64,000 nucleotides of DNA from Bacilli bacterium. Its GTDB lineage: Bacteria > Bacillota_I > Bacilli_A > RF39 > UBA660. The notes beneath the pieces were generated by a model that saw nothing but the letters and a program-made list of their open reading frames with translations, did no database searches and was not told where the DNA came from. Positions 1-64,000 of this stretch are shown here, in pieces. The DNA is taken from assembly GCA_017513865.1 (NCBI GenBank), contig JAFWMN010000003.1:1-64000 (forward strand). The letters run 5' to 3'. How positions within the stretch are numbered: the first letter of the stretch is position 1; every line of letters starts with the position of its first letter. The position numbers and the translations under genes were made by a program.

Positions 1-33
1 TCCTTAGGGATGTTAACTGTTTTTTGTTCAAAT

Positions 34-109
34 GCCTGATTAGCTCGGTTGGTAGAGCGCACGGCTGTTAACCGTTAGGTCGTAGGTTCGAGTCCTACAT
101 TGGGCGCCA
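34..109 (+). tRNA. tRNA-Asn (GTT)
   Basis: The sequence folds as a cloverleaf. The acceptor arms 34-40 and 99-105 pair over seven bases with G-U wobbles, the D arm is GCTC/GAGC, and the T arm carries GGTTCGAGTCC. The anticodon loop CTGTTAA puts GTT at 67-69, which reads asparagine codons. CCA is encoded at 107-109. It lies 36 bases upstream of gatC, whose product can make Asn-tRNA(Asn). Its promoter is outside or at the edge of the window; bases 1-33 show nothing I can name. Confidence 0.96.
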
Positions 110-145
110 TCTTTTTTTATATGTATAAAAATGGAGGTAATAATA

Positions 146-442
146 ATGAGTAAATTTACTAAAGAAATGGTCGATGATTATGCAGATAAACTATTAATTG
201 GTTTAACTGATGAAGAAAATCAAATGGTTTTAGATGAATTTGAAATCATTGATAAAAATATCGATTTAATTAATGAAATACCAAATATTGAAAAAGTTAT
301 ACCTATGACTCATGCATTAGATAATTTTGAATATGAGCTTAGAGAAGATATTGTAGAAGATTCAGTTCCAATCGATAAACTTCTTTCAAACTGTGATAAA
401 ACAGCTGGCGATGAAGTAGAAGTACCAAGGATGGTGGGCTAA
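146..442 (+). CDS. gatC: Asp-tRNA(Asn)/Glu-tRNA(Gln) amidotransferase subunit C
   Basis: GatC is the small subunit that clamps GatA to GatB in the amidotransferase that converts Asp-tRNA(Asn) and Glu-tRNA(Gln) to the amide forms. The 98-residue acidic protein ends in the family-typical pattern of a proline-rich tail (DEVEVPRMVG). An in-frame ATG at 131 exists, but it forms part of the Shine-Dalgarno AATGGAGG (131-138), so the ATG at 146 is the start. gatA begins 1 base after its stop, and gatA and gatB follow immediately, which fixes the identification. Confidence 0.93.
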   Translation: MSKFTKEMVDDYADKLLIGLTDEENQMVLDEFEIIDKNIDLINEIPNIEKVIPMTHALDNFEYELREDIVEDSVPIDKLLSNCDKTAGDEVEVPRMVG

Positions 443-443
443 T

Positions 444-1901
444 ATGACATACATGGATAAAAGTATAGAAGAAATACATGAGGCTTTAATAAAAGGAAAA
501 GTAACTAGTAAAGAACTTATAAAAGAATCATTAGAAAAAACGAAAGAAATAGAAAAAAAATGTAATGCTTTTGTAACAATATTAGATGATGCTAAACCAG
601 TAGAGGTTACTGATGAATTATTATCAGGAATTCCGTACGGTATTAAAGATAATTATAGTACTGAAGGTATTTTATCAACAGGATCATCTAACACATTAAA
701 AGATTATATTCCTTTTTTTACAGCAACTGCAATTGAGAATTTAACTAAAAAAGGGGCAATTCCAGTTAATAAAACGGCTTTAGATGAATTTGGCATGGGC
801 GGAACTGGAACAACATGCCATACTGGGACTATTACAAACCCATGGGACCATACTAGAATGTGTGCCGGATCATCTGCCGGCTCAGCAGCTGCTGTAGCTG
901 CTGGTGTATATCCTTACGCCACGGGTTCTGATACAGGTGATTCCATAAGAAAGCCAGCCGCATATTGTGGAATTGTTGGATATAAACCAACATATGGAAT
1001 GATTTCAAGATATGGTTTATTTCCTTTTGCATCCTCACTTGATCATCTGGGTGCCTTAACTAGGAGCGTTAAAGATGCAGCGATTGTTGTTGATGGTATG
1101 AAAGGTATAGATAAAAATGATATGACTAGTTGGGATTCCTCAAATATTCACTTATATGATTCTATCGATGGAAACATAAAAGGTAAAAAACTATGTTATA
1201 TAAAAGAAATATGTGATATTAATAATTATCCTAATGCTGATAATGAACTTAAAGAACATTTGGCTAATTTTATGGATACTATAGAAAAATGCAAAAAATT
1301 AGGCTTTGAGGTAAAAGAAGAGTCAATTGATCAAACATTATTAAATGCTCTTCCTTCAGTATATGTTGTTATTTCTTGCGCTGAAGCTACAAGTAACATG
1401 TCTAATTTAACGGGCTTTATATTTGGACCAAGAGCAGAAGGTGAAAGTTGGGATCAATCCCTTAAAAATTATCGAACTAAAGGTTTTTCACCATTAATTA
1501 AAAGACGATTTGTTATAGGCTCTTATGTATTGCAAGCTGAAAATAAAGATAGATACTTCCACAATGCTCAAAGAGTTAGAAGACTTTTAGTAGATGAGTG
1601 GAATAAATTATATAAAAAATATGATGCCATTATTCTTCCTGTAGGTAGTGGACCAGCCAAAAAACTAGAAGGATCTAAAGACATATTAGATCAAAATACA
1701 GCCATCTTAGAAGAGCACTTACAAATAGGTAATTTTGGTGGTTTTCCTTCAATTACTATTCCTAATGGATTTATAGATAACTTACCAGTTGGCATAAATA
1801 TAACAGGTAAATGTTATGATGATATTAATGTTCTTAATATTGCTTATGCCATTGAAAGTTCTATGAATTATAAAGGACAAGTAGTAAAGGAGGTTAAATA
1901 A
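444..1901 (+). CDS. gatA: Asp-tRNA(Asn)/Glu-tRNA(Gln) amidotransferase subunit A (amidase)
   Basis: GatA hydrolyses glutamine and passes the ammonia to GatB. It is 485 residues, the usual size. The Ser-cisSer-Lys amidase triad is visible: Lys68 in YGIKDN, a serine of GSSAGSAAA (about 143-147), and Ser167 in GSDTGDSIRKPA. The common bacterial form of the last motif is TGGSIRQPA. The TGDSIRKPA form and the stretch LDEFGMGGTG match what I recall of mollicute GatA proteins, so this is a lineage signal rather than a defect. A second in-frame ATG at 453 is a possible alternative start. The stop overlaps the gatB start by one base (TAATG), suggesting coupled translation. Confidence 0.97.
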   Translation: MTYMDKSIEEIHEALIKGKVTSKELIKESLEKTKEIEKKCNAFVTILDDAKPVEVTDELLSGIPYGIKDNYSTEGILSTGSSNTLKDYIPFFTATAIENLTKKGAIPVNKTALDEFGMGGTGTTCHTGTITNPWDHTRMCAGSSAGSAAAVAAGVYPYATGSDTGDSIRKPAAYCGIVGYKPTYGMISRYGLFPFASSLDHLGALTRSVKDAAIVVDGMKGIDKNDMTSWDSSNIHLYDSIDGNIKGKKLCYIKEICDINNYPNADNELKEHLANFMDTIEKCKKLGFEVKEESIDQTLLNALPSVYVVISCAEATSNMSNLTGFIFGPRAEGESWDQSLKNYRTKGFSPLIKRRFVIGSYVLQAENKDRYFHNAQRVRRLLVDEWNKLYKKYDAIILPVGSGPAKKLEGSKDILDQNTAILEEHLQIGNFGGFPSITIPNGFIDNLPVGINITGKCYDDINVLNIAYAIESSMNYKGQVVKEVK

Positions 1902-3358
1902 TGGATTATAAAGTTATGATTGGTTTAGAGATGCACTGTGAAATTAGTGAAACCAAAACAAAAGTATTTTCAGGAGCTAAAAACGATTTCAGTGAATATC
2001 CCAATGACAGTGTAAAACCTATTGACATGGCTTTTCCAGGTACCCTTCCTACTGTTAACAAAGAGGCAGTTAGAATGAGTTTGATGGCCAGTATGATATT
2101 AGGCTGTAGTCAACCAGAATATTTATATTTTGAAAGAAAAAACTATTATTATCCGGATCTTCCTAAAGGGTTTCAAATAACCCAAGAAACAAAACCTGCT
2201 CCTATTGGAAGTTATGGTGAGTTTATATATGAACATGAGGGGAAAAAGAAAAAGGCAAGAATTAATAACCTGCACCTAGAAGAAGATGCGGCTAGCTCTG
2301 ACCATTATCCATCTGGTTCGAGAATTAATTATAACAGAGCAGGTGTTCCTTTACTTGAACTTGTTACTGAACCTGATTTTAGAAGTGCTGATGAAGCTGT
2401 CGCATTCTTAGAAGCAATTAGAAATATTTATAGATATGCTGGTATTAGTGAAGCTGATAGTAAAAAAGGACAAGTTAGATGTGATGTTAACGTTTCTATA
2501 ATGGATGCTTCATTAGATGAAACAAATCCTGAAAACTGGGGTACTAAAGTTGAAATAAAAAATGTCAATTCCTTCAGTGCAGTTAGAGATGCAATTAACT
2601 ATGAAATAGAAAGACAATTAAATCTTTTAAATAGCGGTAAAAAAGAAGAAATTGAACAAGAAACTCGTAGATGGGATGAGGAATCTGGAACAACTATCCA
2701 CATGCGTAGTAAAGTTGACGCTATTGATTATAAATATTTTGTTGAACCTAACATTCCAAAATTTAAAATAAAAAAAGAATGGCTAGAAGAAATTAGAAAA
2801 AGCATCCCAAGACTTCCATATGAAAGAAAAGAAACATATATAAATGAATATGGTATTACTGATTATGATGCCACAATCATTATAAAAGATAAAAAAATAT
2901 CTGATTTTTATGAAGAATGTATAAAATTAAAAGCTGATCCTAAAATGGCTTCTAACTGGATTACAACTAATTTACTTGGTAATTTAAATAAATTAGAATT
3001 AGAATTCGATGATCTTACATTAACTCCAAAAATGTTAAAAGATTTAATTGATTTAGTAGAATCTAAAGAAATATCTTCTAAACAGGCGAAAGAAGTATTC
3101 TTAGATATCCTAACAACTGGTAAGACACCTCAAGAAATTGTTAAAGAAAAGGATATGAAACAGATGAGTGATGAAGAAGAAATAGTTAAAATTGCTAACG
3201 AAGTTTTAGATGAAAATCCCGATGCTATAGATCAGTATAAAAAAGGTAGAACCAACGTTGTTGACTGGTTAACTGGACAAATTATGAAAAAAACAAAAGG
3301 TCAAGCAAATCCAACTATCGCCAGAAGCACAATGGCTACTGAAATAGAAAAAAGATAA
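1901..3358 (+). CDS. gatB: Asp-tRNA(Asn)/Glu-tRNA(Gln) amidotransferase subunit B
   Basis: GatB binds the mischarged tRNA, phosphorylates the side-chain carboxylate with ATP and amidates it. The 485-residue protein has the conserved N-terminal GLEMHCEI, the PDLPKGFQITQ segment, a central GTKVEIKNVNS stretch, and a C-terminal YqeY-like tail domain (about 330-485) ending in GQANPTIARS. The Shine-Dalgarno AAAGGAGG lies inside the end of gatA and the start overlaps the gatA stop. The operon ends in a hairpin just after the stop. Confidence 0.97.
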   Translation: MDYKVMIGLEMHCEISETKTKVFSGAKNDFSEYPNDSVKPIDMAFPGTLPTVNKEAVRMSLMASMILGCSQPEYLYFERKNYYYPDLPKGFQITQETKPAPIGSYGEFIYEHEGKKKKARINNLHLEEDAASSDHYPSGSRINYNRAGVPLLELVTEPDFRSADEAVAFLEAIRNIYRYAGISEADSKKGQVRCDVNVSIMDASLDETNPENWGTKVEIKNVNSFSAVRDAINYEIERQLNLLNSGKKEEIEQETRRWDEESGTTIHMRSKVDAIDYKYFVEPNIPKFKIKKEWLEEIRKSIPRLPYERKETYINEYGITDYDATIIIKDKKISDFYEECIKLKADPKMASNWITTNLLGNLNKLELEFDDLTLTPKMLKDLIDLVESKEISSKQAKEVFLDILTTGKTPQEIVKEKDMKQMSDEEEIVKIANEVLDENPDAIDQYKKGRTNVVDWLTGQIMKKTKGQANPTIARSTMATEIEKR

Positions 3359-3388
3359 GATTTCAAAAAAAGTGAAATCTTTTTTTAT
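3358..3388 (+). terminator. Rho-independent terminator of gatCAB
   Basis: An eight-base stem AGATTTCA / TGAAATCT closes a loop of A/G bases and is followed by a run of seven or more T, starting at the last base of the gatB stop codon. Confidence 0.9.
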
Positions 3389-3411
3389 TTTGTTCTAATT
3401 ATTTGTAAATG

Positions 3412-3420
3412 TGCTATAAT
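3412..3420 (+). promoter_or_regulatory. Extended -10 promoter for the zinc-ribbon gene pair
   Basis: TGCTATAAT is a perfect extended -10 (TGn plus TATAAT). It lies about 40 bases before the start of the next gene and just after the gatB terminator. A weak TTGTTC lies upstream at a 19-base spacing. Confidence 0.7.
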
Positions 3421-3460
3421 ATGATAAAGAATTTATTCTTTTAGAAAGGAAATGGGCTAT

Positions 3461-4636
3461 ATGTTTTGTCAAGAGTGTGGTAAGAAAAATACTAAAGAAT
3501 CTAAGTTTTGTGAAGAGTGTGGTGCCAAACTAGTTTCAAACACCAAAAAAAATGATAAAAAACCGATGAATAAAAAAAATAAAACAATCCTTATAATTGT
3601 TGCTACTATTTTAATATTAATAGTTTCTGCTTTTGCTATTTTGTCTAACAGATTTAAACCAGCAAATGTTGCTAAAGAGTACTTTGTGGCAGTTACTAGT
3701 GGAAATACTGATAAACTATACAATTATTTTGATGTTAAAAACTCTGATTTTACTAGTAAAAAAATCTTTAAAAAAGTAGTAATTCTACCAAAAGCCGAAA
3801 TTGTCAATTATTCGGTCGGAGAAGGGAAAATATCTGAAGATGGCCTAACCATGGAAGTTCCTATTAACTATATCACCAATACATCTAAAACATCAAATAA
3901 AGCTGTCATTAATTTAATGAAAGATAAGAAAAATAAATTTTTATTTTTTGACAACTGGAAAGTAAGTAATGAAAGTAGTGAATTAAAAACAGATTTTTCT
4001 ATATATGTTCCAAAAAAATCAAAAGTAATTTTAGAAGGCATTAATCTAGATAAAAAATATCTAAAGAAAAATGATAATAGTCAATATGATGAATATGTTA
4101 TTCCGCAAATATTTAAAGGCAAATATAAAGCAATAGCTACACTTAAAAGCGGATTATCTTTAGAAAGTGATGTTAATATTAGTGGTTCTAGTGCCTATCT
4201 AAGCAGTTTAAAATTGTCTTCTAAAGATAAAGAAAAAATAGAAAAAAAATTACCAGAAATTATTAATACAATTTATAAAAATGCAATTGATAAAAAAGCA
4301 TTTGGCGATATTAAAAAAGATTATGATTATGATGGGGCTAAACTTGATAATTTAGAAAAAGGCTATGTTTATCTAATGAATGGTACCACTTCAAGTGGAT
4401 TAAAAAAATTTAACACCAAAAGTGCGAAAATTACATCATCAAAAACAAGTGGTTCTTATATTTCTGTTACTGTTAAACTTAATTTTGAATATACAGCTAC
4501 TAAATCATTACTTGGTGAAGAAAAAACTAATTCTAAAGAAGATGAAGACATAATATATTTAGATTTTGATTATTTTAAAGGTGAATATAAGCTTGTAGAT
4601 ATTTCAAGTTGGCCAAAATATTTTAGTGTATTTTAG
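3461..4636 (+). CDS. Zinc-ribbon, TcaA/YvbJ-like membrane protein
   Basis: The 391-residue protein opens with a zinc ribbon made of two CxxC pairs (FCQECG and FCEECG, residues 2-23). A lysine-rich linker, one membrane helix (about residues 43-64) and a long extracytoplasmic part with repeated beta-type segments follow. This order matches the Firmicutes TcaA/YvbJ-type zinc-ribbon membrane proteins, whose outer domains have been linked to cell-wall stress. The function here is unproven. The start at 3461 has AAAGGA about ten bases upstream, whereas the earlier ATG at 3452 would sit on the ribosome site. The next gene is also a zinc-ribbon membrane protein, so the two probably work together. Confidence 0.75.
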   Translation: MFCQECGKKNTKESKFCEECGAKLVSNTKKNDKKPMNKKNKTILIIVATILILIVSAFAILSNRFKPANVAKEYFVAVTSGNTDKLYNYFDVKNSDFTSKKIFKKVVILPKAEIVNYSVGEGKISEDGLTMEVPINYITNTSKTSNKAVINLMKDKKNKFLFFDNWKVSNESSELKTDFSIYVPKKSKVILEGINLDKKYLKKNDNSQYDEYVIPQIFKGKYKAIATLKSGLSLESDVNISGSSAYLSSLKLSSKDKEKIEKKLPEIINTIYKNAIDKKAFGDIKKDYDYDGAKLDNLEKGYVYLMNGTTSSGLKKFNTKSAKITSSKTSGSYISVTVKLNFEYTATKSLLGEEKTNSKEDEDIIYLDFDYFKGEYKLVDISSWPKYFSVF

Positions 4637-4653
4637 AAAAGGAGTGTTAAAAA

Positions 4654-5337
4654 ATGGCTAAATTTTGTACAAATTGTGGAAAAAAATTAAAAGAAGGAGA
4701 AAAATGCGACTGTACACCAGCTGTAACTAGTAATATTGATTTTCAAAAAATATTAGATATTTGTAAAAATATGTTTATAAAACCAATAGATACAATGAAA
4801 GAATTTACGAAAAAAAGTAATTTTACGTTGGCAATGATTTTAACTGGAGCATTAAGTATAATTGCTGGTTTATTCGGAATGGCAATCATGAAAAACGCTT
4901 TTGCTTTAATAGGTAACCAATCTTTATATAGAACTTATGCATATGGAAGTATGCCTGTTAATATTCCATACGGAAAAATATTTTTTACTAGTTTAATTCT
5001 TGTGTTTGCTATTTCATTTATTTATTCTGGAGTTTTGTATTTAGTAAATACTATAATATTTAAAAGAACGGCAGACTTTAAAGAAGTATATGCTTTATAT
5101 GGTGTAACTTCAATAGTTATTTCAGTAACTATGCTTGTATCAAGTATATTAATGTTTTTAAACATTTATTTTGCATTTATAATCGTTGGTTTAGGTTCAA
5201 TATTAGCCACAGTGTATAATTATCACGGGCTTAAATTCCTAGGTGATAAAGATGAAAATAAATATGGCTATATTTATCTAACCACTTGTGTTGTTTTCTA
5301 CATAGTAGTATTCATAATTACAAAAATATTTTCTTAA
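4654..5337 (+). CDS. Zinc-ribbon multi-pass membrane protein (Yip1-like layout)
   Basis: The 227-residue protein starts with one zinc-ribbon (CTNCGKKLKEGEKCDC, four cysteines in the first 20 residues). About five hydrophobic helices follow, between residues 55 and 225. A ribbon plus a five-helix membrane domain recalls the Yip1 family of Firmicutes, but I cannot confirm the family by eye. It starts 17 bases after its zinc-ribbon neighbour with AAAGGAG as ribosome site, so the two form an operon that ends at the hairpin behind this gene. Confidence 0.65.
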   Translation: MAKFCTNCGKKLKEGEKCDCTPAVTSNIDFQKILDICKNMFIKPIDTMKEFTKKSNFTLAMILTGALSIIAGLFGMAIMKNAFALIGNQSLYRTYAYGSMPVNIPYGKIFFTSLILVFAISFIYSGVLYLVNTIIFKRTADFKEVYALYGVTSIVISVTMLVSSILMFLNIYFAFIIVGLGSILATVYNYHGLKFLGDKDENKYGYIYLTTCVVFYIVVFIITKIFS

Positions 5338-5360
5338 GAAGTTTTAAAACTTCTTTTTTT
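5336..5360 (+). terminator. Terminator of the zinc-ribbon operon
   Basis: The inverted repeat AAGAAGTTTT / AAAACTTCTT overlaps the stop codon and continues into a T tract. Confidence 0.88.
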
Positions 5361-5366
5361 ATTATC

Positions 5367-5395
5367 TTGACAGGGCTTAATAAATAAGGTAAAAT
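5367..5395 (+). promoter_or_regulatory. Promoter of tRNA-Ser
   Basis: TTGACA (5367-5372), a 17-base spacer and TAAAAT (5390-5395) end 18 bases before the tRNA. Confidence 0.88.
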
Positions 5396-5413
5396 TATAA
5401 ACGTAAGTCTTAT

Positions 5414-5504
5414 GGAGTAGTACTCAAGAGGCTGAAGAGGCGCCCCTGCTAAGGGTGTAGGTCGGGTAACCGGCGCGAGGGTTCAAATCCCTCCTGCTCC
5501 GCCA
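5414..5504 (+). tRNA. tRNA-Ser (GCT)
   Basis: The acceptor arm GGAGTAG pairs with CTGCTCC. The anticodon loop puts GCT at 5448-5450, reading AGC/AGU serine codons. A long variable arm (GTCGGGTAACCGGC) follows, as expected for a class II serine tRNA. The T arm is GAGGGTTCAAATCCCTC and CCA is encoded. Confidence 0.97.
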
Positions 5505-5513
5505 TTTAAAAAT

Positions 5514-5538
5514 TAACCACTTTTTAGTGGTTTTTATT
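5514..5538 (+). terminator. Terminator of tRNA-Ser
   Basis: The stem ACCACT / AGTGGT with a TTTT loop is followed by a T-rich tract. Confidence 0.85.
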
Positions 5539-5598
5539 TTAGGTTTTTATAGTTTCTTTTTTTAACATTTAACATATATAAAAATAGGGGGGTATTAT

Positions 5599-6570
5599 AT
5601 GAAATATAAAGGAATAGATGTTTCTAAATATCAAGGGGATATTAATTTTGATAAAGCAAAAAATGATATAGACTTTGTTATTATAAGAATTGGTTATGGA
5701 AGATATGATAATCAAAAGGATCCTAAATTTGAATCAAATTATTATGGTTTTAAAAATTATAATGTTCCTATCGGCATTTATCATTATAGTTATGCTAAAT
5801 GTGTAGAGGATGCCAAAAAAGAAGCTGACATCGTTTTAAAATGGTTAAATGGAAGAAACCTTAACTTGCCAGTTTATTTTGATATTGAGGATAAGTCGCA
5901 ACAAAATTTAGGTAAAAATACTTTAACTAATATATGTGAAGCTTTTTGCTCTAAAATTGAAAAAGCTGGTTATTGGGCCGGAGTATATGCAAATAAATAC
6001 TTTTTTACCACATATTTAGATTATAAAAAACTAGAAAAAAAATATACTATATGGGTTGCTCAATATAATAGTACAAATACTTATAAAGGGAAATATGATA
6101 TGTGGCAATATACATCATCAGGAAAAGTAAGTGGTATTAATGGAAATGTCGATATGAATTATCTATATCGTAATATTTTTATAAATAATAGTTCTAATAT
6201 TTTAGATTTACCTGATTTAAGTAACTATAAGGGTAATTCAATTGTTGATGGTTTGAAATCAGTAGGTTTTGATAGTTCCTTTAATTCAAGAAAAAATTTA
6301 TATAAAAAATTAGGATTTTATGACACCTATAAAGGTACTTCAGCTCAAAATATAAAATTATTAAATGCTTTGAGAATAAAGGAAGAATACTATTCATCAA
6401 ATTATAAAGGATTATCTTTTGTAGATGCCTTAAAATCTATAGGAGTGGATTCTTCTTTTAATAATCGAAAAGCAATCGCCCTTAATAATGGTATTAGTAA
6501 TTATAAAGGGACTGCTGCTCAAAATTTAAAACTATTAAATCTTCTAAAAAAAGGGAAACTTCGAAAATAG
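5599..6570 (+). CDS. GH25 lysozyme (N-acetylmuramidase) with two C-terminal repeats
   Basis: Glycoside hydrolase family 25 enzymes cut the MurNAc-GlcNAc bond of peptidoglycan. Residues 1-200 carry the family pattern: GIDVSKYQG at the start with Asp7, YFDIED with the catalytic Asp95 and Glu97, and WQYTSSG near the end. Residues about 212-323 hold two copies of a roughly 50-residue unit, each with a DSSFNxRK and a KGTxAQN motif. By position these are probably wall-binding repeats. No signal peptide is visible, so export would need a holin, lysis or another route, as with phage endolysins. The gene stands alone between tRNA-Ser and deoD, with a strong AGGGGGG ribosome site. Confidence 0.88.
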   Translation: MKYKGIDVSKYQGDINFDKAKNDIDFVIIRIGYGRYDNQKDPKFESNYYGFKNYNVPIGIYHYSYAKCVEDAKKEADIVLKWLNGRNLNLPVYFDIEDKSQQNLGKNTLTNICEAFCSKIEKAGYWAGVYANKYFFTTYLDYKKLEKKYTIWVAQYNSTNTYKGKYDMWQYTSSGKVSGINGNVDMNYLYRNIFINNSSNILDLPDLSNYKGNSIVDGLKSVGFDSSFNSRKNLYKKLGFYDTYKGTSAQNIKLLNALRIKEEYYSSNYKGLSFVDALKSIGVDSSFNNRKAIALNNGISNYKGTAAQNLKLLNLLKKGKLRK

Positions 6571-6581
6571 TTTTCCTTTTT
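6546..6581 (+). terminator. Terminator of the GH25 gene
   Basis: AAAAAGGGAAAC pairs with GTTTTCCTTTTT across a ten-base loop, with one wobble. The left arm lies inside the last codons of the lysozyme gene. Confidence 0.75.
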
Positions 6582-6586
6582 AATTA

Positions 6587-6615
6587 TTGACATAACCTAT
6601 ATGGATTGCTAAACT
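6587..6615 (+). promoter_or_regulatory. Promoter of deoD
   Basis: TTGACA (6587-6592) and TAAACT (6610-6615) are separated by 17 bases and lie 30 bases upstream of deoD. Confidence 0.7.
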
Positions 6616-6644
6616 AATATTGGAGAAGAATAGGAGATGATGTT

Positions 6645-7358
6645 ATGACTCCACATAACGAAGCTAAAAAAGAAGATATTGCTGATATTGTAATAATGCC
6701 TGGGGATCCCCTTAGAGCTAAATATATTGCAGAGAATTATTTAACAGATTATAAATTAGTAAATAAAGTTAGAAACATATATGCTTATACCGGTAATTAT
6801 AAAGGTAAAAGAATTACCGTTATGGCCTCTGGTATGGGAATGCCTAGCATGGGTATATATGCATATGAATTATATAAAATATATGATGTAAAAACAATTA
6901 TAAGAATTGGCTCTTGTGGAGGTTATTTAAAAGAAGCAGATTTGTTTGATATTATTTTAGCTAGAGATGTTTATAGTGAAAGTAACTTTGCTTATACTTT
7001 TAATAATGACGTGTGCCATTTAATTGAAGGTGATAAAGGATTAAGCGATAAAATAAGCAAAACAGCTAAAGAAAAAGGAATCAAATTATTTGAAGGCACA
7101 ACTGCTTGTACTGATTGTTTTGATTTATATATGACAGATGTAAATAAATTTTTAGAAAGAATTCCAAATGGTATTAAACCAATAGCTGCTGAAATGGAAG
7201 CTTTTGCTTTATTTTACATAGCTAAATTTCTTGGTAAAAAAGCCGCTTGTGTAATGAGTGTAGTAGATTCTAAATATATTAATAAAGTAGCAACACCAGA
7301 AGAAAGAGAAACAGGCTTAAATAAAATGATTGAACTTGCTTTAGATTCAGTTATTTAG
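6645..7358 (+). CDS. deoD: Purine-nucleoside phosphorylase, DeoD type
   Basis: This enzyme splits purine (deoxy)nucleosides with phosphate for base salvage. The 237-residue length is typical of the hexameric DeoD class. Visible family features are TPHNEAK at the N-terminus (active-site His4), MPGDPLRAK, the phosphate-binding arginine region RIGSCGG, and AAEMEAFALF, which carries the ribose-binding Glu. A good ribosome site (AGGAG) lies 9 bases ahead. It is followed after 23 bases by the two M16 peptidase genes and may share their transcript. Confidence 0.95.
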   Translation: MTPHNEAKKEDIADIVIMPGDPLRAKYIAENYLTDYKLVNKVRNIYAYTGNYKGKRITVMASGMGMPSMGIYAYELYKIYDVKTIIRIGSCGGYLKEADLFDIILARDVYSESNFAYTFNNDVCHLIEGDKGLSDKISKTAKEKGIKLFEGTTACTDCFDLYMTDVNKFLERIPNGIKPIAAEMEAFALFYIAKFLGKKAACVMSVVDSKYINKVATPEERETGLNKMIELALDSVI

Positions 7359-7381
7359 AGCATAATACAAAAGGTGATTTT

Positions 7382-8647
7382 ATGAAACACGAAGTGTATA
7401 ATTTAAAAAACTATGATCTTCATACTGTTGAAACTAATAGATTTAAAACTATTAGTTTTGTTGCTCAAATAAGAATAAAAAATGAAAAAATACATGATAA
7501 ATATATTCCCATGCTTTGGCGTATGCTTGTTAATACAAGTGCAAAATATAAAACAATAAAAGAAATATGTGAAGCTTCAGCTAATATTTATGAGCCAAAC
7601 TATTCTATCAGATTTATCGGTAGCGGCTCACAAGATGTTTTAGTATTATCAGGCTCTTTTATAAATGAAAAATACACTGAAAAAGGGATGAATGAAGAAA
7701 GTATAAAATTTTTATTAGAATTTTTATTTAACCCTAATATAGATGAAGGTGGTTTTGATAAAGAAATATTTGAAATACAAAAAAACAGACTAGTTAATTA
7801 TTATAAAAACATAAAAGATTATCCTAGAGAATATGCTAGTTATAGATATATGGCTAATACAAAATACTATGATTATGACGAATATACGCTTGAAGAACTA
7901 ATTGAAATAACTGAAAGTTTAACTAGAAAAGAACTATATGAGTTTTATAAAAAAATTATTAAAGAAGGAAAATTTGATATATTTATATGTGGGAATTTTA
8001 ATTCTTTAGAAATGAAAGAAATCGTTGAAAGAAATGTTGATTTCAAAGGATTTAAACAAGAAAAACCAGCACATCAGATTATTCAAAAAACTTATAGAAA
8101 AAATCCAAAAATAATAATTGAAAAAACCCCTAATGCGCAAAGTTTTCTCATTATGGGACTTAAGACAACTGATATTACAAAATATGAAAGTATTTATGTA
8201 TCACTTATTTATGCCTGGATTTTAGGCGGTGGTTTTAATTCACTACTCAATCAAGTTGTTAGAGAAAAAAATTCACTATGTTATTACATTTATGTAGAAC
8301 GCAATAATTTAATAAGTGGACTTAGAATTTGCGCGGGAATAGATGGAAAAGACTATGATAAAGTATACGAACTAATAGAAGGAGAACTTGTTAATATGCA
8401 AACTGGCAATTTTTCTTCTGAATTATTTGATAGTGTTAAGAATATTTATTACAATTCTTTAGAAAACATTGAAGATTACCAAAACGATATTTTAAATAGT
8501 TTTATTTCCATGGAATGTATTGATGCTGATGATATTAAAACAAGAAAAGAAATAGTTCAAAAAATGACTAAAGAGGATATTATGAACTACGCCAAAAAAA
8601 CGCACATCGATGTTGTTTATTTACTAAAAGGTGATAAAAATGAATAA
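7382..8647 (+). CDS. ymfF: M16 family peptidase-like protein, zinc site absent (YmfF-like)
   Basis: The 421-residue protein has the M16 (insulinase-like) fold pattern but no HxxEH zinc motif, which fits the non-catalytic partner YmfF of Firmicutes. The recognisable C-terminal M16 features include GGGFNSLLNQVVREKNSLCY, where the R/Y pair helps bind substrate in catalytic partners. It overlaps the next gene, an active-type M16 homologue, by 8 bases, so the two are probably co-translated and form a heterodimer. The substrate is unknown. Confidence 0.86.
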   Translation: MKHEVYNLKNYDLHTVETNRFKTISFVAQIRIKNEKIHDKYIPMLWRMLVNTSAKYKTIKEICEASANIYEPNYSIRFIGSGSQDVLVLSGSFINEKYTEKGMNEESIKFLLEFLFNPNIDEGGFDKEIFEIQKNRLVNYYKNIKDYPREYASYRYMANTKYYDYDEYTLEELIEITESLTRKELYEFYKKIIKEGKFDIFICGNFNSLEMKEIVERNVDFKGFKQEKPAHQIIQKTYRKNPKIIIEKTPNAQSFLIMGLKTTDITKYESIYVSLIYAWILGGGFNSLLNQVVREKNSLCYYIYVERNNLISGLRICAGIDGKDYDKVYELIEGELVNMQTGNFSSELFDSVKNIYYNSLENIEDYQNDILNSFISMECIDADDIKTRKEIVQKMTKEDIMNYAKKTHIDVVYLLKGDKNE

Positions 8648-9920
8648 AATATCTTATGAAAATATTGATTTAGATGTTTATACCGAAGTTTTAGATAATG
8701 GACTTAGAGTGTTCTTAATCAAAATTCCAAGAAATGAAATTCATGCTAGAATTACAGCTTTATACGGTGGATCCATATTAGAATTTAAAACTAAAGGTGA
8801 TAAAGAATTTACAAAAGTTCCTGCGGGTATTGCCCATTTTCTAGAGCACAAAATGTTTGAAAAAAAAGATTTTGATCCTTTTCAAATATATGAAAAAAAT
8901 GGTGCATCAGCTAATGCCTTTACAACAGAAAAAATAACCTCTTATCATTTTACAGGCATTCATAATTTTTATGAAAATTTAAATATTTTACTCAGATGTG
9001 TTCATGAACCATACTTCACAGATGAAAACATAAATAAAGAAAAAGGAATTATTTCACAGGAAAAAATGGAAGACTTAGATAGTGTTTATTATATTACTAG
9101 AGATAAAGCATTTGAAAACACTTTCAAAAATTCCGGCTTTAAAAATTCTATTTTAGGTAGCTTAGAAGATATAAATAATATGACCAAAGAAGAACTATAT
9201 AAAGTTTATAATACTTTTTATCATCCAAGTAATATGCTGCTTACAATTAGTGGTGGAATTGATATAGAAGAAACTATGAAATTTATTAAAGATTATTATA
9301 GTAAAAAAGATTTTGGTCCTAAAAAAGAAATAATTTTAAAAGAAATAGATGAACCAAAAACAGTAGTAAAAGAAAAAGAAATTATATATAAAGACGTTAA
9401 ATCAAAAGAAATATATATAAATTATAAAATAAAGAAAAATGACAAAATGAAAGACAAATTTAAAAATATATGCTTTTTAAATATGTTTCTTCACATGAAC
9501 TTTGGTGGATTTTCGCCACTTAGTGATATAACCTTTAAAGATAAAAATTATTTGTCACCAATAAATAACAGTTTGTTAGTAGCTGATGATTTTTATATTT
9601 TACAATTTAACATAACTGCTAAAGATGATGCTGATGCTGTTATAGAGTTAATTGATGATACCTTAAATCAAAAGAAAACAAATGAAAATACATTTAACTT
9701 ACTTAAGAAAAACGATATTAGCTCTTTGATTGTATCAACAGAAAATGCTAAAACTATATGTCATAGAATAATTAGTCAAATACGCAATTATGGTAAACTT
9801 ATTACCGATATCCATAGCAGGTTAATTAATTTAGAATATAGTGATTTTAAAGAAATTATTAATTCATTAGACTTAAGCAACCGTGCTGTAGTTATTTTAG
9901 AATCAAAAAAAGACGATTAA
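8640..9920 (+). CDS. ymfH: M16 family zinc peptidase (YmfH-like)
   Basis: The 426-residue protein has the inverted zinc motif HFLEH at residues 66-70 (two zinc-binding His, catalytic Glu) and the distal Glu region EKGIISQEKMED about 75 residues later, so it is the likely catalytic half of the pair. The start at 8640 is preceded by AAAGGTGAT. An earlier in-frame GTG at 8631 is part of that ribosome site. It overlaps ymfF by 8 bases at its start and convergent yigZ by 4 bases at its end. Confidence 0.9.
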   Translation: MNKISYENIDLDVYTEVLDNGLRVFLIKIPRNEIHARITALYGGSILEFKTKGDKEFTKVPAGIAHFLEHKMFEKKDFDPFQIYEKNGASANAFTTEKITSYHFTGIHNFYENLNILLRCVHEPYFTDENINKEKGIISQEKMEDLDSVYYITRDKAFENTFKNSGFKNSILGSLEDINNMTKEELYKVYNTFYHPSNMLLTISGGIDIEETMKFIKDYYSKKDFGPKKEIILKEIDEPKTVVKEKEIIYKDVKSKEIYINYKIKKNDKMKDKFKNICFLNMFLHMNFGGFSPLSDITFKDKNYLSPINNSLLVADDFYILQFNITAKDDADAVIELIDDTLNQKKTNENTFNLLKKNDISSLIVSTENAKTICHRIISQIRNYGKLITDIHSRLINLEYSDFKEIINSLDLSNRAVVILESKKDD

Positions 9921-9932
9921 TTATCGTCTTTT
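9907..9932. terminator. Bidirectional terminator between ymfH and yigZ
   Basis: AAAAGACGAT / ATCGTCTTTT is a near-perfect inverted repeat flanked by A and T tracts. It can end transcription from both sides. It lies inside the overlapping 3' ends of both genes. Confidence 0.85.
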
Positions 9933-10510
9933 ATAATGACTATCTCTTCTTTATGCAATATATCAGAATACATTTTTATATTATCCAAAAAACCATCAAA
10001 CACATTTTTTTCTATTTTAAACTTATAAATAACTTTATCATCAAATTTTTTAACAACATCAATATTTTTTAAAATATAATCAATACTTTTAATATTATCA
10101 TAATCAAACTCAATAGTTACTTCGTATCCAGGAACTAAAATACCAAAAGAACACTTATTTAAAGCTTCTTTAACTGAATTTGCATAAGCTCTTACCAATC
10201 CTCCGGCCCCTAATTTAATTCCTCCAAAATATCTAACCACCACACATAAAACATTTGTTAAATCGTTATTTTTTAATATATTTAAAATAGGCGTGCCAGC
10301 GGTCCCACTTGGTTCTCCGTCATCTGAACACTTCTCCTTACCATTTACTATATAAGCAAAACAATAATGGGTTGCTCCGGTATACTCATTTTTTATTTCT
10401 ATTAAATTTTTATTAATCTCATCATCATTTATTATTGGATACAAAATAGTAATAAATTTTGATTTATTAACTATTATTTCATCACTTATTTTTCTCGTTA
10501 TCGTTCGCAT
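9917..10510 (-). CDS. yigZ: IMPACT family protein YigZ
   Basis: The 197-residue protein carries the IMPACT/UPF0029 signature: DDGEPSGTAGTPIL (about residues 62-75) and VVRYFGGIKLGAGGLVRAY. The C-terminal domain is the short DUF1949-like ferredoxin fold. The cellular role is not firmly established in bacteria; a link to translation control is often proposed. It is a single gene facing ymfH, and its upstream end is 106 bases from divergent uvrC. Confidence 0.9.
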   Translation of the reverse strand: MRTITRKISDEIIVNKSKFITILYPIINDDEINKNLIEIKNEYTGATHYCFAYIVNGKEKCSDDGEPSGTAGTPILNILKNNDLTNVLCVVVRYFGGIKLGAGGLVRAYANSVKEALNKCSFGILVPGYEVTIEFDYDNIKSIDYILKNIDVVKKFDDKVIYKFKIEKNVFDGFLDNIKMYSDILHKEEIVIIKDDN

Positions 10511-10565
10511 ATAACCACCAACCTAATTATATTAAATGATAAGTCAAAATGCAATATTTAATATC

Positions 10566-10594
10566 TTGATAAATATTAAGAAATTATTTATAAT
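10566..10594 (+). promoter_or_regulatory. Promoter of uvrC
   Basis: TTGATA (10566-10571), a 17-base spacer and TATAAT (10589-10594) lie 22 bases upstream of the chosen uvrC start. They exclude a start upstream of the -10 element. Confidence 0.85.
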
Positions 10595-10616
10595 ACTTTT
10601 GAAAGCGGTGAAAATT

Positions 10617-12389
10617 ATGGTATTAGAAAAACTAAAATTAGTTCCTCATAAACCCGGGTGTTATTTAATGAAAAACAGTAACGGAGTAATTATATATGTT
10701 GGTAAAGCTAAAGATTTAAAAAATAGACTTAACTCATATTTTCACTCTTCACATACTGGAAAAACAGCTAGATTAGTATCAGAAATTGCTGATTTTGATT
10801 ATATAGTTGTTTCTTCAGAAACAGAATCATTAATATTAGAAATAAATTTAATAAAAAAACATGATCCAAAGTATAATATTTTACTTAGAGATGATAAGAG
10901 TTATCCATATATTGAACTTACTATGGAAAAAGTTCCAAGATTATTAGTTGTTAGAAATGTGCATAAAAAACGAAATAAAACTAGACTATTTGGACCTTAT
11001 CCAAATGTAACTGCTGCTAGAAATACAGTTAATTTATTAAATAGACTATATCCCCTTAGAAAATGTAAAACATATAATAAAAGACCATGCCTTTATTATC
11101 ACATAGGACAATGCTTAGGATACTGTACAAATAAAGTCGATCCTAAATTAATTAAAAACATGGAAAATGATATTATAAAATTCTTGAAAGGTGACGATAA
11201 AATCGTTACTGAAAAATTAAAAAAAGAGATTAATATTGAAAGTGAAAATTTAAGATATGAAAAAGCTTTAGAATTAAAAGAACTTTTAGATTATGTAAAA
11301 GTAACTTTAGTTAAACAAAAAATAGAAACTAGTGACAATATTGATCGGGATGTTTTTGGTTTTTACAACGATGGAAACTACTTAAGTGTTTTTATCTTCT
11401 TCATAAGAGGAAGCAAAATAGCTGGACATCATCATCAAGTAATTCCTTTAATTGATAATGAGGAAGAAGAGCTCACAAGATATATTGCTAAATTTTATGA
11501 TAAAGCTTTAATACCAAAAGAAATAATCGTCCCTAGTATTGTCGATAATAAACTTCTGTCAGATTATTTTAAAATAAACGTTAAAGTTCCTGAAAAAGGA
11601 ACTAAGAAAAAACTTGTGGATATGGCTAGTAATAATGCCAAAAAACAACTTGAGGACAAGCTTGAATTACTCTTAAAAGATGAAGAAAAAACAAGCAAAG
11701 CAAATGATGAACTTAAAGAAGTGTTAGGGTTAGACAAACTAGACAGAATTGAATTATTTGATAATGCTCATTTGTTTGGAACATATAATGTTTCTGGCAT
11801 GGTTGTTTTTATTGATGGAAAGCCTGCTAAAAATGAATATCGAAAATATAAAATTTCTTTTGATAAAAATGATGATTATGGAACCATGAAAGAAGTACTA
11901 TATCGTAGATATTTTAGGGTTCTAAAAGATAATTTACCAAAACCAGATTTAATTATTGTTGATGGTGGTATTGGACAAATGAATATTGCTAAAGAAGTAA
12001 TTAATGGATTTAATTTAAACATTCCAATAGTTGGTTTAAAAAAAGATGATAAACATACAACCAATGCCTTAGTCACTTTTGAAAAAGAAATCGAAATTGC
12101 TAAAAGAAGTAATTTGTTTCATTATTTAGAAAGAATGCAAGATGAAGTACATAATTATACGATAAACTATCACAAACAAATAAGAAGTAAAGGGCTATAT
12201 GCAAGCATATTAGATAATATTGATGGAATTGGGCCAAAAAGAAAAAATGAATTATTAAAAAAATATAAAACAGTAAATAACATAAGAAAACAATCTATAG
12301 AAAATCTTTCAAATATAATTCCAAAAGAAGTGGCCATAAATTTAAAACAAATTTTAGAAGAAATTTCCGATGAAAATAAAGGAAAATAG
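10617..12389 (+). CDS. uvrC: UvrABC excinuclease subunit C
   Basis: UvrC makes both incisions in nucleotide excision repair. The 590-residue protein has a GIY-YIG nuclease domain at residues 10-95 (GCYLMKN, IIYVGKAKDLKNRL), a cysteine-containing central part (LRKCKTYNKRPCLYYHIGQCLGYC), a UVR domain near 200-235, an RNase H-like second nuclease with FDNAHLFGT and IIVDGGIGQ, and C-terminal helix-hairpin-helix repeats ending near residue 590. The frame is open upstream to 10536, but the promoter and the GGTGA site place the start at 10617. Confidence 0.96.
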   Translation: MVLEKLKLVPHKPGCYLMKNSNGVIIYVGKAKDLKNRLNSYFHSSHTGKTARLVSEIADFDYIVVSSETESLILEINLIKKHDPKYNILLRDDKSYPYIELTMEKVPRLLVVRNVHKKRNKTRLFGPYPNVTAARNTVNLLNRLYPLRKCKTYNKRPCLYYHIGQCLGYCTNKVDPKLIKNMENDIIKFLKGDDKIVTEKLKKEINIESENLRYEKALELKELLDYVKVTLVKQKIETSDNIDRDVFGFYNDGNYLSVFIFFIRGSKIAGHHHQVIPLIDNEEEELTRYIAKFYDKALIPKEIIVPSIVDNKLLSDYFKINVKVPEKGTKKKLVDMASNNAKKQLEDKLELLLKDEEKTSKANDELKEVLGLDKLDRIELFDNAHLFGTYNVSGMVVFIDGKPAKNEYRKYKISFDKNDDYGTMKEVLYRRYFRVLKDNLPKPDLIIVDGGIGQMNIAKEVINGFNLNIPIVGLKKDDKHTTNALVTFEKEIEIAKRSNLFHYLERMQDEVHNYTINYHKQIRSKGLYASILDNIDGIGPKRKNELLKKYKTVNNIRKQSIENLSNIIPKEVAINLKQILEEISDENKGK

Positions 12390-12480
12390 CCTAAAATAAA
12401 ATGTTCAGTCTTATATTTTGACTTTACATTTTTTTTATATTTTGATATATTGTTACAGTAGAGTAAAAGGAGTAAGAAGT

Positions 12481-13062
12481 ATGAAAAAGTCATTAAAAAT
12501 TATCGGAGTTTTTGTTTTGATAATTATAATACTTGTTTTCTTGGGCTGTATTTGGGCCAAAGGATTAAAAAAAGATCAGAGAATAACTAAAGAAAAAATG
12601 AAATTAATTATAGATGCTTACCCAAAATTTGATGAAAGCGTAAATATGTTTTCGGATAAAAGAAATATTCTTTATGAATTTAAAGATGAGCTTTATTTTG
12701 AAACATTAAGTGAAAACGTTACATATTGGAATACTTTTATAGATGAATATGCTGAAGGTATAAAAAAATTAGAAGAAGCTTCTAAAGTTTTAAAGAAAAA
12801 TTGTGTTGTCAATTTTGGTGATGTTAATACAAATAGTAAATGTACCGCATTTAAAGCCAATTATGAAGCTGCTCATAATTACTATATAAGCGATGCAATT
12901 AGCTTTAATAAACTTGTTGAAAATTATGATGAATGGAATGAAAAAAATGGTAATAAGGCTGAACAAGTTAAAAAAGCAAACTTTCCTGTTTATAAAAAAT
13001 ATATTGATTATGACAAAGATGGAGAGTATTTTGGGAAAGTTGAGGTAAAAGATAATGAATGA
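12481..13062 (+). CDS. Membrane-anchored protein of unknown function
   Basis: I do not recognise this 193-residue protein. It has an N-terminal membrane helix (about residues 4-24) that contains a cysteine in FLGC, a marginal lipobox. The rest is a charged, helical-looking outer domain with two further cysteines (NCVVNF and SKCTAF) that could form a disulfide. The start at 12481 follows AAAAGGAG. An earlier in-frame ATG at 12418 has no ribosome site. The gene overlaps the next one by 8 bases, so the two products are probably made together. Confidence 0.65.
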   Translation: MKKSLKIIGVFVLIIIILVFLGCIWAKGLKKDQRITKEKMKLIIDAYPKFDESVNMFSDKRNILYEFKDELYFETLSENVTYWNTFIDEYAEGIKKLEEASKVLKKNCVVNFGDVNTNSKCTAFKANYEAAHNYYISDAISFNKLVENYDEWNEKNGNKAEQVKKANFPVYKKYIDYDKDGEYFGKVEVKDNE

Positions 13063-14749
13063 TTTATTTGATGATAATGAAAATTTAAAAGAAAACGTTG
13101 AAGCCTCAAATTATAAACATGCCAAAGCAGATGATTTGGCCACAAATATTTATGATAATACTGAAGTAGAAGAAGACATCGACATTTTAGAAAGTGTTAA
13201 AAACACTAAAGATTTACATGAAAACACTATTCTTGATTTATATGCTAGCGTAGAAAAAAATGATACAGATGGTATTAATATTAAAGAAAATCCTGAAATA
13301 GAAGAAAATGTTAAAGAAGATTTAGAAGAACCAATTGAAGAAGTTTCAGAAGAAATAACCCCTCTTGATACACCACTAGAAGAAATAGAAGCTGAAGAAA
13401 TCATTTCTGAAGATCTAGAAGAACCATCTGAAGAAGTTTTAGAGGAGATAGAGTCTCTTGATACACCATTAGATGATACAAAGACCGAAGAAATTATTCC
13501 TGAATTTATAAAAAATCAAGAAACTGAAACACTTGAAGATTTAGCTGAAAAAGAGATTCCTGAAGACCTAGAAAAACCAGAAACTAATAAAGCTATAGAT
13601 GAAAAAGAACTTGAAGAAGAGCCTAAAGAAGATAAAGAAGAAAATATGGCCTCTTTCTTATATGATAAAGATTATGAAGAAGCACCTAAAAGAAGACAAC
13701 GAAAAGAAACAAATAAAAAAATGAAATTATGGCAAAAATTATTTGTTATAATTATATGCTTATTTATAGCTGGAGGTTCAGGACTTGCATTTTTACTTTA
13801 TGGACCATATCCTAATTTCCGTGAATGGCTTATTACAACCGCAATGACGACAATGAACCATCAATATTTAGCTAAATGGTTTTACAGTGATAAAACTATT
13901 GATAACATTATGAAAAAGAATTACGTCGTAGAAACAAATGAAGAAGTAGATACAAGCCAAGTAAAATTTGTCGATTATAGTAATCTTAAAGTAATGTATA
14001 AAAACAAATATGAAAAAGAAATACTAACCAAAGATAAAAATAATGATTTATACAAACTAATAAACATTAATGAAGATGGAATGCGTGGTTATTTAGTAGT
14101 TATATATGATCCATCAAAAGTAAAAGTTGCTACTGCAACAAATATGAGTTCATATGGTGAAATGCTTACTGATATGGTTAAAAAAAATAATGCCATAATT
14201 GGAATGAACGCCAGCGGATTTTACGATCCAGGATATAATGGTAATGGTGGAAAACCATATGGCATTGTTATAAAAAATAGCAAAGTTGTTAGTAATTTAG
14301 AAAAACCAAATGTTGGTGGTGGAATCATCGGTTTTACCAAAGAAAACAAATTGATATTAGGAAAAATGTCTGCCAATGAAGCTATTAATAAAGGCATTAG
14401 AGATGCTGTAGAATTTGGACCATATTTAATTGTTAATGGTAAACCATCATTCATTAGAGGAAATGGTGGATGGGGTACTGCTCCAAGAAGTGCCATTGCG
14501 CAAAGACAAGATGGGATTGTTCTATTTTTAGTTATGGATGGGAGAGACTATTCACATGGAATAGACGGCGTTGGCATGGTTGAACTTACAGAAATTCTAA
14601 TGAAGTATGGTGCTTATAATGCCTCTAATTTGGATGGAGGAACATCTTGTGGCCTCGTCATAGGGGATAAATTAATAAATAAACCTGTTAATGGTAGTGG
14701 TCAGAAAAAAACAAGAAAAATCCCAGATTCTTGGATAGTTACAAAGTAA
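13055..14749 (+). CDS. Membrane-anchored phosphodiester glycosidase (NAGPA) domain protein
   Basis: Residues 1-220 are extremely acidic, with imperfect glutamate-rich repeats (LEEPIEEVSEEI, LEEPSEEVLEEI, LDTPLE/LDTPLD). A membrane helix lies near 225-247. The C-terminal 250 residues match the phosphodiester glycosidase (NAGPA, PF09992) pattern: GMNASGFYDP, GKPYGIVI, FGPYLIVNG, TAPRSAIAQ and NLDGGTSC. Related domains remove or process N-acetylglucosamine phosphodiesters, and in bacteria many occur at the cell surface. The acidic part would be cytoplasmic and the enzyme outside. The start overlaps the previous gene. The ribosome site GAGGT is modest. Confidence 0.85.
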   Translation: MNDLFDDNENLKENVEASNYKHAKADDLATNIYDNTEVEEDIDILESVKNTKDLHENTILDLYASVEKNDTDGINIKENPEIEENVKEDLEEPIEEVSEEITPLDTPLEEIEAEEIISEDLEEPSEEVLEEIESLDTPLDDTKTEEIIPEFIKNQETETLEDLAEKEIPEDLEKPETNKAIDEKELEEEPKEDKEENMASFLYDKDYEEAPKRRQRKETNKKMKLWQKLFVIIICLFIAGGSGLAFLLYGPYPNFREWLITTAMTTMNHQYLAKWFYSDKTIDNIMKKNYVVETNEEVDTSQVKFVDYSNLKVMYKNKYEKEILTKDKNNDLYKLININEDGMRGYLVVIYDPSKVKVATATNMSSYGEMLTDMVKKNNAIIGMNASGFYDPGYNGNGGKPYGIVIKNSKVVSNLEKPNVGGGIIGFTKENKLILGKMSANEAINKGIRDAVEFGPYLIVNGKPSFIRGNGGWGTAPRSAIAQRQDGIVLFLVMDGRDYSHGIDGVGMVELTEILMKYGAYNASNLDGGTSCGLVIGDKLINKPVNGSGQKKTRKIPDSWIVTK

Positions 14750-14817
14750 TCTATAAATATATTTAGACATATATTTACATTAACTATAATTATTTTTTAA
14801 ACAATAAATACATATTT

Positions 14818-14826
14818 TGTTATAAT
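14818..14826 (+). promoter_or_regulatory. Extended -10 promoter of the DUF3048 gene
   Basis: TGTTATAAT gives TGn plus a perfect TATAAT, 22 bases before the gene, after an AT-rich stretch with no clear terminator. Confidence 0.7.
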
Positions 14827-14847
14827 AAAATAAAAGTAGGTGATTAT

Positions 14848-15882
14848 ATGGCTAAAAAAATAAAATGGGCCGTTATAATTTTACTGATTTCTATAATTGC
14901 TTTTGGAACATATTATATATTAACCCATAAAAAAGAATTAAAAAAAGCCGCTTTAGAAATGGTTGGTGAAGTTCAAATAAAACCATTAAAGATTGTTAAT
15001 CAATTTTCAAAAACAAGACCTATTGCTGTTATGATTAACAATAATCATCAAGCTTGGCCACATGCTGGGTTAAATGATGCTTATATCACCTATGAGATAA
15101 TTGCTGAAGGTGGCATTACTAGATTAATGGCGATTTTTAAAGATAAAGATACTGCAAAAATAGGTTCTGTAAGAAGTTCTAGGCCATATTATTTAGATTA
15201 TGCATTAGAAAATGATGCTATTTATGTTCATTTTGGGTATAGTGAAGATGCCAGAAAAGATATAAAAGAATTAGGAATCAATAACATAAATGGTTTAACC
15301 GATGAAAGTGTTTTTTGGCGCGATACAACTTTAAAAAAAGCTAAAGAACATACCGCTTTTACAAACATGGAAAGAATTAAAAAGTTTTCTGAAAACAAAG
15401 GCTATAATCGTGAAACAAATAAAAAACTATTATTAAAATATAGTACTGCAGAAATAGACTTATCAAAAAGAGAAGATGCTGTAAAAGCTGATAAAGTTTT
15501 TATGAGATATTCAAATTATACAAATAGTAGCTATGAGTATGATGCTGAAAATAAAGTTTATAAACGTTTTATGTCTGGAACTGCTCATACTGATGCTATA
15601 ACTGGCCAACAATACACGTATAAAAATATAATTATAACACCTATTAGAAATAGAAGTTATGATAGTTATGGAAGACAAAAACTTGATAATATTGGCTCTG
15701 GAGAAGGATATTTTATTACAAATGGATTTTCTATTCCAATAACTTGGACTAAAGAAAGTAGAACAGCGCAAACCGTATATAAAAACAAAAACGGTGAAGA
15801 AATAAGAGTTAATGATGGTAACACCTTTATCCAAATTACCCCTGTGGGACAAGAAATAAAAATAGAAGCTAATCAGGCATAA
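14848..15882 (+). CDS. DUF3048 (YerB-like) membrane-anchored protein
   Basis: The 344-residue protein has one N-terminal membrane helix (about 5-25) and an outer region with the DUF3048 pattern: RPIAVMINNNHQAWPHAGL, YEIIAEGGITRLMAIF and KIGSVRSSRPYYLDYA. YerB of Bacillus is the best-known relative, and the function is not settled. No lipobox cysteine is present, so it is anchored by its helix rather than by lipid. The start follows TAGGTGAT. Confidence 0.88.
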   Translation: MAKKIKWAVIILLISIIAFGTYYILTHKKELKKAALEMVGEVQIKPLKIVNQFSKTRPIAVMINNNHQAWPHAGLNDAYITYEIIAEGGITRLMAIFKDKDTAKIGSVRSSRPYYLDYALENDAIYVHFGYSEDARKDIKELGINNINGLTDESVFWRDTTLKKAKEHTAFTNMERIKKFSENKGYNRETNKKLLLKYSTAEIDLSKREDAVKADKVFMRYSNYTNSSYEYDAENKVYKRFMSGTAHTDAITGQQYTYKNIIITPIRNRSYDSYGRQKLDNIGSGEGYFITNGFSIPITWTKESRTAQTVYKNKNGEEIRVNDGNTFIQITPVGQEIKIEANQA

Positions 15883-15941
15883 CATGATTTGTAAAAAAAA
15901 TACAATTATGATATACTGGTAAAGTACTTGAGGTGAATTAT

Positions 15942-16442
15942 ATGAGCAGTCATAAAACTGACTTAGAATATTTAAATATAATTAACAAATATATAAATAA
16001 TGAAAACTTTCAGCAAACAAAAGATATTGAACATCATGGTATCACAAGATTTGAACATTCGCTTAAAGTTTCTTATTATTCATATAAAGTAGCAAAAGCT
16101 TTAAAATTAGATTATAAAGAAACAGCAATTGGTGGATTATTACATGATTTTTTCATAAGTGATAATAAAACGAATATCGAAAGAGTTGAATCTGTTTTTA
16201 CTCATCCGAAATTAGCTCTTAAAACTGCTGAAAATGAATTTGATTTAACCACTAAAGAAAAAGATATGATAAGATCACACATGTTTCCTCTTAATCTTTC
16301 TGTTCCCAAATATATGGAAAGTTGGATAGTTAGTTTAACTGATAAATGTATTGCTTTCGGAGAACTATCATTAAAATTTAGATTTAAAGTTAAATATGCC
16401 TATAATTTATTACTATTATTTATGATAGGCGTAATTAAATAA
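15942..16442 (+). CDS. HD-domain phosphohydrolase-like protein
   Basis: The 166-residue protein carries an HD metal-binding motif: His39 in RFEHSLKVS, His68-Asp69 in GGLLHDFF and a distal Asp in SLTDKCIAF. Such domains hydrolyse phosphomonoesters or cyclic nucleotides, and the substrate here is unknown. The C-terminal 25 residues are unusually hydrophobic (NLLLLFMIGVI), which may make a membrane tail. The start is the ATG at 15942 after GAGGTGA. The GTG inside that site is not the start. Confidence 0.8.
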   Translation: MSSHKTDLEYLNIINKYINNENFQQTKDIEHHGITRFEHSLKVSYYSYKVAKALKLDYKETAIGGLLHDFFISDNKTNIERVESVFTHPKLALKTAENEFDLTTKEKDMIRSHMFPLNLSVPKYMESWIVSLTDKCIAFGELSLKFRFKVKYAYNLLLLFMIGVIK

Positions 16443-16464
16443 AAAACAATTTATTGTTTTTTTT
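16441..16464 (+). terminator. Terminator of the HD gene
   Basis: AAAAAACAA pairs with TTGTTTTTT across a TTTA loop and is followed by more T. Confidence 0.8.
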
Positions 16465-16485
16465 ATTTATATTTTTAATATTTTT

Positions 16486-16494
16486 TGCTATAAT
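16486..16494 (+). promoter_or_regulatory. Extended -10 promoter of tRNA-Arg
   Basis: TGCTATAAT is a perfect extended -10, nine bases ahead of the tRNA. Confidence 0.75.
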
Positions 16495-16503
16495 GTTTAT
16501 GTT

Positions 16504-16580
16504 GTCCTTGTAGCTCAGCAGGATAGAGCAATCGCCTCCTAAGCGATAGGTCGGCAGTTCAAATCTGCCCAAGGACGCCA
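16504..16580 (+). tRNA. tRNA-Arg (CCT)
   Basis: The acceptor arm GTCCTTG pairs fully with CAAGGAC. The anticodon stem ATCGC/GCGAT closes the loop CTCCTAA with anticodon CCT at 16538-16540, reading AGG arginine codons. The T arm contains GGCAGTTCAAATCTGCC and CCA is encoded. Confidence 0.97.
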
Positions 16581-16591
16581 TTTTAGCTAAT

Positions 16592-16617
16592 AAACAAGTA
16601 TAACTTGTTTTATTTTT
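16592..16617 (+). terminator. Terminator of tRNA-Arg
   Basis: AAACAAGT / ACTTGTTT forms an eight-base stem with a three-base loop and a T-rich tail. Confidence 0.85.
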
Positions 16618-16652
16618 GATAAAAATACATATAATTATAATAGGTGATAGTA

Positions 16653-17111
16653 ATGATCAAATGGAAAAAATTAATTATTTGTATTTTGATTCCCAACATT
16701 TTAGGTTTTTTAGGCAGTTTGATTGGTAATGTTCAAAATGGGTTTAATGAAATTGTAAAACCAGATTTTACCCCACCATCTATAGTTTTTCCAATAGCTT
16801 GGACAGTACTTTATATTTTAATGGGAGTTTCGACATACTTAATTATCGAAAGCAAGAATACTGATAACAATAGACCCCTAATTTTATATAGTATTCAGCT
16901 TATTTTAAATGCTTCATGGACATTTTTCTTCTTTAATTTAAAATGGTTTTTATTTTCGTTTATATTAATAATTATTATTTTAATATTAGTTATCTTAATG
17001 ACTACTGAATTTTATAAAATAAAACCTTTAGCTGCATACTTACAAATACCATATATATTATGGCTAATATTTGCCGCTATTTTAAGCTATAATGTTTATT
17101 TACTAAATTAG
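16653..17111 (+). CDS. tspO: TspO/MBR family membrane protein
   Basis: The 152-residue protein has five hydrophobic helices and the TspO signature: PDFTPPSIVFPIAWTVLYIL with the conserved tryptophan and proline pair, then NASWTFFFF. TspO proteins bind porphyrins and related ligands and act in stress responses. The specific ligand cannot be read from the sequence. The start at 16653 follows TAGGTGAT. The gene is monocistronic between the tRNA-Arg terminator and its own hairpin. Confidence 0.9.
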   Translation: MIKWKKLIICILIPNILGFLGSLIGNVQNGFNEIVKPDFTPPSIVFPIAWTVLYILMGVSTYLIIESKNTDNNRPLILYSIQLILNASWTFFFFNLKWFLFSFILIIIILILVILMTTEFYKIKPLAAYLQIPYILWLIFAAILSYNVYLLN

Positions 17112-17133
17112 ACAATAATATGTCTTTTTTTTA
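17110..17133 (+). terminator. Terminator of tspO
   Basis: A five-base stem AGACA/TGTCT with loop ATAATA and eight T follows directly on the stop codon. The stem is short. Confidence 0.7.
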
Positions 17134-17191
17134 TGAATATAATGACTTTATTTTACTTATATGGTATAGTAATTATAGATAGTATAAGCAT

Positions 17192-17220
17192 TTGACATAA
17201 ACAAACAAATTATATAAAAT
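17192..17220 (+). promoter_or_regulatory. Promoter of the 829-residue repeat protein operon
   Basis: TTGACA (17192-17197), a 17-base spacer and TAAAAT (17215-17220) lie 26 bases before the gene. Confidence 0.85.
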
Positions 17221-17246
17221 ATCAGTGTATTTTAAGGAGGGCTTTT

Positions 17247-19736
17247 ATGACTTATGAAGAAAGAATAGAAGAGTTAGAAAAAAGAGAAAGAGAATTGCGA
17301 TTAGCATTTATTAATGATGAGCCAATTAATGTAGAAAAAGTCAATGAAAATGGTGAAAAAACTTTTGTTAAAATTAACCCTACAGATATGGACAACTATA
17401 TACCAAGTTATCGTAAAGAAAAAGAGTTAATTGAAAAAGAGTTAAAAAAATTAAGAGTTGAAACTGCCTATGAAAGTGGAAGCCCATTAACTTATCACTA
17501 TGTTGAAAATGGTCAAGAAGGGGATAGACAAGTAACTTCAGAAAATAAAGATGAATATAGAAAAGCTTATGAACAGCAAATTAGATTCATTGAACAGGGC
17601 AGACAAACTACAGATGACTTGATGAAAGAAACTAATCAAAATGTATATGGCCAACAAGAGATGGAAGCAGAATTAGATAGAATGATTGATGAAATACATA
17701 GAGAAAACCCATATACAGAAACCCCATGGCAAAGGCTTACACCAGAAACACCAGAACCTACAGTAAGCTCAGGTCCAGAGTTAACTCCAGAAAGAGAAGA
17801 AGAATATAATAGATTAATGACTGAAATTCTCGGAGATAATCAACAAACAGAATCAGTAGTAGAACCAGCAACAAAACCAGTACCAGAACTAACCCCAGAA
17901 AGCGAAGAGGAGTATAATAAAATAATGGATGAAATTCGTAGAAATAATCAACCACCAGAAACACCAGAACCTATATTAGGGCCAGAACTAACCCCAGAAA
18001 GAGAAGAAGAATATAATAAAATAATGAATGAAATTCATAGAAATAATCAACCACCACAAACAGAAGTGTCTACAGATATTTTTGCCCAACAACCATCATC
18101 AATAGTTGAATCTACAACAGAATCAACGGAAGAACCTGCAGTTGAGGATCAACCAGTAGTAGCATATGAAGAACCAAACTATGAAGATATGGAAGATGAT
18201 GAATTACAAGCATATTTATTAAATTGTAGAGAACGAATTAAAAGATGGACAATGACAGATGAAGAATTACAAGAATACATAGAAAACCTGAAACAAGGTG
18301 GCTATACAGAAGCCGAAATTAAAGAAGAAATAAAAGCTACAGAAGATGATCTTGATTACTATGAAGCAGAATTAAAAAAAATAGAAGCAGAAATAGAAAG
18401 AAGAAAAACACAAAAAGATGAAATAGATAATGATGAAGATGATGAAAAATCACCAGCAGAAATGACAGACGAAGAATTAAAAGAGTACATAGAAAATCAT
18501 AGAGTATGGCTTAACTTTTATTCGGTGCCTGAAAATAAACAAAAAGATATAAATGATTTAAAAACAGCAAACCCTGGAAAAACAGATGAAGAGATTGAAA
18601 GAGAAATAGAAGAATTACATACGATAATGAGGACAGAATTAAAAGAGGCTGAAAAAGAAGAAGAAAAAAGAAAAACAACAAGCAATAATCCAACACAAGA
18701 TTCTGCACAAACCACACAAAGCAAACCAATTGTAATATTTGAATCAGGTGGCAAGGTATTTGTTGTTGGTGATATTGCGCCTGAAAAAGTACAAGAAGAA
18801 GTACGAAAAACTAATAGTCCATTGATAAATAAATATCATGGAAAGTATAGTTTTAGTTCTAACGTAGAACCTAGAAAGCATGCTTATCCTAACACAAATG
18901 TCATTTTAACCATAGATGAAAATGGATTATTTAAAGTAGAAGGGGCCGACGAAGTAGAATATTATAACCAACCAACCGCCCAAAAAACCGACGATGGAAT
19001 TAAAGGATTCGATGATGGGTTGGGAGACTTAGAAGAACCCGATTTAGATGTTTCAGATATAGGAACAATTGATAAAAATCCAATCATTCCACCAACTGCT
19101 AGAAAAGCTCAATCACGTGAAAAAAATGAAGAATTAGCTAAAAAATTTAAAAAAGCACTTCTAATAGTTGCTGGAGCCGCTTTAGCTATGGGGGCAATAT
19201 ATTTATTTTCTAAATATGCCCTAGATATAGATATAATTGAAAATTTAAGACATCTTATATCTGGTAATAATACACCAGCTGATGTTACTCCAATTGCTAA
19301 ACATGTTAATAGCGCTATTGGTAATATAACAAACCATGTCGGTGATACTGTCAAACATTTTTCTAATGGTGGACATATTAATGGAACAATAGGTGAGTTT
19401 ATTTCCAATGTTGCTAATACAGGACAAGATGCAATTCAATCTGCTAGAGGGGCTTCAGACGTTACCCAACAAGTTGTTGCTATAGGTGATGCTTGGGCAC
19501 CAGGTGGCGTATCTGGATTTGTTAGAGTTGCTGGTGATGCAGCTGTTGGCGGAACTGTTGATTTAAATAGTGTCGATACTGTTTATGCAACGTTAAATGA
19601 TGCGATTAATGGTACTAATGGAATGCCGATTAGTGAATATGCAAGACCTAATATTGTTGGTGTTTATGACCAAATAACCGGAGTCTTTAATACTGACACC
19701 TTAAGCAATGTTGTTCAAGGAGGTAGAGTTATATAA
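17247..19736 (+). CDS. Large coiled-coil, repeat-rich single-pass membrane protein
   Basis: I do not recognise this 829-residue protein. Residues 1-130 are charged and helical. Residues about 140-275 hold three clear copies of a unit built on PELTPE(R/S)EEEYN followed by IxEIxRNNQ, with proline/threonine linkers. A fourth, weaker copy lies upstream. Residues about 335-480 hold two copies of a helical unit beginning MTDEEL(Q/K)EYIEN. A likely membrane helix lies near 635-657 (ALLIVAGAALAMGAIYLF). The final 170 residues are rich in Gly, Asn, Val and Ala. With no signal peptide, the repeat region is probably cytoplasmic and the tail outside. It has a strong TAAGGAGG ribosome site, and its stop overlaps the start of the next gene. 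Confidence 0.8.
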   Translation: MTYEERIEELEKRERELRLAFINDEPINVEKVNENGEKTFVKINPTDMDNYIPSYRKEKELIEKELKKLRVETAYESGSPLTYHYVENGQEGDRQVTSENKDEYRKAYEQQIRFIEQGRQTTDDLMKETNQNVYGQQEMEAELDRMIDEIHRENPYTETPWQRLTPETPEPTVSSGPELTPEREEEYNRLMTEILGDNQQTESVVEPATKPVPELTPESEEEYNKIMDEIRRNNQPPETPEPILGPELTPEREEEYNKIMNEIHRNNQPPQTEVSTDIFAQQPSSIVESTTESTEEPAVEDQPVVAYEEPNYEDMEDDELQAYLLNCRERIKRWTMTDEELQEYIENLKQGGYTEAEIKEEIKATEDDLDYYEAELKKIEAEIERRKTQKDEIDNDEDDEKSPAEMTDEELKEYIENHRVWLNFYSVPENKQKDINDLKTANPGKTDEEIEREIEELHTIMRTELKEAEKEEEKRKTTSNNPTQDSAQTTQSKPIVIFESGGKVFVVGDIAPEKVQEEVRKTNSPLINKYHGKYSFSSNVEPRKHAYPNTNVILTIDENGLFKVEGADEVEYYNQPTAQKTDDGIKGFDDGLGDLEEPDLDVSDIGTIDKNPIIPPTARKAQSREKNEELAKKFKKALLIVAGAALAMGAIYLFSKYALDIDIIENLRHLISGNNTPADVTPIAKHVNSAIGNITNHVGDTVKHFSNGGHINGTIGEFISNVANTGQDAIQSARGASDVTQQVVAIGDAWAPGGVSGFVRVAGDAAVGGTVDLNSVDTVYATLNDAINGTNGMPISEYARPNIVGVYDQITGVFNTDTLSNVVQGGRVI

Positions 19737-20029
19737 TGGATGGACTTTATACTACTGTAACGTTTGATGAAAATGATAAATGGTTCGTTGCCTATGAAAG
19801 TATGATAGATGGAGCAAAATATAGTTATTTAGTAAAGGTGAATGAAACAGGGGATGATTTACTAGATGAATATATGGTAATGAGAAGCTATTATTCTGGC
19901 GACGAAGAATATATGGATGAAATAAGAGATGCAGAACTTTTAAATAAAATAATACCTGTTTTAGTTCCAGAAACAGCAGAATATCTTAAAAATCCAGAAA
20001 AATTAAAAGAAATGTTAAAAGTGTCTTAA
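19736..20029 (+). CDS. Small acidic protein coupled to the 829-residue protein
   Basis: The 97-residue acidic protein has several beta-strand-like segments (YTTVTFDEN, KYSYLVKVN, DEYMVMRSYY) and a helical C-terminus. The layout faintly recalls DUF1292 proteins, but the match is too weak to assign. The ATG overlaps the preceding TAA (TAATG), and the ribosome site AAGGAGG lies in the end of the upstream gene, so translation is probably coupled. This suggests a partner or chaperone of the large membrane protein. Confidence 0.75.
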   Translation: MDGLYTTVTFDENDKWFVAYESMIDGAKYSYLVKVNETGDDLLDEYMVMRSYYSGDEEYMDEIRDAELLNKIIPVLVPETAEYLKNPEKLKEMLKVS

Positions 20030-20043
20030 AGGACACTTTTTTG
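20020..20043 (+). terminator. Terminator of the 829-residue protein operon
   Basis: AGTGTC / GACACT with loop TTAAAG, followed by six T; the stop codon lies in the loop. Confidence 0.88.
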
Positions 20044-20065
20044 TTTTAAAAAAAGGTCTTTAATA

Positions 20066-20128
20066 TTGACTTTTTTTTCAATAAAATCAAGCGTTTTTTG
20101 GTTTACAAATGTTGACATTTTTTTCAAT
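20066..20128 (+). repeat. Near-direct repeat upstream of the TasA-like operon
   Basis: TTGAC(T/A)TTTTTTTCAATA occurs at 20066-20082 and again at 20112-20128, 46 bases apart, with one mismatch. The second copy contains the -35 element of the promoter. It may be a regulator-binding pair or a degenerate promoter duplication. Confidence 0.55.
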
Positions 20129-20140
20129 ATGTTATATACT
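20112..20140 (+). promoter_or_regulatory. Promoter of the SipW/TasA-like operon
   Basis: TTGACA (20112-20117), a 17-base spacer and TATACT (20135-20140) make the strongest promoter match in the region. The implied leader RNA is about 65 bases. Confidence 0.9.
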
Positions 20141-20175
20141 AAAAAAGTAAAGTAGGAAAGTGCGTTTTGGTCTGT

Positions 20176-20204
20176 CTTTACAAATAAATAATGTGTAAAG
20201 GAGG
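20176..20204 (+). promoter_or_regulatory. Leader hairpin beside the Shine-Dalgarno of the first TasA-like gene
   Basis: CTTTACA (20176-20182) can pair with TGTAAAG (20194-20200), and the right arm overlaps the first bases of the ribosome site AAAGGAGG (20197-20204). When folded, it would partly mask the site. Confidence 0.45.
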
Positions 20205-20211
20205 TGTGCTT

Positions 20212-20748
20212 ATGAAAGGAAATAAAAAAATCTTAATTTTAGCTGTTTTAGTTCTTTTAATCGCTGTATGCTTCACAACATATGCAATCTATAAATCATC
20301 TGCTACAGGTAATGGTTCAGTTAAGGCTGCAGCTTGGGTTGTAAAAGTTAATAATACCGATATCGTTGCTAATAACACATTTACTCTTGGTAATATTAAT
20401 TGGGGAGAAAGTAGAATAGGACAAAATGATACCATTGCACCAGGAGATACTGGAACTGTTACTATCACTATTGATGCTACCGGTTCAGAGGTTGATGTTG
20501 ATTATGCAATTACTATTAATACTGCATCTCTTAACAATGATCAATTTACTGTTACAGCTGCAACAGGATCAAGTCTAACCGGTACAATCGAATATGGTGA
20601 AAGTATGACTAGAACTGTTACTTTAAATATTACTTGGAATGGCGTTGATACTGATTCAGCCAATGCTCAAGATATTTCGTTAGCAGCACAAACAATTGGA
20701 ATTCCAGTTACTGTAACTGCAACGCAAAATCCTAATCCAGCTGCCTAG
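20212..20748 (+). CDS. TasA/camelysin-like fibre protein with SipW-type signal peptide (1)
   Basis: The 178-residue protein begins with a long hydrophobic segment (residues 6-26) followed by a short Ala/Ser-rich stretch, the layout of SipW substrates such as TasA and CalY. The mature part (from about residue 37) is a beta-rich, Thr/Asn-rich domain with almost no charge clusters (APGDTGTVTITIDATG, VDVDYAITIN), expected for a secreted fibre or matrix subunit. As the first gene after a strong promoter, separated from the rest by hairpins, it could be the major component. The start is the ATG at 20212 behind AAAGGAGG; the ATG at 20191 lies on the ribosome site. Confidence 0.82.
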   Translation: MKGNKKILILAVLVLLIAVCFTTYAIYKSSATGNGSVKAAAWVVKVNNTDIVANNTFTLGNINWGESRIGQNDTIAPGDTGTVTITIDATGSEVDVDYAITINTASLNNDQFTVTAATGSSLTGTIEYGESMTRTVTLNITWNGVDTDSANAQDISLAAQTIGIPVTVTATQNPNPAA

Positions 20749-20760
20749 TCTGGGTTTAAA

Positions 20761-20815
20761 GAAAGAATATCATTATTCTTTCGTTTAAAGCTTATAAATA
20801 CTTATAGGCTTTAAA
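20761..20815 (+). promoter_or_regulatory. Two tandem hairpins between the first and second genes of the operon
   Basis: GAAAGAAT/ATTCTTTC (20761-20782) is followed by a 14-base arm pair at 20784-20797 and 20802-20815 with one wobble. Neither has a T run, so they look like mRNA-processing or stabilising elements rather than full terminators. They would favour expression of the first gene over the rest. Confidence 0.6.
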
Positions 20816-20828
20816 GGGAAGTGAAATA

Positions 20829-21620
20829 ATGACAAAAAGTACAAAAAGAATTGTTAATAAGAAAAGTATAAATAAAAAGAATCAAAAAAAGAAAAACAAC
20901 TATGTCGATAGAGCAATTGAAATTGTATTAATCATCGTTATTATTTTATTATTACTGCACAACTGTGGTTTTTCTAAAAAAGAAGGCAAAGAAAAAACAC
21001 CAAGTGGGAATGTAAATATCATCGAAATCAAATGTGATGATAATGGTAAATGTAGGAAAGATGATAAAAACGGTGAAATAGTGGTCGATGATAATACTAA
21101 ATCCTCTGGTTCAAAAAAATCTGAAAACAAAGGATCAGTTTCACCGTCAGATTCTAATGATAGCGGTGAATCAGAAGATGATTCAGAGGAAGAAGATGAC
21201 GGTAATTTTAAAGTTTATGACAAGAAAGTTACATGGAGTGAGTCAACAGATTTAAATATTTTTTCAAATTCTTTTTATAACTATGAAGATATAATCGCCC
21301 CTGAAAGTAGTAATGTATATCAATTTGTTTTAAAAAACTCTACTGATTACAATTTGAAATATAGTATAAGTTTTTCAGAGACAAACCCTTATAACATTAA
21401 TTTAAAATATAAGCTTAAGAAAAATAACAGTTACATTGTGAGTAATTATGTATCATATGATCAATTAAATTTAAGTGATGAACTTTTAAATTCGAAAAAA
21501 AGTGATACCTTCTATTTAGAGTGGAAATGGATAAGTAGTGATAATGATACAGATGTCGGAAAAATTCAAGCTAATTATAATTTAAAAATTAATGTTGAGG
21601 CTGAAAGTGTAAATGAATAA
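20829..21620 (+). CDS. Membrane-anchored accessory protein of the SipW operon
   Basis: The 263-residue protein has a lysine-rich N-terminus, one membrane helix (about residues 33-50, followed by a Cys), a low-complexity Ser/Asp/Glu linker (about 100-130) and a beta-rich outer domain (about 135-260) with IIAPESSNVYQFVLKN and FYLEWKWISSDND. The domain resembles the TasA-like sandwich and suggests a fibre anchor or assembly protein. The linker would carry the domain through the wall. It ends 8 bases inside sipW. I cannot name the family. Confidence 0.7.
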   Translation: MTKSTKRIVNKKSINKKNQKKKNNYVDRAIEIVLIIVIILLLLHNCGFSKKEGKEKTPSGNVNIIEIKCDDNGKCRKDDKNGEIVVDDNTKSSGSKKSENKGSVSPSDSNDSGESEDDSEEEDDGNFKVYDKKVTWSESTDLNIFSNSFYNYEDIIAPESSNVYQFVLKNSTDYNLKYSISFSETNPYNINLKYKLKKNNSYIVSNYVSYDQLNLSDELLNSKKSDTFYLEWKWISSDNDTDVGKIQANYNLKINVEAESVNE

Positions 21621-22056
21621 AATATTTAAAATGACATTTAATATTGTATTTATTTTGATGATTATCTTTTTAGCTACATATTTTATATTAAGAGTTTTAG
21701 GTATAGCTGAAATATTTAAAGTCCAAACGGCTTCCATGGAAGACAACATACACGCAGGTGATTATATATTAATTTGTAAAAAAAACAATTATAAAGTGGG
21801 TGATGTTGTCACATATAAGAAAGACAATTATCATGTGACCCATAGAATTGTTAAGAAAAAGGCCTTTAAAGTAGTTACAAAAGGAGATGCAAATAATATT
21901 GAAGATGCTGAAATAAGCATTAAAGATATTATCGGCAAAGTAATTTATTGTGGAGGAATTTTAAATTTTCTAATAAATTATAAATATGCAATCGCAAGTT
22001 TTTTTCTTGCCATATACTTATTTAGTTGCTATTTTGAAAAAAAAGAAGAAGTTTAA
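21613..22056 (+). CDS. sipW: ER-type signal peptidase I (SipW-like)
   Basis: SipW-type peptidases use Ser-His-Asp rather than the Ser-Lys pair of ordinary bacterial type I enzymes. Here Ser41 in TASMEDNI, His77 in VTHRIV and Asp92 in KGDANN are all present, and no KRVIG lysine box is seen. The 147-residue protein has membrane helices at both ends (about 8-28 and 118-138). It overlaps the upstream gene by 8 bases and sits among genes with SipW-type signal peptides, which it presumably cleaves. The ordinary LepB enzyme is encoded separately at 63.5 kb. Confidence 0.92.
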   Translation: MNKIFKMTFNIVFILMIIFLATYFILRVLGIAEIFKVQTASMEDNIHAGDYILICKKNNYKVGDVVTYKKDNYHVTHRIVKKKAFKVVTKGDANNIEDAEISIKDIIGKVIYCGGILNFLINYKYAIASFFLAIYLFSCYFEKKEEV

Positions 22057-22077
22057 GGAGTGAAAGGAAGTGTCAGC

Positions 22078-22542
22078 ATGAAGAGAATAATAACATTATT
22101 ATTTATTCCAATTTTTGTATTATTTATTTTCTTTGCTGCAAAATCTTTTGCTATATTTAAAAGTCGTGGACAAGGTGAAGATACGACCCCAGCAGCTAGT
22201 TGGAGTGTCTCACGTAATCAAAGTCTTATCACTGATTCCATAGATTTAGTACCAGGTACGGTAACAGATGATTATACTTTAACAGTTACAAGTTATTCAG
22301 AAGTTGATATAACATATGCGGTTATTATTAGTAATTTACCAAGTGATGTTAGAGTAACTTTAGAAGGAGTAACATATGAGCCAACAAACAATACGATAAG
22401 AGTTGATAATGTTGGAACAATAAATTATAGTGATCAAGATAAAACGAAAAATCACACGTTAACCTTTAGTGCAATTTCTGGGGCCCAAACAGTATCAGCC
22501 CAAGAAATAAATATAGATGTTGAATTTAAACAAAAAGTGTAA
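22078..22542 (+). CDS. TasA-like protein with SipW-type signal peptide (2)
   Basis: The 154-residue protein shows the same design as the first fibre gene: a hydrophobic N-terminal segment (residues 5-23), then SFAIFKSRGQGE, and a beta-rich domain with no long charged region. It shares little sequence with the first copy, so it is probably a minor subunit or tip/anchor component. The start at 22078 follows AAAGGAAG. The GTG at 22060 overlaps the ribosome site and is not favoured. It begins 21 bases after sipW. Confidence 0.75.
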   Translation: MKRIITLLFIPIFVLFIFFAAKSFAIFKSRGQGEDTTPAASWSVSRNQSLITDSIDLVPGTVTDDYTLTVTSYSEVDITYAVIISNLPSDVRVTLEGVTYEPTNNTIRVDNVGTINYSDQDKTKNHTLTFSAISGAQTVSAQEINIDVEFKQKV

Positions 22543-22571
22543 TATATAAAAATAGAAAGTGAGGGAGAATA

Positions 22572-25500
22572 ATGAAGAAGCATTTTAAAATCTTAGTGTT
22601 AATTGTCGCATTATTCTTTTTCTGTGCTCTTATTAAGGGCTCATTTTCTATTTATAAAGAGTTAAAAGATGATACAATAGATTTAAATATACGAGATTCA
22701 ATAACTTGTTCTTTAAGATTTGATCCAACAGATGGTGAAATAGATCCGGATCCATATATTATGACAGTTACCGCTGGCACGCAAATAGGACCTTTACCAA
22801 CACCAACTAGAACTGGCTATAACTTTGCTGGTTGGTATACTGATCCATATACTGGTTCTAAAATAAGCAGTAATACTATAGCTACTACTGATGATACATT
22901 TTATGCTCGCTGGGTAAAACTAGTTTGTAAAAAAGCAACGACCCTTCACTCTGAAACTTGTAGTTCTGATGGATCGTGTTATACAAAGGGTTATTATGGT
23001 AATAATGCGAAAATTGATTATGGTAATATTCCTGGAGTTAACAGCCCAGCTACAGGTGATGCTTATGACTGCGATGTAAATGATGATGGAGTTTATGATC
23101 CAGCAACTGAAAGATTTTATTATATTAGGGAAGTTGTTGAAGATTCAGGTAGCGTACCTATTGGAAATAGCTTTTTAGTTCATTATACAAGTTTCGATGA
23201 AAGTGGTCAGATGGATTCCTCTAAAGATAGAGGTAGTTATACTTATGATCTTGCCAAGAGTTATCTACCAAAAAGTTCTCTTCCAACTTTAGCTCTATGG
23301 GACAATAGTGCCCTTATAAGTATGGATGGAAATGTAACAAGATTTATAAATCGTGATGATCTAACTGAAGCTTGTGGTTCTAATACTGGAGGAAATTATT
23401 TCGCCACTTGTAAATTTTTCTTAGAAAACAGTAGATTTCAATCTAAAAATTCAGGTAGAGCCGGAATATGGTTAGAAAAAGAAGAAAATCAAAACTATCG
23501 AATTCATACAGAAACCTTACTTGCTGGGGCAGCTGATACTGATAGTTCAAATACAGCTAGACCAGTTATCCAGATTCCTTCTAATACAATTGAAGGGTAT
23601 CAAGAAAAAGAACTATATAGAGTAACTTTTAATTCACAAGGTGGAAATCCTAGTACAATTCAAAGGTATAAATATGATGGTCAAAAAATAGGTACTCTTC
23701 CTGAAGAACCAACAAAAACAGGTTATACATTTGATGGTTGGTATACAGGAACAAATGGTAGTGGCACTAAAATAACCGAAAATACGGTTGTTTCTGGAAT
23801 TACTACATATTATGCTAATTGGCTTCTTAATTTAACAATTAACTTTGATGCTAATGGCGGAACAGTAAGCCCAACTTCAAAAACTGTCCCACAAGGAAGA
23901 GCCATTGGTGAACTACCAAATCCTACTTATGAAGGGTACGAATTTTTAGGGTGGTTTACAGAGACTTCTGGCGGGACACAAGTAACAGAAAACACTGTTA
24001 TTAACGCTGGAGGAACAATTCATGCTCACTGGAAATCAGAAGATGCTCTTTTACAATATGTGTTTTACATACCTGGTGAATGTACATTTACTTCTTCAGG
24101 TTTAGCTAATGGTACTAATGGTAATTGTGTAAGTACTATTAATCCAACTGGTTCGGATATAGATTATACGGTAGGTTCTTTAAGAACAAAAAAATACATA
24201 GATACACAAATTGCTTTATATAATTCAACTAATCATGGAAAAGATTATGAAATTGGATTTAATATTGTATCGTATAATTCTAGTAGTAATACTTCCAGAG
24301 CAACTGTAATGAATACTAAGGCAGAGATAAATGACTCAACAATTAAGTATCCTGGTCTTACATTCAGAAAAGATGAAACTACAGATAATTTTATTCTTCA
24401 ATCTAGGGAAACTTTAACTTCTAATGCTTCACAGACATTTGCTTCTAGTAGTGTACAGTCTGTTAGAATATTTAGAACAGGTAATGAAATTTTTTATAGT
24501 ATAAATGGTGGCATTAAAACTAGCTTGAATGATTTAACTGAGTATAATCCAGAATTTGATTTAAATACATGGTTTGGTGCAGCGCCTAAAAATGATACAG
24601 CGACAACTGCTCAAAGATACTTCATTGGTACATTGAGTAACATGTATATCAAATTAGCGCCAGACGCTTCACAAATAGCTAATGTAACATTTGATTTAAA
24701 TTATACTGGAGCGCCTTCTCCAACAGATCGCGAAGCTATAAAGGGTAATCCGATTGGATATTTAACTTCACCAACGCGAACAGGCTATACATTTGTTGGA
24801 TGGTTTACAGGTGATACTGGCGGAACACAAATAACTTCAGATACAATTATAGATGACGATATCACTTTCTATGCTCACTGGGCAGAAAATATAACTGTAA
24901 CGTTTGACGCTAATGGCGGAACAGTAAGTCCTAATACAAAAACATTTGGTACGGGAATGGCAATTGGAGAATTACCAACTCCAGAATATACTGGTCACTC
25001 ATTCTTAGGTTGGTATATGGATAATACATGGAATACAGAAGTTACATCATCAACAGTATTTAATTCGGGAACAACAATAGTTGCTAAATGGGCAGAAAGT
25101 ATAACCGTAACATTTGATCCTAATGGAGGATCAGTAAGTCCTATTTCTAAGACATTTGGTACAGGAACGGCAATTGGGGAATTACCAACTCCAGAGTATG
25201 ATAATCATACATTTAAAGGTTGGTATACTGATAATACATGGGCAACAGAAGTTACAACCTCAACAGTATTTAATTCGGGAACAACAATAGTTGCTAAATG
25301 GGTAGAAAATGTTACAATTAGTTTTGATGCTGATGGCGGAACTGCTTCCTTTAATTCAAAATCAATTGAACCTGGAACGGCAATTGGCGAACTTCCAACA
25401 GCTACTAAAACCAATAAAATTTTTGATGGTTGGTATTTAGATAATGGTTTATATGATACTGAAATAACTGACCAAACAGTAGCAAATACAGGATTAAATG

Positions 25501-28500
25501 TTATTGCTAAATGGATAAATATAAATTATGTGGCTGAAGTAAATGGCACACAGTATGAGACTTTAGATGAGGCTATTGCTGATGTTCCAAAAACTGGTGT
25601 TAAAACAACAGTTACCTTATTAGATAATGTTGAATTAAGTTCGGCTATAACAATTCAAAGTACCCAGAATGTTGAATTAGATTTACAGACCTTTACTATC
25701 TCTGGTTCTTCATCTACATTGTTTATAAATGAAGGAACGCTTAACATTTCAAATGGAACTATTACTTCTTCAGCTCCTGAAACAAGTACTACCGGATTTG
25801 TTGTTGAAAACAAACGATATGCAATATTAAATATATCTGGTGGCTTGTTAAGAGGTACAGGAACTAATGTTATAATTAATGCCGGTACGATTAATATGAC
25901 TGGTGGTAGGTTAGAGGCAACTAATCAATCTGCAGCAATTAATAATAACCAATATGGTGTAATGACTATGTCAGCTGGTGAAATAGTCGCAACATCTACA
26001 ACTAAAGGACAAGCAATTTACAATAATAAAGGAACACTTACAATAAGTGGAACAGCTTATTTAGAAAACAAATCACAGACAAGTAGTGGTTCTGGTAGAG
26101 CTTGTGTTCACAATAATGAAGGTACAGTTAATATTTTAGGCGGAACTATTGTTAGTAAGGCTAATGCTGGTGTTAAAAATAATGACACTATGACTATAGG
26201 TAGTGATGATGGAAGCATCAGTACCACTAGTCCTGTTATACAAGGCCATACTTATGGTTTGGAAACAGTCTCAGGTAAAACAGTTATTATATATGATGGT
26301 ATCTTTAGAGGTGGGGCAGGATCAAATCCTAAAAAAGCTATAAGCAATGAAACATATACTAGTCATAGTAATTATATAATCACACATGACACAGAGACAA
26401 TTGATAATGTCACATACGATATTGCATATCTAGTAGCCCCAACAGTTAACTACACAGTTACCTTTAATGCACTAGCTAATGGTGGTTCAATAGATCCTGG
26501 TGGAAATAATACGCAAACATATACAGCAGTTGGCCCAATTGGAGATATGCCTACTGCCTCAAAAACTAATGCCGCATTCTTAGGCTGGTTTACTTCAGCT
26601 TCTGGTGGAGAAAAAGTTTTAACCACAACAGAAGTTAATGATGATATAACATATTATGCACATTATACAAGTCAAACAACAGTATGTAGACCAGCAACTA
26701 CATTGCATTCTTCTAGTGGAACAGATTTTGGTCAACTTACTTCAGGTGGAATTTTAAGTTCGGGTGATGCGTTTGACTGTGACGTGGATGGAGATGGTAC
26801 TTACGATGCCACTACTGAAAGATTCTATTATTTAACTGATAGTAGTGATGGAAATGCTATATTTGTATTTTATAATAATACTTCACAAGCAGGCGGAAAT
26901 AATGGAGAACCTATCTGTAGTGCAACCGCTGTAGCCTATGGGTCTAATGGACCTAGTACAGCAAGCGGAGAACTTCCAACAACTACACAGTGGACTAATG
27001 TTAGTTTATATTCCGAGCCAAGAGATATAAGTGATGAAACGGGTTCTATAGTTCAAAATGATTATATTTATGCTGGTAAAGCTGCAAGATTAGCTACTTT
27101 AAATGAAATAAAAGCAGCCACTAGTTCTAGTATTAATGGAACAGCAAATGAACTTGCCAATTATGAATTTCTTTTAGAAAATACTATTTCTTATGGTTCT
27201 GGATGTAGATCTAATTATTGGTTAGAAACATATAATTCTGTTGAAGGCGTGCATAGAATTAATGGTGCATCAGATGCAAAAAGTTTGGGACATGCTACTG
27301 GTAATTCTGGTGTAAGGCCGGTTATTGAAGTTCCTTATTCTTCGGTTGATGGGGCGGTACAAATAGTTCCATTTGATACTATTCCAACAGCAATGAGAAC
27401 ATACTTTAATAATGTTAGTACTTGGAATATTGGTCAAAGTGATGCGAATGCTGGTCAAAGTAACGCCGGTTATACTTCTTTTGAAACAGCTATGTATAAT
27501 AACTTATCAAATAATAACTGTGTATATTATCTAAATGATAATGTTAATACCGGATATGGTTCTGTATATTGTGATCAGCCAAATAAATATGATACTGGTG
27601 TTACCGGTAATATAAATGTTTATGAATATAATGAATCAACTGGTGTTATATCTAATAGTACGGCAAGTTATGTGTTTAATGATAATGGTAAATTATATAA
27701 TTTTATTCCTGGGAAAGTATATTATTGGGAATCAGCTAGTGATAGTACTAAGAATGGTTACGTTAGACCTACTGGCGAACGTCGTCTTATTTCCATTCCT
27801 GGAACCACAAGACAAGTACGTAATGTTCGTGATTTAGGTGGTCTTCCAGTTGATACTGATGGTAATGGTACAATAGATGGGACTATAAAATATCAAAAAT
27901 TATATCGTGGTGAAAAGCTTTGGGGAACTAACCATAATGGTGTAACTAGAAGCCAATTTGAAGCACTTGGTATATATAATGAATTTGATTTACGTACTCA
28001 AAATTCGGAAATTGTTCCTGCAGAAGAAGATCAGTTATCAAATTATACTCCATACGAAATAGTTCATTATAAAATTGATCATACTGAATTTGGTTCTGCT
28101 GCATCAGAGACTAGGTTTAATGGTAAGAGTTATTATCAACTTGCTAGAGATGCCGCTATTGATGTTATGCAGAAGGTTGTAGCGGGTAATGATGATTATG
28201 CCCTTTATTTCCACTGCCGTATCGGAGCAGATAGAACGGGAACACTTGCTTATATTCTCGAAGGACTTCTAGGAGTTCCAACTGAATATAGATATCAAGA
28301 CTATGAATTAACAACCTTCTATGGTTTAAGAGAAAGAACTAGATATTATTATAAAAAAGATAGTACTAATGATTCTTATAAATTCATTTATTTAAAGAAA
28401 GCTATACGTCATGCAACCCAAGATAATGATGAAGTGACTGGCATCGAAGATGTTTGGGCTTGGTTTACTTTAGAAGGAACAACAGTAGATGGTGTAAACT

Positions 28501-28553
28501 TAACTAATTTAGTTAACCAGTTTAGAACAAAGATGATTGATAGTAATTCATAA
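22572..28553 (+). CDS. Giant surface protein: InlB-type repeats, beta-helix, C-terminal tyrosine phosphatase
   Basis: The 1993-residue exported protein has a SipW-style N-terminal hydrophobic segment (about 7-26). Eight InlB B/Listeria-Bacteroides repeats follow (about 45-115, 348-418, 419-488, 703-772, 773-842, 843-912, 913-983, 1292-1366), each with GxxxxGWxT and ending in (A/H)xW. A lectin-like module spans about 492-700 and a beta-helix rich in GTxNxxxG spans about 985-1290. A module with an Asp-rich loop (DCDVNDDGVYD) is duplicated at about 117-345 and 1370-1600. Residues 1746-1990 match the PF13350-type tyrosine phosphatase: RNVRDLGG, FDLRTQNSE and HCRIGADRTG with nucleophile Cys1882. 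There is no LPxTG or wall anchor. The order, last in the sipW operon, suggests it is a client of SipW. The substrate is unknown. Confidence 0.88.
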   Translation: MKKHFKILVLIVALFFFCALIKGSFSIYKELKDDTIDLNIRDSITCSLRFDPTDGEIDPDPYIMTVTAGTQIGPLPTPTRTGYNFAGWYTDPYTGSKISSNTIATTDDTFYARWVKLVCKKATTLHSETCSSDGSCYTKGYYGNNAKIDYGNIPGVNSPATGDAYDCDVNDDGVYDPATERFYYIREVVEDSGSVPIGNSFLVHYTSFDESGQMDSSKDRGSYTYDLAKSYLPKSSLPTLALWDNSALISMDGNVTRFINRDDLTEACGSNTGGNYFATCKFFLENSRFQSKNSGRAGIWLEKEENQNYRIHTETLLAGAADTDSSNTARPVIQIPSNTIEGYQEKELYRVTFNSQGGNPSTIQRYKYDGQKIGTLPEEPTKTGYTFDGWYTGTNGSGTKITENTVVSGITTYYANWLLNLTINFDANGGTVSPTSKTVPQGRAIGELPNPTYEGYEFLGWFTETSGGTQVTENTVINAGGTIHAHWKSEDALLQYVFYIPGECTFTSSGLANGTNGNCVSTINPTGSDIDYTVGSLRTKKYIDTQIALYNSTNHGKDYEIGFNIVSYNSSSNTSRATVMNTKAEINDSTIKYPGLTFRKDETTDNFILQSRETLTSNASQTFASSSVQSVRIFRTGNEIFYSINGGIKTSLNDLTEYNPEFDLNTWFGAAPKNDTATTAQRYFIGTLSNMYIKLAPDASQIANVTFDLNYTGAPSPTDREAIKGNPIGYLTSPTRTGYTFVGWFTGDTGGTQITSDTIIDDDITFYAHWAENITVTFDANGGTVSPNTKTFGTGMAIGELPTPEYTGHSFLGWYMDNTWNTEVTSSTVFNSGTTIVAKWAESITVTFDPNGGSVSPISKTFGTGTAIGELPTPEYDNHTFKGWYTDNTWATEVTTSTVFNSGTTIVAKWVENVTISFDADGGTASFNSKSIEPGTAIGELPTATKTNKIFDGWYLDNGLYDTEITDQTVANTGLNVIAKWININYVAEVNGTQYETLDEAIADVPKTGVKTTVTLLDNVELSSAITIQSTQNVELDLQTFTISGSSSTLFINEGTLNISNGTITSSAPETSTTGFVVENKRYAILNISGGLLRGTGTNVIINAGTINMTGGRLEATNQSAAINNNQYGVMTMSAGEIVATSTTKGQAIYNNKGTLTISGTAYLENKSQTSSGSGRACVHNNEGTVNILGGTIVSKANAGVKNNDTMTIGSDDGSISTTSPVIQGHTYGLETVSGKTVIIYDGIFRGGAGSNPKKAISNETYTSHSNYIITHDTETIDNVTYDIAYLVAPTVNYTVTFNALANGGSIDPGGNNTQTYTAVGPIGDMPTASKTNAAFLGWFTSASGGEKVLTTTEVNDDITYYAHYTSQTTVCRPATTLHSSSGTDFGQLTSGGILSSGDAFDCDVDGDGTYDATTERFYYLTDSSDGNAIFVFYNNTSQAGGNNGEPICSATAVAYGSNGPSTASGELPTTTQWTNVSLYSEPRDISDETGSIVQNDYIYAGKAARLATLNEIKAATSSSINGTANELANYEFLLENTISYGSGCRSNYWLETYNSVEGVHRINGASDAKSLGHATGNSGVRPVIEVPYSSVDGAVQIVPFDTIPTAMRTYFNNVSTWNIGQSDANAGQSNAGYTSFETAMYNNLSNNNCVYYLNDNVNTGYGSVYCDQPNKYDTGVTGNINVYEYNESTGVISNSTASYVFNDNGKLYNFIPGKVYYWESASDSTKNGYVRPTGERRLISIPGTTRQVRNVRDLGGLPVDTDGNGTIDGTIKYQKLYRGEKLWGTNHNGVTRSQFEALGIYNEFDLRTQNSEIVPAEEDQLSNYTPYEIVHYKIDHTEFGSAASETRFNGKSYYQLARDAAIDVMQKVVAGNDDYALYFHCRIGADRTGTLAYILEGLLGVPTEYRYQDYELTTFYGLRERTRYYYKKDSTNDSYKFIYLKKAIRHATQDNDEVTGIEDVWAWFTLEGTTVDGVNLTNLVNQFRTKMIDSNS

Positions 28554-28580
28554 GAGACACATTTTAGTGTCTCTTTTTTC
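28553..28580 (+). terminator. Terminator of the SipW operon
   Basis: AGAGACAC / GTGTCTCT with loop ATTTTA and a T run starts at the stop codon of the giant gene. Confidence 0.93.
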
Positions 28581-28581
28581 A

Positions 28582-28610
28582 TTGATTAGAATATTAAAAT
28601 ATGGTATTAT
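28582..28610 (+). promoter_or_regulatory. Promoter of the 171-residue protein gene
   Basis: TTGATT (28582-28587) and TATTAT (28605-28610) are separated by 17 bases, 18 bases upstream of the start. Confidence 0.65.
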
Positions 28611-28628
28611 TTTAGTAGGTGATAATAA

Positions 28629-29144
28629 ATGAGTGGTAAAAGAAGAGTATATAGTAAAAAGAATGATATGCAGAATACTAGAGTTATGCGAAACATAAAA
28701 ATTTCAAATGAAAATAAACTAATAAATTTAAAAAATATTGTAATTTCATTAACAATAATTGTCTTCATTATTTTTATGATTTTAGTTTTTATAAAACTTA
28801 CTAGTGGGCCTAAAAAAAATGATAATCTCACTTATAATAAAAATAAAAGTTTTGTTAAGACGCAAAAAATTGATGGACTTATTTTTAAAAATATTAAATG
28901 TTCTTATGATGGAAAGAATTCTTTAATAACATATAGCGTTGTTAATAATACGGGCAAAGAGACTGAATTAAGTAATTATAATATAATTGTTAAAGATAAA
29001 AATAATGTTCCAATTACAAAAATTGCTGTTGGCACCGGCAAGAAAATAAAACCTAAACAAACAGAAATAATGACTCATAGTATTATAGGTGCTGATTTAA
29101 GTGATGCTTATTCAATGCAGTTAGAATTAAAGAAAAATGAGTAA
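28629..29144 (+). CDS. Single-pass membrane protein with an FxLYD-like outer domain
   Basis: The 171-residue protein has a basic cytoplasmic N-terminus, one strong membrane helix (about 37-59) and an outer beta domain (about 80-168) with IFKNIKCSYDGKNSLITYSV and a final LELKK. The domain recalls the small FxLYD/Ig-like modules seen in Firmicutes envelope proteins, but the assignment is tentative. It has its own promoter and terminator and stands between the SipW operon and the amidase gene. The ribosome site is TAGGTGAT. Confidence 0.65.
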   Translation: MSGKRRVYSKKNDMQNTRVMRNIKISNENKLINLKNIVISLTIIVFIIFMILVFIKLTSGPKKNDNLTYNKNKSFVKTQKIDGLIFKNIKCSYDGKNSLITYSVVNNTGKETELSNYNIIVKDKNNVPITKIAVGTGKKIKPKQTEIMTHSIIGADLSDAYSMQLELKKNE

Positions 29145-29160
29145 TATAACTCATTTTTTT
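29132..29160 (+). terminator. Terminator after the 171-residue protein gene
   Basis: AAATGAGT / ACTCATTT with a six-base loop and T run; the left arm is within the last codons. Confidence 0.85.
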
Positions 29161-29172
29161 ATAGCCAAATAT

Positions 29173-29200
29173 CCTAAATTACATATAGTAATTTAGGAGG
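29173..29200 (+). promoter_or_regulatory. Perfect 10-bp inverted repeat overlapping the amidase ribosome site
   Basis: CCTAAATTAC (29173-29182) and GTAATTTAGG (29188-29197) are exact reverse complements around ATATA. The right arm includes the first three bases of AGGAGG (29195-29200). There is no T run, so it is not a terminator. It may be a protein operator or an mRNA hairpin that masks the ribosome site. Confidence 0.7.
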
Positions 29201-29206
29201 GATATA

Positions 29207-30247
29207 ATGAATAATTTAAAAGTAGTTATAGATGCAGGTCATGGTGGAACTGATAGTGGGGCAGTTAGTTCTAATGGGATAAAAGAAAAAGATTTAACAC
29301 TAGAAATTTCAAAATACATGTATAATCAGTTTAGAAATAAAGGTATAGATGCTACTTTAATAAGAAGTTCCGATGAAACAATCTCACCAAATGAAAGAGT
29401 TCAAAGAATTTTAAATGCATACGGGGATAATCCTAATGTCATAATAATTTCGAACCATATAAATGCCTCTGGTTCGAGTACTGCCGAAGGAGCAGAAATA
29501 ATATATGCTTTAAGAAATAACGATAAACTTGCTAAAAACATTTTACAAGCACTAGGAAATGAAGGGCAAGTTATGAGAAAGTTTTATCAAAGAAGACTTC
29601 CCAGCAACACATCTAAAGATTATTATTTTATTCATAGAGATACAGGCGGCAGTACGCAGCCGGTAATAGTTGAATATGGTTTCATTGATAATCCTATAGA
29701 CCTAGCTAAAATTCAAAACAATTATAAAAAGTATGTTGATGCTGTCGTTAATGCCGTAATAACTACGGCAAATGGGGAAACAGTTGAACCAAAAATGGAA
29801 AAAAATTATTACATTGTAAAATCAGGTGATAGTTTATGGGGCATCTCTAAAAAATATAACACGACCGTTGATGAACTAAAAAGACTAAATAATTTAACTA
29901 GTAATATATTAAATATCGGTCAAATATTAGTATTACCAACAACAGAAAATATTGAGGCCAATACATATATTGTAAAATCAGGTGATAGTTTATGGGGCAT
30001 CTCTAAAAAATATAACACAACCGTTGATGAATTAAAAAGACTAAATAATTTAACTAGTAATATATTAAATATTGGTCAAACATTAAAAATACCCACAATT
30101 GAAAATGCCAATACATATATTGTAAAATCAGGTGATAGTTTGTGGGGAATAGCTAGAAAGAATAACACGACCGTTGATGAACTAAAAAGACTAAATAACT
30201 TAACTAGTAATGTACTAAATATTGGTCAAGCATTAAAATTACCTTAA
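29207..30247 (+). CDS. N-acetylmuramoyl-L-alanine amidase with three LysM repeats
   Basis: The amidase_3 domain (residues 1-185) cuts the MurNAc-L-Ala bond of peptidoglycan. Its zinc ligands and catalytic Glu appear in DAGHGG (His12), EKDLTLEIS, ISNHINAS and VIVEYGFID. Three LysM wall-binding repeats follow at about 201-243, 252-295 and 303-346, each containing VKSGDSLWGI. There is no signal peptide, so export or release is by an unknown route, as for the GH25 lysozyme in this window. The gene ends 4 bases inside convergent pdaA. Confidence 0.92.
   Translation: MNNLKVVIDAGHGGTDSGAVSSNGIKEKDLTLEISKYMYNQFRNKGIDATLIRSSDETISPNERVQRILNAYGDNPNVIIISNHINASGSSTAEGAEIIYALRNNDKLAKNILQALGNEGQVMRKFYQRRLPSNTSKDYYFIHRDTGGSTQPVIVEYGFIDNPIDLAKIQNNYKKYVDAVVNAVITTANGETVEPKMEKNYYIVKSGDSLWGISKKYNTTVDELKRLNNLTSNILNIGQILVLPTTENIEANTYIVKSGDSLWGISKKYNTTVDELKRLNNLTSNILNIGQTLKIPTIENANTYIVKSGDSLWGIARKNNTTVDELKRLNNLTSNVLNIGQALKLP
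29811..30244 (+). repeat. Three near-identical LysM DNA repeats (period about 150 bp)
   Basis: The first two copies differ at only a handful of positions over about 115 bases, mostly silent. The third is slightly more diverged (SKKYN becomes ARKNN). This indicates recent expansion or ongoing homogenisation. Confidence 0.85.
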
Positions 30248-31095
30248 TTTATATCTTTAACAAGGCCAAAGGTATAGCCTTGTTTTTTCATTTGAATTAT
30301 AAATGATTCTAAAGCTTCATAATTTCCCTTATTACTTGGATGAATTAAATATATGGCCCCATTATGATATCTTTTAAGCATTTCATTCAAAGCTTTTTCT
30401 TTGGTTAATAACCCTGAAAAATCATTGTAATTCGCACTATAAAAATAAGTTTTATAATTTAAGTCTTTTAGCATTTGAAGCATTCGAAAACTCCATTCAC
30501 CGCGTGGAGGTCTTAATATTTTATCTATTTCCTTATTTGTTATATTTTTGTATACTTTTTCAACTTCTTTTATTTCCTCTAAAAATTTTTTAAAATTTTC
30601 TTTATTAGCTAAATTAGGCATACTTAAATGGTGAAATGTATGATTCCCAATAGAATGACCACTTTCCACAATTCTTTTTACTAGATCTTTATTTACCTCT
30701 ATAAAGTTTCTACATAAAAAGAATGTCCCTTTAACACCATTGCGGTTTAATACATCTACTATGTCATTTACATAAGTTTGGTAACTACCTTCATCAAAAG
30801 TTAAGTATAATATCTTTTGATCAGGTCCTAAGAAAAAAGCATTATAATTTTTAAGTTCATTTATGTCAGCCCCACCGGCCGGCCTCCTATAATCAAATTT
30901 ATTGCCACTCCACCAATAACGGGTAATTCCATCAATATTTTCATATTCATCTTTGTAAAAAGGACTGTCATTTGTATATGCGAAGCCTTTACCGCTTAAA
31001 GTTATTTTTGGTGCTTTCGTTTTTCCTTTAAAAACAAATAAAATTAAAACTAAAACTAATATTAAAATAAACATATATTTTATACATTTATTCAT
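30244..31095 (-). CDS. pdaA: Polysaccharide deacetylase, PdaA-like
   Basis: NodB-fold deacetylases remove acetyl groups from peptidoglycan sugars, and PdaA-type enzymes act on MurNAc. The 283-residue protein has an N-terminal membrane/signal helix (about 8-25), then LTFDEGSYQTY (the TFDEG form typical of PdaA rather than TFDDG), HSIGNHTFHH with metal-binding histidines, LRPPRGEWS, and GAIYLIHPS near the C-terminus. AAGGAGGA precedes the ATG. It stands divergent to the phosphomannomutase gene. No second wall enzyme is in the same operon. Confidence 0.88.
   Translation of the reverse strand: MNKCIKYMFILILVLVLILFVFKGKTKAPKITLSGKGFAYTNDSPFYKDEYENIDGITRYWWSGNKFDYRRPAGGADINELKNYNAFFLGPDQKILYLTFDEGSYQTYVNDIVDVLNRNGVKGTFFLCRNFIEVNKDLVKRIVESGHSIGNHTFHHLSMPNLANKENFKKFLEEIKEVEKVYKNITNKEIDKILRPPRGEWSFRMLQMLKDLNYKTYFYSANYNDFSGLLTKEKALNEMLKRYHNGAIYLIHPSNKGNYEALESFIIQMKKQGYTFGLVKDIN
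30261..30288 (+). terminator. Terminator of the amidase gene, inside the 3' end of pdaA
   Basis: CAAGGC / GCCTTG with a ten-base loop and six T lies downstream of the amidase stop but within the coding strand of the convergent deacetylase. Confidence 0.75.
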
Positions 31096-31149
31096 AAAAT
31101 CCTCCTTAACAAATTATACTGGTTTTTAATTAATTTATGATTTATCCAA

Positions 31150-31178
31150 TTGTACTTTTAATAAAACTAATATATAAT
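31150..31178 (+). promoter_or_regulatory. Promoter of the phosphomannomutase gene
   Basis: TTGTAC (31150-31155), a 17-base spacer and TATAAT (31173-31178) lie 19 bases upstream of the start. Confidence 0.75.
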
Positions 31179-31197
31179 TAATAATAGAGGTGAACAT

Positions 31198-32574
31198 ATG
31201 AAAATTACAAAAGACATTAATCCAAAAATTTTTAGAGAATATGATGTAAGAGCAATATATGGTAAAGATTTAAATGAAGATGTCGCATACACTATTGGTA
31301 GAGCTTTTGGCAGTTACATTAAAAAACACGGTGAAGATAAAATAATAATTGGGCATGATAATAGAAGTAGCCATCCGGTTATTTATCCAGCATTAATGCA
31401 AGGTCTTTGTGATAGTGGTATTAACGTGGTAAGTTTAGGATTAGTAACCACCCCTATGCACAATTTTGCCAAAATATATTATGATATAAATGCAGCTATA
31501 ATGGTTACTGCTAGTCATAATCCAAAAGAGTATAATGGTTTTAAAATATCTATGGAAAAAGAAGATTCTTTGTTTGGTGATAGATTACGTGAATTTAAAA
31601 AATATTTAGATAAATATGAATTTTCTTCTGGAATAGGCCAAGTTTATGAAGAGGACATTACTGGACCGTATTTAGAAGAAATAAAAAAATCTATCAAATT
31701 AGGTGATAGAAAAGTAAAAGCCGTAATTGATTGTGGGAATGGAACAGGAAGTGTTTTTATCACTAATATTTTAAATATGTTTGATATAGATTACGATTTA
31801 CTATATTGTGATAGTGATCCAACCTTTCCAAATCATACTCCAGATCCGGCTGTTAAAGAAAATATGAAAGATTTGGGTAATAGGGTAGCTGAACTTGGAT
31901 ATGACATTGGACTTGCAGTTGATGGTGATGCTGATAGATGCGGCATGGTTTTAGAAGACGGCACATATATTCCAGCAGATTTAATAATGCTTTTATTCTA
32001 TAGAGATATAGCCTCAAAGATGAAAGTAAAAAAAGGAGTTTTCGATGTCAAATGTTCCAAGACATTAATTGATGAACTTAAAAAACTTAATATCGAACCT
32101 TGTATGAATAGAACTGGAGCTGTTTACTGTAGAAATTTTATAAATAATAACAATTTAGAATTTGGTGGAGAATACTCAGGACATCTGTTTTTTAAAGACA
32201 GATACTTAGGATATGATGATGGAATATATGCTATTCTTAGATTAATAGAATTACTGTCAAAAACGAATAAAAAAGTAAGTGAACTTTTTGAAAACACAAA
32301 TAAGTATTATTCAACTGATGAAGTAAAAATTTCTAAAGAAATCACCGATGATAATAAGTTTAAAATTGTTGAAAATGTTATCGAATATGCTAAAAACAAA
32401 AATTATAATTACAGTCTAGTTGATGGAATAAGAGTTAGTTTTGATGATGGATGGGCTTTAGTCAGAGCCAGTAATACTGGACCAAATTTAACTGTAAGAT
32501 TTGAAGCTAAAACTAAAGAAAGAGTAGAAGAATTAAAAGAAGAATTTTTAAATGTAATAGAGAAAAGTAATTAA
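31198..32574 (+). CDS. Phosphomannomutase/phosphoglucomutase
   Basis: This alpha-D-phosphohexomutase interconverts sugar 1- and 6-phosphates for sugar-nucleotide and envelope polymer synthesis. The 458-residue protein has the phosphoserine loop TASHNPKEYNG (about 102-112), the magnesium loop VDGDADRCG, the sugar-binding GGEYSGH and a C-terminal phosphate-binding RASNTGPNLTVRFEA. Whether mannose or glucose is preferred cannot be told from these motifs. It has its own promoter and terminator. Confidence 0.93.
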   Translation: MKITKDINPKIFREYDVRAIYGKDLNEDVAYTIGRAFGSYIKKHGEDKIIIGHDNRSSHPVIYPALMQGLCDSGINVVSLGLVTTPMHNFAKIYYDINAAIMVTASHNPKEYNGFKISMEKEDSLFGDRLREFKKYLDKYEFSSGIGQVYEEDITGPYLEEIKKSIKLGDRKVKAVIDCGNGTGSVFITNILNMFDIDYDLLYCDSDPTFPNHTPDPAVKENMKDLGNRVAELGYDIGLAVDGDADRCGMVLEDGTYIPADLIMLLFYRDIASKMKVKKGVFDVKCSKTLIDELKKLNIEPCMNRTGAVYCRNFINNNNLEFGGEYSGHLFFKDRYLGYDDGIYAILRLIELLSKTNKKVSELFENTNKYYSTDEVKISKEITDDNKFKIVENVIEYAKNKNYNYSLVDGIRVSFDDGWALVRASNTGPNLTVRFEAKTKERVEELKEEFLNVIEKSN

Positions 32575-32586
32575 CTTTTCTTTTTA
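32561..32586 (+). terminator. Terminator of the phosphomannomutase gene
   Basis: AGAAAAGT / ACTTTTCT with loop AATTA overlaps the stop codon. The T tail is short. Confidence 0.75.
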
Positions 32587-32640
32587 ACTTTTTTCTTTTC
32601 CTTAAATAATGTATAATATAAACGGAAACAGGTGATAAAT

Positions 32641-33906
32641 ATGTTTGTTGATGAAATAGTTGTTGAATTATATGCTGGTGATGGCGGCGACGGTTGTATG
32701 GCTTTTAGAAGGGAAAAATACGTTGCTATGGGCGGACCATTCGGTGGTAATGGTGGAAAAGGATCAGATATAGTATTTAAAGTTGATCAAGGGTTAAACA
32801 CCCTAGTAGATTTTAAATACAAAAGAATAATTAAAGGTAATAATGGAGAAAATGGATTAGGTAAAGGAAAACATGGAAAAAATGCTGAAGATGTAATAAT
32901 TCCAGTACCTGAAGGGACAATCGTTACCGACTATGATACAGGATTAATAATTGCCGATTTAACTAAAAATGGTGAAGAAGTTACTATTGCTAAAGGTGGA
33001 AGAGGTGGCCGTGGTAACATGGCTTTTGCAACTCAAAATAATCCCGCTCCAAAATATGCTGAAAATGGCGAACCTGGTGAATATCGTAAAGTAAAAATAG
33101 AATTAAAATTAATGGCTGATGTTGGTTTAGTAGGAATGCCTAGTGTAGGGAAATCAACAATTATTTCAAAAATATCTGCTTCAAAACCCAAAATTGCCGA
33201 CTATCCATTTACAACACTAAAACCTAATTTAGGCGTTGTAAAAGCCAGCGATTATAGTTTTGTAGTTGCTGACCTTCCGGGCTTAATTGAAGGAGCTTCT
33301 TTAGGAAGCGGATTAGGCGACAAATTTTTAAAACATATTGAAAGAACTAGAGTAATCGCCCATGTTATTGATATGAGTGGATATACTAATGATCCATATA
33401 ACGATTACTTAATAATTAATAAAGAATTAGAAAATTTTAATAAAAATTTATTAAAGAAAAAGCAAATAATCATAGCTAATAAAATGGATATGCCAAAATC
33501 TAAAGAAAATTTAGAAAAATTTAAAAAGCAAGTAAAAGAACCTATATATGAAGTTTCAGCCATTAAAGGAGAAGGCCTTGACAAAGTAGTAAATGCACTT
33601 GCCAAAATATTAAAGGAGCTTCCTAAATCAGAATTGTATGACGATGAAAAGTTTGAAAGTCATGTAATTTATAAATTTAAAGAAGAAAAACCTTATGAAA
33701 TAACTAAAGAAAATGAAACGTGGATAATTAAAGGTGATAAAATCGAAAAATTATTTAAAATGAGTAGATTAGATACTGATGAAGCTATTTTAAGATTTTC
33801 AAATAAAATAAGAAAAATGGGAATTGACGACGAATTAAGAGAAAAAGGCGCTAAAGAAGGCGATATTATAAAAATACTAGATTTTGAATTTGAATTTAGA
33901 GAATAA
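32641..33906 (+). CDS. obgE: GTPase Obg/CgtA
   Basis: Obg is a ribosome-associated GTPase needed for large-subunit assembly and stress control. The 421-residue protein has the glycine-rich Obg fold (residues 1-157, GDGGDGCMAFRREKY), a G domain with GMPSVGKST, DLPGL and NKMD, and a C-terminal OCT domain (about 340-421). The frame is open to a GTG at 32632, but that GTG lies inside the ribosome site AGGTGAT, so the start is at 32641. A TATAAT at 32612-32617 is the likely -10. Confidence 0.97.
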   Translation: MFVDEIVVELYAGDGGDGCMAFRREKYVAMGGPFGGNGGKGSDIVFKVDQGLNTLVDFKYKRIIKGNNGENGLGKGKHGKNAEDVIIPVPEGTIVTDYDTGLIIADLTKNGEEVTIAKGGRGGRGNMAFATQNNPAPKYAENGEPGEYRKVKIELKLMADVGLVGMPSVGKSTIISKISASKPKIADYPFTTLKPNLGVVKASDYSFVVADLPGLIEGASLGSGLGDKFLKHIERTRVIAHVIDMSGYTNDPYNDYLIINKELENFNKNLLKKKQIIIANKMDMPKSKENLEKFKKQVKEPIYEVSAIKGEGLDKVVNALAKILKELPKSELYDDEKFESHVIYKFKEEKPYEITKENETWIIKGDKIEKLFKMSRLDTDEAILRFSNKIRKMGIDDELREKGAKEGDIIKILDFEFEFRE

Positions 33907-33930
33907 CAAAGAGAAAACTCTTTGTTTTTA
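33905..33930 (+). terminator. Terminator of obgE
   Basis: AACAAAGAG / CTCTTTGTT, a perfect nine-base stem with an AAAA loop and a T tail. Confidence 0.92.
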
Positions 33931-33932
33931 AT

Positions 33933-33960
33933 TTGACAAATATATAAAATATATTATAAT
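33933..33960 (+). promoter_or_regulatory. Promoter of the 142-residue protein gene
   Basis: TTGACA (33933-33938) and TATAAT (33955-33960) are both perfect, with a 16-base spacer. Confidence 0.9.
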
Positions 33961-33986
33961 AACACGGTGTAAAAAGGAGGGGTACT

Positions 33987-34415
33987 ATGAAAAAATATAA
34001 ATTATCAAAAAAACCCAGAAATATAGTATTAGCTATTGTAACTTCATTAATTCTTGCAACAGGTATAAATAGTATAGTTGAAAATGTTTCGAGTAACAAA
34101 CATGGTTATTTAACAGATGAAGAAATAGCCCAAAGAAACGCATTATTAGATATAGATGATAATGAAGAAGATATTAGTTCATATACCACAATTGGCTATG
34201 TTGCTGAAGGAACAATAGTAGGAGTAGCTTTATTATCTGCCGGTTGGATGTTAAAAGATAGAAAAAAAGATGAGAAATATAATGAGGTGAAATATTATTT
34301 GAAAGCGGATAATAGTCCTATTATCGGCAGTAAAATAACTAAAATACCTTGTAAAAAACAAAATAGAAGATATGATAAACAGTACAGAAAAATTAATGAT
34401 AGAAAAAGAAAATAA
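33987..34415 (+). CDS. Small two-helix membrane protein, unknown
   Basis: I do not recognise this 142-residue protein. It has two hydrophobic segments (about 13-30 and 68-87) separated by an acidic stretch, and a strongly basic C-terminal tail ending RKINDRKRK. The basic tail could contact RNA, ribosomes or the membrane surface. It has a perfect promoter, a strong AAGGAGG site and its own terminator, so it is likely well expressed. It lies between obgE and rpmB, but is not co-oriented with rpmB. Confidence 0.75.
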   Translation: MKKYKLSKKPRNIVLAIVTSLILATGINSIVENVSSNKHGYLTDEEIAQRNALLDIDDNEEDISSYTTIGYVAEGTIVGVALLSAGWMLKDRKKDEKYNEVKYYLKADNSPIIGSKITKIPCKKQNRRYDKQYRKINDRKRK

Positions 34416-34441
34416 AAAAGCTCTAAAAAAGAGCTTTTTTA
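34416..34441 (+). terminator. Terminator of the 142-residue protein gene
   Basis: AAAAAGCTC / GAGCTTTTT with an A-rich loop and T tail. Confidence 0.9.
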
Positions 34442-34444
34442 CAT

Positions 34445-34467
34445 GAAAAAACTAGTAAAACTAGTTA
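34445..34467 (-). terminator. Terminator of rpmB
   Basis: On the minus strand AACTAGT / ACTAGTT overlaps the rpmB stop and runs into six T. Confidence 0.85.
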
Positions 34468-34638
34468 TGCAGCATTAATTTTTTTAATAGTTCTAATTTC
34501 ACGAGCTGATAATTTATATTTTTTGCCATTAATTGTTATTGTTTGTAAATTAGGTTTAAAAGCATGTTTAGTTGCATTTAACGCGTGTGAACGACGATTG
34601 CCAAATAAAGGTTTAGTATCAGTAATTTTCTTTGCCAT
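34465..34638 (-). CDS. rpmB: Ribosomal protein bL28
   Basis: The 57-residue basic protein has the bL28 core FGNRRSHALNATKHAFKPNLQ and ends in KIN. It is a few residues shorter than the usual 62 and lacks the N-terminal cysteine seen in some family members (MAKKITDTK instead of a CxxTGK form). The frame is open upstream to 34680, but the ATG at 34638 has AAGGAGG eight bases ahead and the promoter -10 lies at 34671-34676, so the longer version is impossible. Confidence 0.9.
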   Translation of the reverse strand: MAKKITDTKPLFGNRRSHALNATKHAFKPNLQTITINGKKYKLSAREIRTIKKINAA

Positions 34639-34670
34639 AGTATCCCTCCTTAAAGTTTTCTTGCCATTTA

Positions 34671-34699
34671 ACTTTACCACAAACTTTAAAATAAGTCAA
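34671..34699 (-). promoter_or_regulatory. Promoter of rpmB
   Basis: On the minus strand TTGACT (34699-34694), a 17-base spacer and TAAAGT (34676-34671). Confidence 0.8.
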
Positions 34700-34776
34700 T
34701 TTTTTTTAATGTATTTTGTCATAAATATTTTAAAAAAAATCGAAAATATAGTAAAATACTTATAGAAGGTGATAAT

Positions 34777-37629
34777 ATGGCTCCACTTAATGTAAAAACT
34801 GATGCTTACTTACTACACAGTATGATAACTGTCAAAAAATTAGTCCAAGTAGCTAAAGAAAATGATATTAAAGCTTTAACTATCACTGATAACAACATGT
34901 ATAATGCTATAGAATTTTATAAAGAATGTAAAAAAAATGATATAAAACCAATAATTGGTTTAGAAATCGAAATTCCAGAAAAAATAGTATTATATGCCAA
35001 ATCATATGAAGGATATAAAAACTTAATAAAAATAACAACAATTAAAGGTGAAAAGACCTTAACTATAAATGATTTGTATTCTTTAACCAGGGATTTAATA
35101 TGTGTTGTTCCATACGAATCCAGGATACATTATAATGATTTAAAAAAAATATATGAAACAATATATGTTTCTTATAAAAATGATGAACAGAAATCTAAAA
35201 TAAAACTAACAAATAAAATATATATGAATGAAATATTATGCATTAATAAAGAAGATGAAAAGTATTTAAAATATTTAAAAGCCATAAAAGAAGGGAAAAC
35301 TCATTTAGAAGTAGAAGAAATAACAAATGTAAGCTTACTACCTTTAAATAATTTAAATAGTGAAATTACTGATTTATGTAATATAGAAATAAAAATGAAC
35401 CAAGATTTACTTCCCGTATATACAAAAGAAAACTCATATGAATTACTAAAAAGAGAATGTATAAAAGGTATGAAAAGACTTTTTGGCTCATCAGCTCCTA
35501 AAAAATATGCGATAAGGCTCAAAGAAGAATTACAAATAATTAAACAAATGGGATTTTGTGATTACTTTTTAATCGTCGCTGATTATATAAAATATGCTAA
35601 AGAAAACAGCATTTTAGTAGGACCAGGTAGAGGAAGCGCAGCTGGCTCTTTAACCGCCTACACACTAAATATAACAACAATAGATCCCTTAAAATACGAT
35701 TTGTTATTTGAAAGGTTTTTAAATCCCGAAAGAATAACCATGCCTGATATTGATGTCGATTTTGAAGACACTAAAAGAGAAAAGGTTATAAACTATTGTA
35801 TTCAAAAATATGGCGCAAAAAAAGTAGCTCTAATAATTACTTTCGGAACCCTTGCTTCAAAACAGGCAATTAGAGATGTCGCTAGAGTTTTAGAAATTGA
35901 TGCAAAAAAAACGGATACATTAAGTAAATTTTTAGACTCAAGAAAAAATCTTAAAGAAAATTATAATAGTGGAGTAAAAAACTTTATTGAAATTAATCCA
36001 GAATTAAAAGAAGTATATAAAATTGCTTCAAAATTTGAAGGATTAAAGAGACATACTTCTATTCATGCAGCCGGTGTTGTGATGTCAAAATATGATTTAG
36101 AGGAAAATTTACCGTTAGATAAAAATAATAATCTTTATGTATCAGAATATGATAAAGATTATTTAGAAGAATTAGGCCTTTTAAAAATGGATTTCTTATC
36201 CATTAAAAACTTAACCTTAATTGCTAATATATTAAAAGAAGTTAAACTAAATTTTGATGACATTCCTGAAGATGATAAAGAAGCTTTGAATATATTTAAA
36301 AATGTAAACACTGTAGGTATATTTCAATTTGAATCATCAGGAATGATAAATTTCTTAAAAAAACTAAAGCCAGATACCTTTGATGATGTAATTGCCGCCT
36401 TAGCTCTATTTAGACCTGGTCCAATGAAAAATATTGATTCATATATTAGAAGAAAACAAGGTAAAGAAAAAATAGATTATTTTCATGAAGATTTAGAAAA
36501 AGTACTGAAGCCAACATATGGCATAATAGTTTATCAAGAACAAATTATGCAAATAGCTAGCATTATGGCTGGATACACTTTTGCCGAAGCAGATTTATTA
36601 AGACGAGCAATGAGTAAGAAAAAAGAGGAAATTTTACTTAAAGAAAAAGAGAGATTTATAAGTGGTTCTATACAGAAGGGATATAATGAAGCTTTAGCAA
36701 CCAAAGTATATGATTTGATATTTAAATTTGCTGAATATGGTTTCAATAAATCACACACTGTCGCATACGCTATGATATCTTATAGAATGGCTTATTTAAA
36801 AGCCCACTATCCTAAAGTGTTTATGAAACATTTACTAACACAAGCTATAAATAGTGAATCAAAAACCAAAGAGTATATATATGAATGTAAGAAATATGGA
36901 ATTGAAATTGAAAAGCCTAATATTAATTTAAGTACTGATAATTATCAAATAATAGGTGATAAAATAGTTTATCCACTAACCAATATCAAAAATATTGGAG
37001 TAAGTGCAGTAAAAGAAATACTAGAAGAAAGACAAAAAGGAAAATTTAAAGATATATTTGATTTTATAAGTAGATGTTATAAAGGAGCAGTAACAGTTAA
37101 AACAATCGAAAGCTTAATATATTCTGGAGCTTTTGATATATTTAAAATAAATAAAAAAACACTTATAGATAATATAGAATTACTGACAAATTATGGAGAA
37201 ATTGGCAGTTATCTAGATGATGAACTGTTTAAACCAGAATTAGATACAAAAGAAGAATATACAAATCATGAGCTTATGAATTATGAACAAGAAGTATTTG
37301 GCTTTTATTTAAGTAACCACCCAATTACTGAATATAAAATAAAAAATAAACACATCGATATAAAAGATATTCAATTATATTTTGACAAACAAATTGAAAC
37401 AGTTATTTATGTAGATAAGATAAGAGTAATAAATACTAAAAATAAAGAAACGATGATGTTTATTACAGGCAGTGATGAATTATCGCAAATAGATATAGTT
37501 TTATTTCCTAAAATATATAATGAAAACAAAAATATAAAAGAAGGAAATATTATAAAAATAAAAGGAAAAGTTGAAAAAAGATATGACCAATACCAAATAA
37601 TCGCAAATAATATTATTATCTTAAATTAG
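34777..37629 (+). CDS. dnaE: DNA polymerase III alpha subunit, DnaE type
   Basis: DnaE is a replicative C-family polymerase. In Firmicutes it works beside PolC, probably in primer extension. The 950-residue protein is shorter than the E. coli version and ends just after an OB-type domain. The polymerase core shows GPGRGSAAGSL, the catalytic PDIDVDFED (about residues 323-331), RHTSIHAAG, FQFESSGM and NKSHTVAYAMISYRMAYLKAHYP. The N-terminal PHP domain is degenerate: the usual HLHVHSEYS is replaced by NVKTDAYLLHS and the LTDHGNM histidine is missing, so no metal-dependent proofreading is expected there. The ribosome site is GAAGGTGAT. Confidence 0.95.
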   Translation: MAPLNVKTDAYLLHSMITVKKLVQVAKENDIKALTITDNNMYNAIEFYKECKKNDIKPIIGLEIEIPEKIVLYAKSYEGYKNLIKITTIKGEKTLTINDLYSLTRDLICVVPYESRIHYNDLKKIYETIYVSYKNDEQKSKIKLTNKIYMNEILCINKEDEKYLKYLKAIKEGKTHLEVEEITNVSLLPLNNLNSEITDLCNIEIKMNQDLLPVYTKENSYELLKRECIKGMKRLFGSSAPKKYAIRLKEELQIIKQMGFCDYFLIVADYIKYAKENSILVGPGRGSAAGSLTAYTLNITTIDPLKYDLLFERFLNPERITMPDIDVDFEDTKREKVINYCIQKYGAKKVALIITFGTLASKQAIRDVARVLEIDAKKTDTLSKFLDSRKNLKENYNSGVKNFIEINPELKEVYKIASKFEGLKRHTSIHAAGVVMSKYDLEENLPLDKNNNLYVSEYDKDYLEELGLLKMDFLSIKNLTLIANILKEVKLNFDDIPEDDKEALNIFKNVNTVGIFQFESSGMINFLKKLKPDTFDDVIAALALFRPGPMKNIDSYIRRKQGKEKIDYFHEDLEKVLKPTYGIIVYQEQIMQIASIMAGYTFAEADLLRRAMSKKKEEILLKEKERFISGSIQKGYNEALATKVYDLIFKFAEYGFNKSHTVAYAMISYRMAYLKAHYPKVFMKHLLTQAINSESKTKEYIYECKKYGIEIEKPNINLSTDNYQIIGDKIVYPLTNIKNIGVSAVKEILEERQKGKFKDIFDFISRCYKGAVTVKTIESLIYSGAFDIFKINKKTLIDNIELLTNYGEIGSYLDDELFKPELDTKEEYTNHELMNYEQEVFGFYLSNHPITEYKIKNKHIDIKDIQLYFDKQIETVIYVDKIRVINTKNKETMMFITGSDELSQIDIVLFPKIYNENKNIKEGNIIKIKGKVEKRYDQYQIIANNIIILN

Positions 37630-37679
37630 ACTATATTTTTGCCTAAAAATATGGTATATTAATAATAGAGGTGTATAGA

Positions 37680-38414
37680 ATGAAAAGGGAAACTAAACAA
37701 ATGATATTTATTTACTTATTAGTGTTCATAATAATGGTATTATTAATATTTTTAACTAAAATAATTTTAGATAACAATCAAAAACCAGAAGAAATTCCAG
37801 TAGAAACTGAAATTGAAGAAGTCAATATTAATCCGTATCCTACAGTAAATAAAGAATGTACTTTTAGTGTAACATATAACCAGTATAATGCCTTAACCGC
37901 AGCAGGCTGCAAAGGAGGATATACAAGATATAATTTAACAGATGTTACGGTTAATAACGAGGCTGTAAACGTATCTATAATTTATTCTGATTTAGAAAAT
38001 AGTACTAAAAAAATAAATGAGGGATTATTCATAAATGACAAGAAAATGACATCAATTGTCGACAGTGTCGCGAAAATAAAATTTGGCATATTTGATAACA
38101 AATTATTTGTACTAGATACCAATAACAAAGAGTCTAATGCTTATGCCTTTGACCCAAGTGGCAAAAAGATTTACGATTTGAAACAAGTATTAAATACACA
38201 TAAGATAAAAGATTTATCAACAGGAGACACCAATATTAATGTATCAGTTTTAAATCCAAACACATTTAAATTTACTGAAGGCGTAATTGAATTTGATTCT
38301 ATTTCAAATAATTGTCAAAATGGCGAAGCATCAAAAGGATCTCATTATAAAATAACTTACAGTAATGATAAATTTGAACTTCCAGAATTCATTAATTTAA
38401 TAAACTGTGGATAA
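37680..38414 (+). CDS. Membrane-anchored protein of unknown function
   Basis: The 244-residue protein has one N-terminal helix (about residues 9-29, many Ile/Leu) and an extracytoplasmic region with cysteine pairs (KECTFSV, GCKGGYTR, NNCQNGE, INCG) that suggest disulfides. The middle part alternates short beta segments. No family is recognised. The GTG at 37671 lies inside the ribosome site GAGGTG, so the start is the ATG at 37680. It follows dnaE after 50 bases and may have its own promoter, though none is clean. Confidence 0.65.
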   Translation: MKRETKQMIFIYLLVFIIMVLLIFLTKIILDNNQKPEEIPVETEIEEVNINPYPTVNKECTFSVTYNQYNALTAAGCKGGYTRYNLTDVTVNNEAVNVSIIYSDLENSTKKINEGLFINDKKMTSIVDSVAKIKFGIFDNKLFVLDTNNKESNAYAFDPSGKKIYDLKQVLNTHKIKDLSTGDTNINVSVLNPNTFKFTEGVIEFDSISNNCQNGEASKGSHYKITYSNDKFELPEFINLINCG

Positions 38415-38442
38415 AAGAACGCTATATAGCGCTCTTTTTTTA
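38414..38442 (+). terminator. Terminator of the 244-residue protein gene
   Basis: CGCTATATAGCG with flanking AAGA/TCTT (one mismatch) and a T run. Confidence 0.8.
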
Positions 38443-38517
38443 TAAGTGTAAAGTAAAATAAATTTATTTATTTTTAAGAATAAAAATAGTATAATGATTA
38501 TAGAATGGGGAAGTAGT

Positions 38518-39093
38518 ATGAAAATATTAATTATTATAATATTACCAGTAATATACACCTATAGAACCCGAAAAGCTTTAAAAAAAAGACAAAAGCAAGT
38601 TAATGAAGAATGGGACAAAGTTGATAGTATTTTAAAAACAAGAAACGATATAATTCCAGAATTAGTTAAAGTAACTGAAAAATACTTAAACGAAGAAACA
38701 ATAAATAATATAAATAACACAAGAAAAGATTTGTTGATATCAAAAACTAGAGGAGAAAAAATTATTAATTCAAATAAACTAACAAGCGAGTTAGGGTATT
38801 TGTTTTCCATTACTGAGGATTACATACCTCTAAAAGAAAATAGCGAATTTCTTGACATTCAAAGTAAACTTCATGACACTGAAGATCAACTATTAAAAAC
38901 AAAGAAAAAATATAATAGTAATGTAATCAACTATAAAAAGAAAGTAAAAAGATTTCCATCAAACATCGTCGCATATATATTTAAATTTAAACCAACTGTT
39001 ATATTTGAAGATGCACCCAAAAAAGAAATAAAAAATATGGCGAGTAATGCTGAAATAGAAAAAGTAGAAGTATTAGAATTTAAACAATTTTAA
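38518..39093 (+). CDS. lemA: LemA family protein
   Basis: The 191-residue protein has an N-terminal membrane helix (about 2-15) and the LemA helical bundle pattern: VNEEWDKVDSILKTRNDIIPELV, a long helical middle, and a conserved end VIFEDAP. LemA proteins are anchored by their first helix and are of uncertain function. The start at 38518 is preceded by GGGGAAG; the TATAAT at 38490-38495 is the likely -10 and its TATAAT includes the false start at 38494. Confidence 0.83.
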   Translation: MKILIIIILPVIYTYRTRKALKKRQKQVNEEWDKVDSILKTRNDIIPELVKVTEKYLNEETINNINNTRKDLLISKTRGEKIINSNKLTSELGYLFSITEDYIPLKENSEFLDIQSKLHDTEDQLLKTKKKYNSNVINYKKKVKRFPSNIVAYIFKFKPTVIFEDAPKKEIKNMASNAEIEKVEVLEFKQF

Positions 39094-39101
39094 TACTTTT
39101 C

Positions 39102-39130
39102 TTGTTTTAAAAACAAATGTTTGCTATAAT
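39102..39130 (+). promoter_or_regulatory. Promoter of recX with a palindrome over the -35
   Basis: TTGTTT (39102-39107), a 17-base spacer and TATAAT (39125-39130) with TG at -15/-14. The sequence TTGTTTTAAAAACAA (39102-39116) is an inverted repeat covering the -35, a possible operator. Confidence 0.75.
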
Positions 39131-39146
39131 TGGTATAGGTGATAAA

Positions 39147-39920
39147 ATGAAAATTGAAAAAATAAAAAAAGTCGGTTCAAAATATAAAATAATATTAGAT
39201 AGTGATGAAGTAATAACCACTTATGAAGAAGTAATATTAAAAAACGGATTATTATATAATCGAAATATAAATGAAAAAGAAAGAGAAAAAATATTAAATG
39301 ATACTGCCTACTATATTAGCTATCACAAAGCTTTAAATATGATTAGTAGAAGGTTAAGAAGTGAATATGAAATAAGAAAAGAATTAAGAAAAAATGATCT
39401 ATCAAATAAAGAAATAGATAGAATAATTAACGACCTAAAAAAAATAAAATTAATAAATGATAAAGAGTATGCAAAAGCCTATACGAATGATAAAATAAAC
39501 TTATCACACGATGGACCATATAAAATAAGAAAAAACTTAGAAGAACACAAAATAGATGAAAAATATATTGAAGAAGCAATATCAAATATAAATAACGAAA
39601 TATTATATGAACATATCGACAAAATAATAAATAAAAAAATAAAGAATAATACTAAATATCCGGCATATATGTTAAAACAAAAAATGGTAAATTATCTTGT
39701 TAATCTAGGATATGATAAGACAATGATATTTAATCGACTAGAAAATATCAAAATTGAAAATAAAAACTTAGAAAAAGAGATGGAAAAAGTATTAAATCAA
39801 TTAAAAACAAAATATAAAGAGGAAGAATTAATATATAAGTTGAAAAGCAAATTATATACCAAAGGTTTTTCAAAAGAAGAAATAGAAAATTTTATAAATA
39901 AAAATAGCTCATTAATTTGA
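39147..39920 (+). CDS. recX: Regulatory protein RecX
   Basis: RecX binds RecA filaments and limits recombination. The 257-residue protein has the three-helix repeat layout: ALNMISRRLRSEYEIRKEL (about 63-81), KEIDRIINDLKKIKLINDKEYAKAY, and a C-terminal copy YKLKSKLYTKGFSKEEI. The length fits the long Firmicutes RecX. The start at 39147 follows ATAGGTGAT. The stop is TGA, and the gene ends 9 bases inside convergent prsA. Confidence 0.88.
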   Translation: MKIEKIKKVGSKYKIILDSDEVITTYEEVILKNGLLYNRNINEKEREKILNDTAYYISYHKALNMISRRLRSEYEIRKELRKNDLSNKEIDRIINDLKKIKLINDKEYAKAYTNDKINLSHDGPYKIRKNLEEHKIDEKYIEEAISNINNEILYEHIDKIINKKIKNNTKYPAYMLKQKMVNYLVNLGYDKTMIFNRLENIKIENKNLEKEMEKVLNQLKTKYKEEELIYKLKSKLYTKGFSKEEIENFINKNSSLI

Positions 39921-39928
39921 GCTATTTT
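39901..39928. terminator. Bidirectional terminator between recX and prsA
   Basis: AAAATAGCTC / GAGCTATTTT, a perfect ten-base stem with an eight-base loop, lying in the overlapping 3' ends of both genes. Confidence 0.85.
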
Positions 39929-40910
39929 CAGTTGTAGATTCTTCTTTACTTGCCCCAAGAGCTGATTTAATCGAATTATTATAAGATTTTTTAAGACCAG
40001 AATCAGCAATTTTTAAATTATATTTCTTACGAAGAGCAACTAATGCTTTGGTTTGTAAAGTTGAATCATTGTTTATTCTTTGTTCAACAATTTTATCAAT
40101 AATATCGTCTTTGACTTTTTTAAGTTTTGGTTTTTCTTTTTGGCTTATACGATAAATAATATGATAGCCGTATTCAGATTTAACTGGTTCTTTACTATAT
40201 TCACCGTCTTTTAATTTATTAACACCTTTCCAGAACTCATCAACAACTGCTCCATAAGTAACAGTTAATTTTCCACCATTTTTTGCAGTTCCTTCATCAT
40301 CAGAATATTTTTTAGCAAGTTTATCAAACTTTTCCCCTTTATCAAGGTTTTTAATAATATCTTCAGCTTCTTTTTTGGCTTTTTTCTCAGCTTCGTTTTT
40401 TTCTTCATCCGTCATATCATCTTTCGTGTTTGGACTTATTAGAATATGTTTAGCTTCGATATCACCAAAGATTTTTTCTTTATAATATTCGTTAATATCG
40501 TCTTCAGTAACTTGTTTTTTAACATATTTTTCGGTAACAGCTTTTTTCTTATAATCTAAAATTAAAACCTTTTTAAAATCTTCCTCACTCTTATAACCTG
40601 CATTAGCTAAAGCTGAACTAAAGTCCATTCCATAACTAGCATAAGAATCTTTATAAGATTTTAATTGAGATTCAGCCGAAGATTTTGCATCCTCATCTGT
40701 TTTAATTTCTTTATTAACAATAAATTCATCAACCATGTTTGTTAAAACAGTCGCGCCGCCTTGTTTTTTAAGTTCATCATACAAAGACTCAGCTGAAATT
40801 TTTTTACCATCCATTTTTGCTACTAACTTCTCCCCATTTTTTAAAGTAGCAGTAGAGCAGCCTGTAAGAAGTAAAATAGCTGCCAAACTAATTAATAATT
40901 TTTTATGCAA
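39912..40910 (-). CDS. prsA: PrsA-like lipoprotein peptidyl-prolyl isomerase
   Basis: PrsA-type parvulins fold exported proteins outside the membrane. I place the start at the TTG 40910, which gives a classic lipoprotein signal HKKLLISLAAILLLTGC with AAAGGAAG nine or ten bases ahead. The frame is open to an ATG at 40952, but that ATG is only five bases from the -10 element and would destroy the signal peptide. The parvulin domain (about residues 145-235) shows AKHILISPNTKDD, AKKYSDDEGTAKNGG and EYGYHIIYRI. Flanking helical regions fit the PrsA chaperone layout. Confidence 0.87.
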   Translation of the reverse strand: MHKKLLISLAAILLLTGCSTATLKNGEKLVAKMDGKKISAESLYDELKKQGGATVLTNMVDEFIVNKEIKTDEDAKSSAESQLKSYKDSYASYGMDFSSALANAGYKSEEDFKKVLILDYKKKAVTEKYVKKQVTEDDINEYYKEKIFGDIEAKHILISPNTKDDMTDEEKNEAEKKAKKEAEDIIKNLDKGEKFDKLAKKYSDDEGTAKNGGKLTVTYGAVVDEFWKGVNKLKDGEYSKEPVKSEYGYHIIYRISQKEKPKLKKVKDDIIDKIVEQRINNDSTLQTKALVALRKKYNLKIADSGLKKSYNNSIKSALGASKEESTTENSSN

Positions 40911-40956
40911 TTTAATTCGCTTCCTTTCATATGTATGCCACATTTCATACATATAA

Positions 40957-40985
40957 ATAATAACAAATTTTCAGATAAAAAACAA
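40957..40985 (-). promoter_or_regulatory. Promoter of prsA
   Basis: On the minus strand TTGTTT (40985-40980), a 17-base spacer and TATTAT (40962-40957) with a TGT extension. It fixes the prsA start downstream of 40950. Confidence 0.75.
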
Positions 40986-41076
40986 TATTTTAAGCCCAAT
41001 TTCCACAATAGTAATCACCAAATTAGAAAAAAACCATAAAATAATGTGAAAAGATAAAAAAGGAGGATGATTTATT

Positions 41077-41157
41077 ATGTGTAATACAAATAACGGTGCT
41101 GCTATTGTATTAGTATTATTTATTCTTTTAATAATCATACTTGGAGCTTGGATTTAA
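41077..41157 (+). CDS. YjcZ-like hydrophobic micropeptide (26 residues)
   Basis: An ATG at 41077 follows a strong AAAGGAGG. It encodes MCNTNNGAAIVLVLFILL and a few more hydrophobic residues, ending GAWI. The Gly-Ala-hydrophobic pattern with LVLFILLII is that of the YjcZ-family micropeptides described in sporulating Firmicutes. It is one membrane helix with a very short polar N-terminus. A second peptide of the same type starts 18 bases after its stop, so the two are co-transcribed. It is too short for standard gene callers. Confidence 0.8.
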   Translation: MCNTNNGAAIVLVLFILLIIILGAWI

Positions 41158-41174
41158 GCTAGAAAGGAGTATTC

Positions 41175-41279
41175 ATGAATAATTGTGAAAAACCGGGTAA
41201 CAAAGGTAATGGGTATTTAATAATTTTAGTATTATATATCTTGCTTGCTATTTTACTAGGTTCTAGCCTATATTATTAA
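41175..41279 (+). CDS. YjcZ-like hydrophobic micropeptide (34 residues)
   Basis: An ATG at 41175 with GAAAGGAG eight bases ahead encodes 34 residues. The N-terminus is polar (MNNCEKPGNKGNG), followed by one helix YLIILVLYILLAILLGSS and a YY end. Like its neighbour it has one cysteine near the start and the ILVLYILL core. The pair probably sit in the membrane together. A terminator follows directly. Confidence 0.78.
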   Translation: MNNCEKPGNKGNGYLIILVLYILLAILLGSSLYY

Positions 41280-41280
41280 T

Positions 41281-41310
41281 TAGTAGTATGCCGTGCGTAC
41301 TACTTTTTAT
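41281..41310 (+). terminator. Terminator of the micropeptide pair
   Basis: AGTAGTA / TACTACT with an inner GC pair stack and a T tail. Confidence 0.85.
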
Positions 41311-41368
41311 ATAAAAAATGCCATTTTTTTCTCAAGTGTAAAGTGACATAAAAAAACAATAAAAACTA

Positions 41369-41397
41369 TTTACAAATAAAAAATGAAATAGTAGAAT
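41369..41397 (+). promoter_or_regulatory. Promoter of the dcw cluster (mraZ)
   Basis: TTTACA (41369-41374), a 17-base spacer and TAGAAT (41392-41397). The MraZ repeats begin two bases after the -10. Confidence 0.8.
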
Positions 41398-41398
41398 A

Positions 41399-41433
41399 GT
41401 GGTATACAGTGAAAATCTGTGGGGGAAAGTGGG
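41399..41433 (+). promoter_or_regulatory. MraZ operator: four GTGRN repeats at exact 10-bp spacing
   Basis: GTG triplets start at 41399, 41409, 41419 and 41429, giving GTGGT, GTGAA, GTGGG and GTGGG, one on each helical turn. TGGGN repeats separated by five bases upstream of mraZ are the known MraZ-binding site in other bacteria. Position over the transcription start predicts autorepression. Confidence 0.88.
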
Positions 41434-41440
41434 TGATTAT

Positions 41441-41863
41441 ATGTTCATGGGAGAATATCATCAAAAGATAGACGAAAAAGGACGTTTAATCATTCCGGCT
41501 AAAGTAAGATATGAACTTGGAGAAGATTTCATTGTAACGCGAGGCTTAGATGGCTGTTTATTTATATATCCAAAAACTACTTGGGATAAAATTATAAACA
41601 AATATAGTGAACTACCAAATATTAAAGATGCGAGAAATTTTATGAGATTTTTCCTATCAGGGGCGATGACTTGCGAACTTGATAAGCAAGGAAGGATAAA
41701 TATATCTGCTCCACTTATTAGTTATGCAGATTTAAATAAAGACTGTGTTGTCATCGGCGTGGGGGAAAGATTAGAAATTTGGAGTTTAGATAGATGGAAT
41801 AAATTCACTAAAGAAAATGAAGACAGTTTTTCAAAGCTTGCTGATAACTTATTTTCGCAATAG
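41441..41863 (+). CDS. mraZ: Transcriptional regulator MraZ
   Basis: MraZ is a double AbrB-fold DNA-binding protein that controls the division/cell-wall cluster. The 140-residue protein has two copies of the core: GEYHQKIDEKGRLIIPAK near the N-terminus and TCELDKQGRINISAPL in the second half. The frame is open upstream to a GTG at 41399, but that GTG is the first operator repeat, and the ATG at 41441 follows GGGTGATT. It is the first gene of the cluster and probably represses it through the repeats just upstream. Confidence 0.96.
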   Translation: MFMGEYHQKIDEKGRLIIPAKVRYELGEDFIVTRGLDGCLFIYPKTTWDKIINKYSELPNIKDARNFMRFFLSGAMTCELDKQGRINISAPLISYADLNKDCVVIGVGERLEIWSLDRWNKFTKENEDSFSKLADNLFSQ

Positions 41864-41874
41864 GGGGATTTTAA

Positions 41875-42777
41875 ATGCATACAAGTGTCATGCTTGAAGA
41901 AAGTATAAACTATTTAAATTTAAATGACAAAAGCACGGTTATAGATTGTACTTTAGGATATGCAGGCCATAGTAGTGCAATTTTAAAAAAAATACCTCAT
42001 GGTTTTTTGTACGCTTTTGATCAAGATAATGAAGCAATAAAAGAAGCCGAAAAAAAACTAAATAAAATAAGTAATAATTATAAAATAATTAATAAGAACT
42101 TTATTCATCTAAAAGATGAAATAAAAGAAGAGGTCGATGGAATAATTTTCGATTTAGGGGTTTCTTCACCACAATTAGATGAAGACTACAGGGGATTTAG
42201 CTACCATAAAGAAGCCAAATTAGACATGAGAATGAATCAAAACCAAGATTTAGATGCTTATAAAGTAGTAAATGAATATCCATTAGAAAAACTAATTCAT
42301 ATTTTTAAAGAATATGGGGAAGAAAAGTATTCTACTTCTATAGCGCAAGCAATTATTAAAAAAAGAAAAGAAAAACCTATAGAAACAACTACTGAACTTG
42401 CTGAAATAATAAAGGAAAATGTTCCTGAAAAATACCGCAGGAAATCGCATCCTGCTAGAAAAATATTTCAAGCTATTAGAATTGAAGTTAATGATGAATT
42501 AAATGTTTTTTCATCCGCTTTAAAAGATTCTTTAACTATGCTTAAAAAAGGTGGAAGAATAAGTGTCATTACCTTTCATTCACTAGAAGATAAAATATGT
42601 AAAAAAATATTTAATGAAGTAAGCAATATTCCCAAAGAATTAAGAGGTTTACCAGTAATTCCTGATGAATATAAACCAAAATATAAAGTTTTGGCTAATA
42701 TTTCACCAAGTAAAAAGGAGATAGAAAATAACCCACGCTCTAGAAGTGCAAGACTTAGAGTAATTGAGAAATTATAG
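41875..42777 (+). CDS. rsmH: 16S rRNA (cytosine1402-N4)-methyltransferase RsmH
   Basis: RsmH methylates C1402 in the ribosomal decoding centre. The 300-residue protein has HTSVMLEES at the start, the SAM-binding DCTLGYAGHSSAIL, IFDLGVSSPQLD, GFSYHKEAKLDMRMNQ, and a C-terminal RSRSARLRV. The gene follows mraZ after 11 bases, with a TAGGGGGAT site, in the canonical dcw order. Confidence 0.97.
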   Translation: MHTSVMLEESINYLNLNDKSTVIDCTLGYAGHSSAILKKIPHGFLYAFDQDNEAIKEAEKKLNKISNNYKIINKNFIHLKDEIKEEVDGIIFDLGVSSPQLDEDYRGFSYHKEAKLDMRMNQNQDLDAYKVVNEYPLEKLIHIFKEYGEEKYSTSIAQAIIKKRKEKPIETTTELAEIIKENVPEKYRRKSHPARKIFQAIRIEVNDELNVFSSALKDSLTMLKKGGRISVITFHSLEDKICKKIFNEVSNIPKELRGLPVIPDEYKPKYKVLANISPSKKEIENNPRSRSARLRVIEKL

Positions 42778-42791
42778 AAAGGATGGTTTTT

Positions 42792-43091
42792 ATGGCAAAG
42801 AAGAAAAACAAGACAAAAATAACCAAAGGCGAAGCGTTACTATATACTGCCGCTATTTTTTCATTTGTCATAATGCTAGGCCTTAAAATATTTTGTGGGG
42901 CTTCTATTGGTGAAATGAAAATGAGCATCGAAGAAAAAAAATATAAAATAGATACTCAAGAAAAAACAAATGAAAGTTTAACTATGAAAGTAAATGAACT
43001 CACATCATTCGAAAATGTTAAGAAAGTTGTTGAGGAAATGGGGCTAGCATATAACAATGATAATATAATCGTCGTTGATAGTGGAAGGTGA
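42792..43091 (+). CDS. ftsL: Cell division protein FtsL-like
   Basis: The 99-residue protein has a lysine-rich cytoplasmic N-terminus, one membrane helix (about residues 17-37) and an outer coiled-coil segment (about 40-80) ending in an LAYNND region. This is the FtsL/DivIC layout, which activates FtsW and its partner penicillin-binding protein. Sequence is weakly conserved in this family, so the call rests on size, topology and position between rsmH and the PBP gene. AAAGGATGG lies ahead of the ATG at 42792. Its TGA stop lies within the ribosome site of the next gene. Confidence 0.85.
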   Translation: MAKKKNKTKITKGEALLYTAAIFSFVIMLGLKIFCGASIGEMKMSIEEKKYKIDTQEKTNESLTMKVNELTSFENVKKVVEEMGLAYNNDNIIVVDSGR

Positions 43092-43095
43092 TTAT

Positions 43096-45261
43096 GTGAG
43101 CAAACAAAAAAGTCAAGTAAATAATTGGAAATACCCAAGAAATACCTTTCTTGTTTTTTTGTTTGCTATAATTATTCTATTCGCTAAATATGCTTATATT
43201 GCTATATCACCTAATATAAATGGCCGAAACATGAAAGCTTTTGCCGCTAACAGAAATACTGTATCAAGAATACTAAAAGCTAAAAGAGGAAACATTTACG
43301 ATTCTGAAGGAAATGTTCTCGCTCATAATGTTACCTCATATACTTTGATTGCTTATTTAGATCCCAAAAGAAGTACTAAAACTAAAATACATCATGTAAA
43401 AGATGTTGATATGACAGCCAAAGCCCTAGCTGAAATCTTAGAGGGTGATGAAAACGAAATAAAAATGCGTCTAGAAAAAGGAAAAAATGAAAATAAATAT
43501 CAAATAGAATTCGGTACTATTGGTAAAAATATTACCGAAATGAAAAAAAGTGAAATTGAAAAAATAAATTTACCAGGAATTGATTTTGAAGAAAATTATA
43601 AAAGATATTATCCAAATGGTGATTTTGCTTCATATATATTAGGTTATGCGAAAACAAATGAAACAAAAAATGAAGATGGTAAAATAGAAACAACTATTGA
43701 TGGTGAACTTGGAATTGAAGCTAAATTTGACGATGAACTAAAAGGGACCGATGGATATTTAAAATATCAACAAGATCGTTTTGGTTATAAAATACCAGAT
43801 ACCCCAGAAACTAGAATTGAAGCTTTAAATGGTGATGATATATACTTAACCATAGATTCAAACATTCAAAGATTTGTTGAAACAGAAGTACAAGTTATAG
43901 ATCAGAAATACCACCCAGAATGGACTATGATATCTGTAATGGATGCCAAAACAGGCGATATTTTAGCATCATCTGGAACACCTTCATTTAATCCTAATAT
44001 AAGAAACTTAGTCAGTTATCAAAACCCATTAGTGTCTAACGCTTTTGAACCAGGATCAACGATGAAAATATATACATATATGTGCGCCATTGAAAAAGGA
44101 ACATATAATGGAAATGCCATCTTTAGATCAGGAAAAATAGAAGTAGCAGATGCAGTTATTAAAGACTGGAATAATACTGGTTGGGGAACTATAAATTATG
44201 ATAAAGGTTTTGAATACTCGAGTAACGTCGGTGTTACTACGATGATAAATAAATTTATAAATAGAGATGAACTAAAAACATGCTTTAAAAAATATGGTTT
44301 TGGTAAATCTACAGGAATTGATTTATCAAAAGAGGTAACAGGAGCACTAGGATTTAAATATCCTGTAGAAGTAGCTAATGCCAGCTTTGGACAAGGTATC
44401 AACACCACCGCTATCCAGCACCTAAAAGCTTTATCGATGCTTGCTAATAATGGTAAAGAAGTTACTCCGCATGTTGTTTCTAAAATAGTTGATTCAAATA
44501 CCGGTAAAACAACATACAAAAGAGAGATTGAAAAAACCGAAGCCTTAGCTAGCGAAAACACTATAAATAAAATAAAAGATTTAATGTACAACGTTGTTAA
44601 CAGTACAGACCCTGAAGCAACTGGTAAAAAATACTTTATTGAAGGATTTAACATTATTGGTAAAACTGGAACATCACAGATTTACGATGAAAAAAGAGGG
44701 GGTTATTTAAAAGGCGAAAACGACTACATATATTCATTTGCTGGTATGTATCCAAAAGATAATCCGGAAGTAATCATATATGCAGCCATAAAAAAACCTG
44801 ACACCCCAACTTCAAGTACTTTAAGTCCATCAATTGTTAGTCTAATGAAAAACATTGCCAAATATCGAAATATTTTTGAAGGAAACAGTCAAAATAATAA
44901 TAGTAATGTAACATCTTTAGTATTAGATTCTTATATCAATAAAAAAACTGAAGACGTTAAAAATTTAATGAATCAAAATAATATCAAAACAGTAATAATT
45001 GGCAGTGGTGATAAAATAATTGATCAATATCCAAATAAAGGTGAAAAAGTTCTTTCCTATGATAAAGTATTCTTAATAACCAATAAAGATCAAGGTAAAA
45101 TGCCAGACTTAACTGGATATTCTAGATCAGATGCAATATATTTAATGAAAAAATTAGGATATAAATATGAACTAGAAGGATATGGGCATGTTATAAGTCA
45201 AAGTATAGCTCCCGGAATGGATGTTGGTGAAAATAAAGTTATTATAAAATTAGAAGCTTAA
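43096..45261 (+). CDS. ftsI: Class B penicillin-binding protein with two PASTA domains
   Basis: This transpeptidase cross-links septal peptidoglycan together with FtsW and FtsL. I choose the GTG at 43096, preceded by GGAAGGTGAT and giving 721 residues. A membrane helix lies at about 15-35, followed by the dimerisation domain with RGNIYDSEGN. The catalytic domain shows the active-site Ser321 in EPGSTMK, SSNVG and KTGTSQI. Two PASTA domains span about 610-720. It starts 4 bases after ftsL. A second class B PBP lies at 47.8 kb, so one may be SpoVD- or PBP2-like; the division role is inferred from position. Confidence 0.92.
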   Translation: MSKQKSQVNNWKYPRNTFLVFLFAIIILFAKYAYIAISPNINGRNMKAFAANRNTVSRILKAKRGNIYDSEGNVLAHNVTSYTLIAYLDPKRSTKTKIHHVKDVDMTAKALAEILEGDENEIKMRLEKGKNENKYQIEFGTIGKNITEMKKSEIEKINLPGIDFEENYKRYYPNGDFASYILGYAKTNETKNEDGKIETTIDGELGIEAKFDDELKGTDGYLKYQQDRFGYKIPDTPETRIEALNGDDIYLTIDSNIQRFVETEVQVIDQKYHPEWTMISVMDAKTGDILASSGTPSFNPNIRNLVSYQNPLVSNAFEPGSTMKIYTYMCAIEKGTYNGNAIFRSGKIEVADAVIKDWNNTGWGTINYDKGFEYSSNVGVTTMINKFINRDELKTCFKKYGFGKSTGIDLSKEVTGALGFKYPVEVANASFGQGINTTAIQHLKALSMLANNGKEVTPHVVSKIVDSNTGKTTYKREIEKTEALASENTINKIKDLMYNVVNSTDPEATGKKYFIEGFNIIGKTGTSQIYDEKRGGYLKGENDYIYSFAGMYPKDNPEVIIYAAIKKPDTPTSSTLSPSIVSLMKNIAKYRNIFEGNSQNNNSNVTSLVLDSYINKKTEDVKNLMNQNNIKTVIIGSGDKIIDQYPNKGEKVLSYDKVFLITNKDQGKMPDLTGYSRSDAIYLMKKLGYKYELEGYGHVISQSIAPGMDVGENKVIIKLEA

Positions 45262-45275
45262 ATAAGCTTCTTTTA
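45252..45275 (+). terminator. Hairpin at the end of the first PBP gene
   Basis: GAAGCTTA / TAAGCTTC overlaps the stop codon and is followed by only four T, so termination may be partial. Confidence 0.6.
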
Positions 45276-45319
45276 AAATGCTAAAATTCGTGATAAAATA
45301 TAAATAACGGAGGCCAAAA

Positions 45320-45592
45320 ATGAAGAAGTATTTTATATTTTTGTTTGTTATATTTTTATTAATGGGGTGTTCAAAAAATGAAGAAGTGACCTGCATAATT
45401 AATAATAAAAAAGCTACATTTGCTTTAAAAAGAGGCATCATTGTAAAATATAAACTAGATGGCAAAGAAAAGAAAAATTATGAAATTGATGAAATAAATG
45501 GGACATATTTTACTAGTTCAGAAAACAATGAGGAAGGAAAAATTGTTCTTAAAAGTTATGTAGAGTCATTAGGAGGAACATGTAATGAGTAA
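45320..45592 (+). CDS. Small putative lipoprotein
   Basis: The 90-residue protein has an N-terminal signal ending in the lipobox LLMGC (Cys17), then a 70-residue mature part with two further cysteines (EVTCIINN, GGTCNE) that may pair. The mature part looks like a short beta domain. A possible extended -10 (TGATAAAAT, 45291-45299) and CGGAGG precede it. It overlaps capA by 8 bases, so the two probably function together. The role is unknown. Confidence 0.7.
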   Translation: MKKYFIFLFVIFLLMGCSKNEEVTCIINNKKATFALKRGIIVKYKLDGKEKKNYEIDEINGTYFTSSENNEEGKIVLKSYVESLGGTCNE

Positions 45593-46772
45593 AAGGAAAA
45601 AAAGAAGGTTAAAAAAAAGAAGAATTTTCGGCCTAATTATAATCATTGCTTTACTTTTTTTACTAGCCATAACAGTTTTCAATAAAAAAGAACCACAAAA
45701 AAAAGCAAAAAGTATAATACCTAAGATAAAACAAGAAGAAAAAGTTGAAACGGCCAAATTAAGTATGGTTATGGTCGGCGATGCCCTGCTTCATGGTTCA
45801 GTTTATAGGGATGCTTATAAAGATGGAAAATATGATTTTTCTCATCAATTAGAATTTATAAAACCAATAATTAAAAACTATGATCTAGCATTCTATAATC
45901 AAGAAACAATATTGGGTGGTACCGAATTAGGTTTATCAGATTATCCAACGTTTAATTCACCATGGGAGTTTGGTGATAATATGCTAGATGCTGGATTTAA
46001 TATCGTAAATTTAGCTACCAATCATACTATGGATAGAGGCGAAAAAGCCATAATAAAATCTTGTGAATATTGGAACCCAAAAAAGAAAGATATCTTATTT
46101 GCTGGAAGTTATTGTTCATTTGAAGATCAAAATGAAATTAAAATTTTTGAAAAAAATGGAATAAAATATACAATGCTTTCATATACATATGGAACCAATG
46201 GAATCCCAGTTCCTAAAGGAAAAGAATATTTAGTAAATTTATATAGTGATGAGCAAGCAAAAAAAGATATTGAAAAAGTAAGAGATAAAGTAGATTTATT
46301 ATTAATTTCTATGCACTGGGGTATTGAATATCAAACAGAACCAACTGCTGAACAAAAAAGAGAAGCAGAATATTTATCAAATTTAGGAGCTGATATAATT
46401 ATTGGAACTCATCCGCATATTATTGAACCAGTTACTTATATAAATGATACTTTAGTAATTTATTCATTAGGCAATTTCATCTCTGCTCAATCTACCAATA
46501 GTGATTATAATACAATGGTTGAACTTATGACATCAGTAGATATTGTAAAAGAAACTAAAGGTAATAAAAGTACCCTTAAATTAGAAAATTTAAACAATGA
46601 ACTTTTATATAATTACTACACAAAAGGTAGTGGCAGATGGTATAACTTTAAAGTAGTTCCTTTCAGCCAAATGAATACAAATTATAATTCTGATTATAAA
46701 AGACTATACGATAAATATAGCAAAGTTGTAAAATTATATGATGAAAATATACCTGTAAAAGAAGCCGCATAG
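45585..46772 (+). CDS. capA: CapA family metallophosphatase-like protein
   Basis: The 395-residue protein has a basic N-terminus, one membrane helix (about 11-29) and an outer CapA (PGA_cap) domain with MVGDALLHGS, FYNQETIL, NLATNHTMDRG, ISMHWGIEY, IIGTHPHIIEP and YSLGNFIS. CapA belongs to the poly-gamma-glutamate capsule system in Bacillus, but many relatives lack the capBC partners. None is seen here, so a capsule role is unproven. It overlaps the small lipoprotein gene and sits inside the dcw cluster. AGGAGG precedes the start. Confidence 0.85.
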   Translation: MSKRKKRRLKKRRIFGLIIIIALLFLLAITVFNKKEPQKKAKSIIPKIKQEEKVETAKLSMVMVGDALLHGSVYRDAYKDGKYDFSHQLEFIKPIIKNYDLAFYNQETILGGTELGLSDYPTFNSPWEFGDNMLDAGFNIVNLATNHTMDRGEKAIIKSCEYWNPKKKDILFAGSYCSFEDQNEIKIFEKNGIKYTMLSYTYGTNGIPVPKGKEYLVNLYSDEQAKKDIEKVRDKVDLLLISMHWGIEYQTEPTAEQKREAEYLSNLGADIIIGTHPHIIEPVTYINDTLVIYSLGNFISAQSTNSDYNTMVELMTSVDIVKETKGNKSTLKLENLNNELLYNYYTKGSGRWYNFKVVPFSQMNTNYNSDYKRLYDKYSKVVKLYDENIPVKEAA

Positions 46773-46783
46773 CTTCTTTTTCT
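46757..46783 (+). terminator. Terminator of capA
   Basis: AAAAGAAGC / GCTTCTTTT with loop CGCATA overlaps the last codons and has a T tail. Confidence 0.8.
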
Positions 46784-46817
46784 TTACGTAAAACACTAAA
46801 ACAAGATTCAAAAAACA

Positions 46818-46846
46818 TTGAATATTTGAAATTATTATAATAAAAT
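46818..46846 (+). promoter_or_regulatory. Promoter of the 275-residue protein gene
   Basis: TTGAAT (46818-46823) and TAAAAT (46841-46846) are separated by 17 bases. A TATAAT at 46836-46841 is an alternative -10. Confidence 0.65.
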
Positions 46847-46865
46847 TATTATAAAGGAGAATAAT

Positions 46866-47693
46866 ATGAAGAAAAATATTTTGATAATAGTGTTATTATT
46901 AATTGTTGCCGGTTTAAGTGTTTTTATTATATATGATAAAACCTTAAAACAAGAAGCAAAACCAAAGGAAACAAAAAAAGAAGTTAAAGAAGAAGTATTG
47001 GACGTGACCTCACAAGAAGTATTAAAACTATTAAATAATGTAAACCTCTTAGCTAAAAACAATCATAGTGATGTATATTATGGTTATTTATACAAAAAAG
47101 ATTCATTAAAAGCTGAAGAAATGGATGATGATTTAATTGTCGCTATCGGTGTTTACCATGAACATTTGAAATGTACTCAATCTTGGGATGAAAAATGCAT
47201 AAAAACAACAAGTGAAAATCCTGCCGGTGAAGTGACTATACCCGCAGAAAATGTAAAAAAAGTAATAAATGAAATTTTAGGTGATATTAAATATGTAAAC
47301 ACTGATATAAAATCAGTAAGCTGTTCTGGTGGTTATAAATATAATAAAAATGATAATTATGTTGGAATCGCTCCGGCATGCGGCTATGCTGGCGATAGTT
47401 ATGACTTTTTAGAAACAAAAATTGCTAAGGCAATAAGAAAAGATAAAAGCCTAGATATTTATGTTAAGGTGGCTTTCGGTCACTATGATTTTAATGAGAA
47501 TGAGCAAAGCAATAATTCCTTATATCACATCTATAATGACTTTAATAAAACAAGTGAAATATATAAAGCTAAAGAAGGAATATATGACTTTGATGAAGTT
47601 TTATTAAATTATGCTGATAAACTTCCATTATATAAATTACACTTTGAAAAAGAAAATGATAATTATCATTTTAAAGGGTCATACAAACAATAA
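46866..47693 (+). CDS. Membrane-anchored protein of unknown function
   Basis: The 275-residue protein has one N-terminal helix (about residues 4-23) and a long outer domain. A lysine/glutamate linker comes first, followed by a domain with four cysteines (HLKCTQSWDEKC, SVSCSGGY, APACGYAG) likely to form two disulfides. It ends in a beta-rich part (NDNYHFKGSYKQ). I recognise no family. It lies inside the dcw cluster between capA and the second PBP, and is a separate transcription unit with its own promoter and terminator. Confidence 0.65.
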   Translation: MKKNILIIVLLLIVAGLSVFIIYDKTLKQEAKPKETKKEVKEEVLDVTSQEVLKLLNNVNLLAKNNHSDVYYGYLYKKDSLKAEEMDDDLIVAIGVYHEHLKCTQSWDEKCIKTTSENPAGEVTIPAENVKKVINEILGDIKYVNTDIKSVSCSGGYKYNKNDNYVGIAPACGYAGDSYDFLETKIAKAIRKDKSLDIYVKVAFGHYDFNENEQSNNSLYHIYNDFNKTSEIYKAKEGIYDFDEVLLNYADKLPLYKLHFEKENDNYHFKGSYKQ

Positions 47694-47716
47694 AGTCCTA
47701 TATGGACTTTTTTATT
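47692..47716 (+). terminator. Terminator of the 275-residue protein gene
   Basis: AAAGTCC / GGACTTT with loop TATAT and a T-rich tail overlaps the stop. Confidence 0.85.
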
Positions 47717-47762
47717 TGTCAAAATTTTGGGGGCCCGCACATATATTTTATTGGTGAATAAT

Positions 47763-49667
47763 ATGTTTTTTAAAAGTATTCATACTAGAATTAAAATAGT
47801 ATTATTAATACTATTTATAATTTTTTTCATAATTATATTAAGAGTATTTTATATAGAAGTGATTGATTATTCAAAATTAAATAAATATGCCAGTAATTTA
47901 TGGAGTAGAAATTTACCAATTAAAGCTGACCGAGGATTAATATATGATAGAAATGGGATAATCCTTGCGGATAATGTGACAACGACATCGCTAGTAATAA
48001 TACCAAATCAAATAAGAGATAAAAAACAAACAGCTAAAGCCCTAGCCCAAATATTAAATATAGATTATGAGGCTATGTTTAAACACATTAATAAAAAAAC
48101 ATCAATAGAAAGAGTACATCCTGAAGGACGAAGACTTTCTTATGAAACAGCTGATAAAATTAAAAACTTAAAACTAGAAGGCATTTATTTAGTAAAAGAA
48201 TCAAAAAGAAAATATCCATACGATTCTTACATGGCACACACTTTAGGATTTGTTGGAATAGATAATCAAGGACTTTCAGGCATAGAACTTACATACAATA
48301 AGTACTTAACTGGAGAAGATGGCGCCATAAAGTATTTTAGCGATGCAAAAGGAAATAAATTAAAATTAAATGAAATATATGAAAGACCACAAAATGGAAT
48401 GAATATAACTTTAACTATAAATAATGAAATTCAAATATCATTAGAAAGAGAATTAAGTAATGCTGTTACAAAATATAATCCCGATAGGATGGTTGGGTTA
48501 GTGATGAATCCAAATAATGGTGAAATATTAGCCATATCTGCAAGGCCTAATTTTTCACAAGAAAATTACCAAAATTACTCCATAGAAGAAATAAATAGAA
48601 ATTTACCAATATGGGCTACCTATGAACCAGGCTCAACTTTCAAAATAATAACTTTAGCAGCCTCTTTAGAAGAAAAAACTGTAGATTTAGAAAAAGATGT
48701 TTTTTATGATAAGGGAAGTATAAAAGTTGAAAATGCAACAATTCATTGTTGGAAACACGGAGGCCATGGGAAAGAAACATTTATGGAAGTTGTTGAAAAC
48801 TCATGTAATCCAGGATTTGTCATTCTGGGACAAAGATTAGGTACAAATACTTTATTTGATTATATTGATAAATTTGGTTTTGGGAAAAAAACCGGTATCG
48901 ATTTAAATGGGGAAGCTACTGGAATAATATTTGATAGAAGCAAAGTAGGGCCAGTAGAACTAGCCACTACTGCCTTTGGCCAAGGTGTTTCTGTAACGCC
49001 AATACAACAAATAACTGCAGTAAGTGCGGCTATAAACGGAGGAAATCTTTATAAACCATATATCGTAAAAAGTATTAATGAACCTGAAACTAACACAGTT
49101 ATTAAAGAAAATAAAAAAACTTTAGTAAGAAAAGTAATCAGTGAAGATACCAGCGCAAAAGTAAGAAATGCTTTAGAAAATGTTGTTGCTAACGGCAGTG
49201 GTAGACCTGCTTATATTGATGGGTATAGAGTAGGTGGTAAAACCGGTACAGCCCAAAAAGCCGAAAATGGAAGATATTTAACTAATAATTATATATTATC
49301 ATTTATTGGTTTTCTTCCAGCAGATAATCCCAAAGTAGTCGTTTATATAGCAATAGATAATCCAAAAGGAACAATTCAGTATGGTGGAACAACCGTTGGC
49401 CCCTTGTCTAAAGCCGTTTTAAAAGATGCGATAAAAGCATTAAAAATTCCTAAATCAAATGGTGGTAAAGAAAAAAAATATAAATGGCCAGATCTTAAAA
49501 CTATAACTGTTCCTGATGTAACTGGAAAAAATATAGAAGAGGCTAAAAAAGAGCTAGAAGGATTAAATGTAATTATAAGTGGAAATGGAAATACCATAAT
49601 TCATCAATCACCAGAACCTAATACCAAACTAAATGAAGGTAAAACCGTAAGACTTTTTACCAGTTAG
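47763..49667 (+). CDS. Second class B penicillin-binding protein, one PASTA domain
   Basis: The 634-residue transpeptidase has a membrane helix at about 10-30, ADRGLIYDRNG, the catalytic Ser291 in EPGSTFK, SCNPG as the SxN motif and KTGTAQK. One PASTA domain lies at the C-terminus (about 583-634, VPDVTGKNIEEAKKEL). This is the SpoVD/FtsI layout. The frame is open to 47727, but the ATG at 47763 follows TTGGTGAATAAT. It precedes mraY by 8 bases and shares that transcript. With the other PBP, it forms an uncommon pair in one cluster. Confidence 0.9.
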   Translation: MFFKSIHTRIKIVLLILFIIFFIIILRVFYIEVIDYSKLNKYASNLWSRNLPIKADRGLIYDRNGIILADNVTTTSLVIIPNQIRDKKQTAKALAQILNIDYEAMFKHINKKTSIERVHPEGRRLSYETADKIKNLKLEGIYLVKESKRKYPYDSYMAHTLGFVGIDNQGLSGIELTYNKYLTGEDGAIKYFSDAKGNKLKLNEIYERPQNGMNITLTINNEIQISLERELSNAVTKYNPDRMVGLVMNPNNGEILAISARPNFSQENYQNYSIEEINRNLPIWATYEPGSTFKIITLAASLEEKTVDLEKDVFYDKGSIKVENATIHCWKHGGHGKETFMEVVENSCNPGFVILGQRLGTNTLFDYIDKFGFGKKTGIDLNGEATGIIFDRSKVGPVELATTAFGQGVSVTPIQQITAVSAAINGGNLYKPYIVKSINEPETNTVIKENKKTLVRKVISEDTSAKVRNALENVVANGSGRPAYIDGYRVGGKTGTAQKAENGRYLTNNYILSFIGFLPADNPKVVVYIAIDNPKGTIQYGGTTVGPLSKAVLKDAIKALKIPKSNGGKEKKYKWPDLKTITVPDVTGKNIEEAKKELEGLNVIISGNGNTIIHQSPEPNTKLNEGKTVRLFTS

Positions 49668-49675
49668 GAGGAAAC

Positions 49676-50668
49676 ATGATTATTTTAATTAAATCAGTAA
49701 TGTCTATAATGATCGGCTTTATTTTTTCTGGATTATTAGGTTTAATGATAGTTCCCTTTTTTAAAAAAAGACAATTCAATCAAGTTTTAAATAGATTTTT
49801 AGAAAAAGAACATAAAGAAAAAGTTGGAACACCAACTATGGGAGGATTAATATTTATAATTCCTTCATTTTTAATAACGTTAATTTTAATAGTATTTAAT
49901 AAAATAAAATTATATGATAGTTTGATTATTATTATGTTTACTTTTATTAGTTATGCCATAATTGGTTTTATCGATGATTTTTTAATAATAAAAAAACAAA
50001 ACAATAAAGGCTTAAGCAAAAATCAAAAGCTTATTATGCAAGTTATAATAGCCATAGTTTTTTTCTATTTATTTATGAAAACAGGAAACGAACCATTAAT
50101 ATGGATTCATACATTAAAAATAAGAAAAAATATTGGCTGGCTATATGGATTGTTCATATTATTTATTTTAACTGCTTCTTCAAATGCGGTTAATTTAACT
50201 GATGGTTTAGATGGCCTAGCTGGAGGTCTTTCATTAATAAGTTTTATAACTTTTGGAATTCTTTCATGGAATGCGGATTGGCTATTAGGATATGAAGAAA
50301 TAGCTATTTTCGCTTTTATTTTAGTAGGATCATTATTAGGATTTATGATTTTTAATGTAAACAAAGCTAAAATATTTATGGGGGATATTGGATCACTTGC
50401 GTTAGGAGCCACTTTAGGAGCCTATGCCATCATAACAAGACATGAATTATTATTAATTTTAATTGGTATAGTTTTTATAATTGAAACAGTAAGCTGCATA
50501 ATTCAATTAATAGTATATAAATATACTAAAAAAAGAGTATTTCTCATGACGCCTATTCATCATACATTTGAAAAATTAGGTTGGAATGAGCAAGATATTG
50601 TAAAACTATTTTGGATTATTGGCTTAATTGCCAGCATGATTGCTATCATATGGGGTGTAATTTTATGA
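49676..50668 (+). CDS. mraY: Phospho-N-acetylmuramoyl-pentapeptide transferase (MraY), dcw copy
   Basis: MraY attaches phospho-MurNAc-pentapeptide to undecaprenyl phosphate to make lipid I. The 330-residue protein has about ten helices with the catalytic Asp pair in IGFIDDFL, NLTDGLDGLAGG and FMGDIGSLALG. The C-terminal HHH motif is altered: TPIHHTFEKLGW has Thr in place of the third histidine. The second mraY at 56.2 kb keeps HHH. It is followed by ftsW with ATGA overlap. It starts 8 bases after the PBP gene with AGGAGG. Confidence 0.93.
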   Translation: MIILIKSVMSIMIGFIFSGLLGLMIVPFFKKRQFNQVLNRFLEKEHKEKVGTPTMGGLIFIIPSFLITLILIVFNKIKLYDSLIIIMFTFISYAIIGFIDDFLIIKKQNNKGLSKNQKLIMQVIIAIVFFYLFMKTGNEPLIWIHTLKIRKNIGWLYGLFILFILTASSNAVNLTDGLDGLAGGLSLISFITFGILSWNADWLLGYEEIAIFAFILVGSLLGFMIFNVNKAKIFMGDIGSLALGATLGAYAIITRHELLLILIGIVFIIETVSCIIQLIVYKYTKKRVFLMTPIHHTFEKLGWNEQDIVKLFWIIGLIASMIAIIWGVIL

Positions 50669-51741
50669 AAAAAATGAACATACCTCTTTTCATAAGTGTT
50701 ATAACCTTGTCACTATTTGGCCTTTTAATGATCTATTCATCATCATATGTGTGGTCTTTATATAAATTTTCAGATCCATTTAAATATTTAAAAAATCAAA
50801 GCTTGTTTCTTATAATAGGAATAGTATTAATGTATATAGTTAGTAAAATAAATTATAAAAAATATTATAAGTATTCAAATAAAATATTCATAATATGTTT
50901 TATCCTAATGATTCTAGTTTTAATAATTGGTTCAAAGCGAAACGGTAGTAAAAGTTGGTTTGGCATAGGATCTTTTGGAATTCAACCGTCAGAATTTATG
51001 AAACTATCAATGATAATATTTACCAGTAAATATTTGTGCAAAAATAAAAAAGAAATAAATAATGTAAAAAAAGGAGTATTGCCGATATTAATTATGACTT
51101 TAATAATATTCGCACTAATAATGTTACAACCCGATTTTGGAACAGGCATAATCTTAGTAATAGGGATTATGGGTCTACTTTTTGTTGGTGGCGTAAATAT
51201 AAAGTTTTTTTTAAAAATAGGCATTCTAGGAATAGGAGGAATAATAGGTCTTATAATTGCTGCCCCTTATAGATTAAAAAGAATACTATCATTTTTAAAT
51301 CCATGGAGTGATCCTCTAGGAAGCGGTTTTCAAATAATTCAATCTTTATATGCGATTGGGCCAGGAGGATTATTAGGATATGGGTTAGGGGGATCAAGAC
51401 AAAAACACTTTTACTTGCCAGAACCCCAAACAGATTTTATTTTTTCAATTATCAGTGAAGAATTTGGTTTTTTAGGAGTATTAATAGTATCTCTTCTTTT
51501 TTGTACAATAATATTTGAATCAATAAAAATAGCTTTAAATTGTAATGATTTGTTTGGAAAATATTTATCTTTCGGTATTGTGTTTATGCTGTCGTTTCAA
51601 ACAATATTAAACTTAAGTGTTGTTATTGGTCTTATCCCAGTAACTGGAGTAACTTTGCCATTTTTAAGTTATGGTGGTTCTAGCTTGTTAATTACGTTAC
51701 TATCAATGGGAATTATCCTTAACATCTCTAAATATAAATAA
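50665..51741 (+). CDS. ftsW: FtsW/RodA/SpoVE family glycosyltransferase
   Basis: SEDS proteins polymerise glycan strands from lipid II. The 358-residue protein has ten helices and the conserved PQTDFIFSIISEEFG, where the aspartate is the likely catalytic residue, plus GLLMIYSSS near the start and LPFLSYGGSS near the end. Position between mraY and murF fits FtsW rather than RodA, but the two cannot be split with certainty. The ATG at 50665 overlaps the mraY TGA (ATGA). A longer frame to 50611 would overlap mraY by 58 bases and is not favoured. Confidence 0.92.
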   Translation: MKKMNIPLFISVITLSLFGLLMIYSSSYVWSLYKFSDPFKYLKNQSLFLIIGIVLMYIVSKINYKKYYKYSNKIFIICFILMILVLIIGSKRNGSKSWFGIGSFGIQPSEFMKLSMIIFTSKYLCKNKKEINNVKKGVLPILIMTLIIFALIMLQPDFGTGIILVIGIMGLLFVGGVNIKFFLKIGILGIGGIIGLIIAAPYRLKRILSFLNPWSDPLGSGFQIIQSLYAIGPGGLLGYGLGGSRQKHFYLPEPQTDFIFSIISEEFGFLGVLIVSLLFCTIIFESIKIALNCNDLFGKYLSFGIVFMLSFQTILNLSVVIGLIPVTGVTLPFLSYGGSSLLITLLSMGIILNISKYK

Positions 51742-51771
51742 AAAAGGACAGTTTAAATTCTGTCTTTTTCC
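51740..51771. terminator. Bidirectional terminator between ftsW and murF
   Basis: AAAAAGGACAG / CTGTCTTTTT with loop TTTAAATT (one bulge) lies between the convergent ends. Confidence 0.85.
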
Positions 51772-53066
51772 ATAAAATAATTTGTTACATTTTCAAGTTT
51801 TATTCCTCTAGAACCTTTGATTAAAATTAAAGTATCTTTAATATTTTCTTTTTCTAAACAAGAAATTACTTCCTCATAATTGTCAAAATATAAAGCGTCA
51901 GTTTTTAAAGCTTTAATATCTTCGCCAACTAAAATCACTTTTTTATTTTCAATTTTATCCAAATAAGGTTTTATTTTTCGATGAATAGCTTTAGAAAAAT
52001 CACCAAGTTCCAAAATAGAACCTAATATTAATAATTTTTTTTGTTTTTCATTTTCTAAAATTTTAAGAACCCCAATTAAAGATTCAAAAGAAGAATTATA
52101 ACAATCGTTAATAATTGTATTACCATTTTTGTCTTCCAAAATATTCATTCGCATATCAAAAGATTTGTATTCTTTTAAAGCTTTAATAATATCATTTATA
52201 TTAACACCATAATATAAAGCCACATTTATAGAAAGCAAGACATCTTCAAGTAAATGCTCTGGAAGATTAACTTCGATTTTGTATTCTTTATCATGATATT
52301 TAATTTTAAAAGAAGAGGAATATAAATCACTTTTTAAATCATAGCCAATCAAATCATTATAATCATTAAAACCAGACTTTATTGTATTTTTAACTTTTTT
52401 TAATAATTCGTCATCACCGTTGACAAACAAAATTTTTTTATCCATGCCATCTAAGATTTCTAATTTAGCTTTTAATATTTCTTCTTTACTACCAAGATTA
52501 CCAATATGTGATGAGCCAATATTAGTAATTATTGCCGTTTCTGGGTTAATCATCTTTGATAAATAAGAAATTTCTTTTAAATGATTCATTCCAAGTTCTG
52601 AAAGCAAAATTTCCGTATCATCTTTTAAATTAAAAACCGTAAGAGGAACACCTATATGATTGTTAAAGTTTTTTTCATTAGCTACCACATTATATTTAGT
52701 GCTTAATAAATTAAGTAAAATATTTCTAGTTGTCGTCTTACCAACACTTCCGGTTAAAGCAATTACTCTAGGTTTATACTTTTCTACCATATAGTGAGCA
52801 ATATCTCCTAAAGCCAAAGTTGTATCTTTAACTAAAATATAAGGAATAGAGCTATCGACTTTTTTAGAAACAATTAATATCTTGGCCCCATTATCGATTG
52901 CTGACTGAACATATTTGTGACCATCGCTATTACCAATTAAGGCAACAAAGACGTCACCTTTTTTAACATCCAAACTGCTTGTTTTAATTTCTTTATACTT
53001 TTCATTTAAATCAATTTCACCAACAAGCTTTCCTTTTGTACTTAAAATTAAATCATTTATATTCAT
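51753..53066 (-). CDS. murF: UDP-MurNAc-tripeptide--D-Ala-D-Ala ligase
   Basis: MurF adds D-Ala-D-Ala to complete the pentapeptide. The 437-residue protein has the three-domain Mur fold: an N-terminal domain with KTSSLDVKKGDVFVAL, the P-loop TGSVGKTTTRN, NEKNFNNHIGVPLT and ELGMNHLKEI, and a C-terminal DDCYNSS-like element (INDCYNSS). The ATG at 53066 follows CTGGTGAT. An earlier in-frame ATG at 53084 lies inside its own -10. It faces ftsW, breaking the usual dcw collinearity, and is divergent from the C26 gene. Confidence 0.94.
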   Translation of the reverse strand: MNINDLILSTKGKLVGEIDLNEKYKEIKTSSLDVKKGDVFVALIGNSDGHKYVQSAIDNGAKILIVSKKVDSSIPYILVKDTTLALGDIAHYMVEKYKPRVIALTGSVGKTTTRNILLNLLSTKYNVVANEKNFNNHIGVPLTVFNLKDDTEILLSELGMNHLKEISYLSKMINPETAIITNIGSSHIGNLGSKEEILKAKLEILDGMDKKILFVNGDDELLKKVKNTIKSGFNDYNDLIGYDLKSDLYSSSFKIKYHDKEYKIEVNLPEHLLEDVLLSINVALYYGVNINDIIKALKEYKSFDMRMNILEDKNGNTIINDCYNSSFESLIGVLKILENEKQKKLLILGSILELGDFSKAIHRKIKPYLDKIENKKVILVGEDIKALKTDALYFDNYEEVISCLEKENIKDTLILIKGSRGIKLENVTNYFMEKDRI

Positions 53067-53082
53067 GTGTATCACCAGTTTC

Positions 53083-53125
53083 ATTATAACACACGAAAAG
53101 GAATATATCTATAATATGATATAAT
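53083..53125. promoter_or_regulatory. Back-to-back promoters of murF and the C26 gene
   Basis: On the minus strand TAGATA (53111-53106) and TATAAT (53088-53083), 17 bases apart, serve murF. On the plus strand the extended -10 TGATATAAT (53117-53125) serves the C26 gene. The two promoters overlap, so they may compete. Confidence 0.65.
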
Positions 53126-53155
53126 GGGTTAAATTATAAAAAGGAAGGGAATAAT

Positions 53156-53875
53156 ATGAAAAAACCAATTATCGGCATGATTTGTCCAAGAAACATAGAC
53201 ATAAATAGCCCATTTAAAAACTATACAAAATTTGTAAATACTTATGGAAAAAGAATAATGGAAGCGGGCGGAATACCCATTGGAATAATATTTCCTGATG
53301 GTTTTAAAGAAGAACAAGTAGAAATGTGTGATGGATTTCTATTTCAAGGTGGAAGCATAATAGAAAGTAGTCAAATTAGTACGATTCATTACGCGATAAT
53401 TAAAGATAAACCAATTTTCGGGATATGTTTAGGTATGCAAACAATGGCCGGCTATAACTGGCTATATAAAAAACTAAATGGAAATTTAACATATCAAAAA
53501 ATTGAAAAAAACTTTAAGCCAGAAGATGAAGAATATTTTTTAAAGAAAAAAGAAGGTCATGATAAATTAAATCCGTTTTATTTAAGTAAAATAGAAAGCT
53601 CTAAACACTGTGTTATTTTCGATAAAGAAAGTAATTTATATAAAATATACGGAGAAAATAGTTATTTTCCTTCAATCCATAATTTTATAGTAAAAGAAGA
53701 TATTTTTAATAATAGTCATTTATTTAAAGTTACTGGAAAAAGTCCTGATGGTGTGATCGAAGCTATAGAAGGGATAAAATCAGATAATTTTATAGTTGGT
53801 GTCCAATTTCATCCAGAGCTTGAAGATAAGGATTTACCAATATTTAAAACCTTTATAAAAAAATGTCAAAAATAG
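53156..53875 (+). CDS. Class I glutamine amidotransferase-like gamma-glutamyl hydrolase (peptidase C26)
   Basis: The 239-residue protein has the C26 layout: IGMICPRN at the start, QGGS, the nucleophile elbow FGICLGMQ with Cys91, and the His-Glu pair in VGVQFHPELED. Relatives hydrolyse gamma-glutamyl amides such as gamma-Glu-GABA. The lineage also includes amidotransferases that pair with Mur ligases (GatD with MurT), but this protein is longer and of C26 type. Its neighbours are a divergent Mur ligase and a second MraY, which hints at an envelope substrate. The substrate is unknown. Confidence 0.83.
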   Translation: MKKPIIGMICPRNIDINSPFKNYTKFVNTYGKRIMEAGGIPIGIIFPDGFKEEQVEMCDGFLFQGGSIIESSQISTIHYAIIKDKPIFGICLGMQTMAGYNWLYKKLNGNLTYQKIEKNFKPEDEEYFLKKKEGHDKLNPFYLSKIESSKHCVIFDKESNLYKIYGENSYFPSIHNFIVKEDIFNNSHLFKVTGKSPDGVIEAIEGIKSDNFIVGVQFHPELEDKDLPIFKTFIKKCQK

Positions 53876-53932
53876 ATTAAAAAAATATACATTTTTTATA
53901 CAATACAATAAACTTAGAAACATATAATTTCA

Positions 53933-53961
53933 TTGACAAAACAAGTATAACGTGATATTTT
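53933..53961 (+). promoter_or_regulatory. Promoter of the divergent Mur ligase operon
   Basis: TTGACA (53933-53938), a 17-base spacer and TATTTT (53956-53961) with TGA as extension. Confidence 0.7.
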
Positions 53962-54006
53962 TAAAAAGGAAAATCCATTATAAAAAAAGAATTATTTGGA
54001 GGAATT

Positions 54007-55419
54007 ATGAATAAAATAACATTTAAAGAATTAACAGATGTATGTAAAATTATAAAAACCCAAAACATCAGTGATGAAGACGAATTTGACTACCTTAGAG
54101 TAATTGGTCTAAGTGCAAAATATGAAGAAAAAGCCAAAAATCCATTGTATTTTTTATCATACACAAAAGAAGAAGAAAAAGGTCATGGATGGTATATCAA
54201 TAATTTTGATTTGCGCCCTTATTTCAATAATATATGTAGTGAACACCCTAAATACACATATATCATCGAACCAAGTATGGAAAAAGATGCAAATAAAGAT
54301 ACAAAATATATCATAGTTGAAAATATTAATACAACCATAGATAAAATATATGAATATATTTTAAATAGAAGTAAAGCAAAAGTTATTGCCTTTACAGGAA
54401 GTGTTGGAAAAACAACTGCTGTTGGACTTTTAGAAAAAGCTTTAAAAGAAAAATATAACGTTTTAAGAGTTTATAGTAAACGAATCACACCAATAAATTT
54501 AAAAGCTAATATTATTAATTTTTTAGAAAAAAATATTGATTATGTAATTTTAGAAAATTCTCTTTACTATCATGACCATGTTAAGATTTTAAGTACGCTT
54601 TTAAAACCCGAAATAGTCTCAATGCTAAATATAAAATCATCTCATTTGGGCGTAGAAAAACTAAACAGTGTTGATGACATATGTATTTATAAAGCTGATA
54701 TAATGCGAAATGCTAAATATGCCTATTTAAATAATAATGATAGTTATTTGAAAAACATTACCTTAGATAAAGGAATAGTTAAATATAAAGGAAAAGAATT
54801 ATTTGAAAATAAAAACTTACAAATAAATTATGTTAATAATAAAGAACTTCAAGTAGTTGATAATTGCTTTTTAATAAATAACAATATAAAAGTAGAGCCA
54901 TTTATTTTAAGTGCCTTAGCTGGAATACAATATTTAACTTGTTATAAAATAGCCAAAAAACTAGGACTTACAAACGAGCAAATTAAAAAAGGTTTGGAAA
55001 ATTACATGCCCGTAGAAAATAGATTAAATAAGAAAAAAGCCTTTGGTAAAGAAATTATTTTTGATGGTGATGTTACCACATATGAAAGAATGAATGAAAT
55101 TGCTGACACATTATATTCAAAAAAGTATTTAGTGTTAAGAAAAGTTGGTTCTGCTGAAAATACTTTTAGAATTAAAAACATCGTAGATTTCTTTAGTAAA
55201 TTCGAAAAAGTATTTATATTTGATGATATTGATTATTTAGATGAACTAAAAAAAGAAAAAAACGTTGTTATTGTAAGCAGCAATGATTTTATAAAAGATT
55301 TAGATGGCCAAATTATTTATCATTATAGTGGTTATTATAGAGTATGGGATGAATTTAAAGAAGAAAATTTAAATATTTATGATAGAGAAAAGTATAAAAT
55401 AATAAAGGAGAACGATTAA
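54007..55419 (+). CDS. Divergent Mur ligase family protein
   Basis: The 470-residue protein has the Mur ligase middle domain with a clear ATP-binding loop FTGSVGKTTAVG (about residues 125-136), LENSLYYHD, LNIKSSHLG and a C-terminal domain with YMPVENRLN and DGDVTTYERM. Its N-terminal domain (residues 1-110) differs from the MurE/MurF substrate domain, and it lacks the usual GRLE / DDYAHNP pair in that form. It is therefore a paralogue of MurF with another substrate, possibly a sugar-nucleotide, peptide or polyglutamate. GGAGG precedes the ATG. The hydrolase gene begins 0 bases after its stop. Confidence 0.8.
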   Translation: MNKITFKELTDVCKIIKTQNISDEDEFDYLRVIGLSAKYEEKAKNPLYFLSYTKEEEKGHGWYINNFDLRPYFNNICSEHPKYTYIIEPSMEKDANKDTKYIIVENINTTIDKIYEYILNRSKAKVIAFTGSVGKTTAVGLLEKALKEKYNVLRVYSKRITPINLKANIINFLEKNIDYVILENSLYYHDHVKILSTLLKPEIVSMLNIKSSHLGVEKLNSVDDICIYKADIMRNAKYAYLNNNDSYLKNITLDKGIVKYKGKELFENKNLQINYVNNKELQVVDNCFLINNNIKVEPFILSALAGIQYLTCYKIAKKLGLTNEQIKKGLENYMPVENRLNKKKAFGKEIIFDGDVTTYERMNEIADTLYSKKYLVLRKVGSAENTFRIKNIVDFFSKFEKVFIFDDIDYLDELKKEKNVVIVSSNDFIKDLDGQIIYHYSGYYRVWDEFKEENLNIYDREKYKIIKEND

Positions 55420-56130
55420 GTGAAAAAAATATTATTATTACATGGATGGAATAATTTAAACTACACAAATCAAACAAACGAAAAAGATGCTTGGCATAAT
55501 CGACAAGAATTTACCGATATGTTAAGTAAAGAATATGAAATATATAAGATAAACTTTCCGGGTTTTTGTGGTGAGAAAGAACCAGATAGACCTTGGGAAT
55601 TATCAGATTTTGCCACATATGTAAAAAAATATTTAGATGACAATAATTTAAAAGTAGATTATATCCTAGGGTATTCTTTTGGTGGAGCTGTTGCCACCGA
55701 ATATAATAGAAAATATGATAATAATCAAAAACTAATACTAATAAGTCCAGCTATCACTAGAAACAGAGAAAAATCAAAAAAATATATAAAAACCCCATCA
55801 TTTTTAAAACCTATAAGAAATTTCTTAAGAGACATATATTTAATTTATGTCGTAAAAAATAAATATATGATTACCGGAACAAGATTTCTAAAAGGAACAT
55901 ATCAAAATATTGTAAGAGTTGAACTTTTAGACAAATTAAAAGAAATAGAACCAAAAAATCTAATCATTATATATGGTGAAGATGATACAATGGTCAATCC
56001 AAAATATGTAATAGACAATATACCAAAAGAATTAAAAGAAAATGTATATACTATTAAAAATGGAGGACATAACATTGCGAAAACTCACCCAAAAGAAATA
56101 ATTGACATATTAAAAGAAAAAATAGGATAA
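55420..56130 (+). CDS. Alpha/beta hydrolase
   Basis: The 236-residue protein shows the serine hydrolase triad elements: LLLHGWNN near the start, GYSFGGAVA with the nucleophile serine, an aspartate in YGEDDTMVNP, and NGGHNIAKTHP with the histidine. It starts at a GTG directly after the Mur ligase stop, with AAAGGAGA as ribosome site, so it shares the ligase transcript. Fold family does not define a substrate. A lipid or ester in the same envelope pathway is plausible. Confidence 0.85.
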   Translation: MKKILLLHGWNNLNYTNQTNEKDAWHNRQEFTDMLSKEYEIYKINFPGFCGEKEPDRPWELSDFATYVKKYLDDNNLKVDYILGYSFGGAVATEYNRKYDNNQKLILISPAITRNREKSKKYIKTPSFLKPIRNFLRDIYLIYVVKNKYMITGTRFLKGTYQNIVRVELLDKLKEIEPKNLIIIYGEDDTMVNPKYVIDNIPKELKENVYTIKNGGHNIAKTHPKEIIDILKEKIG

Positions 56131-56143
56131 TCCTATTTTTTTG
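56119..56143 (+). terminator. Terminator of the ligase-hydrolase operon
   Basis: AATAGG / CCTATT with loop ATAAT and seven T, overlapping the stop codon. Confidence 0.82.
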
Positions 56144-56183
56144 TTAAATTGATGTCTATAGAAACAGTAAATAGTATTTATTA

Positions 56184-56213
56184 TTTACATATTTATTATA
56201 ATTATGATACAAT
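56184..56213 (+). promoter_or_regulatory. Promoter of the second mraY
   Basis: TTTACA (56184-56189), an 18-base spacer and TACAAT (56208-56213) with TGA extension, 26 bases upstream of the start. Confidence 0.7.
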
Positions 56214-56239
56214 TTATATTATGAGAAAGAAGTGATTTG

Positions 56240-57232
56240 ATGCTTACACTGAGTAAGTCTTTATTTGCCTTAGGGCTAGGTTTTATTATATCAGCAATTA
56301 CAGGATTAATATTAATTCCTATTTTACGAAATGTAAATGCTAAACAAACTGTTTCGAAACATATAAATGAAAGACACCAAAAGAAAAATGGAACCCCAAC
56401 TATTGGTGGACTTATATTTATAATACCACCACTAATTACTTTGTTTATTTTATACTTAAGAGGTTCAATAGAGATAAGTTCAAATTTGATATTAATTATA
56501 TTTGTATTCTTAGCTTATGCTTTATTAGGTCTTGCTGATGACTTGTTAAAAATAAAATATACTAATAATAAAGGATTAAAAATAAAAGTAAAACTTGTAT
56601 TTGAAATTTTAATATCAATAATATTCTATTTAATATATGCATCAGGCGGTGGAACATCTGCCTTAGACATAACACTATTTGGCATTCATATAGAATTAGG
56701 CTGGTGTTACCCATTATTCGTATTATTCTTATTAACAGCTACGACTAATGCTGTTAATATCACCGATGGCCTAGATGGCTTATGTGGCGGTTTAAGTGCT
56801 ATGGCTTTACTTGCCTATGGAGTTATTTCATGGGGTAGCATTTATGTAGTAGGTAATCAAGATATAGCAATATTTTTATTTACACTGGTTGGTTCAATAA
56901 TTGGTTTCTTACTTTATAATACCCATCCAGCTAGAGTGTTTATGGGTGATACTGGTTCGCTTGCTTTAGGTAGCGTTCTTGCTACTACAGCTATAATAAC
57001 CCATCATGAATTAACATTAGCTGTGGTTGGCGCTGTATTTGTTATTGAAACTTTATCAAGCATTATTCAATTAGTTGCTATCAGAAAATTTCATAAAAAA
57101 GTATTTTTAAAAGCTCCACTACATCATCATTTTGAGGAACTAGGGTGGGCCGAAACAGATATTGTAAAACTATTTTGGACAGGTGGATTTATTCTTGCCT
57201 TAGTAGCCTTAATCTATGGTGTTTGGATATAA
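56240..57232 (+). CDS. Second MraY-family phospho-MurNAc-pentapeptide transferase
   Basis: The 330-residue protein has the same length and topology as the dcw copy, with LADDLLKIK, NITDGLDGLCGG, FMGDTGSLALG and the intact HHH in APLHHHFEELGW. By motif it is the more canonical MraY of the two. It is a separate transcription unit after the ligase-hydrolase pair, with AAAGAAGTGAT ahead of the ATG. Either it makes lipid I while the dcw copy has a variant role, or it feeds another lipid-linked intermediate. Both readings are open. Confidence 0.92.
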   Translation: MLTLSKSLFALGLGFIISAITGLILIPILRNVNAKQTVSKHINERHQKKNGTPTIGGLIFIIPPLITLFILYLRGSIEISSNLILIIFVFLAYALLGLADDLLKIKYTNNKGLKIKVKLVFEILISIIFYLIYASGGGTSALDITLFGIHIELGWCYPLFVLFLLTATTNAVNITDGLDGLCGGLSAMALLAYGVISWGSIYVVGNQDIAIFLFTLVGSIIGFLLYNTHPARVFMGDTGSLALGSVLATTAIITHHELTLAVVGAVFVIETLSSIIQLVAIRKFHKKVFLKAPLHHHFEELGWAETDIVKLFWTGGFILALVALIYGVWI

Positions 57233-57259
57233 AAAAAGGAAATATTAATTTCCTTTTTA
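57231..57259. terminator. Bidirectional terminator between the second mraY and the symporter gene
   Basis: AAAAAGGAAAT / ATTTCCTTTTT is a perfect inverted repeat with A and T tracts on both sides. Confidence 0.92.
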
Positions 57260-58498
57260 TTTTGATTTATCCTTATGTGTCATCCAATCTGAACCATCAA
57301 CACTTCTTGCAACAAGCATAGCTGCTGATTCGTCACCAACAACATTAAGAACAGTTGCAGGTGGATCAATAACTGTAGCTACCATTGTAAGAAGAGGTAA
57401 AGCAGCCATTGGATAACCTAACATTGAAATGATTAATGATTCTGATATAGTACCACCACCGATTGGAACGGCAGTTATAAGAAGTACTGCTAAAAGTGAT
57501 ACAATAACTATTTGCCAAATAGAAACATTGTTTCCAAATAGGCTAACTAAGAACATTATCTTAAATACACAACCAATAATTGAACCATCTTGGTGTAAAC
57601 TTGTACCTAAACCAACGAATGTTTCTGAAACATCATCAGGAATACCCATTTTTTTAGCAGCATCAATATTTACTGGTAAACTAGCTGCAGATGAACAAGT
57701 AGCTAAAGCTGTAAAAGTAGGTTCAAAAATATTTGACCAGAAGGCTTTAACGGCTTTTGTTCCACCAGCCAAGAATGCATATAAAGTATAGAACACAACA
57801 TAGAATACTAATGCACAAACTGTATAGATAACAAAAGTTCTTAAATATCCTTTAGCAATTTCGCCACCAAATGTTCCAACTAAAGAAGCGAAATAACAAC
57901 CAAGACCAATAGGTGCGTAATACATAATTATGTTAATTAAGTTCATTACTGTTTTATTTGCTGCTTCTAGAACATCAAGAAGTGGTTTTGTTTTTTCTTT
58001 GTCTTTTCTCATCGCAAATCCAAAGATAATCGCAAATACTACGATAGCCACAACATTACCTTTAGAAAGTAATCCGCTGAAGTCATTAACGCTAATTAAT
58101 TGTACAGTGCTTTCTAAAACATTAAGTTTTGGACTAGTTACCTTTTCGCTAGAAAAAGCTTCTCTAATAACTTTAGTGTCTTTTACATCAACTAATTTAA
58201 AAGTTTTTGTAGTCACAATACCAAAGAATATTGCAACAAGTGAAGTAACTAAAGCAACAATTATAATTCTACCAAAAATCTTTCTAAGTCTTTTTGGTGA
58301 ATCCATTTTGGCAATTGTTGTAGAAATTGTTAAGAACAAAAGTGGAACAATTGTCACAAAAAGTAAGTTTAAGAATAAATCACCAAGTGGTTTAACCACG
58401 TTTACGTCTTCTTTAAAGATAAGGCCACAAATTGCGCCAACTATTAAAGCTAAGACAAGTAGAATAGTTACTTTGTAACTTTCCCATATTTTTTTCAT
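57257..58498 (-). CDS. Dicarboxylate/amino acid:cation symporter (DAACS family)
   Basis: DAACS (GltP/SstT) proteins import glutamate, aspartate, serine/threonine or C4-dicarboxylates with sodium or protons. The 413-residue protein has about eight helices and two hairpins. The serine-rich hairpin is ATCSSAASLPVNI, the later gate is LHQDGSIIG, and the second hairpin is GGGTISESLI. A C-terminal DPPATVLNVVGDE carries the family Asp/Asn pair. The substrate cannot be told apart from these motifs. AAGGGAGA precedes the ATG. It faces mraY and is divergent from the Sel1 gene. Confidence 0.9.
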   Translation of the reverse strand: MKKIWESYKVTILLVLALIVGAICGLIFKEDVNVVKPLGDLFLNLLFVTIVPLLFLTISTTIAKMDSPKRLRKIFGRIIIVALVTSLVAIFFGIVTTKTFKLVDVKDTKVIREAFSSEKVTSPKLNVLESTVQLISVNDFSGLLSKGNVVAIVVFAIIFGFAMRKDKEKTKPLLDVLEAANKTVMNLINIIMYYAPIGLGCYFASLVGTFGGEIAKGYLRTFVIYTVCALVFYVVFYTLYAFLAGGTKAVKAFWSNIFEPTFTALATCSSAASLPVNIDAAKKMGIPDDVSETFVGLGTSLHQDGSIIGCVFKIMFLVSLFGNNVSIWQIVIVSLLAVLLITAVPIGGGTISESLIISMLGYPMAALPLLTMVATVIDPPATVLNVVGDESAAMLVARSVDGSDWMTHKDKSK

Positions 58499-58529
58499 AA
58501 AAAATCTCCCTTCACCCTCATTATATTGC

Positions 58530-58609
58530 GTTTTTCGTTAAAATACTAGTATGTGTAGTCCACAAAAAAACGAAAAAGTACCCGCAAAACGCCCAAAATG
58601 TGATATAAT
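58530..58609. promoter_or_regulatory. Divergent promoter region between the symporter and the Sel1 gene
   Basis: A plus-strand extended -10 TGATATAAT (58601-58609) serves the Sel1 gene. A TATAAT on the minus strand near 58520 serves the symporter. Between them, TTTTTCGTT and AACGAAAAA form a nine-base inverted repeat about 30 bases apart, a possible operator. Confidence 0.5.
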
Positions 58610-58625
58610 AAAAAAGGTGAAATTT

Positions 58626-60155
58626 ATGGACACAAAATATTTAAAAATGAATAACAACCAAAGACATTTATCATTAGGTAATTTTTGTAGAATAGTAAAG
58701 GAGTTTTCTTTAAATAAGACATTTGCTAGTCAAACAGAAATCTTTTATGCCATATTTGGTGTTGATGATATAAGCGATTCGACAATAAATAATTATTGTA
58801 TAGGATATCGTTCAATTGGTACGGACTTTAAACAAATATATATAAAAAGAAAAAGTTATCCAAATAAAGAATTTGATGAAACCATGCTAGCTTTAATTTC
58901 AATAATCAAAGGACAAATATATCATGACACAAATCATGAAAGTATCATAAACTTATTAAATGAAGGGATTTTTAAAAGATTATGTTTAGAATTATACAAT
59001 TTAGCCAAAAATGATGAAACGATAAATACAGATTTTACTAAAAACTTAAATAGATTAATTAATGAGAATGATATTTATAGTGCGATATGTGAAATTTTAA
59101 TATATATAGTTTTAGAAAAAAAACAACCAGTGTACATTGAAAAAAATCAAAAAGAATTATTTGAAAGTATTTTAAATAACACAAATATTTCTATGTATGA
59201 ATTAGAAAAATTTTTAAAAGTCCAATTTCAAGATGGAATTAATCATGCTTATTCATTAAAAAAATTAACTAAAGAAAAAAATGCTTATGCAGCATTTGAA
59301 TTAGGTGAAATGGAATATTCAGGAAGAATGATAGGTAAACCTAGATACATAAAAGCCTATGAATATTTTAAAATAGCTGCTGAAAAAAATAATCCCAGAG
59401 CTAATTGGCTAATTGCCAAAATGATACTAGATGGACAAATAGGAAGTAAAACAGAAGAAGAGATAAAAGAAGCTTATGAATATCTAAAAAATGCTGAAGG
59501 ATTGGGAAGTATTGCAGCTATTAATACGATAGGTTTATGTTATCTAAATGGACTAGTTCCAAATGAGCCTAAAGATGTTAAAAAAGCTATAAAATATTTT
59601 GAAAAAGCAGCTGCTAATGATTATGTATATGCGCACAATAATTTAGGAAAAATTTATGAAAAAGAAAAAAATTATAAAAAAGCTTTTGAACATTATAGTT
59701 TCAGTGCTTCTTTAGAAGAGAGCTGGGCTTCGAATAAACTAGGACAATGGTATCAAAAAGGTATATATGTAGAACAAGATATGCAAAAAGCGTATGAATA
59801 CTATAAACAAGCTTTAGATGTTCCTCAAAATATTTTAAATTACTGGGCCTATTTTAATCTTGCAAAATATTTTTACTTAAAAGGTTCATATGAAGCACAT
59901 ATAGAAAAAGATGTAAATAAAGCGATAGAATACTTCGAATATACATTAGATAATATAGATGAATCTTATGAAGAATTAATTTACATATATATTGAAAAAT
60001 ATAAGCAAAATCAAAACGAAGAATATATTAGTACAATTAACAAATATTTAAATATTTTATCACTAAAACCATATTATAAAAAATGTAAAGAAAGAATAAA
60101 AGATAAACTAGAAGAAATTGAAAGAGAAAAACTGATTATTATTAAAAACAATTGA
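58626..60155 (+). CDS. Sel1-repeat (TPR-like) protein
   Basis: The 509-residue protein has a helical N-terminal part (residues 1-215) that I do not recognise, followed by five or six Sel1-type repeats (about 220-470), each with the A-x-x-x-L-G-x-x-Y pattern and KA(Y/F)E(Y/H)Y or KAIKYFEKAA. Sel1 repeats make solenoids that bind other proteins. No signal peptide or membrane helix is seen, so it is probably a cytoplasmic scaffold or a regulator with an N-terminal effector domain. The frame is open to 58551, but the promoter -10 at 58604 and AAGGTGAA support the start at 58626. Confidence 0.82.
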   Translation: MDTKYLKMNNNQRHLSLGNFCRIVKEFSLNKTFASQTEIFYAIFGVDDISDSTINNYCIGYRSIGTDFKQIYIKRKSYPNKEFDETMLALISIIKGQIYHDTNHESIINLLNEGIFKRLCLELYNLAKNDETINTDFTKNLNRLINENDIYSAICEILIYIVLEKKQPVYIEKNQKELFESILNNTNISMYELEKFLKVQFQDGINHAYSLKKLTKEKNAYAAFELGEMEYSGRMIGKPRYIKAYEYFKIAAEKNNPRANWLIAKMILDGQIGSKTEEEIKEAYEYLKNAEGLGSIAAINTIGLCYLNGLVPNEPKDVKKAIKYFEKAAANDYVYAHNNLGKIYEKEKNYKKAFEHYSFSASLEESWASNKLGQWYQKGIYVEQDMQKAYEYYKQALDVPQNILNYWAYFNLAKYFYLKGSYEAHIEKDVNKAIEYFEYTLDNIDESYEELIYIYIEKYKQNQNEEYISTINKYLNILSLKPYYKKCKERIKDKLEEIEREKLIIIKNN

Positions 60156-60180
60156 CACCAATAAGAATAAAATATAAAAT
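60152..60180 (+). promoter_or_regulatory. Promoter of the pseudopilin gene
   Basis: TTGACA (60152-60157), a 17-base spacer and TAAAAT (60175-60180). The -35 overlaps the stop codon of the Sel1 gene. Confidence 0.85.
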
Positions 60181-60197
60181 CTATAGTAGGTGATAGT

Positions 60198-60623
60198 ATG
60201 AAAAAAGGTTTTACCTTAATTGAACTTATGGGGGTTATTATAATATTAGGAATAATTGGCCTTATTGTAACCCCAATTATCCAAGGCTTAATTAAAGAAA
60301 ACTCTGAAACATTATGTTTAGATCAAATAAAAGTGTTTGAAAGAGCGGCAAAAAACTATGTTTCGGCTCATCCTTATGCGGATTATAGTGAAGGAAAAGA
60401 ATTAAGCTTAGAAGATTTAAAAAATGAAGGATATTTAGATGAAGCCCAATTAGAAAATCCCAAAGGCGGAGTTTTCACTGGAACTGTTAAAATAGAGATA
60501 TCTACATCTGAACAATATAAATATACATATCAATTTAACGAAGATGATACAAGATGTGACGGCACAAAAGGCCAAAATCAAAATGTCCAAGAAAACGAAA
60601 GCACAGAAAATGGAGAGGGTTAA
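60198..60623 (+). CDS. Type IV pilin-like/pseudopilin protein
   Basis: The 141-residue protein starts with the prepilin motif MKKGFTLIELMGVI: a short basic leader, the conserved Gly-Phe cleavage point, Glu at +5 and a 20-residue hydrophobic helix. The mature part has two cysteines (ETLCLDQ and TRCDG) and an acidic C-terminal tail. ComGC/ComGG and type II pseudopilins share this N-terminus. No prepilin peptidase, assembly ATPase or platform gene is present in the window, so its machinery must be elsewhere. TAGGTGAT precedes the ATG. Confidence 0.85.
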   Translation: MKKGFTLIELMGVIIILGIIGLIVTPIIQGLIKENSETLCLDQIKVFERAAKNYVSAHPYADYSEGKELSLEDLKNEGYLDEAQLENPKGGVFTGTVKIEISTSEQYKYTYQFNEDDTRCDGTKGQNQNVQENESTENGEG

Positions 60624-60644
60624 TTTACTTTAATCCTTTTTTTT
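60616..60644 (+). terminator. Terminator of the pseudopilin gene
   Basis: GGGTTAA / TTAATCC (one G-T pair) with loop TTTACT and eight T. Confidence 0.82.
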
Positions 60645-60668
60645 GTTAAAATTAATTTGGTGATAAAT

Positions 60669-61388
60669 ATGTTATATAGTTCTATTAATAACCCAAAAAT
60701 AAAGAAATTAAACATGTTAAAACAAAAGAAATTCCGTGATAAAGAAAATATATTCATGGTTGAAGGAGATCACCTTGTAAAAGAAGCTTATAATAATGGC
60801 TTTTTAAAAGAAATATTAATACCCGAAAAAAGTAATTATAAATTAGATGTTGAAATAAACGAAATAAGTGAAAGTGTCATAAAATATTTGACTGAATTAG
60901 AAAATCCAACGGGCATATTTGGTATATGTGAAAAAAAACAAATGAAATTTAAAGAAGGAAAAATTTTAGTTTTAGATGGTGTTCAAGATCCCGGAAACCT
61001 AGGAACTATCATAAGAAGTAGTATAGCTTTTAATATTGACACTATTATTATTAATGATAAATGTGCGGACATTTATAGTTCCAAAGTTATTAGAGCTTCA
61101 CAAGGCATGATTTTTAATGCCAATATCATAAAAGAAGATCTAGGAAAAATCATAAAAAATATCAAAGAAAATCACAAAATTTATGCCACCAAAGTAGATG
61201 GTGGAAAAAAATTAAAAGATATTGAAAAAACCAAAAAATTTGTTATAATAATGGGCAATGAAGGAAATGGTGTCAGTGAAGAACTGGTAAAAATGTCTGA
61301 TGAAAATATATACATTCCCATGAATGAAAAATGTGAAAGTTTAAATGTTGCTGTAGCGACAAGTATAATTTTATATGAATTAAGTTAG
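60669..61388 (+). CDS. SpoU (TrmH) family RNA 2'-O-methyltransferase
   Basis: SPOUT enzymes methylate ribose 2'-OH in rRNA or tRNA. The 239-residue protein has an N-terminal substrate-binding domain (1-90) and the catalytic knot with QDPGNLGTIIRSS, MGNEGNGVSEE and LNVAVATSIILYE, the three classic SpoU motifs. Length and the N-terminal domain fit 23S rRNA enzymes of the RlmB/TsnR type more than tRNA Gm18 enzymes, but the site is not determined. The GTG at 60657 lies before the chosen ATG at 60669, which follows TTTGGTGAT. Confidence 0.92.
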   Translation: MLYSSINNPKIKKLNMLKQKKFRDKENIFMVEGDHLVKEAYNNGFLKEILIPEKSNYKLDVEINEISESVIKYLTELENPTGIFGICEKKQMKFKEGKILVLDGVQDPGNLGTIIRSSIAFNIDTIIINDKCADIYSSKVIRASQGMIFNANIIKEDLGKIIKNIKENHKIYATKVDGGKKLKDIEKTKKFVIIMGNEGNGVSEELVKMSDENIYIPMNEKCESLNVAVATSIILYELS

Positions 61389-61399
61389 GAGATGATTAT

Positions 61400-61873
61400 A
61401 TGCTTTATATAGGTAAATTAGTTAATACCCATGGAATAAAAGGCGAAGTTAAAATCATCTCTGATTTTAAATATAAAGAAATAGTTTTCAAAAAAGGTAA
61501 TAGTGTATATATAGATGACATAAAATATAAAATAAATACCTATAGAAAACATCAAAAATACGATATGATAACTATTGAAGGAATAGATAACATTAATGAT
61601 GCGCTTCCTTTAAAGGGTAAAACTGTCTACATAAATAAAGAAGAATATATATTTCCAGGACCGCTTAATGAAGATTTATATGGAAAAAAAGTGTATGACA
61701 AAGATAAATATATAGGAATTTTAAAAGAAATAATAAAAAATACAAATCAAGAAATACTAGTCATTAAAAATGAAAATAAAGAGTATTTAATCCCTTATGT
61801 TGATGAATTTATAAAAGAAATAAATGAAGATATCCATCTAGATTTAATAAAAGGATTTATCGATGAAGATTGA
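61400..61873 (+). CDS. rimM: 16S rRNA processing protein RimM
   Basis: RimM is a 30S assembly factor acting with uS19. The 157-residue protein has GKLVNTHGIKGEVKI at the N-terminus (RimM domain) and a C-terminal PRC-barrel with EDLYGKKVYDKDK and LIPYVDEFIKE. AGGAGATGAT precedes the ATG. It overlaps trmD by 11 bases and follows the SpoU gene after 11 bases, forming the common rimM-trmD-rplS order. Confidence 0.95.
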   Translation: MLYIGKLVNTHGIKGEVKIISDFKYKEIVFKKGNSVYIDDIKYKINTYRKHQKYDMITIEGIDNINDALPLKGKTVYINKEEYIFPGPLNEDLYGKKVYDKDKYIGILKEIIKNTNQEILVIKNENKEYLIPYVDEFIKEINEDIHLDLIKGFIDED

Positions 61874-62540
61874 TATATTAACAATATTTCCAGAAATGTT
61901 TGATGGTTTTTTAAAAACCTCAATCATTAAAAGAGCGATAGAAAATAAAAAAGTAAAAATAAAAATTCATGACATAAGAAAATACAGTAAAGATCCACAT
62001 AAAAAAGTTGACGATTACGGTTATGGTGGTGGCAAAGGCATGGTGTTAATGCCTGAACCAATATTTGAAGCTGTTGATGACATTAAAACAAAAGATAGTA
62101 AAATATTACTTATGACCCCTCAAGGAATACCATATAAACAAAAAACCGCTTACGATCTAGCAAGCCAAACACATCTAATTATAATATGCGGGCATTATGA
62201 AGGCTTTGATGAGAGAATAAGGTCTTTAGCTGATATAGAAATTAGTATTGGAGACTATATTTTAACTGGAGGAGAACTTCCAAGTATGGTAATCACTGAT
62301 AGCGTAGTAAGACTATTAGAAGGTGTAATTGATGAAGAATCACATTTAAATGACTCATTTAATAATAATTTGTTAGATTACCCTGTATATACAAAACCCG
62401 TGGAATATAGAGGCATGAAAGTTCCTGAAGTATTGCTTTCTGGCCACCATGAAAATATAAAAAAATATAGAAAAGAAGAGGCATTAAAGAAAACAAGAGT
62501 AAGAAGACCTGATTTACTAGAGGGTGATAAAAATGAGTAA
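61863..62540 (+). CDS. trmD: tRNA (guanine37-N1)-methyltransferase TrmD
   Basis: TrmD makes m1G37, which prevents frameshifting. The 225-residue protein has MKIDILTIFPEMFDGF, DDYGYGGGKGMVLMPEP, ICGHYEGFDERI and IGDYILTGGELPSMV, all typical of the trefoil-knot fold. It is slightly shorter than usual, ending after RRPDLL. Its start overlaps rimM, and its ribosome site lies within the last codons of rimM. Confidence 0.97.
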   Translation: MKIDILTIFPEMFDGFLKTSIIKRAIENKKVKIKIHDIRKYSKDPHKKVDDYGYGGGKGMVLMPEPIFEAVDDIKTKDSKILLMTPQGIPYKQKTAYDLASQTHLIIICGHYEGFDERIRSLADIEISIGDYILTGGELPSMVITDSVVRLLEGVIDEESHLNDSFNNNLLDYPVYTKPVEYRGMKVPEVLLSGHHENIKKYRKEEALKKTRVRRPDLLEGDKNE

Positions 62541-62976
62541 AAGATATTACATAGTAGATAAACATAATACAGAAATTATTCATGGATATATTGATTATGA
62601 TCAAATTAAAGGATTTGGTATTAAACCACAAAATAAAGTTCCTTATGAAGGAATAGAAGTGGGTCACTTAACTCTCGTTGAGCCAGAACTCATTGAAAAA
62701 GTTTTAAAAAGAAAGACAAAAATAAAACTAAATGCTTATTTAAACTTTCTTTTAACTGTAATAGATGATGATGATACCGATGGGGATGCTTTAGAATTAG
62801 TTATTGAAGATACTAATAGATATAAAAGTATTATCATCAATAAATATGCTAAATTCTTAGATAAAAAATACATAAATACCCTTGTAAAAAAAGTAAATTT
62901 AGTTGAAAGAGAATTAAAAAACAAATTAAAAGAAATATACTATCAAAATGAAATGCAAATAGGTCGCAAAAGATAG
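62533..62976 (+). CDS. Unknown small protein between trmD and rplS
   Basis: The 147-residue charged protein has no membrane helix or signal and no recognised motif. It opens with RYYIVDKHNTEIIHGYIDYDQ and ends in the basic GRKR. The middle is acidic (DDDDTDGDAL). The position inside the rimM-trmD-rplS operon suggests a role near the ribosome or tRNA, but there is no motif evidence. It overlaps trmD by 8 bases, with GAGGGTGAT ahead of the ATG at 62533. Confidence 0.75.
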   Translation: MSKRYYIVDKHNTEIIHGYIDYDQIKGFGIKPQNKVPYEGIEVGHLTLVEPELIEKVLKRKTKIKLNAYLNFLLTVIDDDDTDGDALELVIEDTNRYKSIIINKYAKFLDKKYINTLVKKVNLVERELKNKLKEIYYQNEMQIGRKR

Positions 62977-63005
62977 TTGAAATTTAAATAAAAATATGTT
63001 ACAAT
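62977..63005 (+). promoter_or_regulatory. Promoter of rplS
   Basis: TTGAAA (62977-62982), a 17-base spacer and TACAAT (63000-63005) with TG-T extension, starting directly at the end of the preceding gene. Confidence 0.8.
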
Positions 63006-63011
63006 TATTGA

Positions 63012-63072
63012 CGTCGTGATCCGCTGGGAGTCGTTACTTATGATCATAGATTTACAAAAGGAGAGTGAGACT
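63012..63072 (+). ncRNA. Putative L19 (rplS) leader RNA
   Basis: The predicted transcript starts near 63012 and carries a structured, GC-richer element (CGTGATCCGCTGGGAGTC) before the rplS ribosome site. GTGATC (63016-63021) can pair with GATCAT (63042-63047). Position and content fit the Firmicutes L19 leader, an autogenous r-protein control RNA, but I could not run a covariance search. Confidence 0.5.
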
Positions 63073-63411
63073 ATGAATTTGGTAGATAAAATAACGAAAA
63101 GCCAAATCAGAACTGATTTACCTGAATTCCGTGTAGGTGATACCGTTAAAGTTAATGTTAGAATCATCGAAGGAAAACGTGAAAGAATTCAAGCGTTTGA
63201 AGGTATAGTAATTGCCATTAAAGGTAGTGGCGTAAGTAAAAACTTCACAGTTAGAAAAAAATCAAGCGGTGTTGGAGTTGAAAGAACATTCCCATTTTCT
63301 TCACCAAAAATTGATAGTGTAGAAGTTATGAGAAAAGGTAAAGTTAGAAGAGCTAAACTTAACTATTTACGTGACCTTAAAGGACAATCAAAAATTAAAG
63401 AAAGAAAATAA
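63073..63411 (+). CDS. rplS: Ribosomal protein bL19
   Basis: The 112-residue protein has the bL19 core: [41 protein letters not shown], and [10 protein letters not shown] near the C-terminus. The frame is open upstream to 63016, but that part belongs to the leader. GGAGAGTGAGACT precedes the ATG at 63073. It closes the rimM-trmD-rplS group but also has its own promoter and terminator. Confidence 0.96.
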
Positions 63412-63430
63412 GGCCAACCCTTATTTTTTC
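63405..63430 (+). terminator. Terminator of rplS
   Basis: AAAATAAGG / CCTTATTTT with a five-base loop and T tail; the stop codon is in the left arm. Confidence 0.85.
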
Positions 63431-63449
63431 TTGTTAAAGGGGACAAAAA

Positions 63450-63962
63450 ATGGAAAAAAAAGAAACCAATATTTTTAAAGAACTTATTCCATATATTATA
63501 ATTGTTATAATTGTTGTATTATTTAGAAGTTTTATCATGACACCAGTTGAAGTAGAAGGACAGTCGATGTATTCAACCTTAAAAAATGGTGAAATATTAA
63601 TCTTAAAAAAATATGATAAAAATTATAAGCGATTCGACGTTATTGTGTTTAAAAATGAAAAGGACAAATTAATAAAAAGAGTTATCGGTCTTCCAGGTGA
63701 AAGTGTTGAATATAAAGATAATAAATTATATATAAATGGAAAATATGTAAAAGAAAAATTTTTAAAAAATGATCAGCAAACATACGATTTTAGTTTAGAA
63801 GAATTAGGATATAAAAAAATACCTAAAAACTATTACTTTGTCTTAGGGGATAATAGAACTAATTCCACAGATAGTCGAATAATCGGCTTAATAAACAGTA
63901 AACAAATAACTGGGAAAAGTGACTTTATAATTTTCCCATTTACCAAAATAGGAAAGTTTTAG
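63450..63962 (+). CDS. lepB: Signal peptidase I (LepB, Ser/Lys type)
   Basis: This is the general type I signal peptidase. The 170-residue protein has an N-terminal membrane helix (about 12-32), the catalytic Ser39 in EGQSMYS, Lys76 in IKRVIGLPGE and the LGDNRTNSTDSR box. It is of the prokaryotic Ser/Lys class, unlike the Ser/His SipW in this window, so the cell has both. AAAGGGGAC precedes the ATG. The next gene starts 9 bases after its stop. Confidence 0.96.
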   Translation: MEKKETNIFKELIPYIIIVIIVVLFRSFIMTPVEVEGQSMYSTLKNGEILILKKYDKNYKRFDVIVFKNEKDKLIKRVIGLPGESVEYKDNKLYINGKYVKEKFLKNDQQTYDFSLEELGYKKIPKNYYFVLGDNRTNSTDSRIIGLINSKQITGKSDFIIFPFTKIGKF

Positions 63963-63971
63963 GAGGTTAAA

Positions 63972-64000
63972 ATGAAAAAGAAATTATTATTAATATTTTT
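63972..64000 (+). CDS. Start of a further gene, cut by the window edge
   Basis: AGGAGG (63961-63966) is followed by an ATG at 63972 and nine codons (MKKKLLLIF and on). The charged, then hydrophobic start looks like a signal peptide or membrane anchor. Nothing more can be said. Confidence 0.6.

What the first reader, a model, noticed from the sequence alone, without database searches (positions are those of the whole stretch)
22572..28553. Exported giant protein ending in a tyrosine-phosphatase domain inside a SipW operon
A predicted 1993-residue surface protein has eight InlB-type repeats, a lectin-like module, a beta-helix and a duplicated Asp-rich-loop module, and then a complete PF13350-like phosphatase (RDLGG, DLRT, HCRIGADRTG, Cys1882). 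An apparently intact CX5R phosphatase on a secreted matrix protein is an unusual fusion. It could act on host phosphoproteins or on phosphosugars of the envelope.
Basis: partly seen in the sequence, partly recalled or inferred. Interest (0 to 1): 0.85.

Follow-up and report, generated by a model that had tools for sequence, protein, structure and literature searches.

The report
Surface protein ending in exported phosphatase
A very large exported protein of an uncultured gut Bacilli bacterium carries at its tail a fibronectin-type-III plus phosphatase unit with an intact-looking active site; twelve related genomes have the same unit on such giants, so the fusion is real and under selection, but what it dephosphorylates is unknown.

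Summary
ORF 22572-28553 is one uninterrupted 1993-residue frame with eight InlB-type repeats and a C-terminal PF13350 phosphatase (E 4.5e-21, above the curated cut-off). AlphaFold models the two-domain unit at pLDDT 91.5; it matches C. difficile PTP and M. tuberculosis PtpB. The expected catalytic residues (RDxGG, HCx2GxDRTG) are invariant in 31 relatives and the domain is under purifying selection. It is no assembly error: 14 giants in 13 genomes carry the unit and form one clade (SH-aLRT 100). Their nearest kin are free-standing exported phosphatases; short (~250 aa) phosphatases fall apart from both. The P-loop Lys that defines 'atypical lipid phosphatases' (HCxxGKDR) is Ala/Thr in every giant, which weakens a phosphoinositide reading. 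The operon is accessory: absent from six congeners, reduced to a deletion scar in one relative, and in another the orthologous giant ends before the phosphatase. Best reading: an exported, active enzyme head on an optional adhesin/matrix protein; substrate untested. New variant of a known kind.

The parts
22572..28553 (+). Giant exported protein, 1993 aa, with C-terminal FN3 + phosphatase unit
22572..22655 (+). N-terminal export signal ending in GSFSIYKE, a motif shared with the operon's small exported proteins (TYAIYKS, SFAIFKS) and with orthologues that have the signal peptidase gene
   Evidence: sequence
22923..23606 (+). First Asp-rich-loop module (residues about 118-345)
24054..24683 (+). 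LamG/lectin-like region (residues about 495-704), sub-threshold
25560..26420 (+). Repetitive region read as beta-helix (residues about 997-1283); not modelled
   Evidence: sequence
26679..27371 (+). Second Asp-rich-loop module (residues 1370-1600); low-confidence model, no PDB match
27606..27800 (+). Fibronectin-III-like domain (residues about 1679-1743)
27810..28550 (+). PF13350 phosphatase domain (residues 1747-1993)
28212..28241 (+). P-loop HCRIGADRTG with nucleophile Cys1882 and candidate general acid Asp1887
20191..20748 (+). Small exported protein, TasA-like by position and signal only (no family match)
20829..21620 (+). Membrane-anchored operon protein of unknown family
21613..22056 (+). 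SipW-like (ER/archaeal-type) signal peptidase I
22060..22542 (+). Second small exported protein directly upstream of the giant
28629..29144 (+). Downstream membrane-anchored protein kept next to the giant in relatives, including the phosphatase-less one

Best explanation
It is an optional, exported surface or matrix protein whose stalk (InlB-type repeats, Asp-rich modules, LamG-like and beta-helix-like regions) carries a catalytically competent FN3 + PTP-superfamily phosphatase head at its C-terminus. Shown: single gene; fold and catalytic residues; conservation of the fusion; accessory status. Inferred: the signal peptidase of the same operon processes the giant and its small neighbours; the protein stays near the cell in an extracellular matrix; the phosphatase uses Cys1882 as nucleophile, Arg1888 to bind phosphate and Asp1887 as general acid; the stalk places it on a gut surface or particle. 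The most likely job is release of phosphate from small or exposed phosphorylated compounds near the cell (a broad-specificity phosphomonoesterase, as measured for the secreted family member Pho16B) rather than phosphoinositide hydrolysis inside a host cell. I give the anatomy and 'exported active enzyme' about 0.8 and this substrate class about 0.35.
For: Single ORF and domain calls. AF2 model of residues 1596-1993: pLDDT 91.5, pTM 0.93; best structural matches C. difficile PTP 8dhi (Z 15.4, 2.6 A over 189 residues) and PtpB 1ywf (Z 14.7), clearly above the next row at 10.8; profile hits 8dhi 6e-30, PtpB 2e-11, FN3 domains about 2e-6. Fifteen invariant columns in 31 relatives, including H-C-G-D-R-T-G of the P-loop and R/D/G/G of RDxGG. 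dN/dS median 0.15 for the phosphatase against 0.38 for the beta-helix and 0.29 for the first Asp module; 0.05-0.09 for the phosphatase in close pairs. 14 giants in 13 genomes form one clade (SH-aLRT 100) beside the exported phosphatases, apart from the short ones. Ten of 12 giants whose upstream DNA is held have the signal peptidase gene upstream and a [STA]x[AGS]I[YF][KR]-type N-terminus; the two without it have AxA-type N-termini. Secreted Pho16B, a Y_phosphatase3 protein, is promiscuous and hydrolyses InsP6 (PMC6409689).
Against: No activity, localisation or processing data exist. The profile's last 55 positions are not matched. The substrate is inferred from one family member that has the P-loop Lys this protein lacks. 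No anchoring motif was identified, so retention at the cell is assumed. dS is near saturation for most pairs (about 1), so dN/dS is rough.
Confidence: 0.6

Rival explanations
1. Host- or mucus-directed enzyme: the adhesin binds host cells or mucins and the phosphatase removes phosphate from extracellular host phosphoproteins or phosphoglycans, altering signalling or the mucus layer.
For: Adhesin-like stalk with InlB-type repeats; one relative's record title names goat ileum; distant relatives PtpB and Listeria Lmo1800 act on phosphopeptides and phosphoinositides (PMC3091653).
Against: No ligand or host target known; no translocation system seen; P-loop Lys for phosphoinositides absent in all 14 giants; sister proteins are simple lipoproteins, up to six PF13350 matches per genome, which fits nutrient or envelope use at least as well.
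Confidence: 0.2
2. Self-directed enzyme: it acts on phosphorylated wall polymers, matrix glycans or proteins of the bacterium itself, tuning envelope or biofilm.
For: The operon holds a SipW-like peptidase and small exported proteins, and an amidase-LysM gene lies next to it; a matrix role is typical of SipW/TasA operons (established knowledge; PMC4292775 and PMC10151520 were listed but not read).
Against: The small operon proteins match no TasA family; the operon is absent from congeners that keep the amidase.
Confidence: 0.25
3. Pseudo-enzyme: the domain has lost activity and serves as a phosphate- or phosphosugar-binding module.
For: Divergence from the profile (4-185 of 240) and loss of the P-loop Lys.
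Against: Cys, Arg, Asp, His and RDxGG invariant in 31 relatives; strongest purifying selection of the domains measured.
Confidence: 0.08
4. Artefact: two genes joined by assembly or sequencing error.
For: The genome is a 41-contig draft.
Against: Same in-frame fusion in 13 genomes; no stop inside.
Confidence: 0.01

Closest known systems
Free-standing exported FN3 + Y_phosphatase3 lipoproteins of the class (L057-L072)
   Same: Same two-domain unit, same invariant catalytic residues, mostly Ala/Thr at P-loop position 5, exported
   Different: About 340-765 aa, mostly with a lipobox or other simple signal; no InlB stalk found
C. difficile PTP (PDB 8dhi/8dhj)
   Same: Closest solved fold, Z 15.4 over 189 residues, 20% identity
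   Different: Stand-alone 249-residue chain with no stalk or FN3
M. tuberculosis PtpB / atypical lipid phosphatases (HCxxGKDR[TA]G), incl. Listeria Lmo1800
   Same: PtpB fold (Z 14.7), Cys nucleophile, Asp in the P-loop
   Different: P-loop Lys replaced by Ala (Ala or Thr in the other giants); fused to a giant surface protein
Pho16B (soil metagenome)
   Same: Exported Y_phosphatase3 protein; measured promiscuous phosphatase with InsP6 activity
   Different: Keeps HCxxGKDR; 38 kDa stand-alone
SipW/TasA matrix operons of Bacillus
   Same: SipW-like signal peptidase next to small exported proteins
   Different: Small proteins match no TasA family; a giant phosphatase-bearing protein is included
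InlB-repeat (Flg_new) surface proteins
   Same: Eight Listeria-Bacteroides repeats
   Different: No leucine-rich-repeat family matched; phosphatase head

Membership tests
Y_phosphatase3 (PF13350) | Score above curated cut-off | tested here: met
   76.4 bits against 22.2; all 31 units match the family at E <= 0.01
Y_phosphatase3 (PF13350) | Full-length match of the profile | tested here: inconclusive
   positions 4-185 of 240 only
PTP superfamily (CX5R) | CX5R P-loop in a PTP fold | tested here: met
   C1882-x5-R1888; model matches 8dhi and PtpB
Atypical lipid phosphatase (ALP) | P-loop HCxxGKDR[TA]G with conserved Lys | tested here: not met
   HCRIGADRTG; no giant of the clade has Lys; definition in PMC3091653 and PMC6409689
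Atypical lipid phosphatase (ALP) | Asp at P-loop position 6 as general acid | tested here: met
   Asp1887 present and invariant; its catalytic role here is inferred
Atypical lipid phosphatase (ALP) | Activity on phosphoinositides | not testable with these tools
   needs an enzyme assay
Fibronectin type III | FN3 sequence/fold match | tested here: met
   6 of 31 units match PF00041, best 6.5e-5; alignment profile hits FN3 chains at about 2e-6; strands 86-147 of the model. The window's own unit has no Pfam fn3 hit by itself
InlB/Flg_new repeat proteins | Repeat model above cut-off | tested here: met
   8 stretches, 321.5 bits, cut-off 27
SipW signal peptidase | ER/archaeal-type signal peptidase I | tested here: met
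   TIGR02228 77.3 bits, cut-off 51.85
SipW signal peptidase | Bacillus SipW equivalog model | tested here: not met
   NF046067 34.1 bits, cut-off 190
TasA/CalY fibre proteins | Family match of the small operon proteins | tested here: not met
   no relevant match in Pfam or NCBIfam

The most novel reading that the evidence does not exclude
A phosphatase built into a signal-peptidase-dependent extracellular fibre or adhesin: gut Bacilli display a PTP-fold enzyme on a long stalk to dephosphorylate host or mucosal phosphoproteins or glycans outside any host cell, and individual species gain or lose this head as a module.
Probability: 0.2. Interest if true: 0.75.

Novelty: new variant of a known kind. 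Interest (0 to 1): 0.52.

Why it matters
Exported PTP-fold enzymes are known mainly as stand-alone proteins. Here one is the end piece of a giant InlB-repeat protein in an accessory signal-peptidase operon of uncultured gut Bacilli, conserved in 13 genomes and under purifying selection, with a P-loop that departs from the phosphoinositide-type signature. It gives a well-bounded, expressible 398-residue unit (1596-1993) for finding out what gut bacteria dephosphorylate outside the cell, and a natural comparison (orthologue L086 without the head) for what the head adds.

Tried and rejected
Assembly or frameshift artefact: rejected (13 genomes). Broken catalytic loop: rejected (invariant residues, confident model). 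Pseudo-enzyme: unlikely (selection). ALP membership: rejected on the P-loop Lys. Phosphatase shared by the whole genus: rejected (0 of 6 congeners). Fold of the Asp-rich module: AF2 model of low confidence (pLDDT 71.3), no Foldseek match with E under 1 and no Z of 2 or more among the 12 chains compared, so its fold stays open; only a weak DUF6273 link. Literature searches for tyrosine phosphatase with Listeria-Bacteroides repeat found no paper, and for phosphatase with InlB B-repeat only four papers with single mentions. Searches for the LipA lipoprotein and RF39 surface proteins were not useful.

Full report
Observation. Window 22572-28553 is one ATG-started frame of 1993 codons without stops. 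Pfam gives eight Listeria-Bacteroides (InlB-type) repeats and Y_phosphatase3 at 1747-1930, both above curated cut-offs; the Laminin_G_2 hit is below its cut-off. The window lies on contig C13 of a 1.3 Mb, 41-contig draft genome that has no other PF13350 match.

What the C-terminus is. An alignment of residues 1596-1993 with 30 relatives has invariant R1738, N1751, R1753, D1754, G1756, G1757, R1779, H1881, C1882, G1885, D1887, R1888, T1889, G1890 and D1910 (converted to protein numbering). AlphaFold2 gives pLDDT 91.5 and pTM 0.93, with a run of strands before the phosphatase. A profile of the alignment finds C. difficile PTP (8dhi, 6e-30), PtpB (2e-11) and several fibronectin-III chains at about 2e-6 in the preceding stretch; Pfam fn3 is found in 6 of 31 members. 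VIA-align puts 8dhi (Z 15.4, 2.6 A, 189 residues) and PtpB (Z 14.7) well ahead of the next fold at 10.8. So the unit is FN3 + PTP-superfamily phosphatase.

Is it working DNA? Pairwise dN/dS among seven close orthologues has median 0.15 for the phosphatase, 0.17 for the FN3 stretch, 0.21 and 0.29 for the second and first Asp-rich modules and 0.38 for the beta-helix; close pairs give 0.05-0.09 for the phosphatase. dS is near 1 for most pairs, so these are rough, but the ranking says that the phosphatase and FN3 are the best-kept parts.

Relatives. Six genome contigs encode close relatives of the C-terminal unit (73-77% identity); the five with full ORFs are 1906-2196 aa. In the own family 9 of 193 sampled genomes have PF13350, eight of them in giants; an order-wide draw added the giant of G706. 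In all there are 14 giants in 13 genomes. A tree of the phosphatase domains (quick method, 54 rows) puts the 14 giants in one clade (SH-aLRT 100), among rows that are otherwise exported proteins of about 340-765 aa, and the 21 short proteins on the other side of a branch at 100. All 21 short proteins have Lys at P-loop position 5 (xCxxGKDR); all 14 giants have Ala or Thr, as do most exported ones. One giant in another family (G252, L056) has the phosphatase in mid-protein and a C-terminal membrane segment, and does not fall in the giant clade, so it looks like a separate fusion.

Context and export. Upstream lie a small exported protein, an unknown membrane protein, a SipW-like signal peptidase (TIGR02228 over cut-off; Bacillus SipW model far below) and a second small exported protein. 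Of the 12 giants with upstream sequence at hand, ten (window, L011/L054, L012, L013, L014, L016/L049, L048, L051, L052, L091) have this peptidase upstream and an N-terminus such as GSFSIYKE, GTFSIYRE or TNAIYRD, close to the TYAIYKS and SFAIFKS of the small proteins; the two without it, L047 and L050, have SYAAE and VLAAN. That the peptidase cleaves the giant is an inference from this covariation.

Accessory nature. None of six same-genus genomes has the domain. In G722 (L094) the homologues of window genes 14848 and 15933, an ndk-like gene, the amidase, deacetylase and sugar-phosphate mutase lie together without the operon; G694 (L097) keeps part of the same order, also without it. The amidase is inverted relative to the window, so this is not a clean empty site. 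In G747 (L092, about 8970-9480) the start of the first small exported gene is followed at once, out of frame, by CTIGTDRTGTIAYFLEGLLG... to the C-terminus, that is, the P-loop and tail of a giant: a deletion scar of the operon. In G025 (L086) the orthologous giant, with the same upstream small gene and the same downstream gene, stops at residue 1205 after the beta-helix and lacks the second Asp-rich module, FN3 and phosphatase. A giant in G153 (L087) also ends there. The head is therefore a dispensable module; whether it was gained or lost in each case is not settled.

Function. Beresford et al. (PMC3091653) report that in this enzyme group the P-loop Asp is essential for catalysis and the Lys is important for phosphoinositide binding. 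The window protein keeps the first and lacks the second, though it has Arg at P-loop position 2. It fails the ALP signature but may work by the same chemistry. Pho16B, an exported Y_phosphatase3 protein, is promiscuous, with InsP6 activity at about 30% of its best substrate (PMC6409689). I therefore favour an exported broad phosphatase held near the cell by a stalk, with host-directed and self-directed roles as live rivals.

Noticed in passing
L092 (G747:C12) about 8970-9480: Operon deletion scar: start of the first small exported gene abuts the P-loop and tail of a giant's phosphatase.
   Followed up: partly
L086 (G025:C60) 605-4222: Orthologous giant that ends after the beta-helix, without second Asp-rich module, FN3 and phosphatase.
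   Followed up: yes
G133, many contigs (L088): Fourteen matches to the Asp-rich module in small (about 280-430 aa) exported-looking proteins scattered over one genome.
   Followed up: no
G038:C2 about 115428-116954: An open frame of 7120 aa that contains the Asp-rich module.
   Followed up: no
L071 (G360:C12) 626-5306: Three consecutive genes each encoding an exported FN3 + phosphatase protein with P-loop HCWGGADRT.
   Followed up: partly
G316:C12:4035-5462: One 490-aa frame with two PF13350 domains in tandem.
   Followed up: no
L083 (G000:C33 about 182305): A second signal-peptidase gene with small exported proteins elsewhere in the window's own genome, without a giant in the stretch seen.
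   Followed up: no
window 17247-19736: An 829-aa Glu/Pro-rich protein with a transmembrane segment and no Pfam match, upstream of the operon.
   Followed up: no
L011, L012, L013, L014 upstream of the signal peptidase gene: The operon's membrane-anchored protein (408-418 aa there, 263 aa in the window) has extra PASTA-like repeats in these orthologues (by eye, no family search).
   Followed up: no
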